Of a stretch of 64,000 nt of DNA, positions 1 through 64,000 are shown in pieces (within the stretch, counting starts at the first letter, position 1; each line of letters starts with the position of its first letter). The DNA is from Paracoccaceae bacterium. GTDB taxonomy: Bacteria; Pseudomonadota; Alphaproteobacteria; Rhodobacterales; Rhodobacteraceae. Under the pieces are notes generated by a model. It was given only the letters and a program-made list of their open reading frames with translations, did no database searches and was not told where the DNA came from. Both the position numbers and the translations under genes were made by a program. The DNA lies in the NCBI GenBank assembly GCA_902543185.1, contig CACBXB010000010.1:1-64000 (forward strand). Reading direction: 5' to 3'.

Positions 1-2
1 CA

Positions 3-473
3 CAAACTTGGTTAAATTTAGTTGCCGGAAAGCTTTCTGCTGCGGACCCAGAAAATGCTGGGGTTTATTTTGCTAACGCTGCTGAAGCTCGAGCAGAGAT
101 CGATGAGTTGGTTAAAGAAGTCAATAATATTTTAGAGCCAGTTCGAGGGCGTAATTTTGTCGTTTTTCACGATGCCTATCAGTATTTTGAAACCAGTTTT
201 GATTTTCCTGCAGCTGGTGCAATTTCTTTGGGAGATGCGTCTGACCCAAGTGCAGCGCGTATTGCCGAGATCCAAGATCGCGTTAAGGATGAAGGAATAA
301 ACTGTGTTCTTTCTGAACCACAGTACAACCCAAACCTTGTTGCAACTGTGCTGTCTGGAACAGATGCTAAGACTGGTGTTATAGATCCATTGGGTGCAAG
401 TCTAGAACCCGGTTCCAATCTTTACGGTGACCTTATTCGCAATATGGCTAAATCATTAGCTGGGTGTCTGTAA
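3..473 (+). CDS. znuA: ZnuA, zinc ABC transporter substrate-binding protein (C-terminal part)
   Basis: The window opens inside this gene; about 156 C-terminal residues are present in frame 3. ZnuA is the periplasmic protein that captures Zn2+ for the ZnuBC importer. Two family zinc-site motifs are visible: FHDAYQYFE, which holds a ligand histidine, and DPLG, which holds the C-terminal ligand aspartate. The end (PGSNLYGDLIRNMAKSL) is the usual ZnuA terminus. The signal peptide and the histidine-rich loop lie outside the window. A CobW-type GTPase follows about 400 bp downstream on the same strand, which fits a zinc-homeostasis neighbourhood. I see no clear Zur palindrome in the downstream gaps. 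Confidence 0.88.
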   Translation, partial: QTWLNLVAGKLSAADPENAGVYFANAAEARAEIDELVKEVNNILEPVRGRNFVVFHDAYQYFETSFDFPAAGAISLGDASDPSAARIAEIQDRVKDEGINCVLSEPQYNPNLVATVLSGTDAKTGVIDPLGASLEPGSNLYGDLIRNMAKSLAGCL

Positions 474-589
474 GTTTAAGCTTGAAAATTAGCTGGCCTA
501 TGAAATGGCTGGCTTGTTTTCAAATTGAGAAAAGCGAGATCCTATTATTCTAAGTTTTGAATTTTTATGTTTGAACAAATTTTAGAGAA

Positions 590-844
590 ATGACGATGGA
601 TAGAAAAAATTTGGGTGAGACAAAGCTGCGCAAACACCGACGAAATTCTGATCCGATGAGAGAGTTTGATCGCTTGCCGAAGTTATTAAGGGAATGGCTC
701 AGCGGGGCGGCTTTACCCTGGGCTCCTAAGTCAGTATACCGAGCTTATAATAAAGCATTACGTCAAACGGGCGACACTGGTTTGGCTCTCAGACAATTAG
801 AAAAATTACAACAACAAAAACTATCCATCGATCAAAAATTTTGA
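590..844 (+). CDS. DUF6525 family small protein
   Basis: An 84-residue basic, soluble protein. The central stretch (MREFDRLPKLLREWL followed by AALPWAPKSVYRAY) matches my memory of the DUF6525 family found in Rhodobacterales-type genomes. Function is unknown. No signal peptide, membrane segment or metal motif is seen. The first codons contain two ATGs (590 and 596) and the Shine-Dalgarno (TTTAGAGAAATG) is weak, so the start could be two codons later. It sits between znuA and the CobW-like gene on the same strand. The family call is from recall, not a search. Confidence 0.65.
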   Translation: MTMDRKNLGETKLRKHRRNSDPMREFDRLPKLLREWLSGAALPWAPKSVYRAYNKALRQTGDTGLALRQLEKLQQQKLSIDQKF

Positions 845-884
845 AGTAATTCAAGCCTGTTGAATTAAACGAAGGAGAAAAATA

Positions 885-1853
885 ATGCAAACTTCACAAG
901 TTCCAGTAACAGTATTAACCGGGTTTTTAGGCGCTGGTAAAACAACCTTGCTGAACCGAATTTTAACGGAGAGGCATGGAAAGAAATATGCTGTAGTTGT
1001 CAATGAATTTGGTGAGGAAGGTATAGATAACGATTTAGTTGTAGATGCAGACGAAGAAGTTTTTGAAATGAATAATGGCTGCATCTGCTGCACCGTGCGT
1101 GGTGACCTAATCCGTATTCTTAGCGGTTTGATGAAGCGGGCTGATCAACTTGATGCGATTATTGTTGAAACAACCGGTTTAGCAGACCCAGCACCTGTTG
1201 CCCAAACTTTTTTCGTTGATGAAGACGTGGCTGATCGCACAAAATTGGATGCTATCGTTACTGTTGCTGACGCCGTACATTTAGATGCGCAACTTGGTGA
1301 GCATCACGAGGCAGAAGAACAAATTGCATTCGCAGATGTAGTATTGCTCAACAAAACGGATCTTATTCAGAGTGAAAATTTGGAAAGCGTTGAAACTCGC
1401 ATCCGGAAAATAAATCCTTATGCCAAAATAATTAGGACAGCTCGATGTGATGCGCCACTTGAAGAAGTTGTGGGGCTAAATGCTTTTAGTCTGGATCGGG
1501 TGCTAGAAGTCGAGCCAGACTTTTTGGAGTCAGATCATGACCACGAGCATGATGATGATATTACAAGCGTATCATTTGTGTCTGAAACTCCTCTCGATTT
1601 TGAAAAATTTCAATCTTGGTTTGGTAAGGTTCTTCAGACTAGGGGGCAAGATATCTTAAGATCAAAGGGCATTCTTGATTTTGATGGTCTTGACGAACGC
1701 TACGTTTTCCAAGGAGTTCATATGCTTATGGACGGTTCTCCTATGGGGGAATGGCCAAAAGATAAACCTAAGAGTTCTCGCGTGGTGTTTATTGGTCGCG
1801 ATATTGAAAATATGGGTTTGAAAGAAGGGTTTGAAGCTTGCAAGATAGCTTAA
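885..1853 (+). CDS. CobW/COG0523 family G3E GTPase, probable zinc metallochaperone
   Basis: A 322-residue GTPase. Walker A is GFLGAGKTT (about 13-21), the family CxCC metal motif is GCICC (65-69), and NKTD (156-159) recognises guanine. A His/Asp-rich patch, DHDHEHDDD, lies at about 217-225, and the CobW C-terminal domain fills the last 90 residues. Members deliver Zn2+ or Co2+ to client enzymes using GTP. The nearby znuA favours zinc and no cobalamin gene is close. The start has a good Shine-Dalgarno (GAAGGAG). The 3' end overlaps the WD40 gene by 16 bp, which suggests translational coupling. Client protein unknown. Confidence 0.9.
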
Positions 1854-2917
1854 CTTCTGAGTCAACCTTAAACCAAAGACGACGCCCTAGCTTTGAAGAA
1901 ACTGAGTTAGAGCGACGCGCAACTAAATTCAATTTTGGCGCACCAGTTACTGGGTCAGTGACTATAGGTGATGGCGTTGCTGTTGGTTTTGGAGATGGCA
2001 ATGTTCGAATATTCCGAGAAGGTGTTGGTTATTCAACAGTCAAGGCGCACGCAGGCGTTGTACTTTGTATGGCTACTGATGGTGAACATATTTTTACAGG
2101 AAGTGATGACGGGAAATTCGTCAGGGTATCATCCGACAATACTGTGGAAGAAATTACTTCATTTGGAACAAAATGGGTTGACTGTGTTGCTGTTATTGAC
2201 GGTAAGTATGCCTGCTCCTCAGGTGGAAAGGCCCATGTTTGGTCTAAAGGTCAAAAGAAACCTAGCGTTCTAGAACACTCTAGTACTATTGGTGGAATGG
2301 CTTTCGATGAAAAAGGAAAGCGTTTGGCAGTCGCGCACTATGGTGGTGTGACCATTTGGGAAGCAAAAGAGAGAAGATGGAAATCATCAAAGCTGATATG
2401 GAAAGGCTTCCACGGCGATGTATGTTTTAGCCCAGATGGAAAATATGTTGTTACAGCTATGCAAGAAAACGCTCTGCATGGTTGGCGACTTCGTGATAAG
2501 AGTGATCTTGCGATGTCAGGCTACCCTGCAAAAGTAAAAAGTTTTGCTTGGGTAGGCGACACTCCTTATCTTGTGACATCTGGTGCCAACGAAGCTATTT
2601 GCTGGCCATTTGATGGAAAAGATGGTCCCATGGGCCGAGCGCCAGTTTGCGTGGCTCCTTCCAAAAAACAAATAGCGACTTGCGTTCAAGCGCTTAACAC
2701 TGAAAGTGCAGTTTTCGCAGGGTTTCGTGATGGGTCTGTTCTTTTGGCTGAAATTGATGAGAGTAAGGAGCCTATTGTCATAAAAGGTTCTTCCGGCTCT
2801 GCAATTACTGGAATATCGCTAACCTCATCTTTATCACATGTCTTGGTTGGTGATGAAGAAGGTAACATTTTATGGTCTACCCTTTGGGCAGGAGAAATGA
2901 ATGCAAAATCTATTTGA
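1838..2917 (+). CDS. WD40-repeat protein linked to the CobW-like GTPase
   Basis: A 359-residue protein with WD-like blades throughout: [16 protein letters not shown] near residue 45, [10 protein letters not shown] near 90, [20 protein letters not shown] near 200 and [10 protein letters not shown] near 340. It reads as one seven-bladed propeller without a signal peptide. The start is TTG, inside the last codons of the CobW-like gene, and its stop is overlapped by the next small gene, so all three are probably translated together. WD40 propellers are usually binding platforms, so this may bind the GTPase or its client. That role is inference. Fairly sure of the fold, unsure of the exact start. 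Confidence 0.8.
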
Positions 2918-3155
2918 TCGAAAACGCCCTGACGGAGCAAAAGTTCGTGGGATTAAAGATCTTGTCATTACTCACTTTGACTTTCCTGAAACGACTGTAC
3001 TTACGGTAGCAGAACTACGTTGTCACGATGAAGGTTGCCCGCCGATAGAAACTGTTATTACAGCGCGTCATTCAGATGGGTCGATCCAAGATTGGAGGCT
3101 TACTAAGCCTGTTGATAAAATTGAAAAAAAAGATATTGAATCTTTAAGTGCTTAA
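2901..3155 (+). CDS. Small conserved protein downstream of CobW-WD40
   Basis: An 84-residue protein beginning 17 bp before the WD40 stop codon. It has a Cys pair in the motif ELRCHDEGCPPIETV (about residues 39-53), then a short beta-rich segment ending in DWRLTKPVDKI. I recall similar small proteins beside CobW-type genes in alphaproteobacteria but know no assigned function. The CHDEGC motif could bind a metal, which would suit a partner or client of the metallochaperone; this is inference. No membrane segment or signal peptide. Confidence 0.7.
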   Translation: MQNLFDRKRPDGAKVRGIKDLVITHFDFPETTVLTVAELRCHDEGCPPIETVITARHSDGSIQDWRLTKPVDKIEKKDIESLSA

Positions 3156-3204
3156 TACTGATAGACTCAATAAAAATTAATGTAGAGATCTTGAAAGCTT
3201 TATT

Positions 3205-3393
3205 GTGAAACGACGTAAAAGCCCTTGTATTGATATTTGCGAATTTTCAGGACCAAACGGTTGGTGTTTGGGCTGTGGGCGCACACGTCATGAGTGCCAA
3301 AGGTGGAAAAAAATGAAACCTTACGAGGCAAATATTCTTGAAAAAGAACTTAAAAAACGAATGTCACTGCTAGGGTCTGAAAAATTCAAATAG
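3205..3393 (+). CDS. DUF1289 domain protein
   Basis: A 62-residue protein with the full DUF1289 pattern: SPCIDIC, then GWCLGCGRTRHECQRWKKM. The four cysteines at about 7, 11, 21 and 24 probably bind a metal ion such as zinc. The likely start is GTG at 3205. Function is unknown in the literature as I recall it. It follows the CobW-WD40 group by about 50 bp and may be cotranscribed. Confidence 0.85.
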   Translation: MKRRKSPCIDICEFSGPNGWCLGCGRTRHECQRWKKMKPYEANILEKELKKRMSLLGSEKFK

Positions 3394-3460
3394 CAGGCAA
3401 AAATCAAATAGCTCGCTATGTTTAGTTAAATACTAACATTTTAAAGTTCTTTTCCTCAAG

Positions 3461-3745
3461 CTACTCGATCAAGTCACCAGTCATTGGTATTGTGTGCCTA
3501 TTTACGGGATCAAATTCTTGTAACATTGGTCTGCGCTCATCCAGCCAGTTCACTACACCGTCCTGAGCACTTTGTTCAAAACCCTCTGCATCACGGATAA
3601 CAATAGCAATAACCTCATCATCTTTTTTCATTACAAAATGAGTGCCTGGCTCTCTATCTTTCCCGTTTTCGATGACATCCTGTAGAAAATCATCGTAATG
3701 TTCTGGCTTCGGTTTAAAACGAATAACACTTAATTTTTTGGACAT
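3461..3745 (-). CDS. Uncharacterised 94-residue protein
   Basis: A soluble alpha/beta protein with a strong Shine-Dalgarno (AGGAGGG) four bases before the ATG. The order of likely strands and helices (LSVIRFKPKPEHYDDFLQDV, then EVIAIVIRDAEGFEQSA) recalls a dimeric ferredoxin-like monooxygenase (ABM) fold, but no diagnostic residue is seen. It is the last gene of a minus-strand run with the crotonase and aminotransferase genes, separated by 60 bp. Its role is unknown; a link to the same pathway is inference. Confidence 0.7.
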   Translation of the reverse strand: MSKKLSVIRFKPKPEHYDDFLQDVIENGKDREPGTHFVMKKDDEVIAIVIRDAEGFEQSAQDGVVNWLDERRPMLQEFDPVNRHTIPMTGDLIE

Positions 3746-3805
3746 TTAACCCTCCTTTGAAATATGTATTTAGATTATCAATGACCTGGGAAAAATCCAG
3801 TAAAT

Positions 3806-4657
3806 TCATTTGCTGAAAGGCTTGTTTTTAGTCCAATCAAAAGTACCATTATCGCGCTCCTTAACCGCCTGCTTCCAACCTTTTTCCTCTACGCGTTTTT
3901 TAAAATTATGCCCTTCTGGTGTATGGCGGGAGACACCATCTAGAAGGGTCGCCAACTGCTGAGTTCCAGAGAGCCCGGTTGCCTCTACTGCCTGATTGAT
4001 AACCATCTTTTGCATAGCCAACTGGTTGATCGGCACAGTAGTTAGACGTTGTGCCATAGCCTCAACTTCATCATCAAGCATATGTTTGGGAACAGCTTTT
4101 AAAACAAGCCCCATGTTGGCGGCTTCAGTTCCACTTATTTGGTCACCAGTAAATAAGACCCTTTTCGCCCGTTCGGCTCCAATCCTGTAGACCCACATTG
4201 CGGTGGATGGACAACCCCAAACACGTGTGGACATGTAGCCAATCTTGGCAGTTTCTTCCATGAAAATCATATCACTGCATAGGGCTATGTCCGAGCCTCC
4301 GCCAACAGCAAAGCCATGAATTTTACAAATGACTGGCTTTGAACATCGCCACAGTGACATAAACTTTTGTGTATTATCCCACATAAATTTATAATCGATG
4401 AGAGGATCCCATTTCTCACCCTGATAGACATTATTCTCCCCCTGATTTTCAGCGTAAGTACCAAGGTCATAACCTCCACAGAAACCCTTCCCTTTACCTG
4501 AAAGAACAATCACGTGAATATCAGAGTCACCCTCCGCTTCGAGGACAGCATCTTGCAGTTGGCCAGGGACATCGTCGTCTATGGCATTTAATTTTTTGGG
4601 ACGGTTTAGGGTAATCCGACCTATGCGGCCATCTTTTTCAAAAATAACTTTTTTCAC
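3806..4657 (-). CDS. Enoyl-CoA hydratase/isomerase (crotonase) family protein
   Basis: A 283-residue crotonase-fold protein. The first oxyanion-hole segment is GFCGGYDL (58-65), the second is AVGGGSDIALCSD (117-129). The canonical first glutamate of hydratases is replaced by Asp in GGGSD, and the second catalytic segment reads STRVWGCP instead of the usual PE-containing loop, so ordinary enoyl-CoA hydratase chemistry is doubtful. It may act on another acyl-CoA as an isomerase, hydrolase or lyase. The start overlaps the end of the aminotransferase gene by 4 bp (ATGA type), so the two form an operon. Confidence 0.8.
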   Translation of the reverse strand: MKKVIFEKDGRIGRITLNRPKKLNAIDDDVPGQLQDAVLEAEGDSDIHVIVLSGKGKGFCGGYDLGTYAENQGENNVYQGEKWDPLIDYKFMWDNTQKFMSLWRCSKPVICKIHGFAVGGGSDIALCSDMIFMEETAKIGYMSTRVWGCPSTAMWVYRIGAERAKRVLFTGDQISGTEAANMGLVLKAVPKHMLDDEVEAMAQRLTTVPINQLAMQKMVINQAVEATGLSGTQQLATLLDGVSRHTPEGHNFKKRVEEKGWKQAVKERDNGTFDWTKNKPFSK

Positions 4658-5985
4658 GCATGCTGTCCTAAAGTTGCCGTAATTGCTGTGTCTAATTTTT
4701 CAATAAGCTCATCTAATTGATTATCTTTAATAATAAATGGTGGAGCAAGAAGTACATGGTCCCCGTTTTTCCCGTCTCTTGTTCCAGACATCGGATAGCA
4801 GATTAAGCCGGCTTCAAATGCATTTGCTTTTAACCGAGCCGCAAATTTGTGATCTGAATCAAACGGCTGTTTTGCTTCTCGGTCTTCTACAAACTCAAGT
4901 CCCTGAAACAAGCCGCGGCCACGTATATCACCAACGTTCGGATGTTGGGAAAATTTTTCTTCAAGCGCCTTTGAAAGTTTTTTTCCTTTTTCAGCCGCGC
5001 GGCCCACTAAATCATCTTTTACAAGTTTTTCAACGACTGCACGGGCTGCAGCTGCTGCAACTGGATGACCAAGATAAGTATGCCCATGTTGAAATAGGCC
5101 ACTTCCAGTTTCTATGCATTGATAAATTTCAGAAGTACAAAGCATTGCGCCAATAGGCTGGTAGCCTGCACCTAACCCCTTGGCTATACAAAGTATATCT
5201 GGGCTAACCTGCTCAGCATCACAGGCATATAAATATCCTGTTCTTCCCATGCCGCACATGACCTCATCCAATATTAAAAGCACACCATATTGATCACAAA
5301 TTTTTCGGATTTTTTGAAAGTATCTGTCTACAGCTGGAACTGCTCCGAGAGTTGCTCCGACAACAGGTTCAGCCATGAATGCCATTACAGTCTCAGGGCC
5401 AAGACGAAGAATTTCATCCTCAAGCTCTTGAGCCATGCGCTGTCCATATTCATATGCTGTTTCTGTTTCTTCTCTAAGGATATACTCATAACAGGGTGAT
5501 ATGTGACTTACATTTATTAACAAGGGTGAAAACTGTTTGCGCCGCCACTCATTGCCACCAGTAGCAAGTGCTCCAAGAGTATTCCCGTGGTAGCTTTGTT
5601 TCCTTGCTATGAGATGTTGTCGTTCGGGCTGGCCATTTTCAATATGAAATTGTCGAGCAAGCTTTATTGCAGCCTCGGCTGCTTCAGATCCCCCGGAAAC
5701 AAGATAGACGCGGTCCAATTCACCAGGCGCGTGCTTAATGAGTAATTCTGTGAGTTCTTCTGCAGGCTCAGACGTAAAAAAGCCAGTATGAGCAAAAGAT
5801 AATTGATCAGCTTGCTCCTTAATAGCTGCTATAATATCTGGATCTCCGTGACCCAGGCATGAAACGGCGGCTCCGCCGGAACCATCTAAGTAGGGTTTGC
5901 CTGACTTATCATAAATATAACATCCCTGTGCGGTTACCGCTGTTGGTGGTAAATTTTTCATATTCCTAGGGAAGGTTTTTGACAT
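4654..5985 (-). CDS. Class III PLP-dependent aminotransferase
   Basis: A 443-residue fold type I aminotransferase. Visible are the phosphate-site SGGSEAAEAAIKLAR, the cofactor aspartate in LILDEVMCGMGRTG, and the Schiff-base lysine in CIAKGLGAG (about 269). The family transfers amino groups from omega-amino acids or amines to pyruvate or 2-oxoglutarate. I chose the start at 5985 because GGAG lies nine bases before it; an ATG five codons upstream (6000) has no good ribosome site. It is followed directly by the crotonase gene, so a pathway from an amine or amino acid to an acyl-CoA is plausible. Substrate unknown. Confidence 0.85.
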   Translation of the reverse strand: MSKTFPRNMKNLPPTAVTAQGCYIYDKSGKPYLDGSGGAAVSCLGHGDPDIIAAIKEQADQLSFAHTGFFTSEPAEELTELLIKHAPGELDRVYLVSGGSEAAEAAIKLARQFHIENGQPERQHLIARKQSYHGNTLGALATGGNEWRRKQFSPLLINVSHISPCYEYILREETETAYEYGQRMAQELEDEILRLGPETVMAFMAEPVVGATLGAVPAVDRYFQKIRKICDQYGVLLILDEVMCGMGRTGYLYACDAEQVSPDILCIAKGLGAGYQPIGAMLCTSEIYQCIETGSGLFQHGHTYLGHPVAAAAARAVVEKLVKDDLVGRAAEKGKKLSKALEEKFSQHPNVGDIRGRGLFQGLEFVEDREAKQPFDSDHKFAARLKANAFEAGLICYPMSGTRDGKNGDHVLLAPPFIIKDNQLDELIEKLDTAITATLGQHA

Positions 5986-6185
5986 CAAAAAACGCTCCAT
6001 GATTAGAACTTCTTACTTAAGGATCAAAGTATCTAGTTTTATGTTACCGAACAACCTCTTGGATGATCATTCTTTTTTTGAGGGCTAATTTATCTAATGA
6101 AAACGACTTTTCTTAATGTCGCGAATTAGACGTCTATTAATTTTATTTACGCTATTCTGCAAAGCACTGTTTGAGTGGACTTTAA

Positions 6186-7103
6186 ATGAGCGAAACAAAT
6201 GATCTAGGTAATTCAATTGAGCAGCGCAGAGGCTTAATTTTTGTATTCATGGCAGGTGTTTTGTGGTCCACCGTAGGACTTGGCATCAGGTTGATTGATG
6301 AGGCAACAGTTTGGCAAATTCTATTATATAGATCGATAAGCTTGAGCCTTTTTCTTGCAACGGTCATTTATCTTCGATCGCGGGGAAATCTTTTTAAAGT
6401 AGTTAAGGCGGCGGGCCTCCCAGGGTGCATTGCGGGTTTAGCTTTAGTTGGGGCCTATTCGGGTGGGATCTATGGGATACAATCTACCTCAGTCGCAAAT
6501 GCGATGTTACTATTTGCTTCTGCGCCGTTCATGGCAGCAATACTTGGTTGGATCTTTTTGCGTGAAAAAGTACGAAAAGCAACCTGGATTGCTATATTAT
6601 TTGCCATCTTGGGTATTGGTATAATGGTTCAAGATAAAACCCAGGGAGGGGCGGCGCTTTTGGGAAATTTAGCAGCTTTAGGGTCTGCATTTGGGTTTGC
6701 AGTCTTTACCGTTGCACTTCGTTGGGGTCGATCAGGGGATATGCTTCCAGCCGTATTCTTGTCTGGTATCTTTGCAATTTTTATAACTTCAAGTATTTGC
6801 CTGTTCAGCGGCTTGCCATTTCAAATTTCTGCAAATGATACTAGTATTTCTACGGGCATGGGCGTATTTCAAGTTGGAGCAGGTTTGGTCTTATACACGC
6901 TTGGCTCTAAAACTTTACCCGCCGCAGAATTAACATTATTATCTTTAGCTGAAGTTCTTCTAGGGCCTCTTTGGGTTTATCTATTTCTAAATGAGGTTGC
7001 CACGTTGAACACGCTCTTTGGTGGGTTGGTTCTGTTATTAGCAATTGCCGGTAATGCAATTTCTGGGGCTCGCAGAAAGCCACCGCCGATCACTTCGCCC
7101 TGA
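6186..7103 (+). CDS. EamA/DMT-family transporter
   Basis: A 305-residue integral membrane protein with about ten hydrophobic segments in two EamA halves (about 15-145 and 160-295). The first half starts with the typical FVFMAGVLWSTVGLGIR. Family members are mostly exporters of amino acids, metabolites or drugs in the inner membrane. It is divergent from the aminotransferase gene and separated by 200 bp that presumably hold both promoters. It may export or import a compound handled by that pair, but nothing in the sequence shows the substrate. Confidence 0.85.
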   Translation: MSETNDLGNSIEQRRGLIFVFMAGVLWSTVGLGIRLIDEATVWQILLYRSISLSLFLATVIYLRSRGNLFKVVKAAGLPGCIAGLALVGAYSGGIYGIQSTSVANAMLLFASAPFMAAILGWIFLREKVRKATWIAILFAILGIGIMVQDKTQGGAALLGNLAALGSAFGFAVFTVALRWGRSGDMLPAVFLSGIFAIFITSSICLFSGLPFQISANDTSISTGMGVFQVGAGLVLYTLGSKTLPAAELTLLSLAEVLLGPLWVYLFLNEVATLNTLFGGLVLLLAIAGNAISGARRKPPPITSP

Positions 7104-7144
7104 AAGTTTTTAGTTAAAGAAATAAGTTTATTTTCGAATTGATA

Positions 7145-7176
7145 TTTTAGTGGGATTAAGGTGGTATCCACTAAAA
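7145..7176. promoter_or_regulatory. Inverted repeat upstream of GMC oxidoreductase gene
   Basis: Perfect 9-bp arms, TTTTAGTGG (7145-7153) and CCACTAAAA (7168-7176), with a 14-base centre. It lies 25 bp before the TTG start of the GMC gene. It has no T-run on the plus strand, so it looks more like an operator or a 5' UTR hairpin than a terminator of the EamA gene. On the minus strand there is no gene to terminate. Function is inferred from position only. Confidence 0.45.
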
Positions 7177-7201
7177 GCATTGGTCTTATAAAGAGGAAAG
7201 A

Positions 7202-8818
7202 TTGGGCGATTTTGATTATATCATTGTTGGTGGTGGATCATCGGGCGCTACTCTGGCTGGCCGACTGACTGCCGATCCGTCTTTGAAAGTACTTCTGCTT
7301 GAAGCTGGTCCCTCCGACGGATCTTTGAAAATAAAAGTCCCATTAGGTTACGGTTCTTTGTTTTACGATCAAAAGTATAATTGGAAATATGAAACTGAAC
7401 CTGAACCCGAGTTAAAGGGGCGCAGAATGTATTGGCCTAGAGGAAAAGTGTTGGGTGGTTCTAGTGCTATTAATGCAATGGTTTACGTTCGAGGACATCC
7501 AAACGATTATGAAGAATGGGCAGAGGCCGCTCCAAGTTGGAATTGGAGCAATGTAGAACCCTATTTCAAAAAAATAGAATCTTGGAAAGGCGAGGCCTCC
7601 CCGTTCAGAGGCAAGTCTGGTCCAATTGGTGTTTCAAATGTTGAAAACGATGTTCATCCCTTAACATATAAGTATTTAGAAGCGGGTCAGGAATTAGGTT
7701 TTCCCTATAATAGAGACTATAATGGCAATCATATGGAAGGAGTCGCTGTTTATCAAACAACGACCTCTAATGGATTAAGAGTCTCTTCTGCTAGTGCTTA
7801 CATAGCGAAAAAAAAACGCAGTAAAAATTTGAAAGTGATATCAAATGCTCATGTAACAAAATTGATTTTTGAAGGTAAGCGAGTAATAGGGATATCCTTT
7901 TTCGAGGGAAATAAAGAGACGAAGGTATTTACAAGTGGAGAAGTTATTTTGAGTGCTGGAGCTCTTAATTCCCCGCAGCTTTTATACCTTTCTGGTTTGG
8001 GTCCTGCTAATGAATTAAAATCGCATGGTATTTCCATCTTACAGGACATGCCCCATGTTGGTCGTCATCTACAAGATCATATAGGGGTTGACTTCACTTT
8101 GTTGGTTAACCGTCCCTCCCTTAATCAAAAGCTTCGTCCTGTTTTGGGAAAACTTATGGTGGGGTTAGAGTACCTTTTCTTAAGGTCTGGACCTTTGGCA
8201 ATGAGTCTCAACCAGGCGGGGGGGTTTGTGAAGTCTGATGCATCCTTGGATTCACCTGACTTACAACTTTACTTTTCGCCTCTGAGTTACTCGACTGCAC
8301 CACAAGGTAAACGTCCGTTGATGAGTCCAGATCCTTACCCGGCAGTCAGGCTAGGCTTCAACCCGACTAAACCTACCAGTGAAGGTTGGATATCTCTTGA
8401 GTCTTCAGATCCTCGTAAAAGCCCAAAATTTGTTGGAAACTATTTGTCCACGGCGAAAGATAAAAAAGTTATGATATCTGGAATGCATTTAATGCGAAAA
8501 CTCTTACAAACAAAGGCTATGAAAAAAATCGTTGATGAAGAAATTTCTCCTGGATCTAATTTCAAAGACGATGAAAGTTTTATGGATTTTGCACGGGATG
8601 AAGGTGGAACGGTTTTTCATCAATGTGGTACTTGCCGAATGGGAACAGATGTTTCCTCTTCGGTTGTAGATGAAAGTCTTAATGTCCATGGAACTCAAGG
8701 CCTCCGAGTTGTGGATGCTTCAATTTTTCCAAGAATTACGACCGGTAATACTAACGCTCCTGCCATAATGGTTGGAGAGAAGGCTGCTGATATTATATTA
8801 GCGGATCGAAAGTTATAG
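7202..8818 (+). CDS. GMC-family FAD oxidoreductase (choline dehydrogenase-like)
   Basis: A 538-residue glucose-methanol-choline oxidoreductase. The ADP-binding motif is IIVGGGSSGATLAGRL, signature 1 is GKVLGGSSAINAMVYVRG and signature 2 is GALNSPQLLYLSGLGP. The catalytic pair sits in FHQCGTCRMG (His) and GNTNAPAIMVGEKAAD (Asn). These enzymes oxidise primary alcohols such as choline or polyols to aldehydes. The start is TTG with GAGG five bases before it; no ATG lies near. It precedes an enolase-superfamily gene by 10 bp, so the two are cotranscribed. Choline as substrate is not certain, since many paralogues act on other alcohols. Confidence 0.88.
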   Translation: MGDFDYIIVGGGSSGATLAGRLTADPSLKVLLLEAGPSDGSLKIKVPLGYGSLFYDQKYNWKYETEPEPELKGRRMYWPRGKVLGGSSAINAMVYVRGHPNDYEEWAEAAPSWNWSNVEPYFKKIESWKGEASPFRGKSGPIGVSNVENDVHPLTYKYLEAGQELGFPYNRDYNGNHMEGVAVYQTTTSNGLRVSSASAYIAKKKRSKNLKVISNAHVTKLIFEGKRVIGISFFEGNKETKVFTSGEVILSAGALNSPQLLYLSGLGPANELKSHGISILQDMPHVGRHLQDHIGVDFTLLVNRPSLNQKLRPVLGKLMVGLEYLFLRSGPLAMSLNQAGGFVKSDASLDSPDLQLYFSPLSYSTAPQGKRPLMSPDPYPAVRLGFNPTKPTSEGWISLESSDPRKSPKFVGNYLSTAKDKKVMISGMHLMRKLLQTKAMKKIVDEEISPGSNFKDDESFMDFARDEGGTVFHQCGTCRMGTDVSSSVVDESLNVHGTQGLRVVDASIFPRITTGNTNAPAIMVGEKAADIILADRKL

Positions 8819-8828
8819 GAGTGCAGAA

Positions 8829-9935
8829 ATGCTAAGAATTAATTCGATAGAGACTTTTTGTAACGAATTTGTTGGATTTGTGCGCATTACCGATGAGACA
8901 GGTCTTCAGGGCTGGGGTCAGGTCTCCACTTATCACTCAGATATTACCTGTCAGGTTTTGCATCGACAGGTAGCGCCATGGGTTTTGGGCGCTCAAATTT
9001 CTGACTTGGATGACTTGCTCGATTTAGTTACCGAACGCGAACATAAATTTCCTGGGTCTTATTTAAGAAGGGCAATAGGTGGTTTTGACACAGCTATTTG
9101 GGATTTAAGGGGCAAACAAAGTCAAAAACCTGTTGTTGAGCTTTTAGGTGGGGAACCTGGTAAATTAAGAGCATATGCCTCTTCAATGAAACGCGATATT
9201 GCGCCAAAAGAAGAAGCAGAGCGCCTTGTGAGGCTTCAGGGCGAATTTGGGTATGACGCCTTTAAAGTAAGGGCTGGAGCTGAGGTTGGTCGCAACCAAG
9301 ATGAGTGGCCAGGCAGAACTGAAGAAATTATTCCAACTATGCGTAAATACCTTGGTCAAGATGCGTCTCTCCTAATCGATGCAAACAGCTGTTATTCACC
9401 AGATAGAGCAATTGAAGTTGGCCGGATACTTGAAGATAACGGGTTTTGTCATTTTGAAGAACCGTGTCCTTATTGGGAGCTTGAACAAACCAAAATTGTT
9501 ACTGATGCTCTTGATATTGATGTCACGGGTGGGGAGCAAGATTGCGATATCCCGACTTGGAAAAGAATGATCGACATGCGAGCTGTCGATATTGTTCAGC
9601 CAGATGTTTTATATTTGGGTGGCATATCTCGAACAATGAGAATTGTTGAACTCGCAAAAAGTGCTGGACTTCCAGTAACACCGCATTGCGCAAACCTATC
9701 CCTAGTTACGCTTTTTACGATGCATTTATTGAAAGCAATACCAAATGCAGGGAAATATTTAGAGTTTTCGATTGAGGGTGCTGACTACTATCCATGGCAA
9801 CAAGACTTATTCAAAAATAGTTTGTTTGATATAGAGGACGGCTGTGTTTCCGTAAAAAGTGACCCTGGGTGGGGTTTTGAGATTAATGATGAATGGCTTT
9901 CTAAGTCAGATTATCAGGTCAGCAATTTTGAATAA
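8829..9935 (+). CDS. Mandelate racemase/muconate lactonizing enzyme family protein
   Basis: A 368-residue enolase-superfamily enzyme that acts by Mg2+-assisted proton abstraction next to a carboxylate. Recognisable residues are K146-x-R148 (AFKVRAG), metal ligands D184 (LLIDAN), E210 (FEEP) and E236 (GGEQ), and H286 (TPHCAN) as the second base. Lys plus His on opposite faces fits the mandelate racemase subgroup, such as sugar-acid dehydratases or racemases. Length is normal. It follows the GMC oxidoreductase by 10 bp, which suggests that oxidation product or a related acid as substrate; that is inference. Confidence 0.87.
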   Translation: MLRINSIETFCNEFVGFVRITDETGLQGWGQVSTYHSDITCQVLHRQVAPWVLGAQISDLDDLLDLVTEREHKFPGSYLRRAIGGFDTAIWDLRGKQSQKPVVELLGGEPGKLRAYASSMKRDIAPKEEAERLVRLQGEFGYDAFKVRAGAEVGRNQDEWPGRTEEIIPTMRKYLGQDASLLIDANSCYSPDRAIEVGRILEDNGFCHFEEPCPYWELEQTKIVTDALDIDVTGGEQDCDIPTWKRMIDMRAVDIVQPDVLYLGGISRTMRIVELAKSAGLPVTPHCANLSLVTLFTMHLLKAIPNAGKYLEFSIEGADYYPWQQDLFKNSLFDIEDGCVSVKSDPGWGFEINDEWLSKSDYQVSNFE

Positions 9936-10037
9936 AATATAAACTTTTGAAATTTTAACAAAGCAAGGTAAAGTTAAATCTGGGTATTCATTAAATTGTC
10001 TAAACAATTAAAAATTTAAAACTTAGGGAATACAAAA

Positions 10038-11336
10038 ATGTGGGCTGCAGACTGGAAAAATACATCCTACTGGCTTGATGATATGCCTCAGGTCTCAGGC
10101 GTTTCTAGCGATCTTAAACGGAAAGTAGATGTATTAATTATAGGTTCTGGCTACACGGGTTTGAATGCTGCACTAGAAATCGCAAGAGGCGGTCGTGATG
10201 TGATGGTCATTGAAAGTGGCTACCCAGGATATGGGTGTAGCACTCGAAATGGGGGTCAAATAAGCACTCACGTTAAGCCGTCGCTTGAAAAACTAACTCA
10301 AAAAGTTGGCGCGTCTAGAGCAAGCGCAATGAGACAAGAAGGTGTGAATGCACTGAATTGGATAGAGGAACTCGTTAATAATGAAAAACTTGAATGTAAT
10401 TTTTTAAGAGCCGGCCGATTTCATGCCGCTCATTCTAGAGATCAGTATGATGACTTGGCGAGAGACGCTGAAAAGCTTACCAAGTTTGAAAACATTCCAA
10501 CGGAAATTGTGCCTAAAGCTGAGCAACGTAGAGAGCTAGGAACAGATATGTATTATGGAGGCGTTGTCTTTCCTAGGCACGCTTCAGTACATCCAGCAAA
10601 ATATCATCATGGGCTTTTATCGCGTGTTACCGAAGCCGGTGCTGCTGTTGTTAGTTACTGTGAAGCCAGAGCTGTAAATAAGCTGCAAAAAGGCTTTGAA
10701 GTTCGAACTTCAAAAGGTGATGTGGTTTGCAAAGACCTTGTCGTTGCCACGAATGGTTATACTACTACTATAACCCCTTGGCTTCGCAGAAGAGTAATCC
10801 CTATTGGCAGCTATATCATTGCCACTGAGCCAATAGAAAAGGGCTTGATGGATAAATTATTTCCAACAAATAGGAACATAACGGATACTTGTAAGGTCGT
10901 TTATTATTACCGCCCCTCCCCAGATCGTCAGCGAATTTTATTTGGTGGCCGAGTTTCAGCAAAAGAGACCAATACGGCATCAAGTGGCCCAAAATTACAC
11001 AATGACCTAGTACGGATATTTCCAGAAATAAGCGATATTAAAGTTACTCACTCTTGGTTTGGTACCGTGGCTTATACTTTTGACGAACTTGCACATACTG
11101 GATGTCAGGATGGAATATATTACTCTATGGGTTATTGTGGCTCTGGTGTTTCGATGGCAAGTTACTTGGGTATGAGATTAGGGCAGAAAGTTTTAGGTTT
11201 ATCTCAAGGTAAAACAGCCTTTGATGATCTGCCATTTCCAACGAAACCTCTTTATACTGGTAACCCATGGTTCCTTCCCGCAGTTGTTTCTTGGTATCGT
11301 TGGCGTGACAAGAGACAAATTGTTAACGCTAGGTAA
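10038..11336 (+). CDS. FAD-dependent amine/amino-acid oxidoreductase (PuuB/DadA-like)
   Basis: A 432-residue DAO-fold flavoprotein. The dinucleotide motif is VLIIGSGYTGLNAALEIA near residue 31, followed by the family STRNGGQI segment, and the C-terminal FAD site is in YSMGYCGSGVSMASYLG. The overall pattern matches gamma-glutamylputrescine oxidase-like proteins, which oxidise secondary amines. It lies 100 bp after the enolase-superfamily gene and directly upstream of a polyamine-type ABC importer. This supports oxidation of an imported amine in the cytoplasm. The exact amine cannot be read from the sequence, and no glutamylputrescine synthetase is in the window. Confidence 0.85.
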   Translation: MWAADWKNTSYWLDDMPQVSGVSSDLKRKVDVLIIGSGYTGLNAALEIARGGRDVMVIESGYPGYGCSTRNGGQISTHVKPSLEKLTQKVGASRASAMRQEGVNALNWIEELVNNEKLECNFLRAGRFHAAHSRDQYDDLARDAEKLTKFENIPTEIVPKAEQRRELGTDMYYGGVVFPRHASVHPAKYHHGLLSRVTEAGAAVVSYCEARAVNKLQKGFEVRTSKGDVVCKDLVVATNGYTTTITPWLRRRVIPIGSYIIATEPIEKGLMDKLFPTNRNITDTCKVVYYYRPSPDRQRILFGGRVSAKETNTASSGPKLHNDLVRIFPEISDIKVTHSWFGTVAYTFDELAHTGCQDGIYYSMGYCGSGVSMASYLGMRLGQKVLGLSQGKTAFDDLPFPTKPLYTGNPWFLPAVVSWYRWRDKRQIVNAR

Positions 11337-11421
11337 AAGTAATTTTTATAAACTTTTGTTGCTTAATTTAGCCGACTCAGTGCAGTCTTAGTAACGAACA
11401 GAGTAATAGGGAGGAAAATTT

Positions 11422-12483
11422 ATGAAAAAAACTATTATGAAATCAGCAATTGGAGGGCTTGCTGCCGCAGGTTTGATGATTACAGCTACAGCAAGTTATG
11501 CGGAAGATACGTTAAGAATTGTTTCCTGGGGTGGCGCCTATCAAAAAGGGCAGTCATTAGGGATTTTTCAGCCAGCTGCTAAAGCAATGGGTATTACAGT
11601 GAAAGAAGATACCTATGGAGGTATTTCTGACGTAAAGCTTATGGTGAAATCTGGTGCTGATAAGTTTGATATATTTTCAAGTGGAGCAGGTAGTTGTGCT
11701 TCAGGCGCAGCGGAAGGCGTTTTAGAAAAACTAGATTACTCAGTAATTGATGTAAGTGATCACTTGCCTGGAATGTATAGTGATTACTGTGCTGGTGCTG
11801 ATATTTTCTCAGTGGTTGCCGCTTACAACACAGATACTTACGGAGAGGGAAATGGGCCTAAAACCTGGGCAGATTTCTATGATGTTGAGAAGTTTCCTGG
11901 TACTCGCGCTATGAGAAACAAGGTTGATGCTCAGCTTGAAACAGCTCTTTTAGCTGATGGCGTACCAATGGATCAGGTTTATGAAGTTCTCGACAGTGAA
12001 GAGGGAATAGAAAGAGCACTCGATAAGATTAGATCAATCAAACCTCATATCGCTGTATGGTGGTCCTCTGGCGCTCAACATGCTCAGCTGATGAAAGACG
12101 GCGAAGTTGATATGACTACAGGCTGGAATGGTCGATTTGATGTCGCCAAAGAAGATGGCGCAAAAGTAGCATATGACTGGCGATCAGGAATTATGGATTG
12201 GGAAGGTTATGGGATTCCAAAAGGAGCCAAAAATAAAGATCTAGCCATGAAATATATTGCTGAAATGATGAAGCCAGAGTATATGGCAGAATTCGCTAAA
12301 TACATCACATATGGGCCAACAAACGGAAAAGTTTATGAGCTTGGCCTCATGGAAGACTCCAGAGCTCGTATGATGCCAAGCCATCCTGATAATGCAAAGC
12401 ATCAGCTAACATTAAGCACTGAGTGGTATTCAAAGTGGCGAACAATAGCCGCTGAGATGTACACAGAAATGATGACTGAGTAA
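11422..12483 (+). CDS. Polyamine-type ABC transporter substrate-binding protein
   Basis: A 353-residue periplasmic protein of the PotD/PotF class (COG0687). A signal peptide of about 27 residues ends at ATASYA, then the mature protein starts EDTLRIVSWGGAY. It captures spermidine, putrescine or a similar cation for the following transporter. GGGAGG precedes the ATG by eight bases, which suggests strong translation. The gene is separated from the ATPase gene by 76 bp holding a perfect hairpin, an arrangement expected to give more binding protein than membrane parts. Confidence 0.88.
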   Translation: MKKTIMKSAIGGLAAAGLMITATASYAEDTLRIVSWGGAYQKGQSLGIFQPAAKAMGITVKEDTYGGISDVKLMVKSGADKFDIFSSGAGSCASGAAEGVLEKLDYSVIDVSDHLPGMYSDYCAGADIFSVVAAYNTDTYGEGNGPKTWADFYDVEKFPGTRAMRNKVDAQLETALLADGVPMDQVYEVLDSEEGIERALDKIRSIKPHIAVWWSSGAQHAQLMKDGEVDMTTGWNGRFDVAKEDGAKVAYDWRSGIMDWEGYGIPKGAKNKDLAMKYIAEMMKPEYMAEFAKYITYGPTNGKVYELGLMEDSRARMMPSHPDNAKHQLTLSTEWYSKWRTIAAEMYTEMMTE

Positions 12484-12508
12484 CTCACTCATTTAATTTG
12501 AACTTGTT

Positions 12509-12535
12509 CGCTCGAAGGATTTAATCCTTCGAGCG
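12509..12535 (+). terminator. Intercistronic hairpin after the binding-protein gene
   Basis: Perfect 12-bp arms (CGCTCGAAGGAT and ATCCTTCGAGCG) with a 3-base loop, followed by a short weak T-rich tail (GCTTTATATA). It lies between the binding-protein stop and the ATPase gene of the same operon. It can act as a partial terminator or a 3' mRNA stabiliser that lowers downstream expression. The arms are seen directly; the role is inferred. Confidence 0.8.
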
Positions 12536-12559
12536 GCTTTATATAGAGACTATAAATCT

Positions 12560-13636
12560 ATGAACGAAACTTCTCTTAACATCTCTATTCGTGATGTAAC
12601 AAAGAAATATGATCAGTTTTACGCATTGAAAGATGTCAGCCTTGAGATTAACTCAGGTGAATTCATGACCCTCCTAGGTCCTTCTGGGTCAGGCAAAACA
12701 ACTTTGCTCATGGTTTTGGCAGGGTTTACCAACCCTGATTATGGCAGCGTTAAATTTGGTGATGAAGAAGTTATTTTAAAGCCACCTCATCTTAGGGGTA
12801 TAGGCATGGTTTTTCAAAACTATGCTCTATTCCCACATATGACTGTTGAACAGAATGTTGGTTACCCTCAAAAATTACGTGGAGTGAGTACTTCGGAAAC
12901 GAAGCGAAGTGTTGAGGAAGCTCTGAACACTGTAAAACTTGAGGGTCTTGGACACAGAGGAATTAATGAACTTTCAGGCGGTCAACGACAACGCGTAGCG
13001 CTTGCTCGTGCTATCGTATTTAAGCCCAAAATCTTGTTGATGGATGAGCCACTTTCAGCTCTTGATAAAAAACTTCGTGAAGAGATGCAGATAGAATTAA
13101 GGCAATTGCATGATACTTTGAATATGACCACTGTTTATGTGACTCATGATCAGAAAGAAGCTCTGACCATGTCAGATAGGATCACCGTAATTAATGATGG
13201 CGAGCTTATGCAGCTTGGGACGCCAAACGAGATTTATGAGCACCCAAATAATCACTTCATTGCTGATTTTATTGGAGAATCTAGCCTTCTTCCTGTTGCC
13301 GTTCGGAATGGAAAAGCGAGCTTGAATGGTGAAGATATTACCCTTGCCGAGGGAGCTGAAAAATCTGGTGAATTTCTTCTAGTTGTAAGACCAGAAAAAG
13401 CATTTTTAGCCGATAAGAAAATCAAAGGTTCAAACTATTTTGTGGGCAAGTTAATCGACTCTATTTTTCAAGGTGAAAGCCAGCTCTTAGTTGTGAAACT
13501 CAACGCTGATGATGACGATGGGCATGAAGTTAGGGTTCGTGTGCCAAATGAGAGTGTGACACAGAAAGCTCTTCCAGCGGTCGGTGAAAATGTAACCATC
13601 GGCCTTAAGGTCGCCGATAGTTATGTGGTAAGCTAA
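12560..13636 (+). CDS. Polyamine-type ABC transporter ATP-binding protein (PotA-like)
   Basis: A 358-residue ATPase. Walker A is GPSGSGKTT (near 40), the Q-loop is QNYALFPHMT, the signature is LSGGQRQRVALARA, Walker B is ILLMDEP, and the switch histidine is in VTHDQKEALTMSD. The last 100 residues form a TOBE domain, typical of importers in the PotA/FbpC group. It powers uptake with the two permeases that follow at 2 and 5 bp spacing. The substrate is inferred only from the family of the binding protein. Confidence 0.92.
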   Translation: MNETSLNISIRDVTKKYDQFYALKDVSLEINSGEFMTLLGPSGSGKTTLLMVLAGFTNPDYGSVKFGDEEVILKPPHLRGIGMVFQNYALFPHMTVEQNVGYPQKLRGVSTSETKRSVEEALNTVKLEGLGHRGINELSGGQRQRVALARAIVFKPKILLMDEPLSALDKKLREEMQIELRQLHDTLNMTTVYVTHDQKEALTMSDRITVINDGELMQLGTPNEIYEHPNNHFIADFIGESSLLPVAVRNGKASLNGEDITLAEGAEKSGEFLLVVRPEKAFLADKKIKGSNYFVGKLIDSIFQGESQLLVVKLNADDDDGHEVRVRVPNESVTQKALPAVGENVTIGLKVADSYVVS

Positions 13637-13638
13637 AA

Positions 13639-14526
13639 ATGACGATAGTTGACATGGAAAAACCAAATGAAAGAGGTTTGCAGCAGGTTGCAGCAAACGA
13701 GAGGTTAACATTTTTTGGCTTAACGTTACCATATCTATTAATGGTAACAGCTCTGATTGTCATCCCAGTCGGTTGGTTGTTTTATCTCTCATTTATTGGT
13801 CGAGATGGTAGCCTTTCATTTGAAAACTACGAACGTATGATGAAAAGTAAGGCTTACATCCGTATTTTTTTAACCACGTTTAAAATTAGTATACTTACAA
13901 CAATAATCTGTGCCGCAATTGGTTATCCTCTTGCATATTTTATGTCACAGCTTTCTCGGAAATGGGCCAACATATGTATGATTGGCGTGCTAATTCCATT
14001 TTGGACAAGTCTTTTGGTGCGTACTTACGCTTGGCTGGTACTACTTCAGAAAAAAGGCCTCCTAAATAATATGGCTATTGAAATGGGGTTGATTTCAGAA
14101 CCAATCAAAATTGTTCATAATACAACTGGTACGCTTATTGGGATGGTGCACATCATGCTACCATTCTTAATTTTGCCTTTGTACGCAAATATGCGCGCCA
14201 TAGATAAAGATGCATTGAAGGCCGCTTCGAGCTTGGGTGCGACACCAACCAGAGCATTTTGGACAGTATTTTTCCCCCTTTCTTTGCCGGGTTTGCTTGC
14301 AGGGCTTTTGATCGTTTTTGTGCTCTGTCTTGGATTTTATGTAACGCCTGCAATACTTGGGGGTGGAAGAGTTATAATGGCGGCTATGAAAATATCTAGC
14401 AATATTGAGCTTTATTTTAGTTGGGGAGCAGCCAGTGCTCTTGGCGTTGTATTGCTTGTTGTAACTGGGATCATTCTCTTTATTGCATCAAAGTTGGTTT
14501 CAATGGATCAACTTGGAAATAGGTAA
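13639..14526 (+). CDS. ABC transporter permease (PotB-like)
   Basis: A 295-residue inner-membrane protein with about six transmembrane segments. The conserved cytoplasmic EAA-type loop reads KAASSLGATPTRAFWTVFFPLSLPG, which docks to the ATPase; the flanking segments match the PotB/FbpB group. It starts two bases after the ATPase stop, so it is clearly in the same operon. With the next gene it forms the heterodimeric channel of the importer. Confidence 0.9.
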   Translation: MTIVDMEKPNERGLQQVAANERLTFFGLTLPYLLMVTALIVIPVGWLFYLSFIGRDGSLSFENYERMMKSKAYIRIFLTTFKISILTTIICAAIGYPLAYFMSQLSRKWANICMIGVLIPFWTSLLVRTYAWLVLLQKKGLLNNMAIEMGLISEPIKIVHNTTGTLIGMVHIMLPFLILPLYANMRAIDKDALKAASSLGATPTRAFWTVFFPLSLPGLLAGLLIVFVLCLGFYVTPAILGGGRVIMAAMKISSNIELYFSWGAASALGVVLLVVTGIILFIASKLVSMDQLGNR

Positions 14527-14531
14527 AGATT

Positions 14532-15377
14532 ATGAGCTTTCTAAATAAAAATGTTTCAGAAACACAAATTCGACTTAAAGACAGGCTATGGCTTTATATC
14601 TTTGCGTATTTAATATTATTTTTGTTGATAGTGCCGTCGTTGGTTGTGATCCCAATGTCATTTTCGGCTAGCCAATATCTTGAATTTCCGCCGAGAGAGT
14701 GGTCGCTTAGGTGGTACGAGAACTATTTTTTTGCCTGGAAAGTCGAAAATGGTTTTAATGACTGGATGCAAGCTACTTGGACTTCAGTCAAGGTTGCAGT
14801 ACTGACAATATTTGTAGCAACGCCCATTGGAACAATGGCAGCTTACGGTTTAGTGAATAGCAATTCCAGAGTTAGCAAGATTCTATTTCCAATATTTATT
14901 TCGCCGATGATGGTACCAATTATACTTGTAGCGATTGGTCTTTTTTACTTTTTTGTTCAATTTAAACTGGTTGGAAGTGTTTTTGGTCTAGTCTTGGGCC
15001 ATTCCTTGGTGGCAATGCCTCTGGTACTAATTATTGTATTTAGTGCTCTGAAAAATTATGATATGAACCAGGAAAAGGTTGCGCGTTCATTGGGCGCAAC
15101 GCGTTTTCGAGCCTTTAGGGAAATAACCTTACCTCAAATTAAGTTTTCTATTATTTCTGCATCTCTGATTGCATTTTTGACGTCTTTTGATGAGATAATT
15201 ATTTCGCTTTTTGTTGCTGGTGGGGATAACTCTACGATTACACGTAGCATGTTTTTAGCTCTTCGAGATCAAATAGACCCAACGATCGCTGCTATATCAA
15301 CAATATTAATAGTCATTTCATCTGGTCTGCTTGTCATTATTCAACTGATTGGTAATAAAGAAAACAAAAAAGATTAA
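14532..15377 (+). CDS. ABC transporter permease (PotC-like)
   Basis: A 281-residue inner-membrane protein with six predicted transmembrane segments and the EAA loop ARSLGATRFRAFREITLPQI. Its N-terminal LIVPSLVVIPMSFSA and the WSLRWYENYF segment are typical of PotC-type permeases. It is the last gene of the importer operon and converges on the amidotransferase gene 37 bp away. Confidence 0.9.
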   Translation: MSFLNKNVSETQIRLKDRLWLYIFAYLILFLLIVPSLVVIPMSFSASQYLEFPPREWSLRWYENYFFAWKVENGFNDWMQATWTSVKVAVLTIFVATPIGTMAAYGLVNSNSRVSKILFPIFISPMMVPIILVAIGLFYFFVQFKLVGSVFGLVLGHSLVAMPLVLIIVFSALKNYDMNQEKVARSLGATRFRAFREITLPQIKFSIISASLIAFLTSFDEIIISLFVAGGDNSTITRSMFLALRDQIDPTIAAISTILIVISSGLLVIIQLIGNKENKKD

Positions 15378-15414
15378 AATATAATTATCTCAGACTGGTT
15401 TTATTAAAAAAGTT

Positions 15415-16119
15415 TTATTTGGCTGGATTAGTAAAAAGCTTTGACATGAAATTGTAAAACCAAGCAGCTTGCGAAGCATCGTGTTTCATCATCAGGCTGG
15501 TTTGCTTTTGGACACTCTGAACACCAAGGCAACTTGCTGACGGTGAATTAGATTGCCATCGTCTAAAACCTTCGATCGTGCATTCGGGATGAAATTGAAG
15601 TCCGAAAACATTTTTCCCGTACTGGAATGCTTGATTTTCAAATCCCTTACTGCGCCCTAAATGAACTGCTCCTTTTGGGATTTCAAAAGTGTGAAAATGT
15701 GCTTGTGTGAAGAACTTTGGTTCTGACAAGAATTCTAATCCCTCACTTGTGGGAGTAACTTCATAATATCCAAACTCATGACGATTGTCTTCGGTTGGGC
15801 CAACCTTTGCTCCCAATAATTGAGCTATCTGCTGTGCGCCTTGGCACAGTCCTAAGATGGGTAAATTTGCTTCCATGCAAGAGCTTATCCAGTTGGATTC
15901 CTCTCTAAGAAAAGGATATTTATCATTTTCAAAAACGCTGAACTGACCACCATAAATAACTGTTCCAAAAGTTTTTTCTGTTGGTTCGCCAAGAAGGTCC
16001 CCTTGAAATGGAAATTTTTCAATCGGGATAAGGCCATTTAGCCGTGCAAAAGTAAACACACGATCATCCGCGGGTTCTTTGTTATGCCGCACTAGGATTA
16101 GCTCATTTTTATTACTCAT
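15415..16119 (-). CDS. Class I glutamine amidotransferase-like protein
   Basis: A 234-residue protein with a complete class I GATase triad: nucleophile Cys in ILGLCQGAQ and His/Glu in LQFHPECT. This domain releases ammonia from glutamine or hydrolyses gamma-glutamyl compounds. No synthase domain is fused. In polyamine pathways a related enzyme (PuuD) hydrolyses gamma-glutamyl-GABA, but this protein looks closer to stand-alone GMP-synthase-like members. I start at ATG 16119; a TTG three codons earlier is possible. It is downstream of the HD-domain gene on the same strand (33 bp) and faces the importer operon. Confidence 0.82.
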   Translation of the reverse strand: MSNKNELILVRHNKEPADDRVFTFARLNGLIPIEKFPFQGDLLGEPTEKTFGTVIYGGQFSVFENDKYPFLREESNWISSCMEANLPILGLCQGAQQIAQLLGAKVGPTEDNRHEFGYYEVTPTSEGLEFLSEPKFFTQAHFHTFEIPKGAVHLGRSKGFENQAFQYGKNVFGLQFHPECTIEGFRRWQSNSPSASCLGVQSVQKQTSLMMKHDASQAAWFYNFMSKLFTNPAK

Positions 16120-16152
16120 CAAAAGCAACTCTTTTGTTATTCAAACTTATGC

Positions 16153-16758
16153 TTAAGGATTTCCAGTTAATGACGAAACAAACCCTTCTTGAATGATTTC
16201 GGGGTCATAAGCTTTTCGACTAAAAACCTCTCTAACCATTGGTTCAAATGTGTCTATTGATTCCATAGGATAATCTGGATCAAAGCTAGATTGATCCCAT
16301 CGTTCGCAAAACTCAGCGCAGTTATTAAAAACAGGATGATGTCTAAATTGCTCTCGGGCGTTTCGATCCCAACCGTAATGATGGCCATAATAAAGCATTT
16401 GGAAGATGCCATGATGCTCGACAGTCCAAGCAACATCCCACCTAACAAATGGTCTTATAACTTCAGCAGACATCTTATCGTGATTTTGTGGAGCTAAGCC
16501 ATCCCCAATATCATGTAGCAGTGCGCCCACAACCCAATCTAAATCTGCGCCATCGCGGAGAGCGCGGGTTCCGGATTGTAGGCCATGCTCGAGGCGTGTG
16601 ATTTTGTAGCCCTCAAGTGTGGCTTCACTGGCTCTTTTTAATTCTCCCAGTACCCGGTCAGCAGTCAATGAAAGATAAGGTTTTTCTAACCGAGCAAGTA
16701 ACTCATATTCTTCTCGAGTTCCGTCTTTCATTGCAGTAAAATCTACGTGTTCATCCAT
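16153..16758 (-). CDS. HD-domain protein resembling PhnZ/TmpB-type diiron oxygenases
   Basis: A 201-residue HD-fold protein. Probable metal ligands are H58 (LEHGLQ), H82 and D83 (LLHDIGD), H93 (QNHDK), H115/H116 (VEHHGIFQ) and D155 (CERWDQSSFDP). The HDIGD...APxNH...A..I.RPFV and HHGIFQ pattern is the one I associate with mixed-valent diiron oxygenases PhnZ and TmpB, which cleave C-P bonds, rather than with ordinary phosphohydrolases. No phosphonate gene is nearby. The next gene is a glutamine amidotransferase and the neighbours handle amines. Fold and ligands are seen; oxygenase activity and substrate are inference. Confidence 0.8.
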   Translation of the reverse strand: MDEHVDFTAMKDGTREEYELLARLEKPYLSLTADRVLGELKRASEATLEGYKITRLEHGLQSGTRALRDGADLDWVVGALLHDIGDGLAPQNHDKMSAEVIRPFVRWDVAWTVEHHGIFQMLYYGHHYGWDRNAREQFRHHPVFNNCAEFCERWDQSSFDPDYPMESIDTFEPMVREVFSRKAYDPEIIQEGFVSSLTGNP

Positions 16759-16921
16759 AGCTGTTCCCTGTTTTAAAGTTATCTGACACCTTAATTATGA
16801 AAACCATTCTGTATTACATAAACGATGCAAAAGTTTATCCAATATGGCTTTTCTAAAAACGGCAGTAATTCTTTAAATTCATAAAAACGTTACAAATCTA
16901 TTTTAAAAGCACTGCGCGTAA

Positions 16922-16975
16922 GGAAAAGCCTCAATCCATTACTATCGATTCTCAAGTGCCGTGCGGGGCTTTTCC
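16922..16975 (+). promoter_or_regulatory. Possible structured leader upstream of MFS gene
   Basis: Within the 282-bp gap between the HD gene and the MFS gene, GGAAAAGCC (16922-16930) pairs perfectly with GGCTTTTCC (16967-16975). GCAC at 16909 could pair with either GTGC in the loop (16956 or 16961), which would give a pseudoknot-like fold. It lies 65 bp before the MFS start. It has no T-run, so it is not a simple terminator. It does not match any riboswitch consensus that I can recall. Confidence 0.4.
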
Positions 16976-17040
16976 ACCTGCAATTTATCTATTAAGAAAT
17001 TTTATGTCACTTTGATGGCTAGATTTCTTGGTAGGATTTT

Positions 17041-18255
17041 ATGCAAAAAGCAAACAAAGATGATTCAGAAATTTCTGGTTTCCGATTTACAATTTACGTA
17101 TTGCCATTTGCAATTTCCCAAACACTTGCATGGGCGACCTGCTTTTATTCGTTTCCAGCTTTTTTGCCAATATGGGAAACCCAATTAGGATTTTCCAAAA
17201 CATCTCTAACTGGCGCATATACTTTATCTCTTGTCGTAGCCGCTATATTTGCTCCTTTTGTTGGAAGATTTATCGACAAAGGTTCTGGAAACTTAGTATT
17301 TTCTTTTGGCACTATTCTGGCGTTCTCTTGTCTCTTCTCACTGTCTAAAGCAACTGAGATTTGGCATTTTTATTTTCTTTGGTTTTTCATGGGCATATCG
17401 ATGTCGTGTTCTCTTTATGAAGCGTGCTTTGCTTTTTTAACGAACACTATGGCGAATAATGCGAGGCGAGCGATAACTTTTGTAACGCTGGCGGCTGGTT
17501 TTGGTGGCCCCATTTCTTTTTCGAGTGCTCATTTTTTGACCCAATTTTTTGGTTGGCGATCAGCAATACTAGTTTTTTCTCTAGTAATTCTGGTTGTTAA
17601 TTTGCCTTTAGTGTGGAGTGCAACAAAAATGTTGAACAAATTCTCCAATAGGTTTGTTAAGCAGTCTTCTCGAAATTTAAAAGATGCTCTATCTATAATA
17701 AAAAAACCCACCTTCTGGCTAATTGGTGGTACTTTTGCGTTGATGTCACTCAATCACGGGATGATAATCAGCCATCTCCTGCCAATTTTTTATGACCGTG
17801 GCCTTGATGCTAAAACGGCGGTGCTCGCGGCGTCCTGCATTGGACCAATGCAAGTCATAGGTCGTTTGATGATGCTTGCATCTGAGAAAAGAGTTTCCGT
17901 ATTCTCGCTTTGTTGTGTGTCTTTTATTTCAATGTTCGTTGCTGGTTGGTCAATCTATTTGGGAAATCTTTCATTTGGATTAATAATAGCTTTTGTTGTT
18001 TTTCAAGGAGCCAGCTACGGCGTTTTGAGTATTATTCGTCCAACGGTGATCTCAGGTCTTCTTGGTCGCAATGACTTTGGAACTATCTCAGGGCTGCTGG
18101 CAGTTGGGTTTGTGCTAGGATCTGCTTTAGCTCCACTGTTTGGATCGTTAGTTTGGCAGTTGGGCACCTACGACTTAGTTATATTTGTGGCATTGCTGTT
18201 GCCCGCTTTTTCTTTAGTTTTAATGATCGCTGCCTGGCGTCTTAAGCTGCAATAG
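17041..18255 (+). CDS. MFS transporter
   Basis: A 404-residue inner-membrane protein with twelve predicted transmembrane segments. The first helix region contains SQTLAWATCFYSFPAFLP and the loop after helix 2 has FVGRFIDKGSG, a variant of the MFS loop 2-3 motif. It resembles the monocarboxylate or unknown-substrate branch of the superfamily. It is monocistronic, with a 280-bp leader that may be structured. Substrate unknown. It is not obviously linked to the adjacent channel gene. Confidence 0.85.
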   Translation: MQKANKDDSEISGFRFTIYVLPFAISQTLAWATCFYSFPAFLPIWETQLGFSKTSLTGAYTLSLVVAAIFAPFVGRFIDKGSGNLVFSFGTILAFSCLFSLSKATEIWHFYFLWFFMGISMSCSLYEACFAFLTNTMANNARRAITFVTLAAGFGGPISFSSAHFLTQFFGWRSAILVFSLVILVVNLPLVWSATKMLNKFSNRFVKQSSRNLKDALSIIKKPTFWLIGGTFALMSLNHGMIISHLLPIFYDRGLDAKTAVLAASCIGPMQVIGRLMMLASEKRVSVFSLCCVSFISMFVAGWSIYLGNLSFGLIIAFVVFQGASYGVLSIIRPTVISGLLGRNDFGTISGLLAVGFVLGSALAPLFGSLVWQLGTYDLVIFVALLLPAFSLVLMIAAWRLKLQ

Positions 18256-18329
18256 TCAAATTATAAATTTTTAATGGAAATATATTAAACAGGGTTTGCC
18301 TCTTTTTATTGTTCTAGTATCTAAACATT

Positions 18330-18983
18330 ATGAGAGCTTTTGTTTCTGAATTTTTAGGTACGCTTTTTCTTGTTGCTACGGTAGTCGGCTCCGGCATCAT
18401 GGCCGAAAACCTTTCAATGGGAAATCAGGCTTTGGCGCTTTTGGCTAATGCTATTGCCACAGGTGCTATTCTGTATGTTTTGATTACAATATTTAGTGAG
18501 ATATCTGGCGCTCACTTTAATCCAGTTGTTAGCTTAATAATGTTTACTATGAAAAAGCTCAGTTTTTTTGAGTTTTTGGCATATATAACTGTTCAAATAA
18601 TTGGCGGAATACTGGGCACGTTTTTAGCACACTACATGTTTGAGATGTCAATTATTCAGTTTTCGACAAACGTTCGTACAGGGTCTTCTCAATATTTTTC
18701 AGAAGTTATAGCTGCTTTTGGATTACTGCTAACTATTTTACTTGGGTCGAAACAAAAAACAGGTTCCGTCGCTACTTTGGTCGCATTTTATATTACTGCT
18801 GCCTACTGGTTTACTTCTTCAACCAGCTTTGCCAATCCTGCTGTTACAATTGCAAGAACATTAACCGATACTTTCTCTGGTATCCAACATGGCGATACTA
18901 TTCCATTTATCATGGCGCAAATTATTGGTGGTTTACTTGCATATCTGGTATTTATGTACCTAAGTCAGTCTAAAAGAATTTGA
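18330..18983 (+). CDS. MIP-family channel, AqpS-like aquaglyceroporin
   Basis: A 217-residue channel with six predicted helices and two pore half-helices: HFNPV (NPV at 64-66) and FANPAVTIARTLTDTF (NPA at 169-171). The short form, the opening EFLGTLFLVATVVGSGIMAE and the sequence after the second motif recall AqpS, the arsenite/methylarsenite channel of some alphaproteobacterial ars operons. No arsR, arsC or arsH is in the window, so an arsenic role is only suggested. A methyltransferase follows 65 bp downstream on the same strand. The first motif is NPV rather than NPA, as in other AqpS-like proteins. Confidence 0.82.
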   Translation: MRAFVSEFLGTLFLVATVVGSGIMAENLSMGNQALALLANAIATGAILYVLITIFSEISGAHFNPVVSLIMFTMKKLSFFEFLAYITVQIIGGILGTFLAHYMFEMSIIQFSTNVRTGSSQYFSEVIAAFGLLLTILLGSKQKTGSVATLVAFYITAAYWFTSSTSFANPAVTIARTLTDTFSGIQHGDTIPFIMAQIIGGLLAYLVFMYLSQSKRI

Positions 18984-19048
18984 AAAATTTCTGTGAGATT
19001 GAGTCAGGAAAAATAAACTTAAGTATTTAAAGAGGACCACAAATAAAA

Positions 19049-19834
19049 ATGTCGAGTGAAGTATTATATAACAATCAAGTAATCTCTTTTTTGGAAGAGC
19101 TATGGGGAGACGGATTTTTATCACCTGGAGGTTCCGATGAAGTTAAGAAAGTGCTCGAAGGTATAAAAATCAAAGATCAACGAGTTTTGGATATTGGTTC
19201 AGGATCCGGGGCTTGTGCAGTTCTATTGGCAAAGAATTATTTGGCGAAGCAGGTAGTGGGAATTGATGTTGAACCACCTGTTTGTGACGCTGCTCGAAAT
19301 CATGTGTTGGCAGCAGGTTTGTCAGAAAAAATTAGTATTGAACTTGTTTCTCCGGGGCAATTGCCTTTTGAAGACGGTTCTTTTGAAGTTGTATTTTCTA
19401 AGGACTCAATTATCCACATTCCAGATAAGTCTGCTTTAGCCTCCGATGTTTTTAGAGTTTTGAAACCGGGTGGTCATTTTGCAGCATCAGACTGGTTAAT
19501 AAGCCATGATGGAAAGCCATCGCCTGAAATGTCTGAATATATAAAAGCTGAAGGTCTTGACTTTGCTATGGCTTCACCAGGAGCATACCAAGAAGCATTG
19601 GTTACAGCAGGATTCGTTGAAATAGAGCTAGTAAATAGAAACCCTTGGTATTCTAAGATCGCTGCTAAAGAACTAGAATGGCTAAAAGGCCCAGACAGAC
19701 AAGATTTATCCAAACGTCATGGGAAAGAGTTTATTGATCACCAAGTTGAAATCTGGATGAAATTAGTTGGAGTTCTTAAAAGTGGGGAACACTGCCCACA
19801 TCATATCCGAGCAAAAAAACCTTTAGATGGTTAA
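19049..19834 (+). CDS. Class I SAM-dependent methyltransferase
   Basis: A 261-residue methyltransferase with a Rossmann SAM site VLDIGSGSGACAVLLA (49-64), the acidic second motif VVGIDVEP and the post-motif segment VFRVLKPGGHFAASDW. The KDSIIHIPDK segment is typical of relatives of phosphoethanolamine N-methyltransferases and UbiE. The C-terminus is rich in His and Cys (EHCPHHIRAKKP). Substrate unknown; small amines or metalloids are possible. It follows the AqpS-like channel and ends with a 4-bp convergent overlap of stop codons with the SDR gene. Confidence 0.82.
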   Translation: MSSEVLYNNQVISFLEELWGDGFLSPGGSDEVKKVLEGIKIKDQRVLDIGSGSGACAVLLAKNYLAKQVVGIDVEPPVCDAARNHVLAAGLSEKISIELVSPGQLPFEDGSFEVVFSKDSIIHIPDKSALASDVFRVLKPGGHFAASDWLISHDGKPSPEMSEYIKAEGLDFAMASPGAYQEALVTAGFVEIELVNRNPWYSKIAAKELEWLKGPDRQDLSKRHGKEFIDHQVEIWMKLVGVLKSGEHCPHHIRAKKPLDG

Positions 19835-20550
19835 ACATCTAATTTGCCGACCTTCTTAAATTTTAATGATTTAGATGCTGGCGATAAGTTTATTTCATCG
19901 ATTATCGTTCCCTGCCGGGTTCCTAAAAAATCAAACACAATCTTTGCAATATCTTCTGTTTCGATAGCATTGGTTTCAAGTCCATCTGGTTCGAAACCCA
20001 ATTTATCAAAGAATGGACTTCTGACCATTCCAGGGTTTATTAAGCATACACGAACTCCCGCAGGTCCTGCTTCATTTCTAAGTGCTTGCGCAAATCCCCT
20101 CAAACCAAATTTAGCCGCGGAATACAGTGTTGCTTTCTTTTTACCTATAACCCCAGCCTCTGATCCGAGTATAAAAATGTCTCCATTCCCTTGCGATTTC
20201 ATATGAGCCACAATTGCTCGGCATAAGATAATATGTGATACTAGATTAAGATTTATAAAGTTCTCAATCTGAGGACTTGAAAAGTTTTCTAATGATTTGA
20301 AGTCTCCGTAACCAGCTCCACTTACAAAGACGTCAATATCTGGATTTTCCTTAAGGATAGATTTAATTAATTCTGGAAGTCTTTTGACTTTAGATAAGTC
20401 GGCTTCTATTGGGGTATAATTTTTTTCGTCTGGCTTGAATTTACTATGGTTTCTGGCCAGACCAATGACCCTAATTCCTCTTTCCAAAAACTTTTCTGAT
20501 ATTGCCCTGCCAATCCCACTGGAACTTCCAGATATTAATGCGGCTTTCAT
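19831..20550 (-). CDS. Short-chain dehydrogenase/reductase
   Basis: A 239-residue NAD(P)-dependent oxidoreductase. The cofactor motif is SGSSSGIGRAIS near residue 8, and the catalytic residues are Ser in FILGSEAG and YxxxK in LYSAAKFGLRG. It is the last gene of a minus-strand operon, 21 bp after the radical SAM gene. It may act on a product of that operon, for example a sugar or lipid. Substrate is not predictable from sequence. Confidence 0.85.
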   Translation of the reverse strand: MKAALISGSSSGIGRAISEKFLERGIRVIGLARNHSKFKPDEKNYTPIEADLSKVKRLPELIKSILKENPDIDVFVSGAGYGDFKSLENFSSPQIENFINLNLVSHIILCRAIVAHMKSQGNGDIFILGSEAGVIGKKKATLYSAAKFGLRGFAQALRNEAGPAGVRVCLINPGMVRSPFFDKLGFEPDGLETNAIETEDIAKIVFDFLGTRQGTIIDEINLSPASKSLKFKKVGKLDV

Positions 20551-20571
20551 ATTTGTTTCTTTCTAGGTTGT

Positions 20572-21576
20572 TTATATGGTGCACTGAAAAATTTTATTTT
20601 CTGATATGTAATTATTTAATTCAGATTTTAAGAAATCATGCATTTGTGTTTCAATCTTTGCCCCATAAGACACCACACCGTTTGTTTCTTCCATCGGAAA
20701 AGCAAAAAGTTTGTGTTCTGGATGAAGACTAGCTGCTTTTTTATACATTGTTTTTGGGAATCTGAGTGGGCCATAACTTATTGAATGTATCCTTTCCGGA
20801 TCCAAGCCATTCATTATATCAGCAAAAAGAGCAGAATAGAGTTCTTTCCAATCAGAGGTATATATGAGTGGATCAAATCTGAGGCCTATTTTCCAACCGG
20901 CATCCGCAAGTTGTTTAATAGCACTAATTCGTCTGTTTATACTTGGTGCCTTACTGTCCAGAGACTTAGCAATTTGGGCTGGAGATAAGCTAAAAGCAAC
21001 GATACAGTTGGATAGAGGTTCTCTTTGAAGAAGTGAACCAATTGCAATACTTTTAGTTCGTAATTCAAGCTCAACATTAGAAAGCCCGTTGAAAAAACTC
21101 AAAGCTTGATCGGCAAAGCCACTTAGTTTGTCGAAGGCTAAAGAATCACAATCATAGCCAGAAAAAAATGTAAGAGATTGGCCTTTATATTCCTTAATTT
21201 TTTCAGAAATTGATCTGAAGAAATCTTCAAAATTTACGAATAATACAAAATTTGCTGAAGAGTACATTCCTTGTAGAAAGCAGTATTTACAATCATATAG
21301 ACAATTATACATATGAGAAAAATAAAAATTTTTGTGGGAACCCATTCCGAAACCTGAAGGTACTGGCAAAACAAAATTGTCGTGTTTTTTTGCCAATATG
21401 AGTGCTGGATTTTTTTTCTGCAATTTGAAGTTTTGATGCCGCTTATTGAATAATTCTTGATAACGATCTATTGGAACCCAACTCGCTTTGGGTAGAGCTC
21501 TACGGATGCGCGCCGTTGTTGGGTGCTCATAAATCTCCTCTTCGAAAAAAATCATTTCAATCAAAGCACATTCCAA
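20572..21576 (-). CDS. Spore photoproduct lyase (SPL)-family radical SAM protein
   Basis: A 334-residue radical SAM enzyme. The cluster motif C92-x3-C96-x2-C99 sits in YNCLYDCKYCF, matching the SPL spacing. C143 in SGYDCDSLAFDKL falls where I expect the H-atom donor cysteine (C141 of Bacillus SPL), judged by eye. SPL repairs the spore thymine dimer using SAM catalytically; this organism is not a spore former, so the substrate is unclear. The start at 21576 has GAGG six bases before it and overlaps the nucleosidase gene by 16 bp. It is in an operon with a glycosyltransferase, nucleosidase and SDR. Confidence 0.82.
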   Translation of the reverse strand: MECALIEMIFFEEEIYEHPTTARIRRALPKASWVPIDRYQELFNKRHQNFKLQKKNPALILAKKHDNFVLPVPSGFGMGSHKNFYFSHMYNCLYDCKYCFLQGMYSSANFVLFVNFEDFFRSISEKIKEYKGQSLTFFSGYDCDSLAFDKLSGFADQALSFFNGLSNVELELRTKSIAIGSLLQREPLSNCIVAFSLSPAQIAKSLDSKAPSINRRISAIKQLADAGWKIGLRFDPLIYTSDWKELYSALFADIMNGLDPERIHSISYGPLRFPKTMYKKAASLHPEHKLFAFPMEETNGVVSYGAKIETQMHDFLKSELNNYISENKIFQCTI

Positions 21577-22430
21577 TCCTCAGCATTAAACAAAACTTCT
21601 TTCTCTAACCTTAATATTATCTCTTTTGGCTGAGAATTTAAAAACTCAGATAAGTCCAACTTTTTTGAAGGGAAAGCAACTTTCCACTTTCTATAGATTT
21701 CTCGAAACTTATACTTGTTGGTCTCTGTGAATTTAAATCTTTTTTCAAACTCTATAACTTCATTTGGGATTGAAAGACGTTTCTTTTCTTCCTCTACCAA
21801 TATCTCAATTTCGGCTATTATATCTAAGATTTTTGATAATTGTTTCTCTATCAATTCGCGAACTAAATGCTTTGTAATCAGAGATGAAGAGGCATTTGGT
21901 GTATCAGAAACAATCTTAATTACATATGTAAGCTCATTGCACGAAAAAGATGGAGCCATTTCACAGAAACCAGCAGCTTCCATATCATATAATACTTTCT
22001 CCTTGTATCCATTTTCTGGCTTGCTGACTGTAAATAAAATTGCTGACGGTATCTGTTTGGAAAGTCTTAATCCTGGGAAAAAGGCAGCGCCACTTTCTTT
22101 TAAGACCACTTTATTAGCTTGATATATATCGCCTATTGGTCCCTTGAAAAATCCAGCTATTCCCAAATTAATCCAAGCTGAGTAGTCATTAATTTTTAAA
22201 TAGGTTTTTAAAAATGTTGCGGCAGCTGCTGATTTTATCGATCCCGTACCGGATATAACAAGAGCATGTCCTGTCTCTTCATTTGCATAAATTGGGAAAA
22301 GTGATTTATTCTCTACAAGTTTCATTTTTAAGGCGTCTATTAATGGTTTTGCTTCTGCCCGGAGAGCAATTACCCAGCAAAATTTGAACTGAGGATCCAT
22401 ATTACTCTCAGCATTAGTAAATTCACTCAT
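21561..22430 (-). CDS. MTA/SAH nucleosidase- or purine phosphorylase-like protein
   Basis: A 289-residue protein whose first 180 residues match the purine nucleosidase/phosphorylase fold: VIALRAEAKPLIDAL, GTGSIKSAAAATFL, INLGIAGFFKGPIGD, YDMEAAGF (the ribose-binding ME pair) and KIVSDTPN (the purine-site Asp). The remaining 100 residues are charged and helical, unlike typical 230-residue MTA/SAH nucleosidases, and look like an added domain. The start is uncertain: ATG 22430 overlaps the upstream stop by 8 bp; TTG 22448 and ATG 22400 are alternatives. It is coupled to the SPL-like gene, suggesting it removes 5'-deoxyadenosine or cleaves an adenosylated product. Confidence 0.78.
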   Translation of the reverse strand: MSEFTNAESNMDPQFKFCWVIALRAEAKPLIDALKMKLVENKSLFPIYANEETGHALVISGTGSIKSAAAATFLKTYLKINDYSAWINLGIAGFFKGPIGDIYQANKVVLKESGAAFFPGLRLSKQIPSAILFTVSKPENGYKEKVLYDMEAAGFCEMAPSFSCNELTYVIKIVSDTPNASSSLITKHLVRELIEKQLSKILDIIAEIEILVEEEKKRLSIPNEVIEFEKRFKFTETNKYKFREIYRKWKVAFPSKKLDLSEFLNSQPKEIILRLEKEVLFNAEDWNVL

Positions 22431-23289
22431 TGTCCAATAAACTTTCAAAGTGAATTATTTTTTTATCCAGCTCATCTGTAAAATCTTTTTTGCCGCGTTT
22501 CATGGAGCCATTCATCAATATTTTAAGCTTTACGATAAGTTCTGTTAGAGCAAGTTGGTATTTAGATCGACTTAAATTTTTATTTTGTAAAAGTTTTTCC
22601 AGACTGTAGATCCTAAATCTGTCCATTCCCCAGTACATTTGTGATAATTGATCTGAGTGGCCACCATTTTTAATAGTAAGTTTTTCATTTACAAAATGGA
22701 TCTGTTCAAAAGCACAATACCTTAACCAAAAATCATAGTCTTCACATGCTTTTAAGTCTTCATCAAAACTTCCAAGGTCGCTAAAAACCGATCTGTGAAT
22801 TAAGGCTGAACTTGGGGAGATACAACACATTTTCAGACACTTTTCAAAAAGATCACCTCCGTTTTTGCCGTGCTTTTTATGCGGATTTACTCGGATCCCA
22901 TTTCTTACCCAAATTTCGTCGGTGTGGCTAACTCTACAAGAAAAGCTTTCTTTTTTTAGTGACAATAATTGTGCCTCTAATTTAGTGGGCTTCCACTGAT
23001 CATCCGAGTCCAATAAGGCTACATATTCTGAGGAAGATAATTCTATTCCAATATTTCTGGCAGAACTAACCCCTCCATTTTCTTTATAGATATATAGTAG
23101 GGAGTTTTTTTGAGATTCAGATAATGAAAACCCTAAATTTTTCAGGACATCCCAGGTTTTATCATTCGATCCATCATCAACAACAATAACTTCTTTGGGT
23201 TTAAACGTTTGCGATAGTACGGATGAGACACTTTCTTCGATTAAGTGTGCTCGATTGAAGGTTGGAATTATAACAGAAACATTTGGCAT
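22423..23289 (-). CDS. Glycosyltransferase family 2
   Basis: A 288-residue GT-A glycosyltransferase. The N-terminus VSVIIPTFNRAHLIEES and VVDDGSNDKT form the nucleotide-sugar site, and LLDSDDQWKP holds the DxD-type metal motif. I start at ATG 23289 (MPNVSVIIPTF), since upstream TTG/ATG codons would add an atypical leader. No membrane segment is evident, so it acts at the cytoplasm or membrane surface. It is the first gene of the operon with nucleosidase, SPL-like and SDR genes. Acceptor unknown. Confidence 0.83.
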   Translation of the reverse strand: MPNVSVIIPTFNRAHLIEESVSSVLSQTFKPKEVIVVDDGSNDKTWDVLKNLGFSLSESQKNSLLYIYKENGGVSSARNIGIELSSSEYVALLDSDDQWKPTKLEAQLLSLKKESFSCRVSHTDEIWVRNGIRVNPHKKHGKNGGDLFEKCLKMCCISPSSALIHRSVFSDLGSFDEDLKACEDYDFWLRYCAFEQIHFVNEKLTIKNGGHSDQLSQMYWGMDRFRIYSLEKLLQNKNLSRSKYQLALTELIVKLKILMNGSMKRGKKDFTDELDKKIIHFESLLDNE

Positions 23290-23398
23290 TAGAATAAGCA
23301 GTGTACACACTTGCATAGTGATCAAACAGAGATTTTTACTTTATTTAAGAAATAAAAACTGCACTAGTAAGTAATCTGGAAGATTTGGAGGGATATTC

Positions 23399-24322
23399 AT
23401 GAAGCCGTTAGCTTTTTCTAAATCTGGAAAATTTTGGAGAGGAAATCTGCATACTCACTCCAATCGCTCAGATGGGTTACTCTCACCTGATGATTTGTGT
23501 CAAAGTTATAAAGATGAGGGCTACAATTTTTTAGTGATTTCAGATCATTTTGTTGGTTTGTATAATTATCCTATTACTGAGCCTTCTGATTTTTGTGATC
23601 CAGAATTTATTACCATTTTAGGTGCTGAGCTTCATTCGGGAGCTGCAGAGAACGGAGAAATTTGGCATATACTTGCAGTGGGTTTGCCAAAAGATTTTGT
23701 GCCTACTAATTCACCCAATTTTGTTCCAAGTGCTAATCAAGAGACTGGGCCAGAAATTGCCAAGCGATGTGTTGAAGCTGGTGCTTTTGTAACAATAGCG
23801 CACCCTCAGTGGTCTGGGCTTACTTTAGCGGATGCTAGATCCATAAACTCAGCCCATGCAGTTGAAGTTTATAATCACGGTTGTGCCGTAAGTACCGATC
23901 GTCCTGATGGATTTTACACGTTAGATTTACTCTTAGCTGAAGGTCGTAAGTTGAACCTTGTGGCGACCGATGATGCGCACTTTACTGATCCTGACTACTT
24001 TGGAGGCTGGGTTATGGTTAAGTCTAATAAAAACAGTCCTGAATCTATCTTGGAATCTTTAAAGGAGGGCGCCTTTTACTCATCACAAGGGCCCGATTTA
24101 GTAGACATTGAGATAGAAACTGGCTCAGTAGAGGTTCATTCAACACCAGTCAGTACTGTAATTATTCAAGGACAAGGCTCTGCTTACGTTGCCCAACATG
24201 GTGAAGCTTTAGTTTCTACACAAATTTCCCTAGATCGTCTTAAAAATAGCCCGTGGTTACGGGTAACCGTTATCGACCATAATGGGAAAAGGGCTTGGTC
24301 TAATCCTATATGGAGAGATTAA
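23399..24322 (+). CDS. PHP-domain metallohydrolase (CehA/McbA-like)
   Basis: A 307-residue PHP-fold phosphoesterase. Metal-binding segments are seen in order: NLHTHSNRSDG (near 18), VISDHF (near 48), GAELHSG (near 80), IAHPQWSG (near 142) and VATDDAHF (near 190). The last 90 residues form a beta-rich tail. Related proteins hydrolyse carbamates or phosphoesters. It is monocistronic, divergent from the glycosyltransferase operon and convergent with the aldehyde dehydrogenase. Substrate unknown. Confidence 0.82.
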   Translation: MKPLAFSKSGKFWRGNLHTHSNRSDGLLSPDDLCQSYKDEGYNFLVISDHFVGLYNYPITEPSDFCDPEFITILGAELHSGAAENGEIWHILAVGLPKDFVPTNSPNFVPSANQETGPEIAKRCVEAGAFVTIAHPQWSGLTLADARSINSAHAVEVYNHGCAVSTDRPDGFYTLDLLLAEGRKLNLVATDDAHFTDPDYFGGWVMVKSNKNSPESILESLKEGAFYSSQGPDLVDIEIETGSVEVHSTPVSTVIIQGQGSAYVAQHGEALVSTQISLDRLKNSPWLRVTVIDHNGKRAWSNPIWRD

Positions 24323-24347
24323 TTTCTGGTCAAATAAGAAGCTTAAT

Positions 24348-25767
24348 TTATGCCCCCATTATTGCCTTAACTTCAAGAAACTCTTCTAAGCCCCATTCCG
24401 CTTTCTCACGACCGTTGCCCGACTGTTTGTAGCCTCCAAATGGTGCGTCCGCCCCACCGGATCCATAGTTAACATGAATTTGGCCAGCGCGCAGGCGTCT
24501 TGCAATTGAAGTGAGTGTTTCTTTGTCTTCCCCTGAAACATAAGCTGCAAGGCCATATTCAGTATCATTTGCAATCGCTACAGCATCATCAATATTCTCG
24601 TAGGTAAGCATTGAAAGAACAGGGCCAAAAATTTCTTCTTTTGAAATTGCCATATCGTTTTGCACATTACCAAAAACCGTGGGCTTAGCGTAATAGCCTT
24701 TTTCCAACCCGTTTGGCTTTCCAGTACCACCGATCAGTAGTTCAGCACCCTCATCGATACCTTTTTGAATTAAATTCTGAACTTTTTCATATTGTACGTC
24801 GCTGACCAAAGGACCAATGGTTGTATCATCTTTTTTGGGGTCGCCAGCTATTACCCTTGCGGCCGCATCTTTCGCGATAGAGTATGCATCATCCTTTCGA
24901 GCCGCCGGAACCAACATTCTTGTAGGCGCATTGCATGATTGACCCGTATTACTCATACAGGAATCAACCCCAGCGCGTATTGATTTTTCAAAGTCAGCAT
25001 CGTCTAAAATGATATTAGCTGACTTTCCGCCTAGTTCCTGACTTACTCTTTTGACACTATCAGCGGAGGCTTTTGCAACTGCAACCCCCCCCCCTGGTCG
25101 ATCCAGTAAACGACATCATATCAATATCAGGATGGGCGGACATTGCTTCGCCCACGACTGGTCCCATACCGTTGATCAGATTGAAAACGCCTGCTGGCAC
25201 TTTAGCTTCGTCGAGTATTTCAGCAATAATCATTGATGAAAGCGGAGCAATTTCGGAAGGTTTTAGTATTGCCGTACATCCTGCGGCTAGACACGGTGCC
25301 AATTTTGAAACGACCTGATTTACTGGCCAGTTCCAAGGTGTAATTAGTCCACAAACTCCAATTGGCTCATGTCTAATAATAAAGTTACCGTGCTCATACT
25401 CGAAATTATGGTTGGTTAAAGAGCGAATAGCGGCTTTTAAGTGCCCCAGTCCCACCATGGCCTGAGCACCCTTAGCCAGATAGGTGGGTGCACCCATTTC
25501 GGTTTGGATGGCATCTGCTACGTCGTCAAGACGGCGCTTATAAATTTCTCTAATTGTTGTCAGCAAATCAATTCGTTGCTCAACAGGAGTTTGAGAGTAA
25601 GTTTCGAAAGCTTTTCGGGCTGCTTGAACAGCTTCATTCACATGACTTGCATCACCCAAAGATATTTTTGTGACTTTTTCTTCAGATGCGGGATTAATAA
25701 CATCGAGTGTTTTAACACCACTTGGCGTCACCCAAGAGCCGTTAATATAAAAGTCCAACTTTTCCAT
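24348..25767 (-). pseudogene. Aldehyde dehydrogenase, frameshifted at a G10 tract
   Basis: An ALDH reading frame split in two: 25767 to 25060 encodes the N-terminal half, ending a few codons after SFTGSTR, and the second half to 24348 is in another frame. Translating across the ten-base run with nine bases restores GSTRGGVAVAKAS, then the catalytic Glu motif ELGGKSANI, and the catalytic Cys in GQSCNAPTRM is in the second half. The repaired protein would be 472 residues, a normal ALDH length. The rest of the gene shows no decay, so a sequencing error or a phase-variable tract is as likely as a true pseudogene. Family members oxidise aldehydes with NAD(P). Confidence 0.85.
25085..25094. repeat. 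C10/G10 homopolymer inside the aldehyde dehydrogenase gene
   Basis: Ten consecutive C on the plus strand, equal to ten G on the coding strand of the aldehyde dehydrogenase. It lies exactly where the reading frame breaks, and nine bases would restore the frame. Such a long G/C tract is exceptional in this AT-rich window. It may be a slippage hotspot or an assembly error. Confidence 0.9.
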
Positions 25768-25971
25768 AAACTATTCTCCATAAACTATTCAAAACATCGA
25801 ATCTGCTAAAAACCATAGATTTCGATCTCTATAATCAAAAGTCAGACAGTTAAAGCTTTATTATTCTAATGCGACCTTGTTGTTTATAAAACAGATGTTA
25901 GGGTATAATTTGCATCAACAAAGCTTTGTTTTAATGACAATGGCATCTTAGATAATGAGGAGCAACTGGTC

Positions 25972-27465
25972 ATGACTTTGATCAGAGAAGAGGACCTAGT
26001 AGAAAGCATTGCTGATGCTTTTCAATACATTTCGTATTTTCACCCACCAGATTTTGTAATTTCTCTATCGTCTGCATGGGAGCGGGAAGAAAGTCAAAGC
26101 GCCAAAGATGCAATGGCACAAATCTTAGTTAACTCAAGAATGGCTGCTATGGGAAGACGTCCTATATGCCAAGATACAGGCAGTGCTAATGTCTATTTAG
26201 AAGTAGGCTATGATGTAAAATTTGATTTTTCTCGCAGTCTGCAGGAAGTTGTGGATGATGGCGTTCGAAAAGGATACCAATTTGATAAGAACCCACTTCG
26301 CGCTTCGATTGTTCTTGACCCGGTAGGTTCAAGAAAAAATAGTGGTGATAACACTCCTGCATTATTAACTGTTGATCTGGTTCCCGGTAATACCGTCTCC
26401 GTTTATGTTTCGGCCAAGGGAGGTGGTTCAGAAAATAAAGCAAAATTTGCTGTTCTCAATCCTTCAGACTCAGTCGCTGATTGGGTTGTTGAAACAGTTG
26501 AAAAACTAGGCGCTGGTTGGTGTCCTCCTGGCATCCTGGGAATTGGTGTTGGAGGTTCGTCGGACCGAGCAATGGCAATGGCCAAAAAAGCATTGAATGA
26601 TCCGCTTGATATGCAAGCATTATTGAAAAATGGCCCTAAAAATAAATCAGAAGAATTACGGATTGAAATATATGAAAGAGTAAACGCTCTGGGTATAGGG
26701 GCTCAGGGATTAGGTGGGGTTACTACCGTACTAGATGTAAAGATAAAAAGTTTTCCTACTCATGCAGCATCTCTTCCCGTTGGTTTAATCCCGAACTGTG
26801 CAGCAACGCGTCACTTACATTTTACTTTAGATGGAACGGGCGTTCCTAAGTTTGAAACACCTGATTTGGAGGCTTGGCCAGAAATTTTACTTGATGAAGC
26901 GAACAAAAATGCCCGCCGAGTAGATGTAGATAATCTTGATGAAGAAACTTTGGCTAGTTTGAAAATAGGTGAAACTTTGTTGTTAAATGGCACAATTTAT
27001 ACGGGGCGAGATGCTGCCCATAAAAGAATAGTCAATTTTCTTGATGAGGGAAAAGCACTGCCGGTAAATTTGGAAAATCAAACGATTTATTATGTTGGGC
27101 CAGTTGATGCGGTGGGTGACGAAGCTATTGGTCCGGCAGGTCCAACAACATCAACAAGAATGGATAAATTTACTGATCGAGTTCTCGGTGATACTGGTCT
27201 GAAATTAATGATAGGAAAAGCAGAGCGGGGGCCTGAAGCAATTGAGGCAATTAAAAAACACAAAGCAGTTTATGCAATTGCCGTTGGCGGGGCCGCATAC
27301 CTAGTCTCAAAAGCTATAAAAGAGGCAGAACCTGTTGCTTTTGAAGATCTTGGTATGGAAGCGATTTATAAACTTAGAGTAGAAGATATGCCTGTTTTGG
27401 TGGCTGTTGATAATAGTGGAGCTAGTATTCACAAATCTGGGCCGGCTGCTTGGCGTAAGAGTTGA
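25972..27465 (+). CDS. Fumarate hydratase, class I (4Fe-4S)
   Basis: A 497-residue class I fumarase, interconverting fumarate and malate in the TCA cycle. Cysteines expected to hold the 4Fe-4S cluster are visible in RRPICQDTGSANVY, PNCAATRH and the segment around GWCPPG. The C-terminal domain has GPAGPTTSTRMDKFTDRVL, typical of the fused alpha-beta form. GAGGAG lies ahead of the ATG. It is divergent from the aldehyde dehydrogenase across a 200-bp gap. The following SDR gene is 25 bp away and may be cotranscribed. Confidence 0.9.
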   Translation: MTLIREEDLVESIADAFQYISYFHPPDFVISLSSAWEREESQSAKDAMAQILVNSRMAAMGRRPICQDTGSANVYLEVGYDVKFDFSRSLQEVVDDGVRKGYQFDKNPLRASIVLDPVGSRKNSGDNTPALLTVDLVPGNTVSVYVSAKGGGSENKAKFAVLNPSDSVADWVVETVEKLGAGWCPPGILGIGVGGSSDRAMAMAKKALNDPLDMQALLKNGPKNKSEELRIEIYERVNALGIGAQGLGGVTTVLDVKIKSFPTHAASLPVGLIPNCAATRHLHFTLDGTGVPKFETPDLEAWPEILLDEANKNARRVDVDNLDEETLASLKIGETLLLNGTIYTGRDAAHKRIVNFLDEGKALPVNLENQTIYYVGPVDAVGDEAIGPAGPTTSTRMDKFTDRVLGDTGLKLMIGKAERGPEAIEAIKKHKAVYAIAVGGAAYLVSKAIKEAEPVAFEDLGMEAIYKLRVEDMPVLVAVDNSGASIHKSGPAAWRKS

Positions 27466-27490
27466 CCAAAATTAGGGCATGATGTTTTAA

Positions 27491-28249
27491 ATGCAAAAAG
27501 TTTTGATTACAGCAGGTGCATCTGGCATTGGTTATGCTCTAGCCGAAACATTTTATGCTGCAGATTACAAAGTTTGGATAATAGATGTTTCAGAAAAAGA
27601 TTTAAAAAAATGTCCAAAAGATTGGGAGCAAAGTAATATTGATGTTTGTGACGAAAATGCAATGGCGGCTCTTTTTAAAAAAATTAATGACAAATGGGCC
27701 GGATTAGATGTTCTCTGTGCTAATGCTGGAGTTGCTGGTTCAACAGCGCTGATTGAGGATCAAGATGCCGAAGCATTTCGAAAGTGTTTAAATGTAAATT
27801 TAATAGGTGCTTTTCTGTCTGTTAAAGGAAGCTTACCAATTATGAAAAAACAAAAGAAAGGCACCATTATTTTTACCTCATCTACAGCAGGTCTTAATGG
27901 TTTTCCATATCGCTCTCCTTACTCCTCAAGTAAATGGGGAATACACGGATTTATGAAAACATTAGCCATGGAGGCCGGCCCATTTGGGATAAGAGCAAAT
28001 GCTATTGCACCTGGCTGTGTTGAGGGTGCTCGTATTGATGCCGTAATTGAAAAAGAAGCTGCAAAGAAAAAGACTACTTCTGATGTTATTAGAGAAGCTT
28101 ATAAATCGGGCACGTCCCTTAAGACCTTTGTGAATGCCGAGGACATAGCATCTATGGCTTTATTTTTAGCCTCAGAGCAGGCAAGTCGAATATCGGGTCA
28201 GGTAATTGCTGTGGATGGGCATACGGAAAATCCAGACCCTAAAATATAA
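27491..28249 (+). CDS. Short-chain dehydrogenase/reductase
   Basis: A 252-residue SDR with the cofactor motif TAGASGIGYALAE near residue 7, NAG in LCANAGVAG, the catalytic Ser in FTSSTAG and YxxxK in SPYSSSKWGIHGF. The C-terminal FLASEQASRISGQVIAVDGH is the classical SDR end. It lies between the fumarase and an LDH2-type dehydrogenase on the same strand. The pair of dehydrogenases suggests oxidation of a hydroxy acid, but the substrate is unknown. Confidence 0.87.
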   Translation: MQKVLITAGASGIGYALAETFYAADYKVWIIDVSEKDLKKCPKDWEQSNIDVCDENAMAALFKKINDKWAGLDVLCANAGVAGSTALIEDQDAEAFRKCLNVNLIGAFLSVKGSLPIMKKQKKGTIIFTSSTAGLNGFPYRSPYSSSKWGIHGFMKTLAMEAGPFGIRANAIAPGCVEGARIDAVIEKEAAKKKTTSDVIREAYKSGTSLKTFVNAEDIASMALFLASEQASRISGQVIAVDGHTENPDPKI

Positions 28250-28265
28250 ATACACGGAGAAATTT

Positions 28266-29309
28266 TTGGAAGAAATTACTAGTAAAATTATATTAGGTGA
28301 AAAAAGGTTGAAACTGGCCTCGGATCATGTTGATAGAGTTTTAACAAGAATTTTTATTTCGGTTGGTTTTCCAGAAGATATCTCAAAAGCAACTTCATCT
28401 CATCTTGTTGATGCCAATTTAGTCGGCGTTGAAAGTCACGGTATTATGCGAGTTTTAGAGTACGCAGATGAAGTAAAATCTGGTGTCTTGAACCCCTCTA
28501 GTCGTCCTGAATTAATTAAACAAGACAAAAATTTTCTTGAAATTAATGCAAGTGGTGGCATAGGCATTCCAGCGCTTAATCTTGCTTATGATGAATGCTG
28601 CAAAGATGCAGAAGACAAGGATCTGTCTATTATGGCAGTCAAACATGTTGGGCATACTGGCCGACTTGGCGCATATGCTGAGGTTGCTGGTCAAAGAGGG
28701 TTCTTAACGATTTGCATGGGAGGTGGAAACCGTCAATACTGGAGGCAGGTTGCTCCTCCCGGTGGGGCTAAAGCAATGCTGCCAACCAATCCTTGGTGTA
28801 TAGGAATTCCAGCAGGAAAAACTGGTCCTGTGGTTCTGGATTTTGCCACATCCAAAATTGCTGGTGGATGGATCTATGCGGCTAAGTCTGCAGGAGCACT
28901 TTTACCGGATAATTCTGTAAAAGATGCAAATGGAAACGTGACCAGAAATCCTGATGATTATTTTTCTGGTGGTGCACTTATGCCAGCCGCTGAGCACAAA
29001 GGATTTGGTTTAGCTTTAATTGCTGAATTAGTTGGACAGGCATTACTTGGACCATCAACAACTAAGCATTGGTTGTTAATAGCGATAAAAGCAGACCAGT
29101 TCCGTGAAAAAACTGCTTTTGAACGAGTAGCAGATGAAATTTTGGATGAAATCAGGTCATGTCCTCCGGCACCGGGAAGTTCGGGAGTTCAGATACCGGG
29201 CGAACGCGAACGAATTCAAAGAAGTGCGTCCCAAAATATTCTTCAAATACCAGTGTCTACATGGGATCAGATTTGTGATCTGGCAGGTAAATATGGCGTA
29301 CCAATTTAA
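28266..29309 (+). CDS. LDH2-type (malate/L-lactate dehydrogenase family) oxidoreductase
   Basis: A 347-residue NAD(P)-dependent dehydrogenase of the Ldh2/YlbC family, which oxidises 2-hydroxy acids such as malate, lactate, sulfolactate or ureidoglycolate. The conserved ESHGIMRVLEYA, the HVGHTGRLGAYAE segment and MLPTNPWCIGIP are seen, with the C-terminal EIRSCPPAPGSSGVQIPGE. The chosen TTG start has GGAG six bases before it; an in-frame ATG further upstream lies inside the previous gene. It follows the SDR by 16 bp. Substrate not predictable. Confidence 0.85.
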   Translation: MEEITSKIILGEKRLKLASDHVDRVLTRIFISVGFPEDISKATSSHLVDANLVGVESHGIMRVLEYADEVKSGVLNPSSRPELIKQDKNFLEINASGGIGIPALNLAYDECCKDAEDKDLSIMAVKHVGHTGRLGAYAEVAGQRGFLTICMGGGNRQYWRQVAPPGGAKAMLPTNPWCIGIPAGKTGPVVLDFATSKIAGGWIYAAKSAGALLPDNSVKDANGNVTRNPDDYFSGGALMPAAEHKGFGLALIAELVGQALLGPSTTKHWLLIAIKADQFREKTAFERVADEILDEIRSCPPAPGSSGVQIPGERERIQRSASQNILQIPVSTWDQICDLAGKYGVPI

Positions 29310-29327
29310 ACCTTACCAAAGATTTAT

Positions 29328-29573
29328 TTAGCCACCCTTAAATTGTTGAAGTAGAAATATTTCACTTTCTGGCTTAATAGGAGTGTGGTCTGCTCCAGAT
29401 ACCATTTCCCCATCAACTGCAACTGAAACACCCGCTTCAATTATGGGTTCCAAGTTTGGATAAATAGAAATAAGCTCGTCGAGCATCTTACCAACAGTAT
29501 CTGCTTTTACTTTAATTACTAGCTCTCCGTCAGTGAATTGGCGCAAACCTGACCACAGATTTACTTCTGCCAT
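29328..29573 (-). CDS. MoaD/ThiS-family sulfur carrier-like protein
   Basis: An 81-residue ubiquitin-fold protein ending in KGG, the C-terminal Gly-Gly needed for thiocarboxylate formation. The internal segment VGKMLDELISIYPNLEPII is typical of MoaD. MoaD is the small subunit of molybdopterin synthase. It overlaps the stop of the molybdenum hydroxylase large subunit by one base (TAATG), so it is the last gene of that operon. It may serve this enzyme's cofactor specifically or be a general MoaD. No MoaE is in the window. Confidence 0.85.
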   Translation of the reverse strand: MAEVNLWSGLRQFTDGELVIKVKADTVGKMLDELISIYPNLEPIIEAGVSVAVDGEMVSGADHTPIKPESEIFLLQQFKGG

Positions 29574-31819
29574 TAGCTATCTTCCTTGATCGCTTTTAAT
29601 ACCTTTGGGGGGGAAATTGGCAAATGACGGAGGCGTTTTCCAGTCGCATCTGCAATTGCGTTTGCAATTGCTGGAAGTGGAGGCGCTATTCCTGTTTCCC
29701 CAACTCCTCGCACACCAAATGGGTGGCTGTCGCTTGGTACTTCAACAATGACTGTATCTATCATAGGAAGGTCTGAGGCGACAGGTACCCGATAGTCTAA
29801 AAACCCTGCGTTCTGCAACCTGCCGTCTTGCCCATAGATATATTCTTCGTTTAATGCCCAGCCTATTCCTTGCGCTGCCCCACCTTGGAACTGACCCTCA
29901 ACATATGATGGATGGATAGCTCTGCCTGCATCTTGAACGACAAGATAACGCAATATTGTGGCTCTTCCTGTTTCTGGATCCACCTCAAGATCAACAACGT
30001 GCGTACCAAAACTCTCTCCTGCTCCTCCATATGTAGTCGCGTGATGACCAGAGATTGGTCCTCCCGTGCGTCCCATTCGACGACCGATTTCCTTAATTGT
30101 CATCGGAGGAAAGTCACCGGCATTTGGTCCTGCTGGGTGAGCGGCACCATCAAACCAATCGACTGCTTCTTGGTCAATGCCCCATTTGTTGGCGGCACGT
30201 TGGCACATTTCTTTGATAGCTTCGTTACACGCTTCAACTGCAGCTTTGCCTATAGCAAAAGTTGCTCGACTTCCGTGGGTTGGTTCATTGACACCTAGAG
30301 AGCCGGTTTCAACAACATTTACCCGAACATCTTCATATGGGATTCCCAGTGTTTCAGCCACCATCAGAGCCATTGACGCTCTACTCCCACCAATATCTGG
30401 TGTACCTATAGATAGAGTAATTGTCCCGTCTTCACCCAAAGCCATAGAAATGGATGTCTCTCCGCCATGGTTCATCCAAAACCCTGAAGCAATTCCTCTT
30501 CCTTGGTTAGGGCCAAGCTTTACGTTTAAATTTGGATGGGATTTTGCAGCTTCGAGGGTTTCAATAAGTCCTATTTTTCTGAACTTTGGTCCAAAACTTG
30601 ATTTAGTGCCTTCTTTAGATCCGTTCAAAAGCCTTACATCAATGGGATCCAGATTTAGTTCACGGCACATTTCGTCCACAAGACTTTCTACTGCAAACGC
30701 TGCCATAGGAGATCCTGGCGCTCTGTATGCTGCTGACTTGGGTCGGTTGGAAAGCACGTCGTAACCAATGTGATGTACGGCAGGAAGTTGATAATTAGCA
30801 AAGGCGCACTCCAATGCCATACCGGTTGGCGCCATCCCTGGGAACGCTCCACCTTGCATTCGGAAAACTGCCGAAGCGGCTGTCATTTGTCCATTTTTCT
30901 TCATGCCTATTTTAACGTCCATTGAAGCAGACGCAGTCGGGCCTGTGGCACGTAGAACTTCGGATCGGGTCATAACCAACTTTACGGGGCGACCACCTGC
31001 TTTTTGAGAAAGGGCTAGAGAAAGGGCTTCAGAAAAAATTGTAGTTTTTCCACCAAAACCACCACCTATTTCTGACGGTGTAACCCGAAGCTGAGAAGCT
31101 TCCAGCCCAAGAACCGCTGCACACATTTTTCTGATAAACCACTGGCCTTGTGTGCAGATCCACATTTCACCTTTTCCATCTTGGCCAAGTTGACCAACGC
31201 AAGCATGTGGTTCAATATACCCCTGATGCGCAGCCTCCGTTTTATAGGTGTTTTCCATGATGAGATCTGCATTAGAGAACCCCGTTTCCAGATCCCCGTG
31301 GCCGAAGTCCATGTATGAAACAACATTAGGCGGTGATCCTTCTGGTACAGTATGGTCTTGTGCTCCCTCTCTGATGACTGGTGCATCAGGCCTCATTGCT
31401 TCATCAACATCGGTTACGTGAGGAAGAATTTCATATTCAACTTCAATAAGCTTTATCGCATCTTTGGCTGCTAGTGCTGATGTCGCTGCGACGGCTGCTA
31501 CTGCGTGCCCATCATATAGAGCCCTATCACCCGCTATCGTATTTTCTTGTAGATAAAAATCTTCTCCTTTTAAACCAGTAGGGAAATCAGCTCGAGTTAC
31601 AAAAGCTTTTACACCTGACAATGCTTCTGCTTTAGAAGTATCAATTTTAACAATACGCGCATGGGCGTGAGGAGAGCGGAGTACTGCGGCGTGAAGCATA
31701 TTTGGAGCATTAAAGTCTGCCCCATATTTTGCTCGCCCTGTTACTTTGTCTAAGCCATCAGGACGGTTGGGACGGGTACCTATATATTTAAATTTATTTA
31801 TGAGTTCATCTTTTGCCAT
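29573..31819 (-). CDS. Xanthine dehydrogenase-family molybdopterin-binding subunit
   Basis: A 748-residue catalytic subunit of the molybdenum hydroxylase family. N-terminal RPDGLDKVTGRAKYGAD, molybdopterin segments GGGFGGKT and AYRAPGSPM, and the catalytic Glu in GVRGVGETG are all present. The active-site loop is AYRAPG, not the AYRCSFR of form I CO dehydrogenase, so CO oxidation is unlikely. Aldehydes or heterocycles such as purines are more probable. Subunit order is FAD, 2Fe-2S, Mo, MoaD, each overlapping by one base. Location is cytoplasmic, as no signal peptide is seen. Confidence 0.9.
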   Translation of the reverse strand: MAKDELINKFKYIGTRPNRPDGLDKVTGRAKYGADFNAPNMLHAAVLRSPHAHARIVKIDTSKAEALSGVKAFVTRADFPTGLKGEDFYLQENTIAGDRALYDGHAVAAVAATSALAAKDAIKLIEVEYEILPHVTDVDEAMRPDAPVIREGAQDHTVPEGSPPNVVSYMDFGHGDLETGFSNADLIMENTYKTEAAHQGYIEPHACVGQLGQDGKGEMWICTQGQWFIRKMCAAVLGLEASQLRVTPSEIGGGFGGKTTIFSEALSLALSQKAGGRPVKLVMTRSEVLRATGPTASASMDVKIGMKKNGQMTAASAVFRMQGGAFPGMAPTGMALECAFANYQLPAVHHIGYDVLSNRPKSAAYRAPGSPMAAFAVESLVDEMCRELNLDPIDVRLLNGSKEGTKSSFGPKFRKIGLIETLEAAKSHPNLNVKLGPNQGRGIASGFWMNHGGETSISMALGEDGTITLSIGTPDIGGSRASMALMVAETLGIPYEDVRVNVVETGSLGVNEPTHGSRATFAIGKAAVEACNEAIKEMCQRAANKWGIDQEAVDWFDGAAHPAGPNAGDFPPMTIKEIGRRMGRTGGPISGHHATTYGGAGESFGTHVVDLEVDPETGRATILRYLVVQDAGRAIHPSYVEGQFQGGAAQGIGWALNEEYIYGQDGRLQNAGFLDYRVPVASDLPMIDTVIVEVPSDSHPFGVRGVGETGIAPPLPAIANAIADATGKRLRHLPISPPKVLKAIKEDS

Positions 31820-32301
31820 TAGGATGCTTCCCTCATTTCTTTTGCTGCATCTAGCACAGCCCTTATAATTTTATCATATCCTGTACATCGACAAAGATTA
31901 CCAGCTAACCAATATCGCACCTGTTCTTCATTTGGGTCAGGATTTTTTTCCAATAAATTTTTTGCTGCTACCAGAATACCTGGTGTGCAAATACCGCACT
32001 GCAAAGCGGCATGCTCAACAAACTTTTTCTGAAGGGGGTGCAGTTTGTCCCCTTTCGCCATACCCTCAATTGTTTCTATACTTTTGCCACTCGCTTCAAC
32101 ACCTAGCATTAAACATGAGCACACTAGTCGGTCCTCAATGGTTACAGTGCAAGCGCCGCAATCGCCTGTTCCGCACCCTTCTTTTGTTCCGGTTAGGTTG
32201 AGGCGGTCCCTTAAAACATCCAAGAGAGTTTCCCTAGGATCACATAGAAACTCAACATCGTCTCCGTTAACTTTGGCAGTTACATGAATATTAGTCATCA
32301 T
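31819..32301 (-). CDS. Molybdenum hydroxylase 2Fe-2S subunit
   Basis: A 160-residue protein with two iron-sulfur domains. The plant-type ferredoxin motif is GCGTGDCGACTV (near 43-54) with a further Cys in CSCLML, and the all-helical second cluster is CGICTPG plus CRCTGY (near 100-143). It transfers electrons from the molybdenum centre to the FAD subunit. ATGATG gives two possible starts three bases apart. Overlaps of one base at both ends show strict operon organisation. Confidence 0.92.
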   Translation of the reverse strand: MMTNIHVTAKVNGDDVEFLCDPRETLLDVLRDRLNLTGTKEGCGTGDCGACTVTIEDRLVCSCLMLGVEASGKSIETIEGMAKGDKLHPLQKKFVEHAALQCGICTPGILVAAKNLLEKNPDPNEEQVRYWLAGNLCRCTGYDKIIRAVLDAAKEMREAS

Positions 32302-33161
32302 TATTTTCCTTGGGCTCGATCATAAGCTTTTTTTGCAGTACGCACGGCTAGAACACCAGCGATGTCTGTTCTAAACTCTATCGTTCCTCTTTTATCATCA
32401 ATTGGATTACATGCTTTCTCTGCCGCTTGGGCTAGCCTTTTCAAGGCTGCTTTATCTAATTTGGTTCCGATTATAGCCTTAGCGCATTCATCAACTAATA
32501 GCACGGTGGGTGCTACAGCTCCCAAAGCTACGCGAGCTTCAGTTATTATTCCATTATCCAAGCGCAAACTAACCGCGCAGCCCACAACTGCGATATCCAT
32601 TTCCGTTCTTGGTATGAACCTTAAGTAAGCATCACCTGCATTCTTTTCTCTAGCTGGTATATGAACAGCTGAGATCAGTTCACCTTTTTTTAATGATGTT
32701 TTGCTTGGACCAGTTGGAATATTTTCGACCTTTTCTATTCTTTCGCCTGAGGGACCTATGACTGAAACGGTAGCCCCAGCGGCAATTTGAGCAGGTACGC
32801 TATCGGCTGCAGGTGACCCATTACATAGATTTCCAACTATCGTGGCTCTTCCTTGAATTTGCGTTGATCCAATTAAATCTGTGGCTTCCACCAAGCCTGG
32901 CCAAGCTTTCTTAAACTCTGCATGCTCCGACATCGCAGCGCCTGAAACGCCAATTCCTAAAGTCCAGCTGCCATCTTTATTTTTGGTGATGTCTTTTACA
33001 CCCTGAATTTTTTTTACGTCAATTAAGTCATCTGGGGTAATGATGTCGGAGTGCATTTGAACGAGCACATCCGTACCTCCGGCTAGAAAACGGGTTTTCC
33101 CTTTTGAACTAGCCGCTATTGCAGAAGCGTCTGAAAAACTAGAAGGCGTATGGTAATTCAT
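32301..33161 (-). CDS. Molybdenum hydroxylase FAD-binding subunit
   Basis: A 286-residue FAD-binding protein of the CoxM/XdhB type. The flavin-site motif FLAGGTDVLVQMHS is near residue 27 and the second site AGNL-equivalent reads TIVGNLCNGSPAADSVPA near 110. It passes electrons to an unknown acceptor. It is the first of the four tightly packed genes; a Rieske ferredoxin gene lies 108 bp upstream on the same strand and might be cotranscribed. Confidence 0.9.
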   Translation of the reverse strand: MNYHTPSSFSDASAIAASSKGKTRFLAGGTDVLVQMHSDIITPDDLIDVKKIQGVKDITKNKDGSWTLGIGVSGAAMSEHAEFKKAWPGLVEATDLIGSTQIQGRATIVGNLCNGSPAADSVPAQIAAGATVSVIGPSGERIEKVENIPTGPSKTSLKKGELISAVHIPAREKNAGDAYLRFIPRTEMDIAVVGCAVSLRLDNGIITEARVALGAVAPTVLLVDECAKAIIGTKLDKAALKRLAQAAEKACNPIDDKRGTIEFRTDIAGVLAVRTAKKAYDRAQGK

Positions 33162-33269
33162 AAAAAAACTCTACTTTGAAAAGATATTTTTGGTTCGTGT
33201 GAGGTCAGGCTAACTTAAAAAATTTATCCAATCAATTTTAATTGAACCCTCATTAATTTATTTTATTTT

Positions 33270-33578
33270 TTAAAGTTCTATAAAAATTTGCTCGTCTTCA
33301 ACTTTTAGCTTGTATGTTTTTAGATCTTCGCAGGGTGGGTCCATTACGACTTTACCAGTTTTAATATTGAATACCCCGAGATGCATAGGGCATTCTATTT
33401 CTTCGCCGTCAATTAAACCATCTACGAGGTGAATGTCTTCATGCGTGCAAAGACCGTCAGTAGCATAGAACCCGTCTTCCAGATGGTAAATGCAATATGT
33501 TCGATCATTGTGATCAAATCTGTATTGGTCTTCAAATTCAACATCTGAGGTATTGCAAACAAATGTCCAGTCCGCCAT
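33270..33578 (-). CDS. Rieske-type ferredoxin (MocE-like)
   Basis: A 102-residue soluble Rieske 2Fe-2S protein with ligands C44-x-H46 in GLCTHEDI and C63-x2-H66 in IECPMHLG. Stand-alone Rieske ferredoxins feed electrons to oxygenases. Its divergent neighbour, 78 bp away, encodes a desaturase-type diiron oxygenase, and this pair is the arrangement of MocE and MocD, known from rhizopine catabolism in rhizobia. It could alternatively serve the molybdenum hydroxylase encoded downstream. The name is by resemblance only. Confidence 0.88.
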   Translation of the reverse strand: MADWTFVCNTSDVEFEDQYRFDHNDRTYCIYHLEDGFYATDGLCTHEDIHLVDGLIDGEEIECPMHLGVFNIKTGKVVMDPPCEDLKTYKLKVEDEQIFIEL

Positions 33579-33656
33579 TATCTGTTTCGTCCTTGTTGTT
33601 TAAATTTTGTTTTGAGCTAATTTTATAGTTAGTAAATTGTAGGGTGGCAAAGAAAA

Positions 33657-34694
33657 ATGGAAATACAAAAACCACAAATAGGTATAAATAGCACATCTGG
33701 TGATTGGTTTAAAATTAAAATTGATCGTAAAGTTTTAAAAGAGCTTTCGAGGCGCAGTGATTTCGAAGGTTGGAAACATATAATCATTTATTTTGTTTCG
33801 TTATTGGTATTAGGTTTGCTTTGTTATAGCTCTTGGGGCACATGGTGGTTCATTCCAATATATCTGGCTTACTGCACGTGGTGGGGAGGTGCAGACGCCA
33901 TATGGCATGAGTGTGGTCATAGAACAGCTTTCAAGACCCGCAACTTGAATGACTTCTTCTATGAAATAGCAAGTTTCATGAATAACTTTGAATCAGTACG
34001 TTTTCATTGGAGTCATTCACTTCATCACAGTTATACGGCATCGGTTGACCCTCATGATTTTGAGGTAGAGGGTAGCATTTTTTGGAAACCAAAGACATTG
34101 GTAGAGTTTTTAATTATTTTTGTACCAGGATTTGGACTTTTAAATTTGCACAAGTCACTACATTACGAAATTTTACAGCATGCTCTTGGTGTTAATACGC
34201 GCGTCATGCGTGAATGTATTCCACAGGAAAAGCAAGCGTCTTGCATAAGAAACTCTCGTATCTACGTTGGATTATGGATAGGAATTATTTTATTTGCTAT
34301 AGCTATTGGTTCTTGGCTACCAATATTCCTACTTCTTGTTCCCAAGTTTTTTGCGACGCTAAATATCGTTTGGGGCATAACCCAACATGTGGGGTTGAAA
34401 GAGGATGTCAAGGATCACCGTTTATCTACCCGTTCAGTGCGTTTAAATCCTATTTTTAGTTTTATTTATTGGAAAATGGAATATCATATTGAGCACCATA
34501 TGTTTCCGATGGTCCCATCGCATAGGCTCCCTAAATTACATGAGGTTATAAAAGAGCAGCTTCCTAAGCCTAAGTCTCTTTACCATGCCTATAAAGAAAT
34601 TATTCCAGCAGTTTTGAAACAAACTAAAGACCCCGATTATCATATTGGGGTTGAGTTACCAGATGCGGGGGCTCAAACAGTTAATTCTGCTTGA
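33657..34694 (+). CDS. Fatty-acid-desaturase-fold diiron oxygenase (MocD-like)
   Basis: A 345-residue membrane protein with the three histidine boxes of the desaturase superfamily: HECGH (near 83), HWSHSLHH (near 119) and YHIEHHMFP (near 280). About four hydrophobic segments surround them. Members introduce double bonds or hydroxyl groups; MocD-type members work with a Rieske ferredoxin on small sugar-like compounds. The divergent Rieske gene and the sugar importer downstream support that over lipid desaturation. Substrate is inferred from context, and a lipid desaturase remains possible. Confidence 0.85.
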   Translation: MEIQKPQIGINSTSGDWFKIKIDRKVLKELSRRSDFEGWKHIIIYFVSLLVLGLLCYSSWGTWWFIPIYLAYCTWWGGADAIWHECGHRTAFKTRNLNDFFYEIASFMNNFESVRFHWSHSLHHSYTASVDPHDFEVEGSIFWKPKTLVEFLIIFVPGFGLLNLHKSLHYEILQHALGVNTRVMRECIPQEKQASCIRNSRIYVGLWIGIILFAIAIGSWLPIFLLLVPKFFATLNIVWGITQHVGLKEDVKDHRLSTRSVRLNPIFSFIYWKMEYHIEHHMFPMVPSHRLPKLHEVIKEQLPKPKSLYHAYKEIIPAVLKQTKDPDYHIGVELPDAGAQTVNSA

Positions 34695-34738
34695 TTGTAA
34701 AAGATAGCTGTTGGAAATTCTTATAGGGAGCCAAAAAC

Positions 34739-35536
34739 ATGCAAAAAAAATTGACCGTAAAAGATATATTAGGCTCCCGAGGGAAGAGGAAACTCACCGA
34801 AATTTATACCCATACGATATTAGAAGCTGAAGCGTGTGAGTCAGCTGGCATTGATATGATTATTACCTCAGAATTAAACGACTACGAGAGCATACGTTCA
34901 GCAGCGCCAAATACTTTTTTCACAGTAGGATTAAGTTATGGAGCTCATTTAGATGAGCATTCAATTTTAAAGAGATCTTTCTATCTTATGAATAATGGGG
35001 CTGATGCAATTTATTGTCCCCAGAGTACACGATTTATTAAAGCTATTGCAGATGAGGGAATTCCCGTCATAGGTCATTCTGGTTTTATACCATATAAATC
35101 GACACACTATGGTGGATTTAAGGCAGTTGGTAAGACTAATTTAGAAGCAAAAAAAATTCTTTCCGAAATTATCAAAATACAAGAAGCCGGAGCCTTTGCA
35201 GTGGAGTTAGAGATTGTCCCGTCAAAAGTGGCCACTGAAATATCAAAAGCAGTTGAAATCTTCCTCATTGGAATGGGAAGTGGTGTTGATTGTGATGCGC
35301 AATATTTGTTTTCTGAGGATGTTTTGGGTTACAATAAGGGACATATTCCTAGACATGCAAAAGTTTACTCCGATCTCCACAAGGATTTCGACGCTTTGCA
35401 AAATAAAGCGGTTAAAGCATATTCTAAATTTGCAAATGAAGTGAGAGATTTAAAGTATCCCTCATCGGAACACGATATCAGTATTGCTAATGAAGAGCTT
35501 AATCAATTCTCTGACTTTATTAAAAATAGTAATTGA
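34739..35536 (+). CDS. PanB-like (ketopantoate hydroxymethyltransferase fold) protein with altered active site
   Basis: A 265-residue protein with PanB order: KLTVKDILGSRGKR at the start, SGFIPYKSTHYGGFKAVGKT in the middle, GAFAVELEIVPSKVATEI near 155, and a GMGSGVDCDAQYLF segment. The Glu of ELEIVP matches the PanB catalytic Glu. The metal-binding GDS motif is replaced by TSELND, and I see no equivalents of the second metal Asp or the Lys that bind ketopantoate. It is therefore probably not a pantothenate enzyme but a relative in the PEP mutase-like superfamily. It lies between the MocD-like gene and a sugar importer. Confidence 0.72.
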   Translation: MQKKLTVKDILGSRGKRKLTEIYTHTILEAEACESAGIDMIITSELNDYESIRSAAPNTFFTVGLSYGAHLDEHSILKRSFYLMNNGADAIYCPQSTRFIKAIADEGIPVIGHSGFIPYKSTHYGGFKAVGKTNLEAKKILSEIIKIQEAGAFAVELEIVPSKVATEISKAVEIFLIGMGSGVDCDAQYLFSEDVLGYNKGHIPRHAKVYSDLHKDFDALQNKAVKAYSKFANEVRDLKYPSSEHDISIANEELNQFSDFIKNSN

Positions 35537-35558
35537 CCAAATATAAATATAAGATACT

Positions 35559-35594
35559 GCATATTTTTGTTATTTCAAAATAGAAAAAATATGC
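35559..35594 (+). terminator. Hairpin after the PanB-like gene
   Basis: Arms GCATATTTTT (35559-35568) and AAAAATATGC (35585-35594), perfect over 10 bp with a 16-base loop. It lies 22 bp after the PanB-like stop. It is AT-rich and lacks a clean T-run, so it could be a weak terminator or part of the regulatory region of the next operon. Confidence 0.45.
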
Positions 35595-35599
35595 TGTAT

Positions 35600-35629
35600 T
35601 TCACCAATTTTTTAAAAAATTTTGGTGAA
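35600..35629 (+). promoter_or_regulatory. 30-bp palindrome-like element upstream of sugar ABC operon
   Basis: TTCACCAA (35600-35607) and TTGGTGAA (35622-35629) form perfect outer arms, with T and A runs between them that extend the pairing. It directly follows the previous hairpin. Position 70-100 bp before the binding-protein gene suits an operator or a terminator of upstream transcription. Confidence 0.5.
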
Positions 35630-35662
35630 TTTTAGGTCCTGATATATCGTTGTAGCTATGAG

Positions 35663-35677
35663 ATATCGAATCGATAT
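35663..35677. promoter_or_regulatory. Operator-like palindrome before the sugar-binding protein gene
   Basis: ATATCGA-A-TCGATAT, 7-bp arms about one central base, 25 bp before the start codon and just upstream of the GGGAGG ribosome site. The odd-centred symmetry with CG near the middle resembles sites of LacI-type repressors, but no LacI gene lies in this block. Function is inferred. Confidence 0.45.
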
Positions 35678-35701
35678 TCAAAAACAAAATGGGAGGGAAA
35701 A

Positions 35702-36697
35702 ATGAAATCAATTAAGTATGGATTAGCTGCGCTATTTTCGCTGCAGCTCGCTACGACCGCCGTAGCTGCGCCAACTGGACAAGATTTAGGAGCAAACTGG
35801 TGTTCAGATGTAAAAATGCATTTTTATGCGGGTGGGCCTGAAGCAGGAGGCTTCGCAGGCATTGTTGCAGCAGGCGCAATGAATGCGATCCGCGATACTG
35901 GGGCTGATGCTGAAATTTTGTATTCTGAGTGGGACTTTGAGAAAATGGTGCGTCAGCTTCGAGAGTCTATTGGTCTCGGTGTGGATGCAATAGCGATGAT
36001 GGGACATCCAGGTGATGATGCCCTTATGCCGTTGGCTAAACAAGCTGCTGCTGCCGGCATAATAATGACATATCAAAACGTGGATCCAGGGGGAGTCCGT
36101 GCCAAATTTGGAGGTGGTTATGTTGGAGCCAACCTGGCAACTCAAGGTAAAGCATTGGCTAGAGAAGCCATCCGACAATTTGGTCTTAAATCTGGTGATC
36201 ATGCTATAGTAATGGTTCCAGTAGGTGACTACGCTCGGGCGCAACGTGAAGATGGTGCGCGTATTATTTTTGAAGAACATGGCATGACCGTAACTGTTGT
36301 AGATGGCGAAACCAATTACGCCTCAGACCCTAACCTTACTATACCTGTTTTTGGCGCTGCCTTGAATGCAAATCCTGGCACGAAAGTTATTGTTCATTCT
36401 GGAAGCGACGTTATGAATGTTGCGGAGGGTATAGCAAAAGCTGCGGGTTATGGTCCTAATGAAATTTTGCAAATAGGTTTTGATACCAGCCCGCAAATTA
36501 TGAGTGCCTTCGAAAAGGGCTACGTACACCTAACTTCGGATCAGCAACCATTCCTTCAAGGCTACCTGCCTGTCCTATCTCTTTGTCAGACAGCAGTTCT
36601 TGGTACTGGAGCTATTAACCAGGATACAGGAGCAGGTTTTGTAGACGTAAATAATTATAAATCTGTGAAAGCCCTCGCTGACGCAGGTCTTCGATAA
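35702..36697 (+). CDS. Sugar-type ABC transporter substrate-binding protein
   Basis: A 331-residue periplasmic protein of the RbsB/MocB type (type 1 binding fold). A signal peptide of about 22 residues ends ATTAVAA. The body has the two-domain pattern, including DAIAMMGHPGDDALMPLAKQAAAAGI, the family's ligand-domain helix. It captures a sugar, inositol or sugar derivative for the ATPase and permease that follow. A strong GGGAGGG ribosome site precedes the ATG by five bases. The ligand is not predictable. Confidence 0.88.
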   Translation: MKSIKYGLAALFSLQLATTAVAAPTGQDLGANWCSDVKMHFYAGGPEAGGFAGIVAAGAMNAIRDTGADAEILYSEWDFEKMVRQLRESIGLGVDAIAMMGHPGDDALMPLAKQAAAAGIIMTYQNVDPGGVRAKFGGGYVGANLATQGKALAREAIRQFGLKSGDHAIVMVPVGDYARAQREDGARIIFEEHGMTVTVVDGETNYASDPNLTIPVFGAALNANPGTKVIVHSGSDVMNVAEGIAKAAGYGPNEILQIGFDTSPQIMSAFEKGYVHLTSDQQPFLQGYLPVLSLCQTAVLGTGAINQDTGAGFVDVNNYKSVKALADAGLR

Positions 36698-36715
36698 AAA
36701 TAGTTAAAAAAAGGA

Positions 36716-36744
36716 AGCTGGCTTGACAATTTGTTGAGCCAGCT
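36716..36744 (+). terminator. Intercistronic hairpin after the sugar-binding protein gene
   Basis: AGCTGGCT (36716-36723) and AGCCAGCT (36737-36744) pair perfectly, followed by ATTTTG. It lies 19 bp after the binding-protein stop and just before the ATPase start, parallel to the hairpins in the polyamine-type and TRAP operons. Probably sets expression steps within the operon. Confidence 0.7.
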
Positions 36745-36752
36745 ATTTTGCG

Positions 36753-37499
36753 ATGGCAACAATTATTGAATTAAAAAATATAACAAAAAAGTTTGCGGGT
36801 GTAACGGCGCTCAATGATGTCAATTTAAGTGTTGAAAAAGGCGAAGTTGTTGGTCTTATCGGCGATAACGGCGCCGGAAAGTCGACTTTGATTAAAACTT
36901 TAGTGGGAGTTCATGCTCCTGACACTGGTTCCATCGAAATTCAGGGTAAATCGGTTGAGAAATGGAGTGCTCTTAAAGCCCGAGAAGCAAGAATTGAAAC
37001 AGTTTTTCAAGATAGAGCTCTGTGCCCCCAGCAATCAATAGTTTGGAATATTTTTATGGGTAAAGAACTTACTTACCCTTTTGGCTTTGTTAGGCACAAA
37101 GAGCAAATCGATGTTGCTAACCGCTTAATTCGAGAAATTGGTTTCACCTCAGAACTTATCGATGCCGAGTCCCCCGTTGGGAACTTATCTGGTGGGGAGA
37201 GGCAAGGCGTGGCGATTGCTCGGGCAATATATAATGAAGCTGAGCTCATAGTTTTAGATGAGCCAACCAATAATTTATCTCTTAATGAAACCCAAAAAGT
37301 ATTTGATTTTATTTCAAATGTTAAAGAGACGGGGCGCTCAGTTTTATTTATTGGTCATAATATATACCACGTTTATGATATTTCTGATAGATTTGTGATC
37401 CTGGATCGCGGTGAGGTTATCCATAAGTTGGACAAACAGGATGTCGCTTCAGCAGAAAACTTAATGAAAATTATGAGAGATACAATAAAAGGTCATTAA
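36753..37499 (+). CDS. Sugar ABC transporter ATP-binding protein
   Basis: A 248-residue single-domain ATPase of the RbsA/XylG/FrcA group. Walker A is GDNGAGKST (near 37), the signature is LSGGERQGVAIARA and Walker B is LIVLDEPTNNLS. Classical RbsA proteins have two ATPase domains and about 500 residues; this is the single-domain type, which is known for FrcA. It starts eight bases after the intercistronic hairpin and ends one base before the permease gene. Confidence 0.9.
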   Translation: MATIIELKNITKKFAGVTALNDVNLSVEKGEVVGLIGDNGAGKSTLIKTLVGVHAPDTGSIEIQGKSVEKWSALKAREARIETVFQDRALCPQQSIVWNIFMGKELTYPFGFVRHKEQIDVANRLIREIGFTSELIDAESPVGNLSGGERQGVAIARAIYNEAELIVLDEPTNNLSLNETQKVFDFISNVKETGRSVLFIGHNIYHVYDISDRFVILDRGEVIHKLDKQDVASAENLMKIMRDTIKGH

Positions 37500-37500
37500 A

Positions 37501-38478
37501 ATGGGCAGTGTAAAAAATTATGCATTCAAAAACTACTTTCATAAAAATGGAAGAGCTATGGGCAGTATGGGCTACTTTATATTGTTGATGATTGTATTCC
37601 TAATAGGTGCGCCAGAGGCTTGGATTAGACCAAATCTTCATCAATCTGTTTTTGTTATGATGCCCACATTATTATTTATGGTCATTCCATTGGTATTTTT
37701 GGTCGCTTCTGGTGAAATAGACCTTTCCTTTGCCTCTACATATGGGCTTTCGGCATATGTTTTTGCACTTCTTGTAACAGCAGGAATTGATCCAGCAATA
37801 GCATTTATTGGAGGTATTTGTACCGGTGCACTCGTTGGAGCGTCTGTTGGCGCGCTTATAGTCTTTGGTAGGCTCTCATCTTTGGTCGCGTCATTAGGTG
37901 TTTTGTTTTTAATAAGAGGTTTTTTATTTGTTTCAACTAACAGCAGATCTATTACGCTTCTGGAAATTGATACACATTGGATGTATCCAATGCTTGTAGG
38001 AAAAATTTATGGTCTCCCAGTTCAGGTTCTTTGGGCTCTGGGTTTTGTAATTTTCAGTTATTACCTTTTTAACAGACACGTCTTTGGCATACATGTGCAC
38101 CATGTGGGAGATAATGAAGTTAGCGCAGCCCAAATGGGTGTGAATGTTAAAGCGGTAAAAATAAAAGCATTTATGTTTGTAGGAATTGGCGCTGCAGTAG
38201 CGGGTATGTTTACCACACTTATAACATACACTTTTTTTCCAACTCAAGGTTTTGGCTATCTTCTCCTCGCATTAGCTGCTGTTTTTATCGGAGGAACTCC
38301 TTATTGGGGTGGATTGGGAACAATTGTTGGTGCTGTCTTTGGTGTTGGAGTAATAGCCTATATGGAAATTGGTGTTGTGGCCGTTGGAATGAGCGGAACC
38401 TGGCGGCAATTCTTTAATGGTTTGATAATTCTTCTTGCTCTAATAGGGCATAGATTGCATGGAGACAGGGTCCGTTGA
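37501..38478 (+). CDS. Sugar ABC transporter permease
   Basis: A 325-residue inner-membrane protein with eight to ten hydrophobic segments. The conserved loop VHHVGDNEVSAAQMGVNVKAVKIKAFM matches RbsC/FrcB-type permeases (usual form GGNEEAARLSGI). The segment AVFIGGTPYWGGLGTIVGAVFGV near residue 265 is also typical. It forms the homodimeric channel of the importer, in an operon with the binding protein and ATPase. Confidence 0.9.
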   Translation: MGSVKNYAFKNYFHKNGRAMGSMGYFILLMIVFLIGAPEAWIRPNLHQSVFVMMPTLLFMVIPLVFLVASGEIDLSFASTYGLSAYVFALLVTAGIDPAIAFIGGICTGALVGASVGALIVFGRLSSLVASLGVLFLIRGFLFVSTNSRSITLLEIDTHWMYPMLVGKIYGLPVQVLWALGFVIFSYYLFNRHVFGIHVHHVGDNEVSAAQMGVNVKAVKIKAFMFVGIGAAVAGMFTTLITYTFFPTQGFGYLLLALAAVFIGGTPYWGGLGTIVGAVFGVGVIAYMEIGVVAVGMSGTWRQFFNGLIILLALIGHRLHGDRVR

Positions 38479-38535
38479 GGTGGATAACTGTTATCTAAAG
38501 TTATTTTAAAAAGTCAAATTTACCTAGAAGAGTAG

Positions 38536-39861
38536 GTGTCGGAAGTGAAAAAAATAGTATTGATAGGTGCAGGCAGTGCAGTGTTTGGGTTGGGAACAAT
38601 CAATGATATTTTCCAGTCAGAGAGTTTGGTCGGATCAACGATTATTCTTCATGACATAAATGAAAACTCACTTAAAAAAATAGCTGAAGCTGCTGAAAAA
38701 TTTAGGGCTGAGCATAATTTGAACTTTGTAATTAGGCCCGTGTCAGATCGTCGTGAGGCATTAAAGGACGCTGATTTTTGTGTAATTTCCATTGAAGTTG
38801 GTCATAGATTTGACCTTTGGGATATGGATTGGAAAATACCGCTGCAATTTGGCTTCAAGCAAATCTATGGAGAAAATGGTGGCCCTGGTGGTTTATTTCA
38901 CTCTCTTCGTATAATTCCGCCCATACTTGCGATTTGTGAGGATATACAAGCAATTTGCCCAGAAGCATTTGTATTCAATTATTCAAATCCTATGCAACGG
39001 ATTTGTCACTCCGTTACGACCAAGTTTCCTCAGCTTAAATTTGTTGGTTTATGTCATGAAATTTACTCCATGGAAGTGCAATTGCCTTTGCTTCTAAACA
39101 CTGACCGATCAAATATAAATTTTAGAGCAGGAGGGCTTAATCATTTAAGCATACTTGTTGATGCAAATTTCAAGGATACTGGTAAGGATGCATATCCAAT
39201 AATTCATCAAAAATTTGAAAAATTTTATTCAAAGTATGAAAACATCTATGATAATTATCATCACTCTAAGCCTGGCGGTGAAAGGGGTGTATTTTTCCAG
39301 CTTTACCAAAAGTATGGGTTTTTACCGATAACTGTTGATAGTCATTTGGGGGAGTACCTGAGTTGGGGTCATAGTGTTGCAGATCATGATGGAATTAACG
39401 AATTTTACACAAATTATAAAAAGAAATGCATGAGTTTTTCAGAAGCGGAAAGTCAGTACTCGAAATTTTTCAATCTAGAAAAGAGATCACACGAAAGAAT
39501 AATACCGATTTTAGAGGCGATTTTGGAAGATGAGAACTCTGAAGAAGCGGCCGTCAATATTCCAAACAACGGCTGTATAAACGATTTACCAGAAGATATA
39601 GTTGTTGAAGTTCCTGCAAAAGTAAACTCATCAGGAGTTCATGGAATTAGGCTCAATAATTATCCAAGGGCATTTTGCTCTCTTTTAAACAGTCAGGTTG
39701 GCTGTATTCGTATGACAACTGAAGCTGTTTTAAATCAGTCAAAAAACGATGCTTATTTTGCTCTACTTGCGGATCCAGTTGTAGATGATGCACGATCAGC
39801 TGAGAAGCTACTTGATACTATGATAGAGCTTCAGAATGATTATTTGGGATATCTCAATTAA
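38536..39861 (+). CDS. Glycoside hydrolase family 4 protein (alpha-glucosidase/galactosidase-like)
   Basis: A 441-residue GH4 enzyme, a family using NAD+ and a divalent metal in a redox-elimination mechanism. N-terminal LIGAGSAVFGLGTINDIF binds NAD; FNYSNPMQR, the metal Cys in GLCHEIYSME and the His in GGLNHLSIL are present. The start is GTG 38536 or GTG three codons later. A small palindrome, GATAAC-T-GTTATC, lies at 38483-38495 in the 57-bp gap after the permease. It may process a glycoside brought in by the importer, so the importer ligand may be a glycoside. Confidence 0.86.
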   Translation: MSEVKKIVLIGAGSAVFGLGTINDIFQSESLVGSTIILHDINENSLKKIAEAAEKFRAEHNLNFVIRPVSDRREALKDADFCVISIEVGHRFDLWDMDWKIPLQFGFKQIYGENGGPGGLFHSLRIIPPILAICEDIQAICPEAFVFNYSNPMQRICHSVTTKFPQLKFVGLCHEIYSMEVQLPLLLNTDRSNINFRAGGLNHLSILVDANFKDTGKDAYPIIHQKFEKFYSKYENIYDNYHHSKPGGERGVFFQLYQKYGFLPITVDSHLGEYLSWGHSVADHDGINEFYTNYKKKCMSFSEAESQYSKFFNLEKRSHERIIPILEAILEDENSEEAAVNIPNNGCINDLPEDIVVEVPAKVNSSGVHGIRLNNYPRAFCSLLNSQVGCIRMTTEAVLNQSKNDAYFALLADPVVDDARSAEKLLDTMIELQNDYLGYLN

Positions 39862-39899
39862 TAATACCGATAAATTTTATAAATTTATTGTTCAAATCG

Positions 39900-42800
39900 C
39901 TAATTTTGTAATGGTTTAACTTCTATTTCACCTTCGGCATAAGATTGAATGGCTAATGCGGCTGCGTTTGCTGCCGCGGCCGTTGTGAAATAGGGTATTT
40001 TGTCAAATAGGGCTACTGACCTAATATCTCGGCTATCTCTGATAGATTGTATGCCTTCGGTAGTATTCATAACCAATGAAATCTCGTTATTTTTCATACG
40101 ATCTACTATGTTGGGGCGACCTTCGTGAACTTTATTTACTATGTCACAATTTATCCCATCTTTTTGAATAAATTCTGCTGTTCCTCTTGTAGCAACTAAA
40201 TCAAAACCAATTTCTGTTAGAAGCCTGGCCGTTTCTAAAAGAAGTGGTGTTTTGTCATTATCTTTAATGGAGAAGAAAACTTTTCCAGATGTTGGAAGGT
40301 TCATTCCAGCACCGAGCTGAGCTTTTAAAAATGCTCTTGCAAAGTTTCTGTCCCATCCCATAACCTCACCGGTTGAACGCATTTCGGGACCTAATATTGT
40401 ATCAACTCCGGGAAATCGTGCAAACGGCATGACGGCTTCTTTGACACTAAACCAGGGCATATTGGGGTCGGCTAGTGTCATAGGATCCGTTTTTGGTAAT
40501 TTTTCGTGGAAATCAACCTGCTTGTAAGGTTCTCTTTCGGAAAAATCTGACAATTTTTCGCCGGCCATGAGCCGTGCTGCGATAGAAGCAATCGCACTGT
40601 CGGTTGCTTTAGCAACAAAAGGAACTGTTCTGGAAGCTCTAGGGTTTACTTCAATTAAATAAACCTCATCATCTTTTACGGCGAATTGTACATTCATTAA
40701 ACCTACGACGTTAAGTCCAATTGCGAGAGCTTTGGTCTGCGCTTCTAGATCTTCAATTACTTTTTGAGGAAGAGAGTAGGGAGGTAATGAACAGGCACTG
40801 TCTCCAGAATGCACACCTGCTTCTTCTATATGTTGCATTATCCCGGCTATATGAACATCTGTCCCATCACATAGGGCATCTACATCGCATTCTACGGCTC
40901 CAGAAAGATATCCGTCCAGTAGAACTGGACTTGAACCAGATACAACGACTGCATTATTAATGTACTTTTCAAGTTGGTCTTGGTTATGAACAATCTCCAT
41001 GGCTCTGCCGCCGAGTACGTATGAAGGACGAATGACTAGAGGGAAACCAATTTGATCAGCAATTTGCATGGCTTCGCTACCAGTTGAAGCAATTCCATTG
41101 TTTGGTTGTTTAAGTTGGAGTTTATTCACTAACGCTTGGAAACGTTCCCTGTCTTCAGCTAGGTCAATAGCATCAGGTGATGTTCCCAGGATAGGAATAC
41201 CTTGCTCTTCCAAAGCTTTTGCTAGCTTAAGTGGCGTCTGCCCTCCGAATTGGACTATTACGCCATGAAGAGTGCCGCTCCGCTGCTCTACATTAAGTAT
41301 TTCCATAACATGCTCAAAGGTCAGCGGCTCGAAATATAGGCGGTCTGATGTATCGTAGTCTGTTGATACGGTCTCTGGATTGCAATTAACCATTATAGTT
41401 TCATAGCCAACGTCAGTAAGAGCAAAACATGCGTGACAACAGCAATAATCAAACTCTATCCCCTGGCCAATTCGGTTAGGCCCTCCACCAAGTATTACCA
41501 CCTTCTTTTCTGCTGATGGTCGTGCTTCGCATTCCACATCACCGAGCATAGGAGCTTCATAGGTTGAATACATATATGGGGTTTGTGCCTCAAATTCTGC
41601 AGCACATGTATCAATTCTTTTAAAGACCGCAGTTATTCCAAGATCATAACGTTTATTTCTAACATCTAATTCAGATGAACCAGTAATTTTAGCTAAGCGG
41701 GCGTCGGTAAACCCTAGCATTTTTAGATTTCTTAGATCGTCTGCTGAAGATGGTAACCCTGTTTTTCGGATGCTTTCTTCTGTATCAACAATTTCTCTGA
41801 TGCGTTCAATAAACCAGGGATCATACATCGTAACGGCTTGAATATCATCATTTCCAATCCCTAAGCGTATTGCCTGGGCGATCGTTAATATTCTATCAGG
41901 AGTTTGTTTGCTCAAAGCGTTTATGATTGACGAATTATCGTCAGAGCCTGGTATTTCTATTTCGTCGAAACCGGTAAGGCCTGTTTCCATAGATGCTAAG
42001 GCTTTTTGCAAACTTTCATGGAAAGTTCTACCAATTGACATCACTTCACCAACAGATTTCATAGCAGTTGTAAGGTAAGGTTCAGACCCCGGAAATTTTT
42101 CGAATGCAAATCTTGGAATTTTAGTTACGACGTAGTCAATTGTTGGCTCAAAAGAAGCAGGCGTTACTTTCGTTATATCGTTGTCTAACTCGTCCAAAGT
42201 ATATCCAACGGCCAATTTTGCGGCAATTTTTGCAATGGGAAAACCGGTTGCTTTTGAAGCAAGTGCTGAGGATCTAGAAACTCTTGGATTCATCTCAATC
42301 ACGACCATCCGGCCGTTTTTTGGGTTCACTGCCCATTGAACATTAGATCCGCCAGTTTCAACGCCAATTTCCCTTAAAACAGCGATTGAGCCGTTTCGCA
42401 TAATTTGATATTCTTTATCGGTTAGCGTTAGCGCCGGTGCAACGGTAATTGAATCTCCTGTATGAACGCCCATAGGGTCAACGTTTTCGATTGCACAAAT
42501 GATAATTGCATTGTCCGCTTTGTCACGAACAACTTCCATTTCAAACTCTTTCCAGCCAAGTAAGGATTCATCAACTAGAATTTGATTCACGGGTGATGCG
42601 TCCATTCCAGTGCGGCAGAAGTGCTCATAGTCAGCCCGATTGTATGCCACGCCACCTCCTGTACCACCTAGCGTAAAAGCTGGCCTGATAATTGCGGGCA
42701 ACCCAATCATATCTAGTGAGTTTAGAGCAATTTGAACGCCTTCGTTTAGGTTCGCCGTTCCGTCTGAATTTTTTGGGGCAGTAACGATAGTTGCTTTTGG

Positions 42801-43229
42801 GTTTTCGAGCCCCAACCTATCCATGGCTTCACGGAATAATTTTCTATCCTCAGCCATTTCTATAGCGTCGCGTTTTGCGCCAATCATTTCGACATTAAAT
42901 TTGTCCAAAACGCCCATAGACTCTAACTCAAGTGCGGTATTGAGGCCTGTTTGACCACCCATGGTGGGCAACAGAGCGTCGGGCCTTTCTTTTTTAATGA
43001 TTTTGGCAACGACTTCTGCGGTAATAGGTTCGATATAAGTAGCATCGGCTAATTCTGGGTCTGTCATTATTGTAGCTGGATTAGAGTTAACGAGTATTAC
43101 CCGATAACCCTCTTCTCTAAGTGCCTTGCATGCTTGCGCTCCAGAATAGTCAAACTCACAGGCTTGCCCGATTACAATAGGGCCAGCACCAATAATCATT
43201 ATAGATTTGATATCTGTTCTCTTAGGCAT
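39900..43229 (-). CDS. carB: Carbamoyl-phosphate synthase large subunit
   Basis: About 1,109 residues with two ATP-grasp halves and a C-terminal MGS allosteric domain. It makes carbamoyl phosphate from glutamine-derived ammonia, bicarbonate and two ATP, for pyrimidines and arginine. I start at [22 protein letters not shown] (43229), the family's normal start; an ATG 24 codons upstream (43301) adds a basic leader without a good ribosome site. The second half shows [17 protein letters not shown]. carA is not in the window. It is divergent from pabB over about 180 bp. Confidence 0.95.
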
Positions 43230-43411
43230 TCTTCTTTTTCTAGACCTTAGCAGTATTGCTGGATCATGCTTGAGCAAATTGTCATGGGTTATAGTGGACA
43301 TTACTTTTGGTGCAAGAGGTATCGTAAATTTTCGAAAAATATCCGGTTTCAGACCTGTAATATACTTACAAGCAAGGCTATAAGTTTATGGTAACACTGA
43401 AGGCATAAATT

Positions 43412-44527
43412 TTGAAAATCCATTTTGATACAGCACCAAAGACGAGCCTCCACTGGTTTAAAAATCCTCTGAAAATTATTAAGGCATATCAGTTTGCTGA
43501 AGTCAGGATAGCTTTAGAAGAGCTTCAAAAATATTTGGATGATGGATATTGGATAGCGGGGCTAACTTCCTATGAGTTATCATATGCTTTGGAGCCAAAA
43601 CTTTCCTGCTTATCTCATTCAAGCCAGGCCATTCCTCTCATTCAGTTTGGTGTTTTCGATGGGCCAAGTAGTTTAAATTTAGCAAACTCTTCTTACTCAA
43701 TATCTTCGTTTGTTTCAGACTGGGATGAAACGCATTATAAAGACGCCTTTGATCAAGTTTTAGCTTATATTGAGGCAGGCGATATTTATCAGGCTAATCT
43801 AACATTTAGTCTGTTTGCTGATTTCGAAGGCGACCCCTGGACCTTCTATAAAGATCTACAAAAAAAACAAAAAGTTAAACATGGCGCTTTTGTCGACTTA
43901 GATAGTGAAACATCCATTCTTTCGCGATCTCCAGAATTATTTTTTAAAACCGATAGTGAGATGAATATTTCCACTAGGCCTATGAAGGGTACACAGCCAC
44001 GCGATCTAGATGCTGAAAAAGATCAACAAAATTTAAATTTCCTAAAAAATGATATTAAAAATCGCGCTGAAAATCTTATGATTGTGGATTTGTTGCGGAA
44101 TGATATTTCGAGAATAAGCAAGGTGGGAACGGTTAAGGTGCCAGAGCTGTATCGAGTAGAGACTTATGAAACTGTTCACCAGATGACTTCTTTAATCATT
44201 GGTGAAATGAATAAAAAAACAACACTTGCCGAGTTGTTTGCAGCACTCTTCCCTTGTGGCTCAATAACAGGTGCTCCAAAAATCCGGGCAATGGAGATTA
44301 TACACGAGTTGGAACGAAGACCTCGCGATATCTATTGTGGCACGATTGGGTGGATGGCTCCTGATGGAAGCTCTGAGTTCAATGTGGCTATACGAACTTT
44401 ATTGATGCAAAATGGAAAAGCAGTATTGAATGTTGGCGGTGGAGTTGTTTTTGATAGCACTTCGAATTCTGAGTACGAGGAAGCACTTTGGAAATCCCGA
44501 TTTACCCAAATAGCCGAGAAGACCTAG
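43412..44527 (+). CDS. pabB: Aminodeoxychorismate synthase component I
   Basis: A 371-residue chorismate-binding enzyme that, with a PabA amidotransferase, makes 4-amino-4-deoxychorismate for folate. The PMKGT motif contains the active-site lysine distinguishing PabB from anthranilate synthase, and GSITGAPKIRAMEIIHELE is the family signature. The likely start is TTG with GAAGG eight bases before it. The next gene starts inside its last 40 bases with a good ribosome site, so the two are coupled. Confidence 0.88.
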   Translation: MKIHFDTAPKTSLHWFKNPLKIIKAYQFAEVRIALEELQKYLDDGYWIAGLTSYELSYALEPKLSCLSHSSQAIPLIQFGVFDGPSSLNLANSSYSISSFVSDWDETHYKDAFDQVLAYIEAGDIYQANLTFSLFADFEGDPWTFYKDLQKKQKVKHGAFVDLDSETSILSRSPELFFKTDSEMNISTRPMKGTQPRDLDAEKDQQNLNFLKNDIKNRAENLMIVDLLRNDISRISKVGTVKVPELYRVETYETVHQMTSLIIGEMNKKTTLAELFAALFPCGSITGAPKIRAMEIIHELERRPRDIYCGTIGWMAPDGSSEFNVAIRTLLMQNGKAVLNVGGGVVFDSTSNSEYEEALWKSRFTQIAEKT

Positions 44528-45129
44528 AGCTGATTGAAACTTTCCTGTGGGATCCGGAGAAGGGCGCACCGGACATTGATTTGCATTTAGAGCGAATGTG
44601 TAAGTCTGCTGCAAAACTAAAATTTAAATTTGAAATAATTAAAATTAAGGAAAAGATACTCAAAATTAATTCGCAAAGCCGTCTTCGATGTCGACTGACA
44701 TTGCGTTTTGATGGTAAAATTAATCTTACAAATGCACCTCTAAGTCCCAATTCTAAAACTTGGATCTTGGGTATTTCGGAGTCAATTTTGAGTTCTTCCG
44801 ACCCTTGGTTACTGCACAAAAGCTCTAACCGCGGTTTGTATGATGCCGAAAGGGCAAATTTGCCTGATGGAATAGATGAATTTATTTATCTCAATGAACG
44901 TAATGAAGTATGTGAAGGAACCATAACAAATATATTTGTCAAAAAAGCCGGCCAGTGGTTAACCCCACCACTTTCAAGTGGATGTTTGCCTGGGGTGCTA
45001 AGAAGAAAAAAAATTGAAGATGCCAGCTGCAAAGTCAAAATTATAACTTTTTCTGACCTTAAAGACGCTGAAAAAATAACAGTTGGAAACGCTCTCCGTG
45101 GTGAAATTGAGGCTGTTTTGAGCCACTAG
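44488..45129 (+). CDS. Class IV aminotransferase-like protein, probable aminodeoxychorismate lyase
   Basis: A 213-residue fold type IV PLP protein. ETFLWDPEKG at the N-terminus, HKSSNRGLYDAER with the PLP lysine, and CEGTITNIFVKKAGQWLTPP with the cofactor loop are seen. PabC removes pyruvate from aminodeoxychorismate to give 4-aminobenzoate. Its overlap with pabB supports this role. TTG at 44488 has GAGG seven bases before it. It is shorter than typical PabC (about 270) but matches the compact form found next to pabB in Rhodobacterales. Confidence 0.82.
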   Translation: MEIPIYPNSREDLELIETFLWDPEKGAPDIDLHLERMCKSAAKLKFKFEIIKIKEKILKINSQSRLRCRLTLRFDGKINLTNAPLSPNSKTWILGISESILSSSDPWLLHKSSNRGLYDAERANLPDGIDEFIYLNERNEVCEGTITNIFVKKAGQWLTPPLSSGCLPGVLRRKKIEDASCKVKIITFSDLKDAEKITVGNALRGEIEAVLSH

Positions 45130-45192
45130 ACTTGACATCTGACTAACAAAGAGTTGTATCGCGACTAAAAAACTCACTGTGGAATATTTATT

Positions 45193-46974
45193 ATGCATTC
45201 TTATCGTAGTCACACATGTGCTGATTTAAATAAAACAAACGTTGGAAGCGACGTTCGATTATCTGGTTGGGTTCATAGAATACGAGACCACGGAGGTGTG
45301 CTATTTGTAGACTTAAGAGACCATTACGGTATTACCCAAGTTTTATGTGATCCAGATAGCCCGGTTTTCTCGGAAATGGAGAAAGTTCGGTCGGAGTGGT
45401 GCATAAGAATTGATGGGAATGTTAAGGCTAGAGACGAAAGTTTGGTTAATACAAAAATCCCAACTGGGGAAATCGAAGTATTTGTACGTGACTTGGAGGT
45501 TCTGGGAGCCTCTGAAGAGCTACCTCTAATTGTTTTCGGTGATCAAGAATATCCGGAAGAGACCCGCTTAAAGTATAGGTATTTGGATCTACGACGGGAA
45601 GTTATGCAGCAAAACATGACATTAAGGTCTGATGTCGTTGCATTTATTCGGAAAAGAATGTGGGATTTGAATTTTAGAGAATATCAAACACCGATTATAA
45701 CGGCTTCAAGTCCAGAAGGCGCGCGAGATTTTTTAGTACCGTCTAGGCTTCATCCTGGTAAATTTTATGCACTTCCTCAAGCCCCGCAGCAGTTTAAGCA
45801 GCTGATAATGGTTTCTGGGTTTGATAAATATTTTCAAATTGCTCCCTGTTTTAGAGATGAAGATCCGCGTGCAGATCGCTCTCCAACGGATTTTTATCAG
45901 CTTGATGTGGAAATGAGTTTCGTTACCCAGCAAGATGTATTTGATACAATCTCTCCTGTGATAGCTGGAGTTTTTGAAGAATTTGGTTCTAGTCGTAAAG
46001 TAGATGATCCGGCCGAGTGGCCTCAGATTAGCTATGAAGATTCTGCAAAGTGGTATGGAACTGATAAGCCTGACTTGAGAAATCCCATAAAAATGCAAGA
46101 TGTCTCCGAACATTTTAGAGGTTCTGGTTTTGCAATATTTGCTAATTTATTAGAGCAAGAAGGTACAGAAATTAGAGCCATTCCTGCACCTGCCGGCGGC
46201 AGTAGAAAGTTTTGTGACAGAATGAACGCCTTTGCTCAAAAAGAAGGTCTTCCCGGAATGGGTTATATATTCTGGCGAGACAATGGTGATGGGATGGAAG
46301 CTGCGGGACCGCTTGCAAAAAACATTGGTCCTGAGAGAACAGAAGCCTTGCGTGCTCAGCTAGACCTTGGGACAGGGGATGCCGCTTTCTTTTTGGGCGG
46401 AAAGCCTAAAAATTTCGAAAAAGTTGCAGGTAAAGCCAGAGATGTAATTGGTGATGAGCTCAATCTGACAGATCATGATCGCTTTGCCTTTGCATGGGTC
46501 GTTGATTTTCCAATTTATGAAAAAGATGAAGAAACCGGCAGAATAGATTTCGAGCACAATCCGTTTTCAATGCCTCAAGGTGGGATGGAGGCACTAGAAT
46601 CTGACCCTCTGCAGGTAAGAGGTTTTCAATATGATTTGGCATGCAATGGCTATGAATTAGTCTCCGGCGCTATTAGAAATCATCGGCCTGAGATTATGCT
46701 TAAGGCATTTGAAATTGCTGGCTATGATGAAAACGAAGTTAAAAATAGATTTGGCGGAATGGTAAATGCTTTTCATTACGGAGCTCCACCCCATGGTGGT
46801 TGCGCTGCGGGAATTGATAGGATTGTCATGCTACTGGCAGATCAGCAAAATATTAGAGAAGTTATTATGTTTCCAATGAATCAGAAAGCTGAAGATTTAA
46901 TGATGGAAGCTCCTAGCGAACCATTGCCGGATCAATTAATGGAATTAAACTTGCGAGTAATTCCGCAAGAATAA
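45193..46974 (+). CDS. aspS: Aspartyl-tRNA synthetase
   Basis: A 593-residue class IIb synthetase of the bacterial type. The anticodon-binding OB domain starts [21 protein letters not shown], motif 2 is [19 protein letters not shown], and motif 3 is [16 protein letters not shown]. The bacterial GAD insertion lies between motifs 2 and 3. It charges tRNA-Asp, and in organisms lacking AsnRS also tRNA-Asn; which applies cannot be seen here. The epimerase gene follows directly. Confidence 0.96.
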
Positions 46975-46986
46975 TTGGAGCTTAAA

Positions 46987-47391
46987 ATGATCGGTAGATT
47001 AAATCACGTTGCTATAGCTGTTCCTGATTTAATGGAAGCAGCCGCTCAATATAAACAAATGTTGGGGGCATCTGTTGGAGAACCTCAAGAAGAGCCAGAT
47101 CATGGCGTGACGGTTATATTTATCGAACTTCCAAATACTAAAATTGAGTTATTGCACCCGTTGGGTGAAAACAGTCCTATCGATTCTTTTTTGGAGAAAA
47201 ACCCTTCTGGTGGGATACATCACGTATGCTATGAGGTTCAGGATATTATTAAAGCAAGAGATCATTTAAGCTCTGAGGGCGCGCGTATTTTGGGTTCTGG
47301 CGAACCGAAAATTGGTGCTCATGGCAAGCCTGTTTTGTTTTTGCATCCTAAAGATTTTACTGGAACACTCATAGAATTAGAGCAGGTTTAA
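46987..47391 (+). CDS. mce: Methylmalonyl-CoA epimerase
   Basis: A 134-residue vicinal-oxygen-chelate protein. IGRLNHVAIAVPDL carries the first metal His, ELLHPLGENSPIDSFL the middle segment and GGIHHVCYEVQDI the second His, with the C-terminal Glu in TGTLIELEQV. It converts (S)- to (R)-methylmalonyl-CoA in propionate use. GGAG six bases before ATG 46987 makes this start preferred over the TTG that directly follows the aspS stop. Confidence 0.9.
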   Translation: MIGRLNHVAIAVPDLMEAAAQYKQMLGASVGEPQEEPDHGVTVIFIELPNTKIELLHPLGENSPIDSFLEKNPSGGIHHVCYEVQDIIKARDHLSSEGARILGSGEPKIGAHGKPVLFLHPKDFTGTLIELEQV

Positions 47392-47397
47392 TTTTAT

Positions 47398-47670
47398 ATG
47401 GGCATTACTTCTGCGTTAGTTCTTTTTTTTGTTATCTGGTTTTTGGTTTTCTTGGTTGTCATTCCCATCAGACTTGAAACGCAAGGTGATGTTGGAGAAG
47501 TTGAACCAGGAACTCACGCTGGAGCACCTGCGAACCACAACTTAAAAAAGAAAGCTTGGATAACAACTGGTATATCTGCAGTTATTTGGGTAATTATTGC
47601 TTCCGTTATTTTATCAGGAAATCTTACAATTCACGATATAGATATTTTTAATAGGATGAGCGTGCACTGA
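47398..47670 (+). CDS. DUF1467 family membrane protein
   Basis: A 90-residue protein with two transmembrane helices (about 5-25 and 57-77) around the conserved loop IRLETQGDVGEVEPGTHAGAP. The family is common behind methylmalonyl-CoA epimerase in alphaproteobacteria; function unknown. Its TGA stop overlaps the first two bases of a tRNA-like sequence, an unusual contact. Length is complete for the family. Confidence 0.85.
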   Translation: MGITSALVLFFVIWFLVFLVVIPIRLETQGDVGEVEPGTHAGAPANHNLKKKAWITTGISAVIWVIIASVILSGNLTIHDIDIFNRMSVH

Positions 47671-47743
47671 TTTATTGCTCAGTTGGTAGAGTAACTGACT
47701 TTTAATCAGTGGGTCACAGGTTCAAATCCTGTACGGCTCACCA
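47669..47743 (+). tRNA. tRNA-Lys(UUU)-like gene with degenerate acceptor stem
   Basis: From base 10 onward this is a good tRNA: D-stem GCTC/GAGT, anticodon stem ACTGA/TCAGT around CTTTTAA (anticodon TTT), T-arm ACAGG-TTCAAAT-CCTGT, discriminator A and encoded CCA. The 3' acceptor strand ACGGCTC expects GAGCCGT at the 5' end, but the sequence is GATTTAT: two mismatches, two G-U pairs and only three Watson-Crick pairs. Base 9 also appears to be missing. It may be a 3' remnant from an integration event or a damaged gene. Confidence 0.5.
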
Positions 47744-47790
47744 CTAAAATCAATAACTTAGCGGAAATAATATATAAACCTCTCAAGCTG

Positions 47791-47812
47791 TGGGTTCCAA
47801 ATGGGTTCCAAA
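47791..47812 (+). repeat. Tandem duplication of an 11-mer
   Basis: TGGGTTCCAAA occurs twice with no gap (47791-47801 and 47802-47812), about 50 bp after the tRNA-like sequence. Similar tandem motifs can be integrase arm sites beside tRNA attachment sites, but no integrase is present. The duplication is seen; the role is a guess. Confidence 0.75.
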
Positions 47813-47967
47813 ATAGATGATCACATTTGCAATTCGCGCGCGCCCGTGCGCGACCTGTGTCTTTTTGTGTGGAAGGGGCTTATTTCTTTGAGTTACAGTT
47901 TCGTGAATAAACGCAATCCATACCAGTGCTCACTCATGCAATACTTTTCTCACACCAGCATGCCTCG

Positions 47968-48005
47968 ATGACAGAAATGACAAACTCCCCTTTATCAGGC
48001 GTAGG
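47968..48005 (-). repeat. Direct repeat, copy 1 (left border of the TRAP/PdxA2 cassette)
   Basis: A 38-bp sequence repeated at 55774-55811 in the same orientation with only two differences. On the minus strand both copies can be read as PTPDKG[E/D]FVISVI, and both differences fall in third codon positions of that frame. Copy 1 lies 85 bp beyond the LysR stop codon. Flanking sequence beyond the repeat is largely unrelated between the copies. Confidence 0.85.
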
Positions 48006-48089
48006 ATAGAGGTGGCGCATATATCGATAGGACGATGGATAAGGTGAGTTTTGTCCTAAGATTCTTCCCAGAACTTCTGGTGACTTTAC

Positions 48090-48947
48090 TTATGCCCTAG
48101 CTTCTAAAGCTTCAGCTATGATTGGCAGATCACGGCGGGACTTTAGACATACTGCGTGAATTTCACCATAAATTTGGAAATCAGCTGCACGAATTTTGGC
48201 AACTTGAAGGTTTTCTGGGATTTCATCAGTTGAGACTGGCGCAAGTCCTAATCCCTCTTGAGCTGCTTGCAAGGCACCTTCGCGACTGCCAAAAATAGCT
48301 ACTCTTCCAGGAATATATCCGTTTTGACCTAGTGCAGTATCCATCAAATTGCGTGTCTCTGACCCTATTTCACGTTGAATAAGCGTCTGTTCTTTAAATT
48401 CATCGCGAGAAACTGACCCTTTAGTGCAAAGAGGGTGTTTTTTGGAAACAGCAAATACAATTTCTGGTTCAGAAATAATTCGCATTTCACAATCTGTATT
48501 AGGTAAATGAGCTCCTACATATGCCAAGTCTATTTGATAGGATAATACCATGTCTAAAAGGGTTTTGGAGTTATCCAGTGTAAGATTTACTTCGAGACCT
48601 GGATACCGTTTCATCATTTGGGTCATAATTCCTGTTGCCCACCTTGGTGAAATTGCTCCCACACGCAAAGTCCCCCCTTTATTTTGTCCAGCACTTTGAA
48701 CTAGTGCTTCTGCATCCTTTTCCAGGCTAAACAGTTGTATTGTTGTTTCATATAGTTTTTCCCCCAATGGTGTTAAACGAGCTGTGCGTCCTCTGCCCCT
48801 AAAGAAAAGCTCAACTCCATATCGCTGCTCAAGACTCAGTACTTGAGCAGTTAACGTAGACTGTGAACGTGAAATAAGCTCGCTAGCGCGTACAAACCCA
48901 CCACTTTGAGCAACTGCATGAAAGGCACGTAATTCTGTAAAAAACAT
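48090..48947 (-). CDS. LysR-family transcriptional regulator
   Basis: A 285-residue regulator with an N-terminal winged helix (FHAVAQSGGFVRASELISRSQSTLTAQVLSLE) and a type 2 periplasmic-like effector domain. It is divergent from the FAD-oxidase/TRAP/kinase operon and so probably controls that operon in response to its substrate. The length is slightly short but normal. After the TAA stop the same frame remains open for 51 codons through the direct repeat, so the present end could be a shortened one. Confidence 0.9.
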   Translation of the reverse strand: MFFTELRAFHAVAQSGGFVRASELISRSQSTLTAQVLSLEQRYGVELFFRGRGRTARLTPLGEKLYETTIQLFSLEKDAEALVQSAGQNKGGTLRVGAISPRWATGIMTQMMKRYPGLEVNLTLDNSKTLLDMVLSYQIDLAYVGAHLPNTDCEMRIISEPEIVFAVSKKHPLCTKGSVSRDEFKEQTLIQREIGSETRNLMDTALGQNGYIPGRVAIFGSREGALQAAQEGLGLAPVSTDEIPENLQVAKIRAADFQIYGEIHAVCLKSRRDLPIIAEALEARA

Positions 48948-48973
48948 AATAAAAATAGATAAAAACGATTTAC

Positions 48974-48991
48974 TATTAGTATATAAACTAT
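48974..48991. promoter_or_regulatory. Possible LysR-type operator region
   Basis: In the 96-bp divergent gap, CTATTAGTATATAAACTA contains a short dyad, TAGT-N6-ACTA, in an AT-rich context. It lies about 50 bp before the FAD-oxidase start, where LysR-type regulators bind. Arms are only 4 bp, so this is weak evidence. Confidence 0.25.
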
Positions 48992-49043
48992 TTTACCAAT
49001 GTAATTGCAACCTTCTAGTTTGGAAGAAACTAGGAGACTTTAC

Positions 49044-50459
49044 ATGAATACTGTTGGATTTAGACAAGCCAATATTAATTTCGATGACTTGCGTGAGGCG
49101 GTGGGCCGGTCTGATTGTATCAGTGAGAGTACTAAAGTTATCAAAGATCATAGCCATGATTGGTGGCCAATCAATTCTGCCTGGCGTCATCAGGAAAAGT
49201 CTCCATTTGAACCCAACGCGGTGGCAACTCCCAAAAACTCTGAAGAAGTTGCGAAGATTCTTTCATGGGCACAAAAGGCAAAAGTTCCTGTAACACCATG
49301 GGGTCTTGGATCTTCTGTGGTTGGTGGCCCGTTGACGGTGCATGGAGGTATTTCTCTGGATACGACCAAGCTGGATCGTATAATCGACATTGATACTGAA
49401 AATATGCATGTAACAGTGGAAGCCGGAAAAAATGGTGGCATTCTAGAGGATCAACTTCAATCTCTTGGCTTGACACTAAACCACTCTCCACAATCACTTT
49501 ATCGATCAACTGTCGGGGGATGGCTTGCAACCCGAGCAACAGGACAATTTTCTTCACGCTATGGTGGAATTGAAGATCTTTGTGTCGGTTTCAAAGCAGT
49601 GCTTGCAGATGGTACAAAAGTTACGGTCGGAGGCTCTCCAAGGATGGCAGTTGGGCCAGATTTGCGGCACATTTTAATTGGATCTGAGGGTTGCTTGGGT
49701 GTGATAACGGAGGTCACACTACGGCTCTTCCCACTAGCTGAATTTCGTAAATTGCAGACGGTAACTTTTCCTGACGTTACTTCTGGAGTAACAGCTATGC
49801 GGCAAATAATGGTATCTGGTCTTAGTCCGTTCTTATTGCGCTTTTACGATTTAGCCGAGGCACGTCACGCTATGAAAGATGCCTCATTTTCTTCTCCTGT
49901 AATGTTTGTTGGCTCAGAAGGCGCAAAGAATTTTGCTGATAGCGAGATGTCTGAACTTCTAAAAATCTGTAACGAAAATAGTGGTGTGGATGTAGGATCA
50001 GATGGTGCAGAAGCCTGGATGAAAAGGCGCTTTGATTTTTCTACCATAGAGAATGTTTTAAAGACCCATGGAGGTGTAGCAGAAACGATAGAAGTAGCAA
50101 ATAATTGGTCAGGAATTAGTGGCACTTATGATGCTTTAACAAAAGCACTGAGACCATTTGCGGATGAAGTCCTGGGCCACTTTTCTCACGCTTATACCGA
50201 CGGTGTCTCGCTCTATGTCATATTGCTTGGTCAAGCAGAGTCCCCAAAAGACGCTGAATTACAATTTGAGCAAATCTGGAAGGTTGCGAACAGAGCAGTA
50301 TTAGACTCTGGGGCAGTTCTTTCACACCACCACGGTACTGGACTTGCTCGCAACGAACATGTGCATGAAGCCCTGGGATCTTCCTGGGAGCTTTATAGCC
50401 GGCTAAAAAAGGCGATTGATCCATCTGGCATCTTGAACCCTGGAAAGCTCGGCTTATGA
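49044..50459 (+). CDS. FAD-binding oxidase/dehydrogenase (AGPS/GlcD-like)
   Basis: A 471-residue flavoprotein of the PCMH/VAO type. The FAD domain runs from ATPKNSEEVAKIL through PVTPWGLGSSVVGG and YRSTVGGWLATRATGQFSSRYG, the latter characteristic of alkyldihydroxyacetonephosphate synthase relatives; the C-terminal VLSHHHGTGLARN and GILNPGKLGL complete the fold. Bacterial members mostly oxidise 2-hydroxy acids. AGGAG seven bases before ATG 49044 sets the start. It leads an operon with TRAP, kinase and PdxA-like genes and may feed hydroxy acids into that pathway. Confidence 0.85.
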   Translation: MNTVGFRQANINFDDLREAVGRSDCISESTKVIKDHSHDWWPINSAWRHQEKSPFEPNAVATPKNSEEVAKILSWAQKAKVPVTPWGLGSSVVGGPLTVHGGISLDTTKLDRIIDIDTENMHVTVEAGKNGGILEDQLQSLGLTLNHSPQSLYRSTVGGWLATRATGQFSSRYGGIEDLCVGFKAVLADGTKVTVGGSPRMAVGPDLRHILIGSEGCLGVITEVTLRLFPLAEFRKLQTVTFPDVTSGVTAMRQIMVSGLSPFLLRFYDLAEARHAMKDASFSSPVMFVGSEGAKNFADSEMSELLKICNENSGVDVGSDGAEAWMKRRFDFSTIENVLKTHGGVAETIEVANNWSGISGTYDALTKALRPFADEVLGHFSHAYTDGVSLYVILLGQAESPKDAELQFEQIWKVANRAVLDSGAVLSHHHGTGLARNEHVHEALGSSWELYSRLKKAIDPSGILNPGKLGL

Positions 50460-50505
50460 ACCGCGCTCGAGGAGGAGCGCTATTAATCTCATAGGGAGGA
50501 TTATT

Positions 50506-51513
50506 ATGATTAAGACAACTCGTAGAAATATGTTTAAGGCGGCGGCGCTATTAGGCGCGATCGCTTTAGCGGCCGGACCAGCTGTAGCACAAAAAAAGCT
50601 TGTTCTCGGAACGATTCAGGGTCCAACGGCACCCTTGACGCTTGCAGCTGAACATTTTGGTTCTGAACTGGAGCGATTGACTGATGGGCGCTTCAAAGTC
50701 AATGTCGTAAGCGCTGCGCAGCTTGGTCCGGCACTTGAGCAGTATCAAAATATACAGAGTGGAGCACAGGATCTGTTCGTAGATGATATTGGATGGAACG
50801 CCCAGTTTGTGAGGGACTACGGTGTTCTAGCAGTCCCCTTTGCAATCAACGGTCCAGAGGGTTTTCGAAAAGTTTTGGGAAGTGATTTCGCAGAAAGTTG
50901 GCGAGCAGAATTAAAGAGCCAGCATGGAATTGCAACTCTCTCTGATACATTCATTCGTTCACCGCGAGTAGTTTTTACTACATCAGCTGTTTATAGTCCG
51001 GACGATCTATCAGATGTAAAGTTTCGTGTTCCTGAGATAGATGTTTACTTTAATTCCTGGAAAGCCATCGGAGTGAATCCTACACCAGTGCCATGGGGTG
51101 AGCTCTATCTTGCACTTCGCCAGGGAGTCGTTGACGGTGGAGAAGGGCCTTTCACGACGTTAATTCCTACTAAATTTCCAGAAGTTGCAAAAAATGTATT
51201 ACTTACCAATCACCTATATTCGTCTAATACGATGATTATGAATGGTGCGAGTTACGATGCGCTAAGCGATGCTGATAAAGCGCTTTTTGCTGAAGCAACT
51301 GAGTCCGCTGAAAAGTTCTTTTTGAAGGAAATCGCCAAAATGGAAGCTGAACATCAAGGTACAATGGAAACTGAATATGGCGTCACATTCGCTACACCTT
51401 CAGACACACAACGTGCGGCTTTTGCAGCAAAGGTTTCTGAAGCTGTGCCAGGTTTTGTTGAAAGTGGTTTATTCAGTGAAGGCATCTACGAAAAGGTTAT
51501 TGCTGCGCAATAA
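50506..51513 (+). CDS. dctP: TRAP transporter substrate-binding protein
   Basis: A 335-residue periplasmic DctP-family protein. The N-terminus TTRRNMFKAAALLGAIALAAG looks like a twin-arginine-type signal with cleavage after AVA. The core has RVPEIDVYFNSWKAIGVNPTPVPW with the carboxylate-binding region and the ELYLALRQGVVDGGEGP segment. It binds an organic acid for the DctQM permease encoded 2.3 kb downstream. GGGAGG is nine bases before the ATG. A hairpin follows the gene. Confidence 0.9.
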   Translation: MIKTTRRNMFKAAALLGAIALAAGPAVAQKKLVLGTIQGPTAPLTLAAEHFGSELERLTDGRFKVNVVSAAQLGPALEQYQNIQSGAQDLFVDDIGWNAQFVRDYGVLAVPFAINGPEGFRKVLGSDFAESWRAELKSQHGIATLSDTFIRSPRVVFTTSAVYSPDDLSDVKFRVPEIDVYFNSWKAIGVNPTPVPWGELYLALRQGVVDGGEGPFTTLIPTKFPEVAKNVLLTNHLYSSNTMIMNGASYDALSDADKALFAEATESAEKFFLKEIAKMEAEHQGTMETEYGVTFATPSDTQRAAFAAKVSEAVPGFVESGLFSEGIYEKVIAAQ

Positions 51514-51530
51514 ACTGTTAACTATCTTCC

Positions 51531-51556
51531 CCGGCGTATGCTGTAGTGTACGCCGG
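51531..51556 (+). terminator. Intercistronic hairpin after the TRAP binding-protein gene
   Basis: CCGGCGTA (51531-51538) pairs perfectly with TACGCCGG (51549-51556) over a 10-base loop, 17 bp after the stop codon. A short TCTT run follows. It probably causes partial termination or protects the binding-protein mRNA, as in the other two importer operons of this window. Confidence 0.75.
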
Positions 51557-51584
51557 AGTGCTCTTCTGATTTGGAAAAGTTTAA

Positions 51585-52790
51585 ATGTTAGTTGGAATAA
51601 TAGCTGATGATTTGACCGGGTTGACCGCCGTAGCCAGTGAATTTGAGCGCTTCGGATTTTCGGTTGGGATCGCTTTTAGTTCTGACCAGGTAGATTCAAT
51701 TTCTGATCGTTACGATATTATTGGGGTGGATACTAATTCCCGAGAAAAAAACTCGCAAAAGGCAGCTAAAGCAGCCGAGGAGGCTGCAGAGGTTCTTTCA
51801 AAATTTAACCCTGTCTGGTTATTCAAACAAGGTGACTCTGCACTTCATGGTAATATAGCCTCTGAGCTTTCGGCAGTTTCCATAAAATTAAAAGCAAAAA
51901 ATGTCCTAATGGCTCCTGCTTGCCCCTCTCTAAATAGGATTACCATAGATGGAGTTCATCGTATAATTGCAGATGACCCTCATACCCATTTAAGCGTAGT
52001 GGACCTTTGGTCTGACGATCAAAAAGTGGCTGTAGTTGACTCCACCAAGCCTGCACCTGATGCGCTAAACTGCCCACTGATAACAGTTGTTGATGCGGAC
52101 AGCGACGCATCGCTTGATGCTGCAGTTAGACGTGCTGACGCATTTGATGAAAGACTTATCGCAGGGTCAGTGGGCCTTGCGAAAGCGCTGGCCAGGCATT
52201 TGTGGGTAAAAACTACAGGTGATTTTGCCCCAGCCCTAATTATTCTCGGCAGTTTTCAGTCGAAATCAAGAAATCAAGCTGAAACACTTCTGGCAACTAA
52301 AACTGCTAAACAGATCAATTTGCCTATCAGTATTAACGGGGCACCTGATTTGCTTTTAACTGTAGAGAAAGTAAAGGAGGCTCTTTCTGAGGGGCTTCAC
52401 GTTATTCTTGCTGCTGACACCAGTTTGTCTGAAGCCTCCGACTCTATACGCTATCCTTTTCTAGATGGCGCAGTACAAGAAAAAATAGAAAATGCATTAC
52501 GCCATACCACTCGAGCAGTCTTTGATCAGGTACGAAACAATATATGTGGTTTAATTGTTGTTGGAGGTGCAACTGCTGGGATAGTTTCTCGCGAAATTTT
52601 AAACATTAATCTCATACATGACATAATTCACTTAAGTGATGGTGTTGCGGCAGGGCTAGCTGAAGACTCCCAAGGTCAGCTTCTGCCAATAGTAACCAAG
52701 GCAGGTAACTGGGGAGAGAAAGAGATTTTTTTCCTAGCAGTTCGGTGGTTGCAGAAATCAAAAATTATTCAACAATTTAAAAAGGAGTGA
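51585..52790 (+). CDS. dtnK: Four-carbon acid sugar kinase family protein (DUF1537, DtnK-like)
   Basis: A 401-residue kinase of the DUF1537 family. The N-terminal IIADDLTGLTA and the C-terminal IVVGGATAGIVSREIL are the family substrate and nucleotide regions. Known members phosphorylate D-threonate, L-threonate, D-erythronate or related acids at O4. The adjacent PdxA-like gene points to D-threonate kinase (DtnK), whose product is oxidised by PdxA2. The substrate is inferred from that pairing. Close relatives such as OtnK pair instead with other enzymes absent here. Confidence 0.83.
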   Translation: MLVGIIADDLTGLTAVASEFERFGFSVGIAFSSDQVDSISDRYDIIGVDTNSREKNSQKAAKAAEEAAEVLSKFNPVWLFKQGDSALHGNIASELSAVSIKLKAKNVLMAPACPSLNRITIDGVHRIIADDPHTHLSVVDLWSDDQKVAVVDSTKPAPDALNCPLITVVDADSDASLDAAVRRADAFDERLIAGSVGLAKALARHLWVKTTGDFAPALIILGSFQSKSRNQAETLLATKTAKQINLPISINGAPDLLLTVEKVKEALSEGLHVILAADTSLSEASDSIRYPFLDGAVQEKIENALRHTTRAVFDQVRNNICGLIVVGGATAGIVSREILNINLIHDIIHLSDGVAAGLAEDSQGQLLPIVTKAGNWGEKEIFFLAVRWLQKSKIIQQFKKE

Positions 52791-52795
52791 TTTTA

Positions 52796-53812
52796 ATGTC
52801 TATTAAACCATTAGTAATAGGTGTCACAATGGGTGATCCAGCTGGGATTGGTCCTGAAATCACTACAGCGCTTCTAGCTGAACGGGTTTATGAAAAAGAA
52901 GTTCGGGCGGTCCTAATTGGATGCGCAAAGATGGTTGAAGAAGCTGCAAGGCGAAAAGGTCTCGATGTTTCAGTCCGGCGTCATGAAGTCCTTAAACGTA
53001 ATGAACTTAGATCAGGGGTCATTGATGTTTATGATCCTGAGGTCTTTGATGCTGCCTTGGTTCAGCCTGGTGGTATCAGTAAGGAGGCTGGAGAGGCATC
53101 AATGCTTTACAATCGGCAAGGTGCTGAATTAGCTATGGCTGAAGAAATAGATGGTCTTGTAACTTCGCCAGTGACAAAAGCTAGTGCCAAGATGGCAGGC
53201 TACGATTATCCCGGACAAGCTGAGTATTTTGCTGAGCTGGCTGGCGGAGTACCATTTTCTACCATTTTGATCTGGCAAAACTTCAAGGCGGCACTTTTTA
53301 CTACTCACACTCCATTAATCGATGCTTGCAGAGCGGTAACAAAAGATAATCTCTTGAAAAAAATTCGTTATCTGCACCAAAACCGTTTTGCGCTTGGTCT
53401 TCCCAATCTTCGTTTAGCTGTCGCTGCACTTAATCCCCACGCTGGAGAGTTTGGGACTATGGGTCGGGAGGAAAAAGATGAAATAGAGCCAGCTATTTCA
53501 ATAGCGCAAAGTGAAGGTATTTCTGTCGATGGACCTTTCCCAGTTAATGCACTGATTTCTCCACCTTACAACGGTAGAGATTATGATTTAACTTTGGCGC
53601 TTTATCATGATCAGGTGGTTTCGCGCATGAATATGAATGAGACGACAACACTTACTTTTGGTCTTCCATTTATCCGAACATCAGTAGGGCATGGTTCAGC
53701 ATTAGATATTGCTGGAAATGATGTTGCTGATCATGGTGCGCTGGCCACGACTTATGATCACACTGTTGATCTTGCTCTATCACGCCAAAATTCGAAGATT
53801 TTCTCTCAATGA
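52796..53812 (+). CDS. pdxA2: PdxA-family 4-phosphohydroxythreonate dehydrogenase (PdxA2-like)
   Basis: A 338-residue metal- and NAD-dependent oxidative decarboxylase. VIGVTMGDPAGIGPEI opens the protein; metal-ligand histidines are seen in FTTHTPL, LNPHAGEFG and LALYHDQV. PdxA itself serves vitamin B6 synthesis, while PdxA2 oxidises D-threonate 4-phosphate to dihydroxyacetone phosphate and CO2. The kinase partner and TRAP importer favour the catabolic role. AGGAG eight bases before ATG 52796 sets the start. The stop overlaps dctQ by 4 bp. Confidence 0.86.
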   Translation: MSIKPLVIGVTMGDPAGIGPEITTALLAERVYEKEVRAVLIGCAKMVEEAARRKGLDVSVRRHEVLKRNELRSGVIDVYDPEVFDAALVQPGGISKEAGEASMLYNRQGAELAMAEEIDGLVTSPVTKASAKMAGYDYPGQAEYFAELAGGVPFSTILIWQNFKAALFTTHTPLIDACRAVTKDNLLKKIRYLHQNRFALGLPNLRLAVAALNPHAGEFGTMGREEKDEIEPAISIAQSEGISVDGPFPVNALISPPYNGRDYDLTLALYHDQVVSRMNMNETTTLTFGLPFIRTSVGHGSALDIAGNDVADHGALATTYDHTVDLALSRQNSKIFSQ

Positions 53813-54321
53813 CTGATCAAAAAAATAGTCCAATTGCGAGAGCGCGTTTTAAAATGATTAAATTGCAACAGCATATTCTTATTCTGATAGCAATTTCCAT
53901 GACTATTGTCGTGGTTTATCAAATTGTCGCCCGTATTGGTGGTTTCTCGGTAAGGTGGACCGAAGAATTAGCCAGGTTCCTCAGTATATGGGCAACTTTT
54001 CTAGCAGTACCAATTCTCATAGCGTCTGGAAGACTGATAAATATAGATTTTTTCTATATGGCAATGCCTGCTTGGCTTCGGCGTTTGATTTCCTATCTCC
54101 AAATTTTGATCTCTATAGCTGCATTTCTAACCCTTATTTGGATAGGTTTTGCACAAGTACAGGCAACTTGGCATCAGACCAGCCCAGGTCTGCTTTGGCC
54201 TATGGGTCTTTTTACACTGCCTGTAGTGGTTTGTTCAATTCTTAGCATTTTTGTTACTCCTGACTGGTTAACTTTCAATCAACGCTTTGGAGAAGATGCC
54301 GATATGGAGAAATACCTATGA
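53809..54321 (+). CDS. dctQ: TRAP transporter small permease
   Basis: A 170-residue membrane protein with four predicted helices. The segment VRWTEELARFLSIWATFLAVPI is the DctQ family hallmark (WTEELARYLL in others). It starts within the PdxA2 stop (ATGA) and its own stop overlaps dctM in the same way, so translation is coupled. It supports the large permease in organic acid uptake. Confidence 0.9.
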   Translation: MTDQKNSPIARARFKMIKLQQHILILIAISMTIVVVYQIVARIGGFSVRWTEELARFLSIWATFLAVPILIASGRLINIDFFYMAMPAWLRRLISYLQILISIAAFLTLIWIGFAQVQATWHQTSPGLLWPMGLFTLPVVVCSILSIFVTPDWLTFNQRFGEDADMEKYL

Positions 54322-55595
54322 CTGTTGGTATGATTCTTATAGTTTTGGCGGTACTAGCGGCAATAGGTCTACCCGTTTCTATTGCAATTCTTGTCCCATC
54401 ACTACTTTATCTCTTCGTAAATGAAATCCCACTTTCTTCAGCAATCGCTAGAATGTCTGGTTCAGTAAATTCGTTTACCGTGATGGCTGTTCCATTTTTC
54501 ATTATGGCTGGTCAGGTCATGAACCATAGTGGGTTGACCGAAAAATTAGTGGCCTTCACTCGATGTCTTGTGGGGCATTTACGTGGAGGGTTAGCGCAGG
54601 TTAATGTTGCTGCAAGTATAATCTTTGCAGGTATGTCAGGGTCTGCTGTTGCTGATGCAGGTGGGCTTGGATCGGTCTTAATTGGACCTATGAAAAAGGA
54701 TGGATATACCGCATCTTTCTCAGCTGCCGTTACAGCAGCATCTTCTACAATAGGTCCCATTATACCTCCTTCAATTCCAATGGTAATTTTTGCCGTTATT
54801 GCTGAAGAGTCTGTTGGCCGACTTTTTATTGCTGGTGCAGTACCCGGTTTTCTATTGGGCTTATTAATGATGGTTATGCTGCGTTTTTTACCGCAAACTC
54901 GTGATATAAAAGTTTATCCTCGTGCTTCTCTAAATGAGTTTCGTGCTCATTTACCTGCTGGGATTTTGGCAATACTTATGCCAGCAATAATTCTAATTGG
55001 GATTACCATGGGAGTTTTCACTCCAACCGAGGCGGCAGCAGTGGCAGCAGTCTATGCAACAATTGTGGGTGCATTTATTCTTCGTGGTCTTACATTTCAG
55101 CGTTTTCGTGAGGCGCTTTTGCAAAGTATGCTCCTATCAGGAAATGTTTTGTTCGTTGTTGCCGTAGCAGGTGTATTTGGATGGATTTTGGCACGTGAAG
55201 GTGTTTCTGGCCAACTGGCAGATTGGTTGGTTACAATGGATTTGTCACCGCTGATGCTGCTTATTGTGCTAAACATTTTGCTTTTGCTTATTGGTTGTGT
55301 CCTTGAGCCGATTTCTGTTTTGATAGTTCTTACCCCAGTTTTAGTACCAGTAATCGGATATGCAGGGATCGATACAGTTCATTTTGGAGTAATAATGGTT
55401 TTCAATTTAATGATAGGTCTTGTAACTCCGCCTATGGGATTAGTTTTATACGTCGTTAGTGATGTGTCTGGCGAAAGGTTTGAAAAGGTTGTTAAGGATA
55501 TTTTGCCTTTTTATCTACCTATGTTATTTGTCTTGTTGTTAATTACAATTTTTCCCAACCTAGTGCTCTGGCTGCCAAATCTGATGTTCAATTGA
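54318..55595 (+). CDS. dctM: TRAP transporter large permease
   Basis: A 425-residue membrane protein with about twelve helices. Conserved TRAP motifs include AVPFFIMAGQVMN, GMSGSAVADAGGLGSVLI, TAASSTIGPIIPPSIPMV and the NLMIGLVTPPMG segment. It is the Na+-coupled channel half of the importer. It is the last gene of the LysR-controlled operon; the right direct repeat follows 178 bp later. Confidence 0.92.
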   Translation: MTVGMILIVLAVLAAIGLPVSIAILVPSLLYLFVNEIPLSSAIARMSGSVNSFTVMAVPFFIMAGQVMNHSGLTEKLVAFTRCLVGHLRGGLAQVNVAASIIFAGMSGSAVADAGGLGSVLIGPMKKDGYTASFSAAVTAASSTIGPIIPPSIPMVIFAVIAEESVGRLFIAGAVPGFLLGLLMMVMLRFLPQTRDIKVYPRASLNEFRAHLPAGILAILMPAIILIGITMGVFTPTEAAAVAAVYATIVGAFILRGLTFQRFREALLQSMLLSGNVLFVVAVAGVFGWILAREGVSGQLADWLVTMDLSPLMLLIVLNILLLLIGCVLEPISVLIVLTPVLVPVIGYAGIDTVHFGVIMVFNLMIGLVTPPMGLVLYVVSDVSGERFEKVVKDILPFYLPMLFVLLLITIFPNLVLWLPNLMFN

Positions 55596-55773
55596 AGCAT
55601 CTGCAAAAATGTTGTCAAGTAAGGCAATGCTTGATAGTGGCTTAGCAGTTAGCGAACAAACGGATAAAGTTCGATGACGACTTTCTTTGAGCGTCGATGT
55701 TTGAAATACTATCGTCATTTAGAGATGCTTTTCTAATGGGAACTGCGGTTTATAACGATCGCTCGCACCCCCT

Positions 55774-55811
55774 ATGACAGAAATGACAAAGTCTCCTTTA
55801 TCAGGCGTAGG
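55774..55811 (-). repeat. Direct repeat, copy 2 (right border of the TRAP/PdxA2 cassette)
   Basis: It matches copy 1 (47968-48005) at 36 of 38 positions. On the minus strand the frame PTPDKGDFVISVI is open here too but then continues with a different C-terminus (GGASDRYKPQFPLEKHL). It is not in frame with the cyclase gene upstream. It lies in the 287-bp gap between dctM and the cyclase. Confidence 0.85.
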
Positions 55812-55846
55812 GGGGAGGTCGTTAAAAAACTAGAAGGACAGAGTGG

Positions 55847-55871
55847 TAAGATACTGCTCTCATAATTTTCT
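55847..55871 (-). repeat. Dispersed repeat, copy A
   Basis: A 25-bp element 12 bp downstream of the cyclase gene (minus strand). It matches copy C (59494-59518) at 23 of 25 positions and copy B (58443-58467) less well. All three copies lie shortly beyond the 3' end of a minus-strand gene or gene remnant, within 3.7 kb. Confidence 0.7.
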
Positions 55872-55882
55872 AAAAAATTAAA

Positions 55883-57361
55883 TTACACAAGTCGACTCAA
55901 AACATCTGAAATTAATTTCATTGCTCTGTCGTTGTCTTCTATTTCATTTGGATCGAACGTTAGTGATAAACCTGGAATCGATTTAACCAATTTTGACGAG
56001 TATGAACTGCTGCTGGAAGTAAATCCTGATACCTCGTAAGTTTGAATTGGATAAGAAACCCCCTTAACCGAGATTTCTTGCTTTTTGATGCATTTTATTT
56101 CTTCTTTTACCAAGAGATAGGTATCTTCCGAAATTAGAATTTTATTTGACTCCGAATTAGTTTCCAGCCTTGCTGCCAAGTTCACTCCATTACCAATGAC
56201 CGTGTAGTCTAATCTGTCCTCAGATCCAAAATTTCCAACTGTACAAACACCTGAGTGAATACCCATTCTAGCATTAAGTGATCTGGCTAATCCTCTTTCA
56301 CGCCATGCTTCACGAAGTAGTTCTAGTTTCTCCAACATCTCAAGAGCCATTGAAACACATGCCATTGCATCTTCTTTATTTCCTCTGCTTTCGGGATCGC
56401 CAAAAAATACGAGAATTGCATCGCCAATAAATTTGTCGATAGTACCTCCCCAACGAATTGCAATCTTTGACATTTCTGTAAGATACTGGGTCAAAAGTTC
56501 AGTTAATATTTCAGGTTCAAGTCGTTCAGTTAGTTCTGTGAAACCCTGCAAGTCAGAGAAGAAAACAGTCAGTGGCTTACGCTGTGTCTGAATCTTAACA
56601 TCAAGTTCTCCTGAAAAAATGGATTCGTAAACTTGTGGAGAAAAATACTTTGCTAACTTTTCCGAAAGGTCTACCAACTCCTTGGTTCGGTCAGCAACTT
56701 TGCTCTCTAAATTTGTATTTAAATCAGCAAGCTCCGCATGTGCTTTATCCAAGTCTTGTAACCGTTGCTGCTCTAGCTGATACAGTTTAGCATTTTGCAA
56801 AGCGTTAGCCGTTTGGTTTGCAAGAATTTTTATTATTAATTCATCAGATTTATCAAAAATATTAACTTGATCACTCTCTACCGAAAATACCCCAATCAAT
56901 TCGTCTTCCATCAACATTGGTATCGCAACCTGACTCTCGGCGTTTTTCAGACCAGGAAGACTTATTTCATCTGCAACTACTGTATCTTCTGACGGTTGGA
57001 TTTGCTGTTTAATAGCCTGCATATACTGCTTTTGTGCGCCAAGATTTGCCATGCGCATTAGCTTCTTTTTTTTGGCGACCATCCCTATTACACCAACGCC
57101 AATCTTTACCTCGGCCCCTATACCCTCTTCTTTATAGCCATGCGTTGATATAACTTTTAGAGCATTTTCAGAACTATCAAGCAAAAGTATCATTGAGTGT
57201 TTGAAATCGAAGTATTCTTCCATGCTCTTGAGCATAGTTTTAGCAATATCATCTAAGTTTAAAGTTTTACTAATCTGCGACGCTACCCTCTCGATGATCT
57301 CAATTTCTTTATTGCGGCGTTCTAGCTGTTCAGCTAGCGTTTTGGCATCACTATCAGTCAT
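55883..57361 (-). CDS. GAF domain-containing adenylate/guanylate cyclase
   Basis: A 492-residue class III cyclase. A GAF sensor spans about 25-190, a coiled coil with a CHASE-like link about 193-240, and the cyclase domain about 260-455. Metal aspartates are D270 in FFSDLQGFTE and D314 in GDAILVFFG; K310 and the DYTVIG segment suggest ATP rather than GTP as substrate. No membrane segment, so the sensor is cytoplasmic. It is the last gene of an operon with two FMN-binding split-barrel proteins; a redox, flavin or small-molecule signal for the GAF domain is plausible inference. Confidence 0.88.
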   Translation of the reverse strand: MTDSDAKTLAEQLERRNKEIEIIERVASQISKTLNLDDIAKTMLKSMEEYFDFKHSMILLLDSSENALKVISTHGYKEEGIGAEVKIGVGVIGMVAKKKKLMRMANLGAQKQYMQAIKQQIQPSEDTVVADEISLPGLKNAESQVAIPMLMEDELIGVFSVESDQVNIFDKSDELIIKILANQTANALQNAKLYQLEQQRLQDLDKAHAELADLNTNLESKVADRTKELVDLSEKLAKYFSPQVYESIFSGELDVKIQTQRKPLTVFFSDLQGFTELTERLEPEILTELLTQYLTEMSKIAIRWGGTIDKFIGDAILVFFGDPESRGNKEDAMACVSMALEMLEKLELLREAWRERGLARSLNARMGIHSGVCTVGNFGSEDRLDYTVIGNGVNLAARLETNSESNKILISEDTYLLVKEEIKCIKKQEISVKGVSYPIQTYEVSGFTSSSSSYSSKLVKSIPGLSLTFDPNEIEDNDRAMKLISDVLSRLV

Positions 57362-57421
57362 TTGATTTCACCTAAAAGTTTTGCTTGTGATTGCTTTGCC
57401 ACGCAAAAAATTTTTCTTAAC

Positions 57422-57814
57422 CTATAAATTATTTTTTGAAATTGATAGAACGGTATAAATGTCTGCTCCCTTAAGTTCAAAGACACCTGACATTCCACTC
57501 ATTGAGGCAATTGCCTCTAGTTTCATATCCATTTCGTCAAACAGGTCGCCCTCACTTTCAGTTCTGTTATATTTCAATTCTAGCGTATAGGTATCGAAAG
57601 AAGCAGGGTTAGTTATCGTTGCAAAAGCAAACGGATTCTGGCTTATGTTTTTTCTAGTTTTATTGAAAAACTGAAAAGATAGAGCGACCTCTGTTTCGTT
57701 AACATGCCAGATTTGAGATATAACTGTCGTGTTAGGCTCTCCATCATTTGACACAGTCGTAATCCAACTCGGAAACATTCCTTGTAATGCAGGGAGGTGA
57801 TCATCATTAATCAT
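57422..57814 (-). CDS. Pyridoxamine 5'-phosphate oxidase-like FMN-binding protein
   Basis: A 130-residue split-barrel flavin-binding protein. The N-terminus has LPALQGMFPSWITTVSNDGEPNTTVISQ, typical of the small PNPOx-like group, and NKTRKNISQNPFAFATITNP covers the phosphate region. It lacks the residues of true pyridoxamine oxidase, so it may be a flavin reductase, F420- or heme-related enzyme, or a redox sensor. It sits 17 bp after a similar protein gene and 60 bp before the cyclase. Confidence 0.8.
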   Translation of the reverse strand: MINDDHLPALQGMFPSWITTVSNDGEPNTTVISQIWHVNETEVALSFQFFNKTRKNISQNPFAFATITNPASFDTYTLELKYNRTESEGDLFDEMDMKLEAIASMSGMSGVFELKGADIYTVLSISKNNL

Positions 57815-57831
57815 GAAATTTCTCCAACATA

Positions 57832-58284
57832 TTAAATCTCTTTTCCTGCATCAGGACCGGGGGTCTGAACAAAAACTTTGTCGACTGAAAAGACCACTGC
57901 AATGTCTATTGGCTTTAACCAATATCTATCTGCTAAATTTTTGGGAATTCCCAGTTCATCATAAAAACCATACATTTTTTTTCTTAGGTCATCGCAGACT
58001 TGAATTTCATCATCATTAACATTACGGAGTTCTATTACTGCGCCCTTTAAATTGTAAGCTTCATGGCTGATAACAGTTGCGAAAAGACTGACACGTGAAC
58101 CTATCTCTAAGTGTTCTAGAAATAGCTTGTTCGTCTTTTTGTTTAGACAACAAACAATAGTGTTCGTAGCTTGATCGCAGCAAATGCCCAGTGGATCGGC
58201 ATGAAATGGCCGCAACGAAGAAGAGGCACATCCAATATGGCCTATACCATTCGTTAACACATTATAAACTTGATCTGAGATCAT
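57832..58284 (-). CDS. Second PNPOx-like/FMN-binding split-barrel protein
   Basis: A 150-residue split-barrel protein, diverged from its neighbour. LEIGSRVSLFATVISHEAYNLKGAVIEL is the recognisable strand pair. Three cysteines cluster near NTIVCCLNKKTNK and GICCDQ. It is probably the first gene of the operon leading to the GAF cyclase. A pair of flavin proteins encoded with a cyclase suggests a sensing module; that is inference. Family assignment is by pattern only. Confidence 0.7.
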   Translation of the reverse strand: MISDQVYNVLTNGIGHIGCASSSLRPFHADPLGICCDQATNTIVCCLNKKTNKLFLEHLEIGSRVSLFATVISHEAYNLKGAVIELRNVNDDEIQVCDDLRKKMYGFYDELGIPKNLADRYWLKPIDIAVVFSVDKVFVQTPGPDAGKEI

Positions 58285-58442
58285 CTATTCTACCTAAAAT
58301 ACTATGTTAATAAAGTCATACTCTTCAGAATACTAAATTGCTATTAGATAATTTTCTGGTGCGACAAAATATTTATTAAGGCTTAATTACGTACTACTAG
58401 ATTAAAAGGGAAGGGGCAAACAACTACCAGCGTTTAGGTTGC

Positions 58443-58467
58443 TAAGATACCGCTGTCACATTTTTTT
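58443..58467 (-). repeat. Dispersed repeat, copy B
   Basis: Lies 22 bp beyond the stop codon of the patatin gene. It matches copy C at 20 of 25 core positions, and the similarity to C continues on the left (TAGGTT) and on the right (GGTATTCA) and into the patatin 3' coding end. So B and C share about 100 bp of diverged homology. Confidence 0.65.
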
Positions 58468-58488
58468 TGAAAAAGGTATTCATCTTTT

Positions 58489-59340
58489 TTAATCAAAGTC
58501 CTCTAAACAATTTAAAAATTCTCCAGCAACTCGTTTTCCTAATTTATAGTCTGCTTTTAAAAACTCTATATTTTTTGTATCTCTTTTTGATTTCAGTTTT
58601 TTTGGAGGACATAGTTGTATGATTTCACAATCGTGTGGAGGATTGTTTATAAAATCCAGTGCGCGATTGTAAGTTTTGTCGTGCTCTAATAATGCTTTTC
58701 TCAATCGAGGATATTGTGACGATAGGAAAGCGCCAATGTAATTTTCGAGCTTCAGTCTCCTTCTAAATTTTTTCTCATATGTTCTAATTACAGTTATTTT
58801 CTTAGCCCCCATTTTATATGCTTTTTCCACAGGTAAGGGGTCCGCAATGCCTCCATCAAATTTCCTGCGTCCGTCGATTAAACTTGGTGTTTTTACCAAT
58901 ATAGGCAGGGTTCCAGACGCGATCATTTTTGGCATCCACTCACCATCCCCAAATGAATAATATTCAGCATTCGCTTCGATCGCATCGGTTACAACCGCAA
59001 TGTAGTTTTTGCCCTCTAAGTTATTTTTAATTTTTTCCATGCTCGGGTTAAACATTTTCTCACCATCTTCGTACATTTGATGAAATTTTAATATGTCTTT
59101 ACCAGTAAAGATATTTTTATAACTCAGGTAATTACCTTGTGCGGCATAGAGCATTTTATCCAAATTATTGTCTGTTTCTTTAATTAGATACCAGCATAGG
59201 ACAGCCACACCATTTGATACACCAATATAAATATCAAATGGATCATAATTTTGGTTTATAAAAGTGTCAGTTATTCCAAAAGAAAATACACCTCTTTGGC
59301 CGCCACCTTCTATGATAAGAGCTGTTTTTTTATTTTCCAT
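58489..59340 (-). CDS. Patatin-like phospholipase
   Basis: A 283-residue lipid acyl hydrolase. The oxyanion loop is GGGQRG (12-17), the nucleophile is S42 in GVSNG and the catalytic Asp is D162 in DGG. No signal peptide, so it acts in the cytoplasm or membrane surface on phospholipids or acyl chains. The C-terminus is basic. It is monocistronic. A related 3' end appears as a remnant at about 59.5 kb, which suggests a former tandem copy. Confidence 0.87.
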   Translation of the reverse strand: MENKKTALIIEGGGQRGVFSFGITDTFINQNYDPFDIYIGVSNGVAVLCWYLIKETDNNLDKMLYAAQGNYLSYKNIFTGKDILKFHQMYEDGEKMFNPSMEKIKNNLEGKNYIAVVTDAIEANAEYYSFGDGEWMPKMIASGTLPILVKTPSLIDGRRKFDGGIADPLPVEKAYKMGAKKITVIRTYEKKFRRRLKLENYIGAFLSSQYPRLRKALLEHDKTYNRALDFINNPPHDCEIIQLCPPKKLKSKRDTKNIEFLKADYKLGKRVAGEFLNCLEDFD

Positions 59341-59493
59341 GACAACAAATAATTAGAAAAGTTAAGTAAAAAATCAAATCTGTTTGATAGAAATTTCAAA
59401 ACAAACTGACCCAGCATGGAAATTAATAATTGGTGCAAATCGAGATGAAATAAAGGATAGGAAGCCGCTTAGACCTAGCAGCTGTTAGGTTAC

Positions 59494-59518
59494 TAAGATA
59501 CTGGTCTCACAATTTTCT
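59494..59518 (-). repeat. Dispersed repeat, copy C, with patatin-like remnant
   Basis: Matches copy A at 23 of 25 positions. Immediately right (minus-strand upstream), the sequence aligns with the last codons of the patatin gene: 23 of 29 positions match from GAGGA onwards. Here it reads EDYDQKR then stop, where the patatin ends EDFD. No full-length gene remains, so it looks like a decayed second copy. Confidence 0.6.
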
Positions 59519-59633
59519 GTAAACGGTATTCAACGTTTCTGATCATAATCCTCGTTTATAAATTTTTCACCAAAATCCAGAATTTGGTATACAAAAGATA
59601 CTGATTGAATAAAAGAACATGGGTTTGTGACAG

Positions 59634-59786
59634 ATGTCTCAACTGTTAATTTTTATGGCACTAACAGTCTTTGTTGCTGTTCTGATGCGAAAGAAAAAGC
59701 ATAGACCGAATAGAAAGTTTACACCAAAGCCTGTCAGTAAATCTTTTAGTAGAAATCCTGAAAACAGAAGAAAAAAGTATAGATAA
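59634..59786 (+). CDS. Small membrane protein, 50 residues
   Basis: The sequence begins MSQLLIFMALTVFVAVL, one transmembrane helix, then a very basic tail with many Lys/Arg (RKKKHRPNR and NRRKKYR). Its TAA stop overlaps the ATG of the YceI-like gene by one base (TAATG), a strong sign that it is translated. The ribosome site is weak. Function unknown; the basic tail could contact membrane lipids or RNA. It is too short for many gene finders. Confidence 0.65.
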   Translation: MSQLLIFMALTVFVAVLMRKKKHRPNRKFTPKPVSKSFSRNPENRRKKYR

Positions 59787-60337
59787 TGGCCCGATCTGCT
59801 CTTTATTTACTCATTTTTCTATGTGCTTTTTGCGGTCCCTCAATATCTGAAGAATACCAACTTCCCCAAAACACAGATGTGACTTTCAAATATTCTGTTG
59901 CGGGCCTACCATTTGAGGGGGAATTTAAAGTCACTGAAAGTAAGTTCGATATTAATTTTAGGAATCCCGTTCAATCTGTTTTTTCTGTAAAATTTGATTT
60001 GATGAAAAGCAATGCAGGTTTTCCACTTGCTACAACGGCGATGAAACAAGTATTAGATGCTTATAGATTTCCTGAAGTAACCTTTGAAAGCAAATCTGTA
60101 GAATTTGGTGATGAAAAATTTAACGTACTAGGGTTTCTAAAAATCAGAAACGTAGTAAAGCCAGTTAATTTAATAGTGATTGTTTTGGAAGATTATAACT
60201 CAGAAAGCGAAAAAATTTATTTTTCTATTCGAGCAAGATTCAAAAGGCGTCAATTTGGTGCAGATGGCTATTATCCACTAGTGCGTGACGCAATCATAAT
60301 TCAGGATGTTTTAACACTAAATAAATCGCGGGAATAA
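59786..60337 (+). CDS. YceI-like periplasmic protein
   Basis: A 183-residue exported beta-barrel lipid-binding protein. A signal peptide of about 21 residues is followed by YQLPQNTDVTFKYSVAGLPFEGEFKV, then AMKQVLDAYRFPEVTFESKSV and FGADGYYPLVRDAIIIQ, in YceI order. Members bind isoprenoid-like lipids in the periplasm. It is coupled to the small membrane protein before it. Substrate and trigger unknown. Confidence 0.85.
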   Translation: MARSALYLLIFLCAFCGPSISEEYQLPQNTDVTFKYSVAGLPFEGEFKVTESKFDINFRNPVQSVFSVKFDLMKSNAGFPLATTAMKQVLDAYRFPEVTFESKSVEFGDEKFNVLGFLKIRNVVKPVNLIVIVLEDYNSESEKIYFSIRARFKRRQFGADGYYPLVRDAIIIQDVLTLNKSRE

Positions 60338-60382
60338 AATAAACCCGTACAAAAATATGCAATGGTAGAGACCCTATGCGAA

Positions 60383-60856
60383 CTAGAGTGAATTCATAGG
60401 TTTGTTAATATCATCAAAGCACATTTTTATTATCTCTGCGTGAAGACGGAAATCAGATGCTAGCTTGTCTCTTAATAATCGAGCATCTTTTTCAATTTCA
60501 AATAGGCTACTCCATATTACAGAATGATCCTCAGCGGGTAACTTTTTTAACCGCGCTGTAATATCAGAGGTTTTTTCATAGAAATCACTTGTCAAAGCAA
60601 CAAATAGCTTTTCTAAATTAGCCTCTGTATAAAACCTCTTGTCAATTTCAGACTGCATCTTTGAGCGATTTAATTTTGCCTGTAAAACGTATGGTTGTTC
60701 CACTTCATCTGGTTGCCAACCTTTACCACCCCAAGGCATCAATGCATTGCCACAAGTTGAGAAATCCGCCACGGCCTTGATGTACAACGCCCTTACGTCA
60801 ATGCTCGCAAAGCAAAGATTTGGCAAGACAATGCAAATCAAAAATAGTCGTTTCAT
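60383..60856 (-). CDS. Secreted hypothetical protein
   Basis: A 157-residue protein with a signal peptide of about 17 residues (MKRLFLICIVLPNLCFA). The mature part is helical and charged, with two cysteines at about 35 and 148 that could form a disulfide. I do not recognise a family; a loose resemblance to lysozyme-inhibitor-like secreted proteins is not convincing. It is monocistronic and convergent with the YceI gene. Confidence 0.7.
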   Translation of the reverse strand: MKRLFLICIVLPNLCFASIDVRALYIKAVADFSTCGNALMPWGGKGWQPDEVEQPYVLQAKLNRSKMQSEIDKRFYTEANLEKLFVALTSDFYEKTSDITARLKKLPAEDHSVIWSSLFEIEKDARLLRDKLASDFRLHAEIIKMCFDDINKPMNSL

Positions 60857-61102
60857 CTGACTTTCCTCAATTTATTTACAGCCTGTAAGACCAAGTTTTC
60901 AAATCTAGTTGATATACGCTTGCGCACTGAATTTGGATTTAAAAGCTGCGTTGACTTAATTTTGCCAGAATTGGTTCATCTGATAATCTCCAATTTCTAG
61001 CCGGCGTAAGACCAGTAATAAGAGGCAGATAAAACAAGTAATTCAACAGTAGTGCGGGCTTTGAAGCTACGCATTCGCCAATTTACGTTTTAGTAGCAGA
61101 AG

Positions 61103-61139
61103 TAAAAAAAACCTGCTTCAAGAGAGCACTGAAGCAGGT
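61103..61139 (-). terminator. Rho-independent terminator on the minus strand
   Basis: AACCTGCTTCA (61109-61119) and TGAAGCAGGTT (61129-61139) pair perfectly over 11 bp with a 9-base loop. On the minus strand the stem is followed by eight T (plus-strand A run 61103-61110). No minus-strand gene is recognisable just to its right, so it may end an unannotated small RNA. Confidence 0.75.
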
Positions 61140-61179
61140 TCTGTAATTTGAACATCGACACGACAGGGAGGAAGTGTGT

Positions 61180-61224
61180 AATGAACACTTATGAGTTGCT
61201 GAAATGCTGCAAACATTACAAGTA
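61180..61224 (+). other. 14-codon reading frame with a strong ribosome site
   Basis: ATG preceded by GGGAGGAAG (nine bases), reading MNTYELLKCCKHYK then TAA. The Shine-Dalgarno is stronger than that of most genes here. It could be a real leader peptide, with two adjacent Cys codons, a decayed gene start, or chance. Confidence 0.3.
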
Positions 61225-61349
61225 AACTTTTCTTGAAATAATTAAGTATTAATCAACAATTGTAAGCTGCTGAATTATATGGCGAATTTGCCTAAATATT
61301 AACCATAAGAATAAATGAAAAATGTTTACTGAAATACGCAACGTCATTA

Positions 61350-61388
61350 GCTACAAAAATTGAGATTAGTGGGTGTAATTTTTGTAGC
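61350..61388. promoter_or_regulatory. 12-bp inverted repeat upstream of malonyl-CoA decarboxylase
   Basis: GCTACAAAAATT (61350-61361) and AATTTTTGTAGC (61377-61388) are perfect inverted arms around 15 bases. It ends 45 bp before the decarboxylase ATG. It could be an operator or 5' UTR hairpin controlling that gene. It has a partial T-run on the plus side, so attenuation is also possible. Confidence 0.6.
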
Positions 61389-61433
61389 AATCAGGGCAAG
61401 TTTATAGTTGGGAAATTTCAGGACTATGTAACT

Positions 61434-62708
61434 ATGAAGCGCACATCTATTTTAGGAGATATCCTTTCAGTCTTGTTTGAGCGAGACCAGTTGTCTGGGC
61501 CTGGTCGCGACAAACGTGACATATATGCGCTTTGTAGGGCTTTGGTTTCGCTTGAGGGCGACGTATCGGGACATAAATTAGCAGCTAGCGTTCTAAGTCG
61601 TTATCGTACCCTAAAAAATAAACAAAAAATTGAATTTTTTTATTTCCTCAATGACCAGCTAGATCTTGACCCAGAGCGTGTGTCTGAGTTGGCATTGGCA
61701 TACAAGAAAGACCTAACACCTGAGGCATTTCGACAGCTGTCAGACGCATCTGAACCAGAGCGACAAAAATTTCTACGTCGATTGAATCAACCTATTGGAG
61801 CAACCGCAGATATAGTGGCAATGCGTGTTGATTTGCTGAGACTATTAAATGATCATCCAAATCTGGCTCGTACTGACCATGACTTTGTCGATATGCTTAA
61901 AAGTTGGTTCAATCGAGGCTTCTTGGTTCTAAGGACCATTGACTGGGATACTCCTGCACGCATACTTGATAAAATAATTGAATACGAAGCAGTTCATGAA
62001 ATCAGTGACTTAGATGATCTTCGTAAGCGATTATACCCGCAAGATCGGCACTGCTTTGCATTCTTCCACCCATCGATGCCAGATGAACCATTGATTTTTG
62101 TTGAGGTTGCTCTGACGGAAAGAATTCCATCTTCCATAACAGAATTGCTGACAGAAAGGCGTGCAACTTTAGAAGCCGAAAAGGTAAAAACTGCAGTTTT
62201 TTATTCAATTTCAAATTGTCAGAAAGGTCTGACTGGGATCAGTTTTGGCAATCTCTTGATTAAACAGGTGGTGGCAGAACTTTCACAGCAGTTTCCACAG
62301 ATCAGCGATTTCGTGACCCTATCACCAATTCCAGGATTAAACGAATGGTTATCAAATCAAACTGGCAATACGGAATTAAGCAAAATAGCTCTTGAAATTT
62401 TGGAAAATAGAGCGAAACCAGAGGATTTACGTGCAATAGCAGCGAGCTACTTGCTAAACGCGAAACGCAAAGATGGATCACCTATTGATCCAGTGGCACG
62501 TTTTCATTTAACAAACGGAGCGAAGGTTCATAATATACATGCAAATGCTGACCTATCACCAAATGGCATCGCGCAGTCTAGTGGTGTCATGGTTAATTAC
62601 CGGTATGAACTTTCGGAGGTGGAGAAGAACCATGAAAATTTTGCATACCAATCGATCGTAGCAGCTGACAAACCTGCTCGTGCTCTGTCCAAGATAATTC
62701 CTTATTAA
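61434..62708 (+). CDS. Malonyl-CoA decarboxylase
   Basis: A 424-residue enzyme that converts malonyl-CoA to acetyl-CoA and CO2. The N-terminal helical domain covers about 1-155 and the GNAT-like catalytic domain the rest. FFHPSMPDEPLIFVEVALTE, the Ser motif FYSISNCQKGLTGISFGN and the C-terminal HANADLSPNG with VNYRYEL are family hallmarks. It allows use of malonate or control of malonyl-CoA. No malonate transporter or CoA ligase is adjacent; the gene stands alone behind an inverted repeat. Confidence 0.9.
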   Translation: MKRTSILGDILSVLFERDQLSGPGRDKRDIYALCRALVSLEGDVSGHKLAASVLSRYRTLKNKQKIEFFYFLNDQLDLDPERVSELALAYKKDLTPEAFRQLSDASEPERQKFLRRLNQPIGATADIVAMRVDLLRLLNDHPNLARTDHDFVDMLKSWFNRGFLVLRTIDWDTPARILDKIIEYEAVHEISDLDDLRKRLYPQDRHCFAFFHPSMPDEPLIFVEVALTERIPSSITELLTERRATLEAEKVKTAVFYSISNCQKGLTGISFGNLLIKQVVAELSQQFPQISDFVTLSPIPGLNEWLSNQTGNTELSKIALEILENRAKPEDLRAIAASYLLNAKRKDGSPIDPVARFHLTNGAKVHNIHANADLSPNGIAQSSGVMVNYRYELSEVEKNHENFAYQSIVAADKPARALSKIIPY

Positions 62709-62860
62709 AAATCTAGGAGTGAAGAGGCGAAATTTGCTCTTGGTTCTTCTGAAGGTAATAAGAAAGTAAACTTTGGCTTGAGCATTATTTAGTCAGGCAA
62801 CGTGTTAAATGCTGCCTTCCCATCATGTCGTTTGTCCATGTTGGTTTAAAGATTAATCTG

Positions 62861-63652
62861 TTAAATCGATGCTGGCCATTTGTATTGCTCTTGCATTATT
62901 GTTTTCAATAGAACACAGTCATCCGTCATTATACCATCCACATTAAGCTCTAAAAGTTTTTGCATTGTTGTGGGATCGTTAATTGTCCAAAAGTGAATTT
63001 TAATCCCTAATTTCCGCGCGTGCCTCAATACTTTTCTTGCAACTAAAGAGACGCCAAACTGCTTAATTGGTAATTGAATACACTGCGCGGTAAAGTTTTG
63101 TTCTATCCCAAGTTGAGCACCTAAATAAAATTTGATCGCATTACTCGTACCCATACTATGGCAGGTTTCAACTCCAAGTTCTTTAATGATAGCATTTATA
63201 CGCTTATCGTTAAAACTTCCGATGCAAACTCGGGTACTGCACCCCATCTTCTTTATAGTATTGGCAATTGGTTTGGTAGCTTCCCAGGTTTTTGCATCTA
63301 AGTTGAATAATCCTTCCGGAAATTCTTCAAAAACGCTTGAAAGCCGTGGTATTATTGATGACTTATTCACTTTTAGGCTATCAATATCGACATCTTTTAA
63401 ATCACTTATTTTTAGATTTTCTCCCGTTAATCGTTCTAATGTATTATCGTGAAAAATATAAGCTGTTCCTTCTTTTGAACTATGAATGTCTGTTTCTATT
63501 ACTCGATAACCTAGATTAAAAGCTTTTCTAAATGACTCAAAGCTATTTTCTGCGGCTATAAGGCTAGCCCCTCTGTGAGCGATTGGAACAATATTTAAAC
63601 TATTTATATATTCTAAAAAACTTTGAGAAGAAATTGAAATGAGGCTATCCAC
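62861..63652 (-). CDS. Glycerophosphodiester phosphodiesterase family protein
   Basis: A 263-residue TIM-barrel phosphodiesterase. Catalytic His and metal residues appear in order: IAHRGASLIAAENS (near 24), IETDIHSSKEG (near 52), FHDNTLERLTG (near 69) and FNLDAKTWE (near 117), with FWTINDP late. It hydrolyses glycerophosphodiesters to sn-glycerol 3-phosphate and an alcohol. No signal peptide is obvious, so it is cytoplasmic. It is divergent from glgC with 197 bp between. Confidence 0.88.
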   Translation of the reverse strand: MDSLISISSQSFLEYINSLNIVPIAHRGASLIAAENSFESFRKAFNLGYRVIETDIHSSKEGTAYIFHDNTLERLTGENLKISDLKDVDIDSLKVNKSSIIPRLSSVFEEFPEGLFNLDAKTWEATKPIANTIKKMGCSTRVCIGSFNDKRINAIIKELGVETCHSMGTSNAIKFYLGAQLGIEQNFTAQCIQLPIKQFGVSLVARKVLRHARKLGIKIHFWTINDPTTMQKLLELNVDGIMTDDCVLLKTIMQEQYKWPASI

Positions 63653-63849
63653 TTCCTAATTTTTGCTTTAAAATGGCTTCAATAATAAAAATAACTAAAC
63701 AAAATATACTTATTAAATTGAGTTGCTTCTGCAATTAAAGATGCAATACTTAGCTCGGTTTCATAAGCTTTTTTCGCATTTCTCGACAATATAGCAATAG
63801 AGTTGTAATTTAATCATCAGCTGTAAACAAGGATCCTTGAGGAAGCATT

Positions 63850-64000
63850 ATGAAATCAACCGGTGCTCGATTTGTTAGTCGCCTTACAAATAATACAATG
63901 GCTTTAGTTTTGGCTGGCGGTCGCGGTCAGCGTTTGGGCGTTTTGACAGATTGGAGAACAAAGCCTGCTGTTCCTTTCGGCGGTAAATTTCGAATAATAG
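63850..64000 (+). CDS. glgC: Glucose-1-phosphate adenylyltransferase, N-terminal fragment
   Basis: The first 50 residues of ADP-glucose pyrophosphorylase; the gene runs off the window. [32 protein letters not shown] is the classic GlgC substrate loop. GAGGA lies eight bases before the ATG. GlgC starts glycogen synthesis by making ADP-glucose. The upstream gap is AT-rich with no clear hairpin. Confidence 0.93.

Follow-up and report, generated by a model that had tools for sequence, protein, structure and literature searches.

A 7.8-kb catabolic operon unit as a probable cargo module of an additive island behind a degenerate tRNA-Lys in a Paracoccaceae bacterium

A 7.8-kb unit made up of one regulator and one operon lies in this Paracoccaceae genome between two short direct repeats, close to a tRNA-Lys-like sequence, and raises the question of how the unit came to be there and what the repeats mark. 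The repeat pair described in the initial annotation was recovered in the window (the whole 64-kb stretch of DNA that was analysed): the 38-bp cores A (47968-48005) and B (55774-55811) lie in the same orientation on the + strand and agree at 36 of 38 positions, with similarity reaching 51 nt at 86%, and no match to a 36-nt repeat pattern, at most 3 mismatches being allowed, turned up when the window was dinucleotide-shuffled 100 times. The gene content assigned to the unit was likewise borne out, as Pfam agrees for the regulator and all six operon genes: a LysR-type regulator (48090-48947, - strand) and an operon (49005-55595, + strand) encoding an FAD-linked oxidase, DctP, a DUF1537-type kinase (SBD_N/NBD_C), PdxA2, DctQ and DctM, which we presume probably serves four-carbon sugar-acid catabolism. 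Our best explanation, to which we give a probability of about 0.75, is that integrase insertion brought the unit as cargo into an additive island behind an ectopic, degenerate tRNA-Lys, where it forms one module, and that the repeat is a mark of the joint. On our best reading, the island is of a known kind, and its junction palindrome and ectopic tRNA landing pad are new.

The tRNA-Lys(TTT)-like sequence (47669-47743, + strand; ARAGORN; Rfam, 51.8 bits) starts at the stop codon of a DUF1467 gene and has a defective acceptor stem, in which 2 of 7 pairs are mismatched and 2 are T-G. Since the stem of the tRNA-Lys in G010 is paired throughout (7/7, one G-T), "degenerate" is a fair label, and the ARAGORN call and the faulty stem together confirm that a degenerate tRNA-Lys stands 225 bp from repeat A. 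(Here and below, the names DUF1467, nitroreductase, YceI, TctC, pyridoxamine oxidase, EF-hand and selA/selB were assigned by inspecting sequences.) Sequence comparison placed three short elements behind it on the + strand. First, a 16-bp core, AAATCAATAACTTAGC (47747-47762), also stands behind a tRNA-Thr on contig C2, and mismatched versions of it follow other tRNA-Lys pieces. Second, an 11-bp tandem direct repeat of two TGGGTTCCAAA copies (47791-47812) is probably an arm-type integrase site, judging from its sequence. Finally, the arm motif GCGCGCGCCCGTGCGC (47836-47851) recurs in the genus on the downstream side of several tRNAs; 12 of its 13 matches lie within ~250 bp of a tRNA (10, by ARAGORN) or of a tRNA piece (2, one recognised by pattern and one by eye), the exception being L140. 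The motif read backwards as a control gave 9 matches against 13 for the real motif, so that only nearness to tRNAs counts and not the number of matches.

The DUF1467 locus was found in 12 other genomes of the genus, and the tRNA-Lys-like sequence is absent from it in 7; the best reading of these sequences is that the tRNA-Lys is ectopic here and would serve as the landing pad of an island. In 8 of the 12 the locus is empty, with 17-44 nt between DUF1467 and a nitroreductase-like gene, and in G004 the two genes are separated by a 0.9-kb insert (nitroreductase-like gene 0.9 kb from DUF1467); the contigs of G015 and G006 end at the locus, and a short tRNA-Lys scar remains there in G003. G014 has the same tRNA-Lys and lacks what corresponds to window positions 47768-62870, homology resuming at 62870. 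It had been anticipated that an empty site would keep one copy of the repeat; the eight empty sites, the G004 locus and the G014 locus are all without it. Content at this one chromosomal locus thus varies among relatives, G000 (the present genome, a 2.02-Mb draft of 49 contigs, 75% complete) and G014 differing in what they carry, with a tRNA-like sequence at the insertion point and with the same cassettes (the operon and a cyclase-like module) at other sites in other strains, as is found in additive islands.

The remainder of the island in the window has the appearance of stacked modules headed by attachment arms. A profile of class-2 attachment arms gave three matches over the whole window, two clear and one weak, all inside the island and on the + strand, and zero matches on the reversed sequence. 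The weak one (55808-55873; E 0.012 with the starting profile, 1.6e-4 after iteration) is an arm-tail match formed by the right half of repeat B, with which it overlaps, and cannot count as independent, the G008 cyclase flank being itself part of the profile. It heads the second module, a GAF-cyclase gene (Pfam) with two pyridoxamine-oxidase-like genes (55883-58284, - strand). The clear scars head the third module, a patatin-like gene (58489-59340, - strand; Pfam; scar 58388-58478, E 1.9e-11 and 1.9e-18 with the starting and iterated profiles), and precede the fourth, which contains a YceI-like gene from 59786 (scar 59473-59528, E 6.1e-6 and 4e-10). The last large ORF ahead of the point where homology to the G014 tRNA-Lys locus resumes is a malonyl-CoA decarboxylase gene (61434-62708, + strand; Pfam). 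No tRNA fragments were found at the joints at 55808, 58388 and 59473 or near 62870, and the scars in the window are therefore arms only; direct repeats of a tRNA 3' part do occur at cassettes on G003:C25 and G009:C16, and single pieces on contig C13 of G000. Repeat B lies at the joint between the operon module and the cyclase module. The cyclase was also considered as a Pycsar defence gene, and this was rejected: PADLOC models match the cyclase domain, but the six neighbouring proteins submitted match none of these models.

In agreement with the earlier statement that the unit contains no integrase, no integrase was found in the 64-kb window; this, like the lack of any observed excision, counts against the integrase reading proposed below. 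Related genomes, and contig C13 of the present one, do carry arm-binding tyrosine integrases (Arm-DNA-bind_3; P4-like) next to tRNA 3' halves. All four that were examined (G009, G001, G003 and G000), drawn from 31 listed PF00589 matches and assessed for tandem repeats without a chance control, start with an 11-bp tandem repeat, and that at the G001 integrase gene start matches the window arm, sharing 21 of 22 bases with the two TGGGTTCCAAA copies by eye. In the Arm-DNA-bind_3 domain, the adjacent tRNA 3' half and the tandem repeat at the integrase start, these four are like known arm-binding (P4-like) integrase elements, from which the window modules differ in having no integrase of their own. 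The C13 attachment region matched 107 plasmid and 305 phage records; among the 20 listed matches of each kind only the first ~90 of 231 bases align, and we therefore took the sharing with plasmids and phages as tRNA similarity.

These observations are consistent with an island that would have grown behind the tRNA-Lys between DUF1467 and the nitroreductase-like gene, as Arm-DNA-bind_3 integrases brought in modules by site-specific recombination at tRNA 3' halves. The window modules would have been inserted in trans, each insertion leaving an attachment-arm scar and so building a tandem array of operon-sized modules, and we infer that the island extends across contigs C10 and C13. The repeat would be the conserved half of a ~100-bp palindrome at module ends, which in repeat B appears fused to the arm of the next module; in some modules the repeat most likely lay subterminally at the right end. 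Insertion driven by the repeat itself, as first envisaged, gave way to this reading, since the evidence on insertion favours tRNA attachment sites together with arm-binding integrases located elsewhere.

The behaviour of the cargo in other genomes bears on both parts of this proposal. The DUF1537 gene occurs in 2 of 16 drafts of the genus in two different places, which makes the operon look mobile. Its G011 counterpart, which covers window positions 48064-55610 with gaps, adjoins a tRNA-Thr(CGT) and is split over two contigs, with PdxA2 incomplete; 9 bp separate its left homology edge from the point where repeat A stops. No repeat lies on its left flank or in the ~104 bp visible on its right, and a need of the operon for the repeat is thus unsupported, the G011 operon being without it on the testable side. 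The cyclase-like module occurs at other places in five relatives and is headed by an attachment remnant in two, of tRNA-Lys in G008 (matching the C13 site at 81% over 172 bp) and tRNA-Thr-like in G005 (by eye); none was seen in G002, G012 and G011. A TctA module in G003 sits between two tRNA-Lys 3' pieces, with the repeat 41 bp inside the right piece. Hence the suggestion of modular insertion holds in that the operon looks mobile, the homology edge is close to repeat A and repeat copies lie beside other modules, but not in that the repeat would be a general boundary; an operon without flanking repeats was found in a close relative as far as the G011 contigs extend.

The repeat itself proved to be part of a palindromic element, of which 14 copies were found; the G000 draft holds five (at most 3 mismatches), the two in the window included. 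The complete copy, L018, is 99 bp long, with 17-bp inverted ends that match perfectly and a fold much more stable than those of its shuffles (z about -5.9); the right end is also kept in G010:C102, and the other copies shown have truncated ends or none. Repeat A, with its type-a right half (47968-48055, + strand), resembles the C2 tRNA-Thr locus together with its left flank over 235 bp (79.6%). The window copies are short intergenic stretches of 88 and ~100 bp, spanned by no ORF of at least 90 aa; the transposase genes that would mark the flanking copies of a composite transposon are absent from them.

Such a structure suggests a rival, somewhat unlikely in our view, in which MITE- or REP-like palindromes inserted independently near module borders and bracket the operon by coincidence. 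REP-like repeats sit between convergent genes, and the element is a ~100-bp non-coding palindrome with inverted ends, five copies of which (window A and B, G006:C39, G014 and G010:C81) lie by eye between convergent genes or between a tRNA and a gene. Its restriction to this genus in a search of 101 genomes (no copy in the 85 relatives from outside the genus) and its few copies are in keeping with this, even if the small number is also unlike MITE/REP-like palindromes. Copies frequently lie close to tRNAs or at the joints of modules, some beside other metabolic modules. In favour of our explanation, 4 of 13 genus copies follow a tRNA on its own strand at a distance of 225-325 bp (P about 1e-8 to 3e-6, with the distance chosen afterwards and the copies not independent); counting against it, the copies on C35 (between divergent genes, by eye), C36, G014, G015 and G006:C39 have no nearby tRNA gene. 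Against the rival, all four tRNA-proximal copies have the orientation of the tRNA, and where relatives could be compared (G014 and G006:C39) the copy sits at a break in gene adjacency and not in a conserved gap. Moreover, the edges of shared sequence vary between copy pairs (235, 98 and 99 bp), target-site duplications were not noticed by eye, and the BLAST hits obtained from 16 incomplete drafts included no autonomous parent with these ends. The only direct comparison, G014 with G003, gave a 2.3-kb difference and not the element alone.

A more tentative possibility, slightly less probable still, would give the palindrome a function as a cis-acting end through which several arm-binding integrases mobilise integrase-less cassettes in trans, while the tRNA-Lys, probably without function as a tRNA, would persist solely as a landing pad. 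In integron cassette arrays, modules follow one another in tandem and each bears the scar of a recombination site; the island would be their tRNA-anchored counterpart, the anchor being the difference. Were the palindrome such a mobility signal, it would help to explain how integrase-less cassettes spread among tRNA sites.

Recombination between the two repeats, by which the cassette would integrate or excise and leave one repeat at the empty site, is improbable. It would account for the same orientation, the near identity and the homology edge beside repeat A, but not for empty sites and a G011 operon that are repeat-free, nor for the different right halves of A and B, of which B's resembles an arm tail. 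A reading of the repeat as what is left of a coding sequence that travelled with cassettes is very improbable: in the minus-strand frame PTPDKG[E/D]FVISV both A/B differences do fall at third positions, as had been noted, and 11 of 11 cores are stop-free over 12 codons, but 8 of 15 variable columns across 11 copies are third-position, a weak signal (P = 0.09), indels lie just beside the core, and the L018 palindrome accounts for the conservation without coding.

The island of modules that we favour has close relatives in the literature. Additive flexible genomic islands are cassettes at tRNA genes with tRNA 3' direct repeats, growing by addition and carrying metabolic and transport cargo (Alteromonas, PMC5217437; Actinomarinales, PMC7771536; Methylophilaceae, PMC10872708). 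The present island shares the tRNA insertion, the growth by addition, the strain-varying content at one locus and the cargo; it differs in its ectopic pad, in the arm scars rather than tRNA fragments that head its modules, and in the palindrome at joints. Tycheposons, as described in PMC10872708, are likewise aquatic, tRNA-linked and equipped with a tyrosine recombinase and nutrient-use cargo, whereas in the window small modules are stacked that have no recombinase of their own, and the C13 integrase is at most a candidate member of this island. The island suggests how whole uptake-and-breakdown operons, known here from drafts, could be swapped as units in uncultured ocean bacteria, and the arm scars, tandem 11-bp sites and junction palindrome could serve as marks for recognising and counting such modules.

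We did not find the repeat described in the literature searched on tycheposons, Rhodobacteraceae MITEs, Roseobacter islands, additive islands or arm sites. A riboswitch was dropped, as copies lie by both 3' and 5' gene ends (by eye). Rfam gave no family at the repeat in 11 repeat loci; it found two tRNAs above gathering score and, far below it, a match on the reverse of a tRNA and an anti-hemB-like one in L019. By blastn the repeat had no match in plasmids and phages, and the exact 32-nt pattern had none in viral contigs; in a collection of 84,980 genomes the exact repeat pattern occurs on two contigs, one of which is the G003 record (100% over 3036 bases).

The window is best read as holding a genomic island of the additive kind, anchored on an ectopic tRNA-Lys, in which the repeat flanking the catabolic operon is a palindrome associated with joints. 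As the initial annotation had it, two 38-bp copies are present (repeat A, 47968-48005, and repeat B, 55774-55811); they agree at 36 of 38 positions, their likeness reaches 51 nt at 86%, and they are not a product of chance (0 matches in 100 shuffles). They do enclose a LysR gene and six further genes, for an FAD-linked oxidase, DctP, a DUF1537-type kinase, PdxA, DctQ and DctM. Judging by work on DUF1537 kinases and PdxA2, this operon probably breaks down a four-carbon sugar acid, for example threonate or erythronate.

The locus flanked by DUF1467 and a nitroreductase-like gene was followed across the genus. DUF1467 is present in 12 other genomes; in eight (G003, G005, G007, G008, G009, G011, G012 and G013) 17-44 nt, measured between matched stretches, separate it from the nitroreductase-like gene, and in G004 the distance is 0.9 kb and includes a decayed tRNA-Lys. 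The nitroreductase-like gene was not found in the 17 kb fetched at the G014 locus, and the G015 and G006 contigs end at theirs. No repeat was found at any of these relatives' DUF1467 loci, contrary to the idea that an empty site would hold one copy. G003 retains a tRNA-Lys 3' scar of about 40 nt at the locus, where no tRNA-Lys sequence was found in G005, G007, G008, G009, G011, G012 or G013. Compared with G014, the window carries 15.1 kb extra (47768-62870). In the window's own genome, G000, DUF1467 is on the window contig (C10) and the nitroreductase-like gene is at C13:15297, beside more attachment remnants and an integrase; since the two genes are apart, the island may span both contigs. 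A tRNA-SeC called by ARAGORN on C13 (locus L149, 11407-14903) lies by selA/selB-like genes, identified from their sequence; the integrase is on one side of this stretch and the nitroreductase-like gene on the other.

The enclosed operon and the cyclase module (55875-58384) lie at different places among relatives. Apart from G000, only G011 has the operon; its copy is divided between two contigs and follows a tRNA-Thr(CGT) and a class-1 attachment arm. There it has no repeat on its left, which counts in part against the proposal that the operon travels between repeats; the right contig stops about 104 bp past the end of operon homology, the only stretch of that flank to be seen. The DUF1537 gene is partly lost in the gap between the contigs, the PdxA2 counterpart (L077, G011:C67 1840-2692) is short by about 70 residues and DctM by about 20, so that the G011 copy may be broken or misassembled. 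The cyclase module is at other places in five relatives. In G008 it is headed by the remnant of a tRNA-Lys attachment region, which matches the C13 site at 81% across 172 bp, and in G005, by eye, by a tRNA-Thr-like remnant; none was seen before it in G002, G012 or G011. In the window all that precedes it is a stretch resembling an arm tail, fused to repeat B. Pycsar cyclase models of PADLOC recognise the GAF-cyclase protein (55883-57361; best E 3.4e-28), and six neighbouring proteins have no match in that library.

Arm scars lie within the island. A class-2 arm profile built from G000:C13, G014 and G008 matched 58388-58478 (E 1.9e-11, iterated 1.9e-18) and 59473-59528 (E 6.1e-6, iterated 4e-10); a weak match at 55808-55873 (E 0.012, found in the duplicate locus; iterated 1.6e-4) is not independent, because the profile includes the cyclase flank of G008. 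The iterated profile gave no further window match at E 0.1, and reversed sequences gave none at E 1. Downstream of several genus tRNAs an order recurs: in some the 16-nt core found behind the window tRNA-Lys, then a direct repeat of 11-12 bp in tandem, followed by the arm motif GCGCGCGYCCGYGCGC. At up to one mismatch this motif has 13 matches in 8 of 16 genomes and its backwards control 9, so that the evidence lies not in its number but in its position: 12 of the 13 matches have a tRNA or a piece of one no more than about 250 bp away (exception, L140). Integrases with arm-like tandem repeats also occur in the genus. The four examined (G000:C13, G003:C25, G009:C16 and G001:C15), among at least 31 PF00589 matches listed, all have Arm-DNA-bind_3 and Phage_integrase domains, a tRNA 3' piece nearby and, at the gene start or shortly upstream, an 11-bp tandem repeat; this count is without a chance control. 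By eye, the G001 repeat equals that behind the window tRNA-Lys at 21 of 22 bases; those of G000:C13 and G003 do not match it. On G009:C16, tRNA-Thr(CGT), arm, genes, integrase, a near-copy of the arm repeat and a tRNA-Thr 3' half follow in what looks like a complete element.

At up to three mismatches, the 38-bp motif occurs in 4 of 101 genomes (its own and 100 relatives), all within the genus, with five copies in the G000 draft (2.02 Mb, 75% complete, 49 contigs). The exact pattern was found on two contigs of an 84,980-genome collection, the G003 record and L018 (PBUZ01000094.1); the latter, filed as a Euryarchaeota MAG, holds a complete copy and an IclR/BKACE operon, and is perhaps misbinned. 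BLAST with the complete element added more divergent copies in G005, G010 and G015, where further matches at E > 0.003, partial or chance-like, were left out of the count. The total is 14: five in G000, two each in G006 and G010, one each in G003, G005, G014 and G015, and that of L018. The L018 copy is complete at 99 bp, with perfect 17-bp inverted ends, and folds, as DNA or RNA, far more stably than shuffled versions (z about -5.9; 0/200); the others retain chiefly the left or chiefly the right half, and the window copies fold unremarkably (A, z -2.1; B, z -0.5). Draft contigs stop at or near three copies (G000:C2 end, G006:C82 start, G015:C32 start); assemblies may thus break at the repeat, and copy numbers may be lower bounds.

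This palindromic family sits at some joints and near tRNAs. On the tRNA's strand, copies lie 225 bp downstream of the window tRNA-Lys-like sequence (repeat A), 271 bp downstream of tRNA-Thr(TGT) on C2, about 320 bp downstream of tRNA-Ser on G010:C102 and about 245 bp downstream of tRNA-Met on G005:C23. These 4 of 13 genus copies are far above chance (1e-8 to 3e-6, from 336 tRNA matches in 16 genomes, about 29.8 Mb), with the distance picked post hoc and the copies not independent. The G003 copy has a tRNA-Lys 3' half 41 bp to its right, and a core-like remnant follows the copy of G010:C81 (by eye). Within the loci seen, no tRNA gene is near repeat B or the copies on C35, C36, G014, G015, G006:C39 and G006:C82. 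Several copies neighbour metabolic modules: phosphonate-type transport (C36), a TctA module with ComA-like genes (G003; similar genes at G006:C82), an ABC-transporter and racemase operon (G006:C39) and the L018 operon. Two genes separated by 47 bp in G003 have 2.3 kb between them in G014; this extra sequence holds about four ORFs, carries the repeat near its right end and has no tRNA nearby. The gene immediately left of the G006:C39 repeat has relatives in five genomes, with different neighbours in each.

Islands that grow by addition of cassettes at tRNA targets are already described (PMC7771536, PMC5217437, PMC10872708). What seems to set the present one apart is a landing pad that is ectopic and damaged, modules headed by arm scars, and the palindrome. 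That the integrases act in trans on the modules, the order in which these were inserted, the loss of tRNA function at the landing pad and the part played by the palindrome are inferred.

Other dispersed repeats are perhaps present. Within the island, 61099-61314 (216 bp) is 75.5% identical to the opposite strand of G003:C25 (L019 7268-7495) and has strong predicted hairpins, without a control; part of the L019 copy matches the Rfam family anti-hemB below threshold (26.4 of 49.5 bits). A further family may be represented by 16879-16988 (110 bp), which matches the opposite strand of C35 4687-4796 at 79% identity and has a predicted hairpin.
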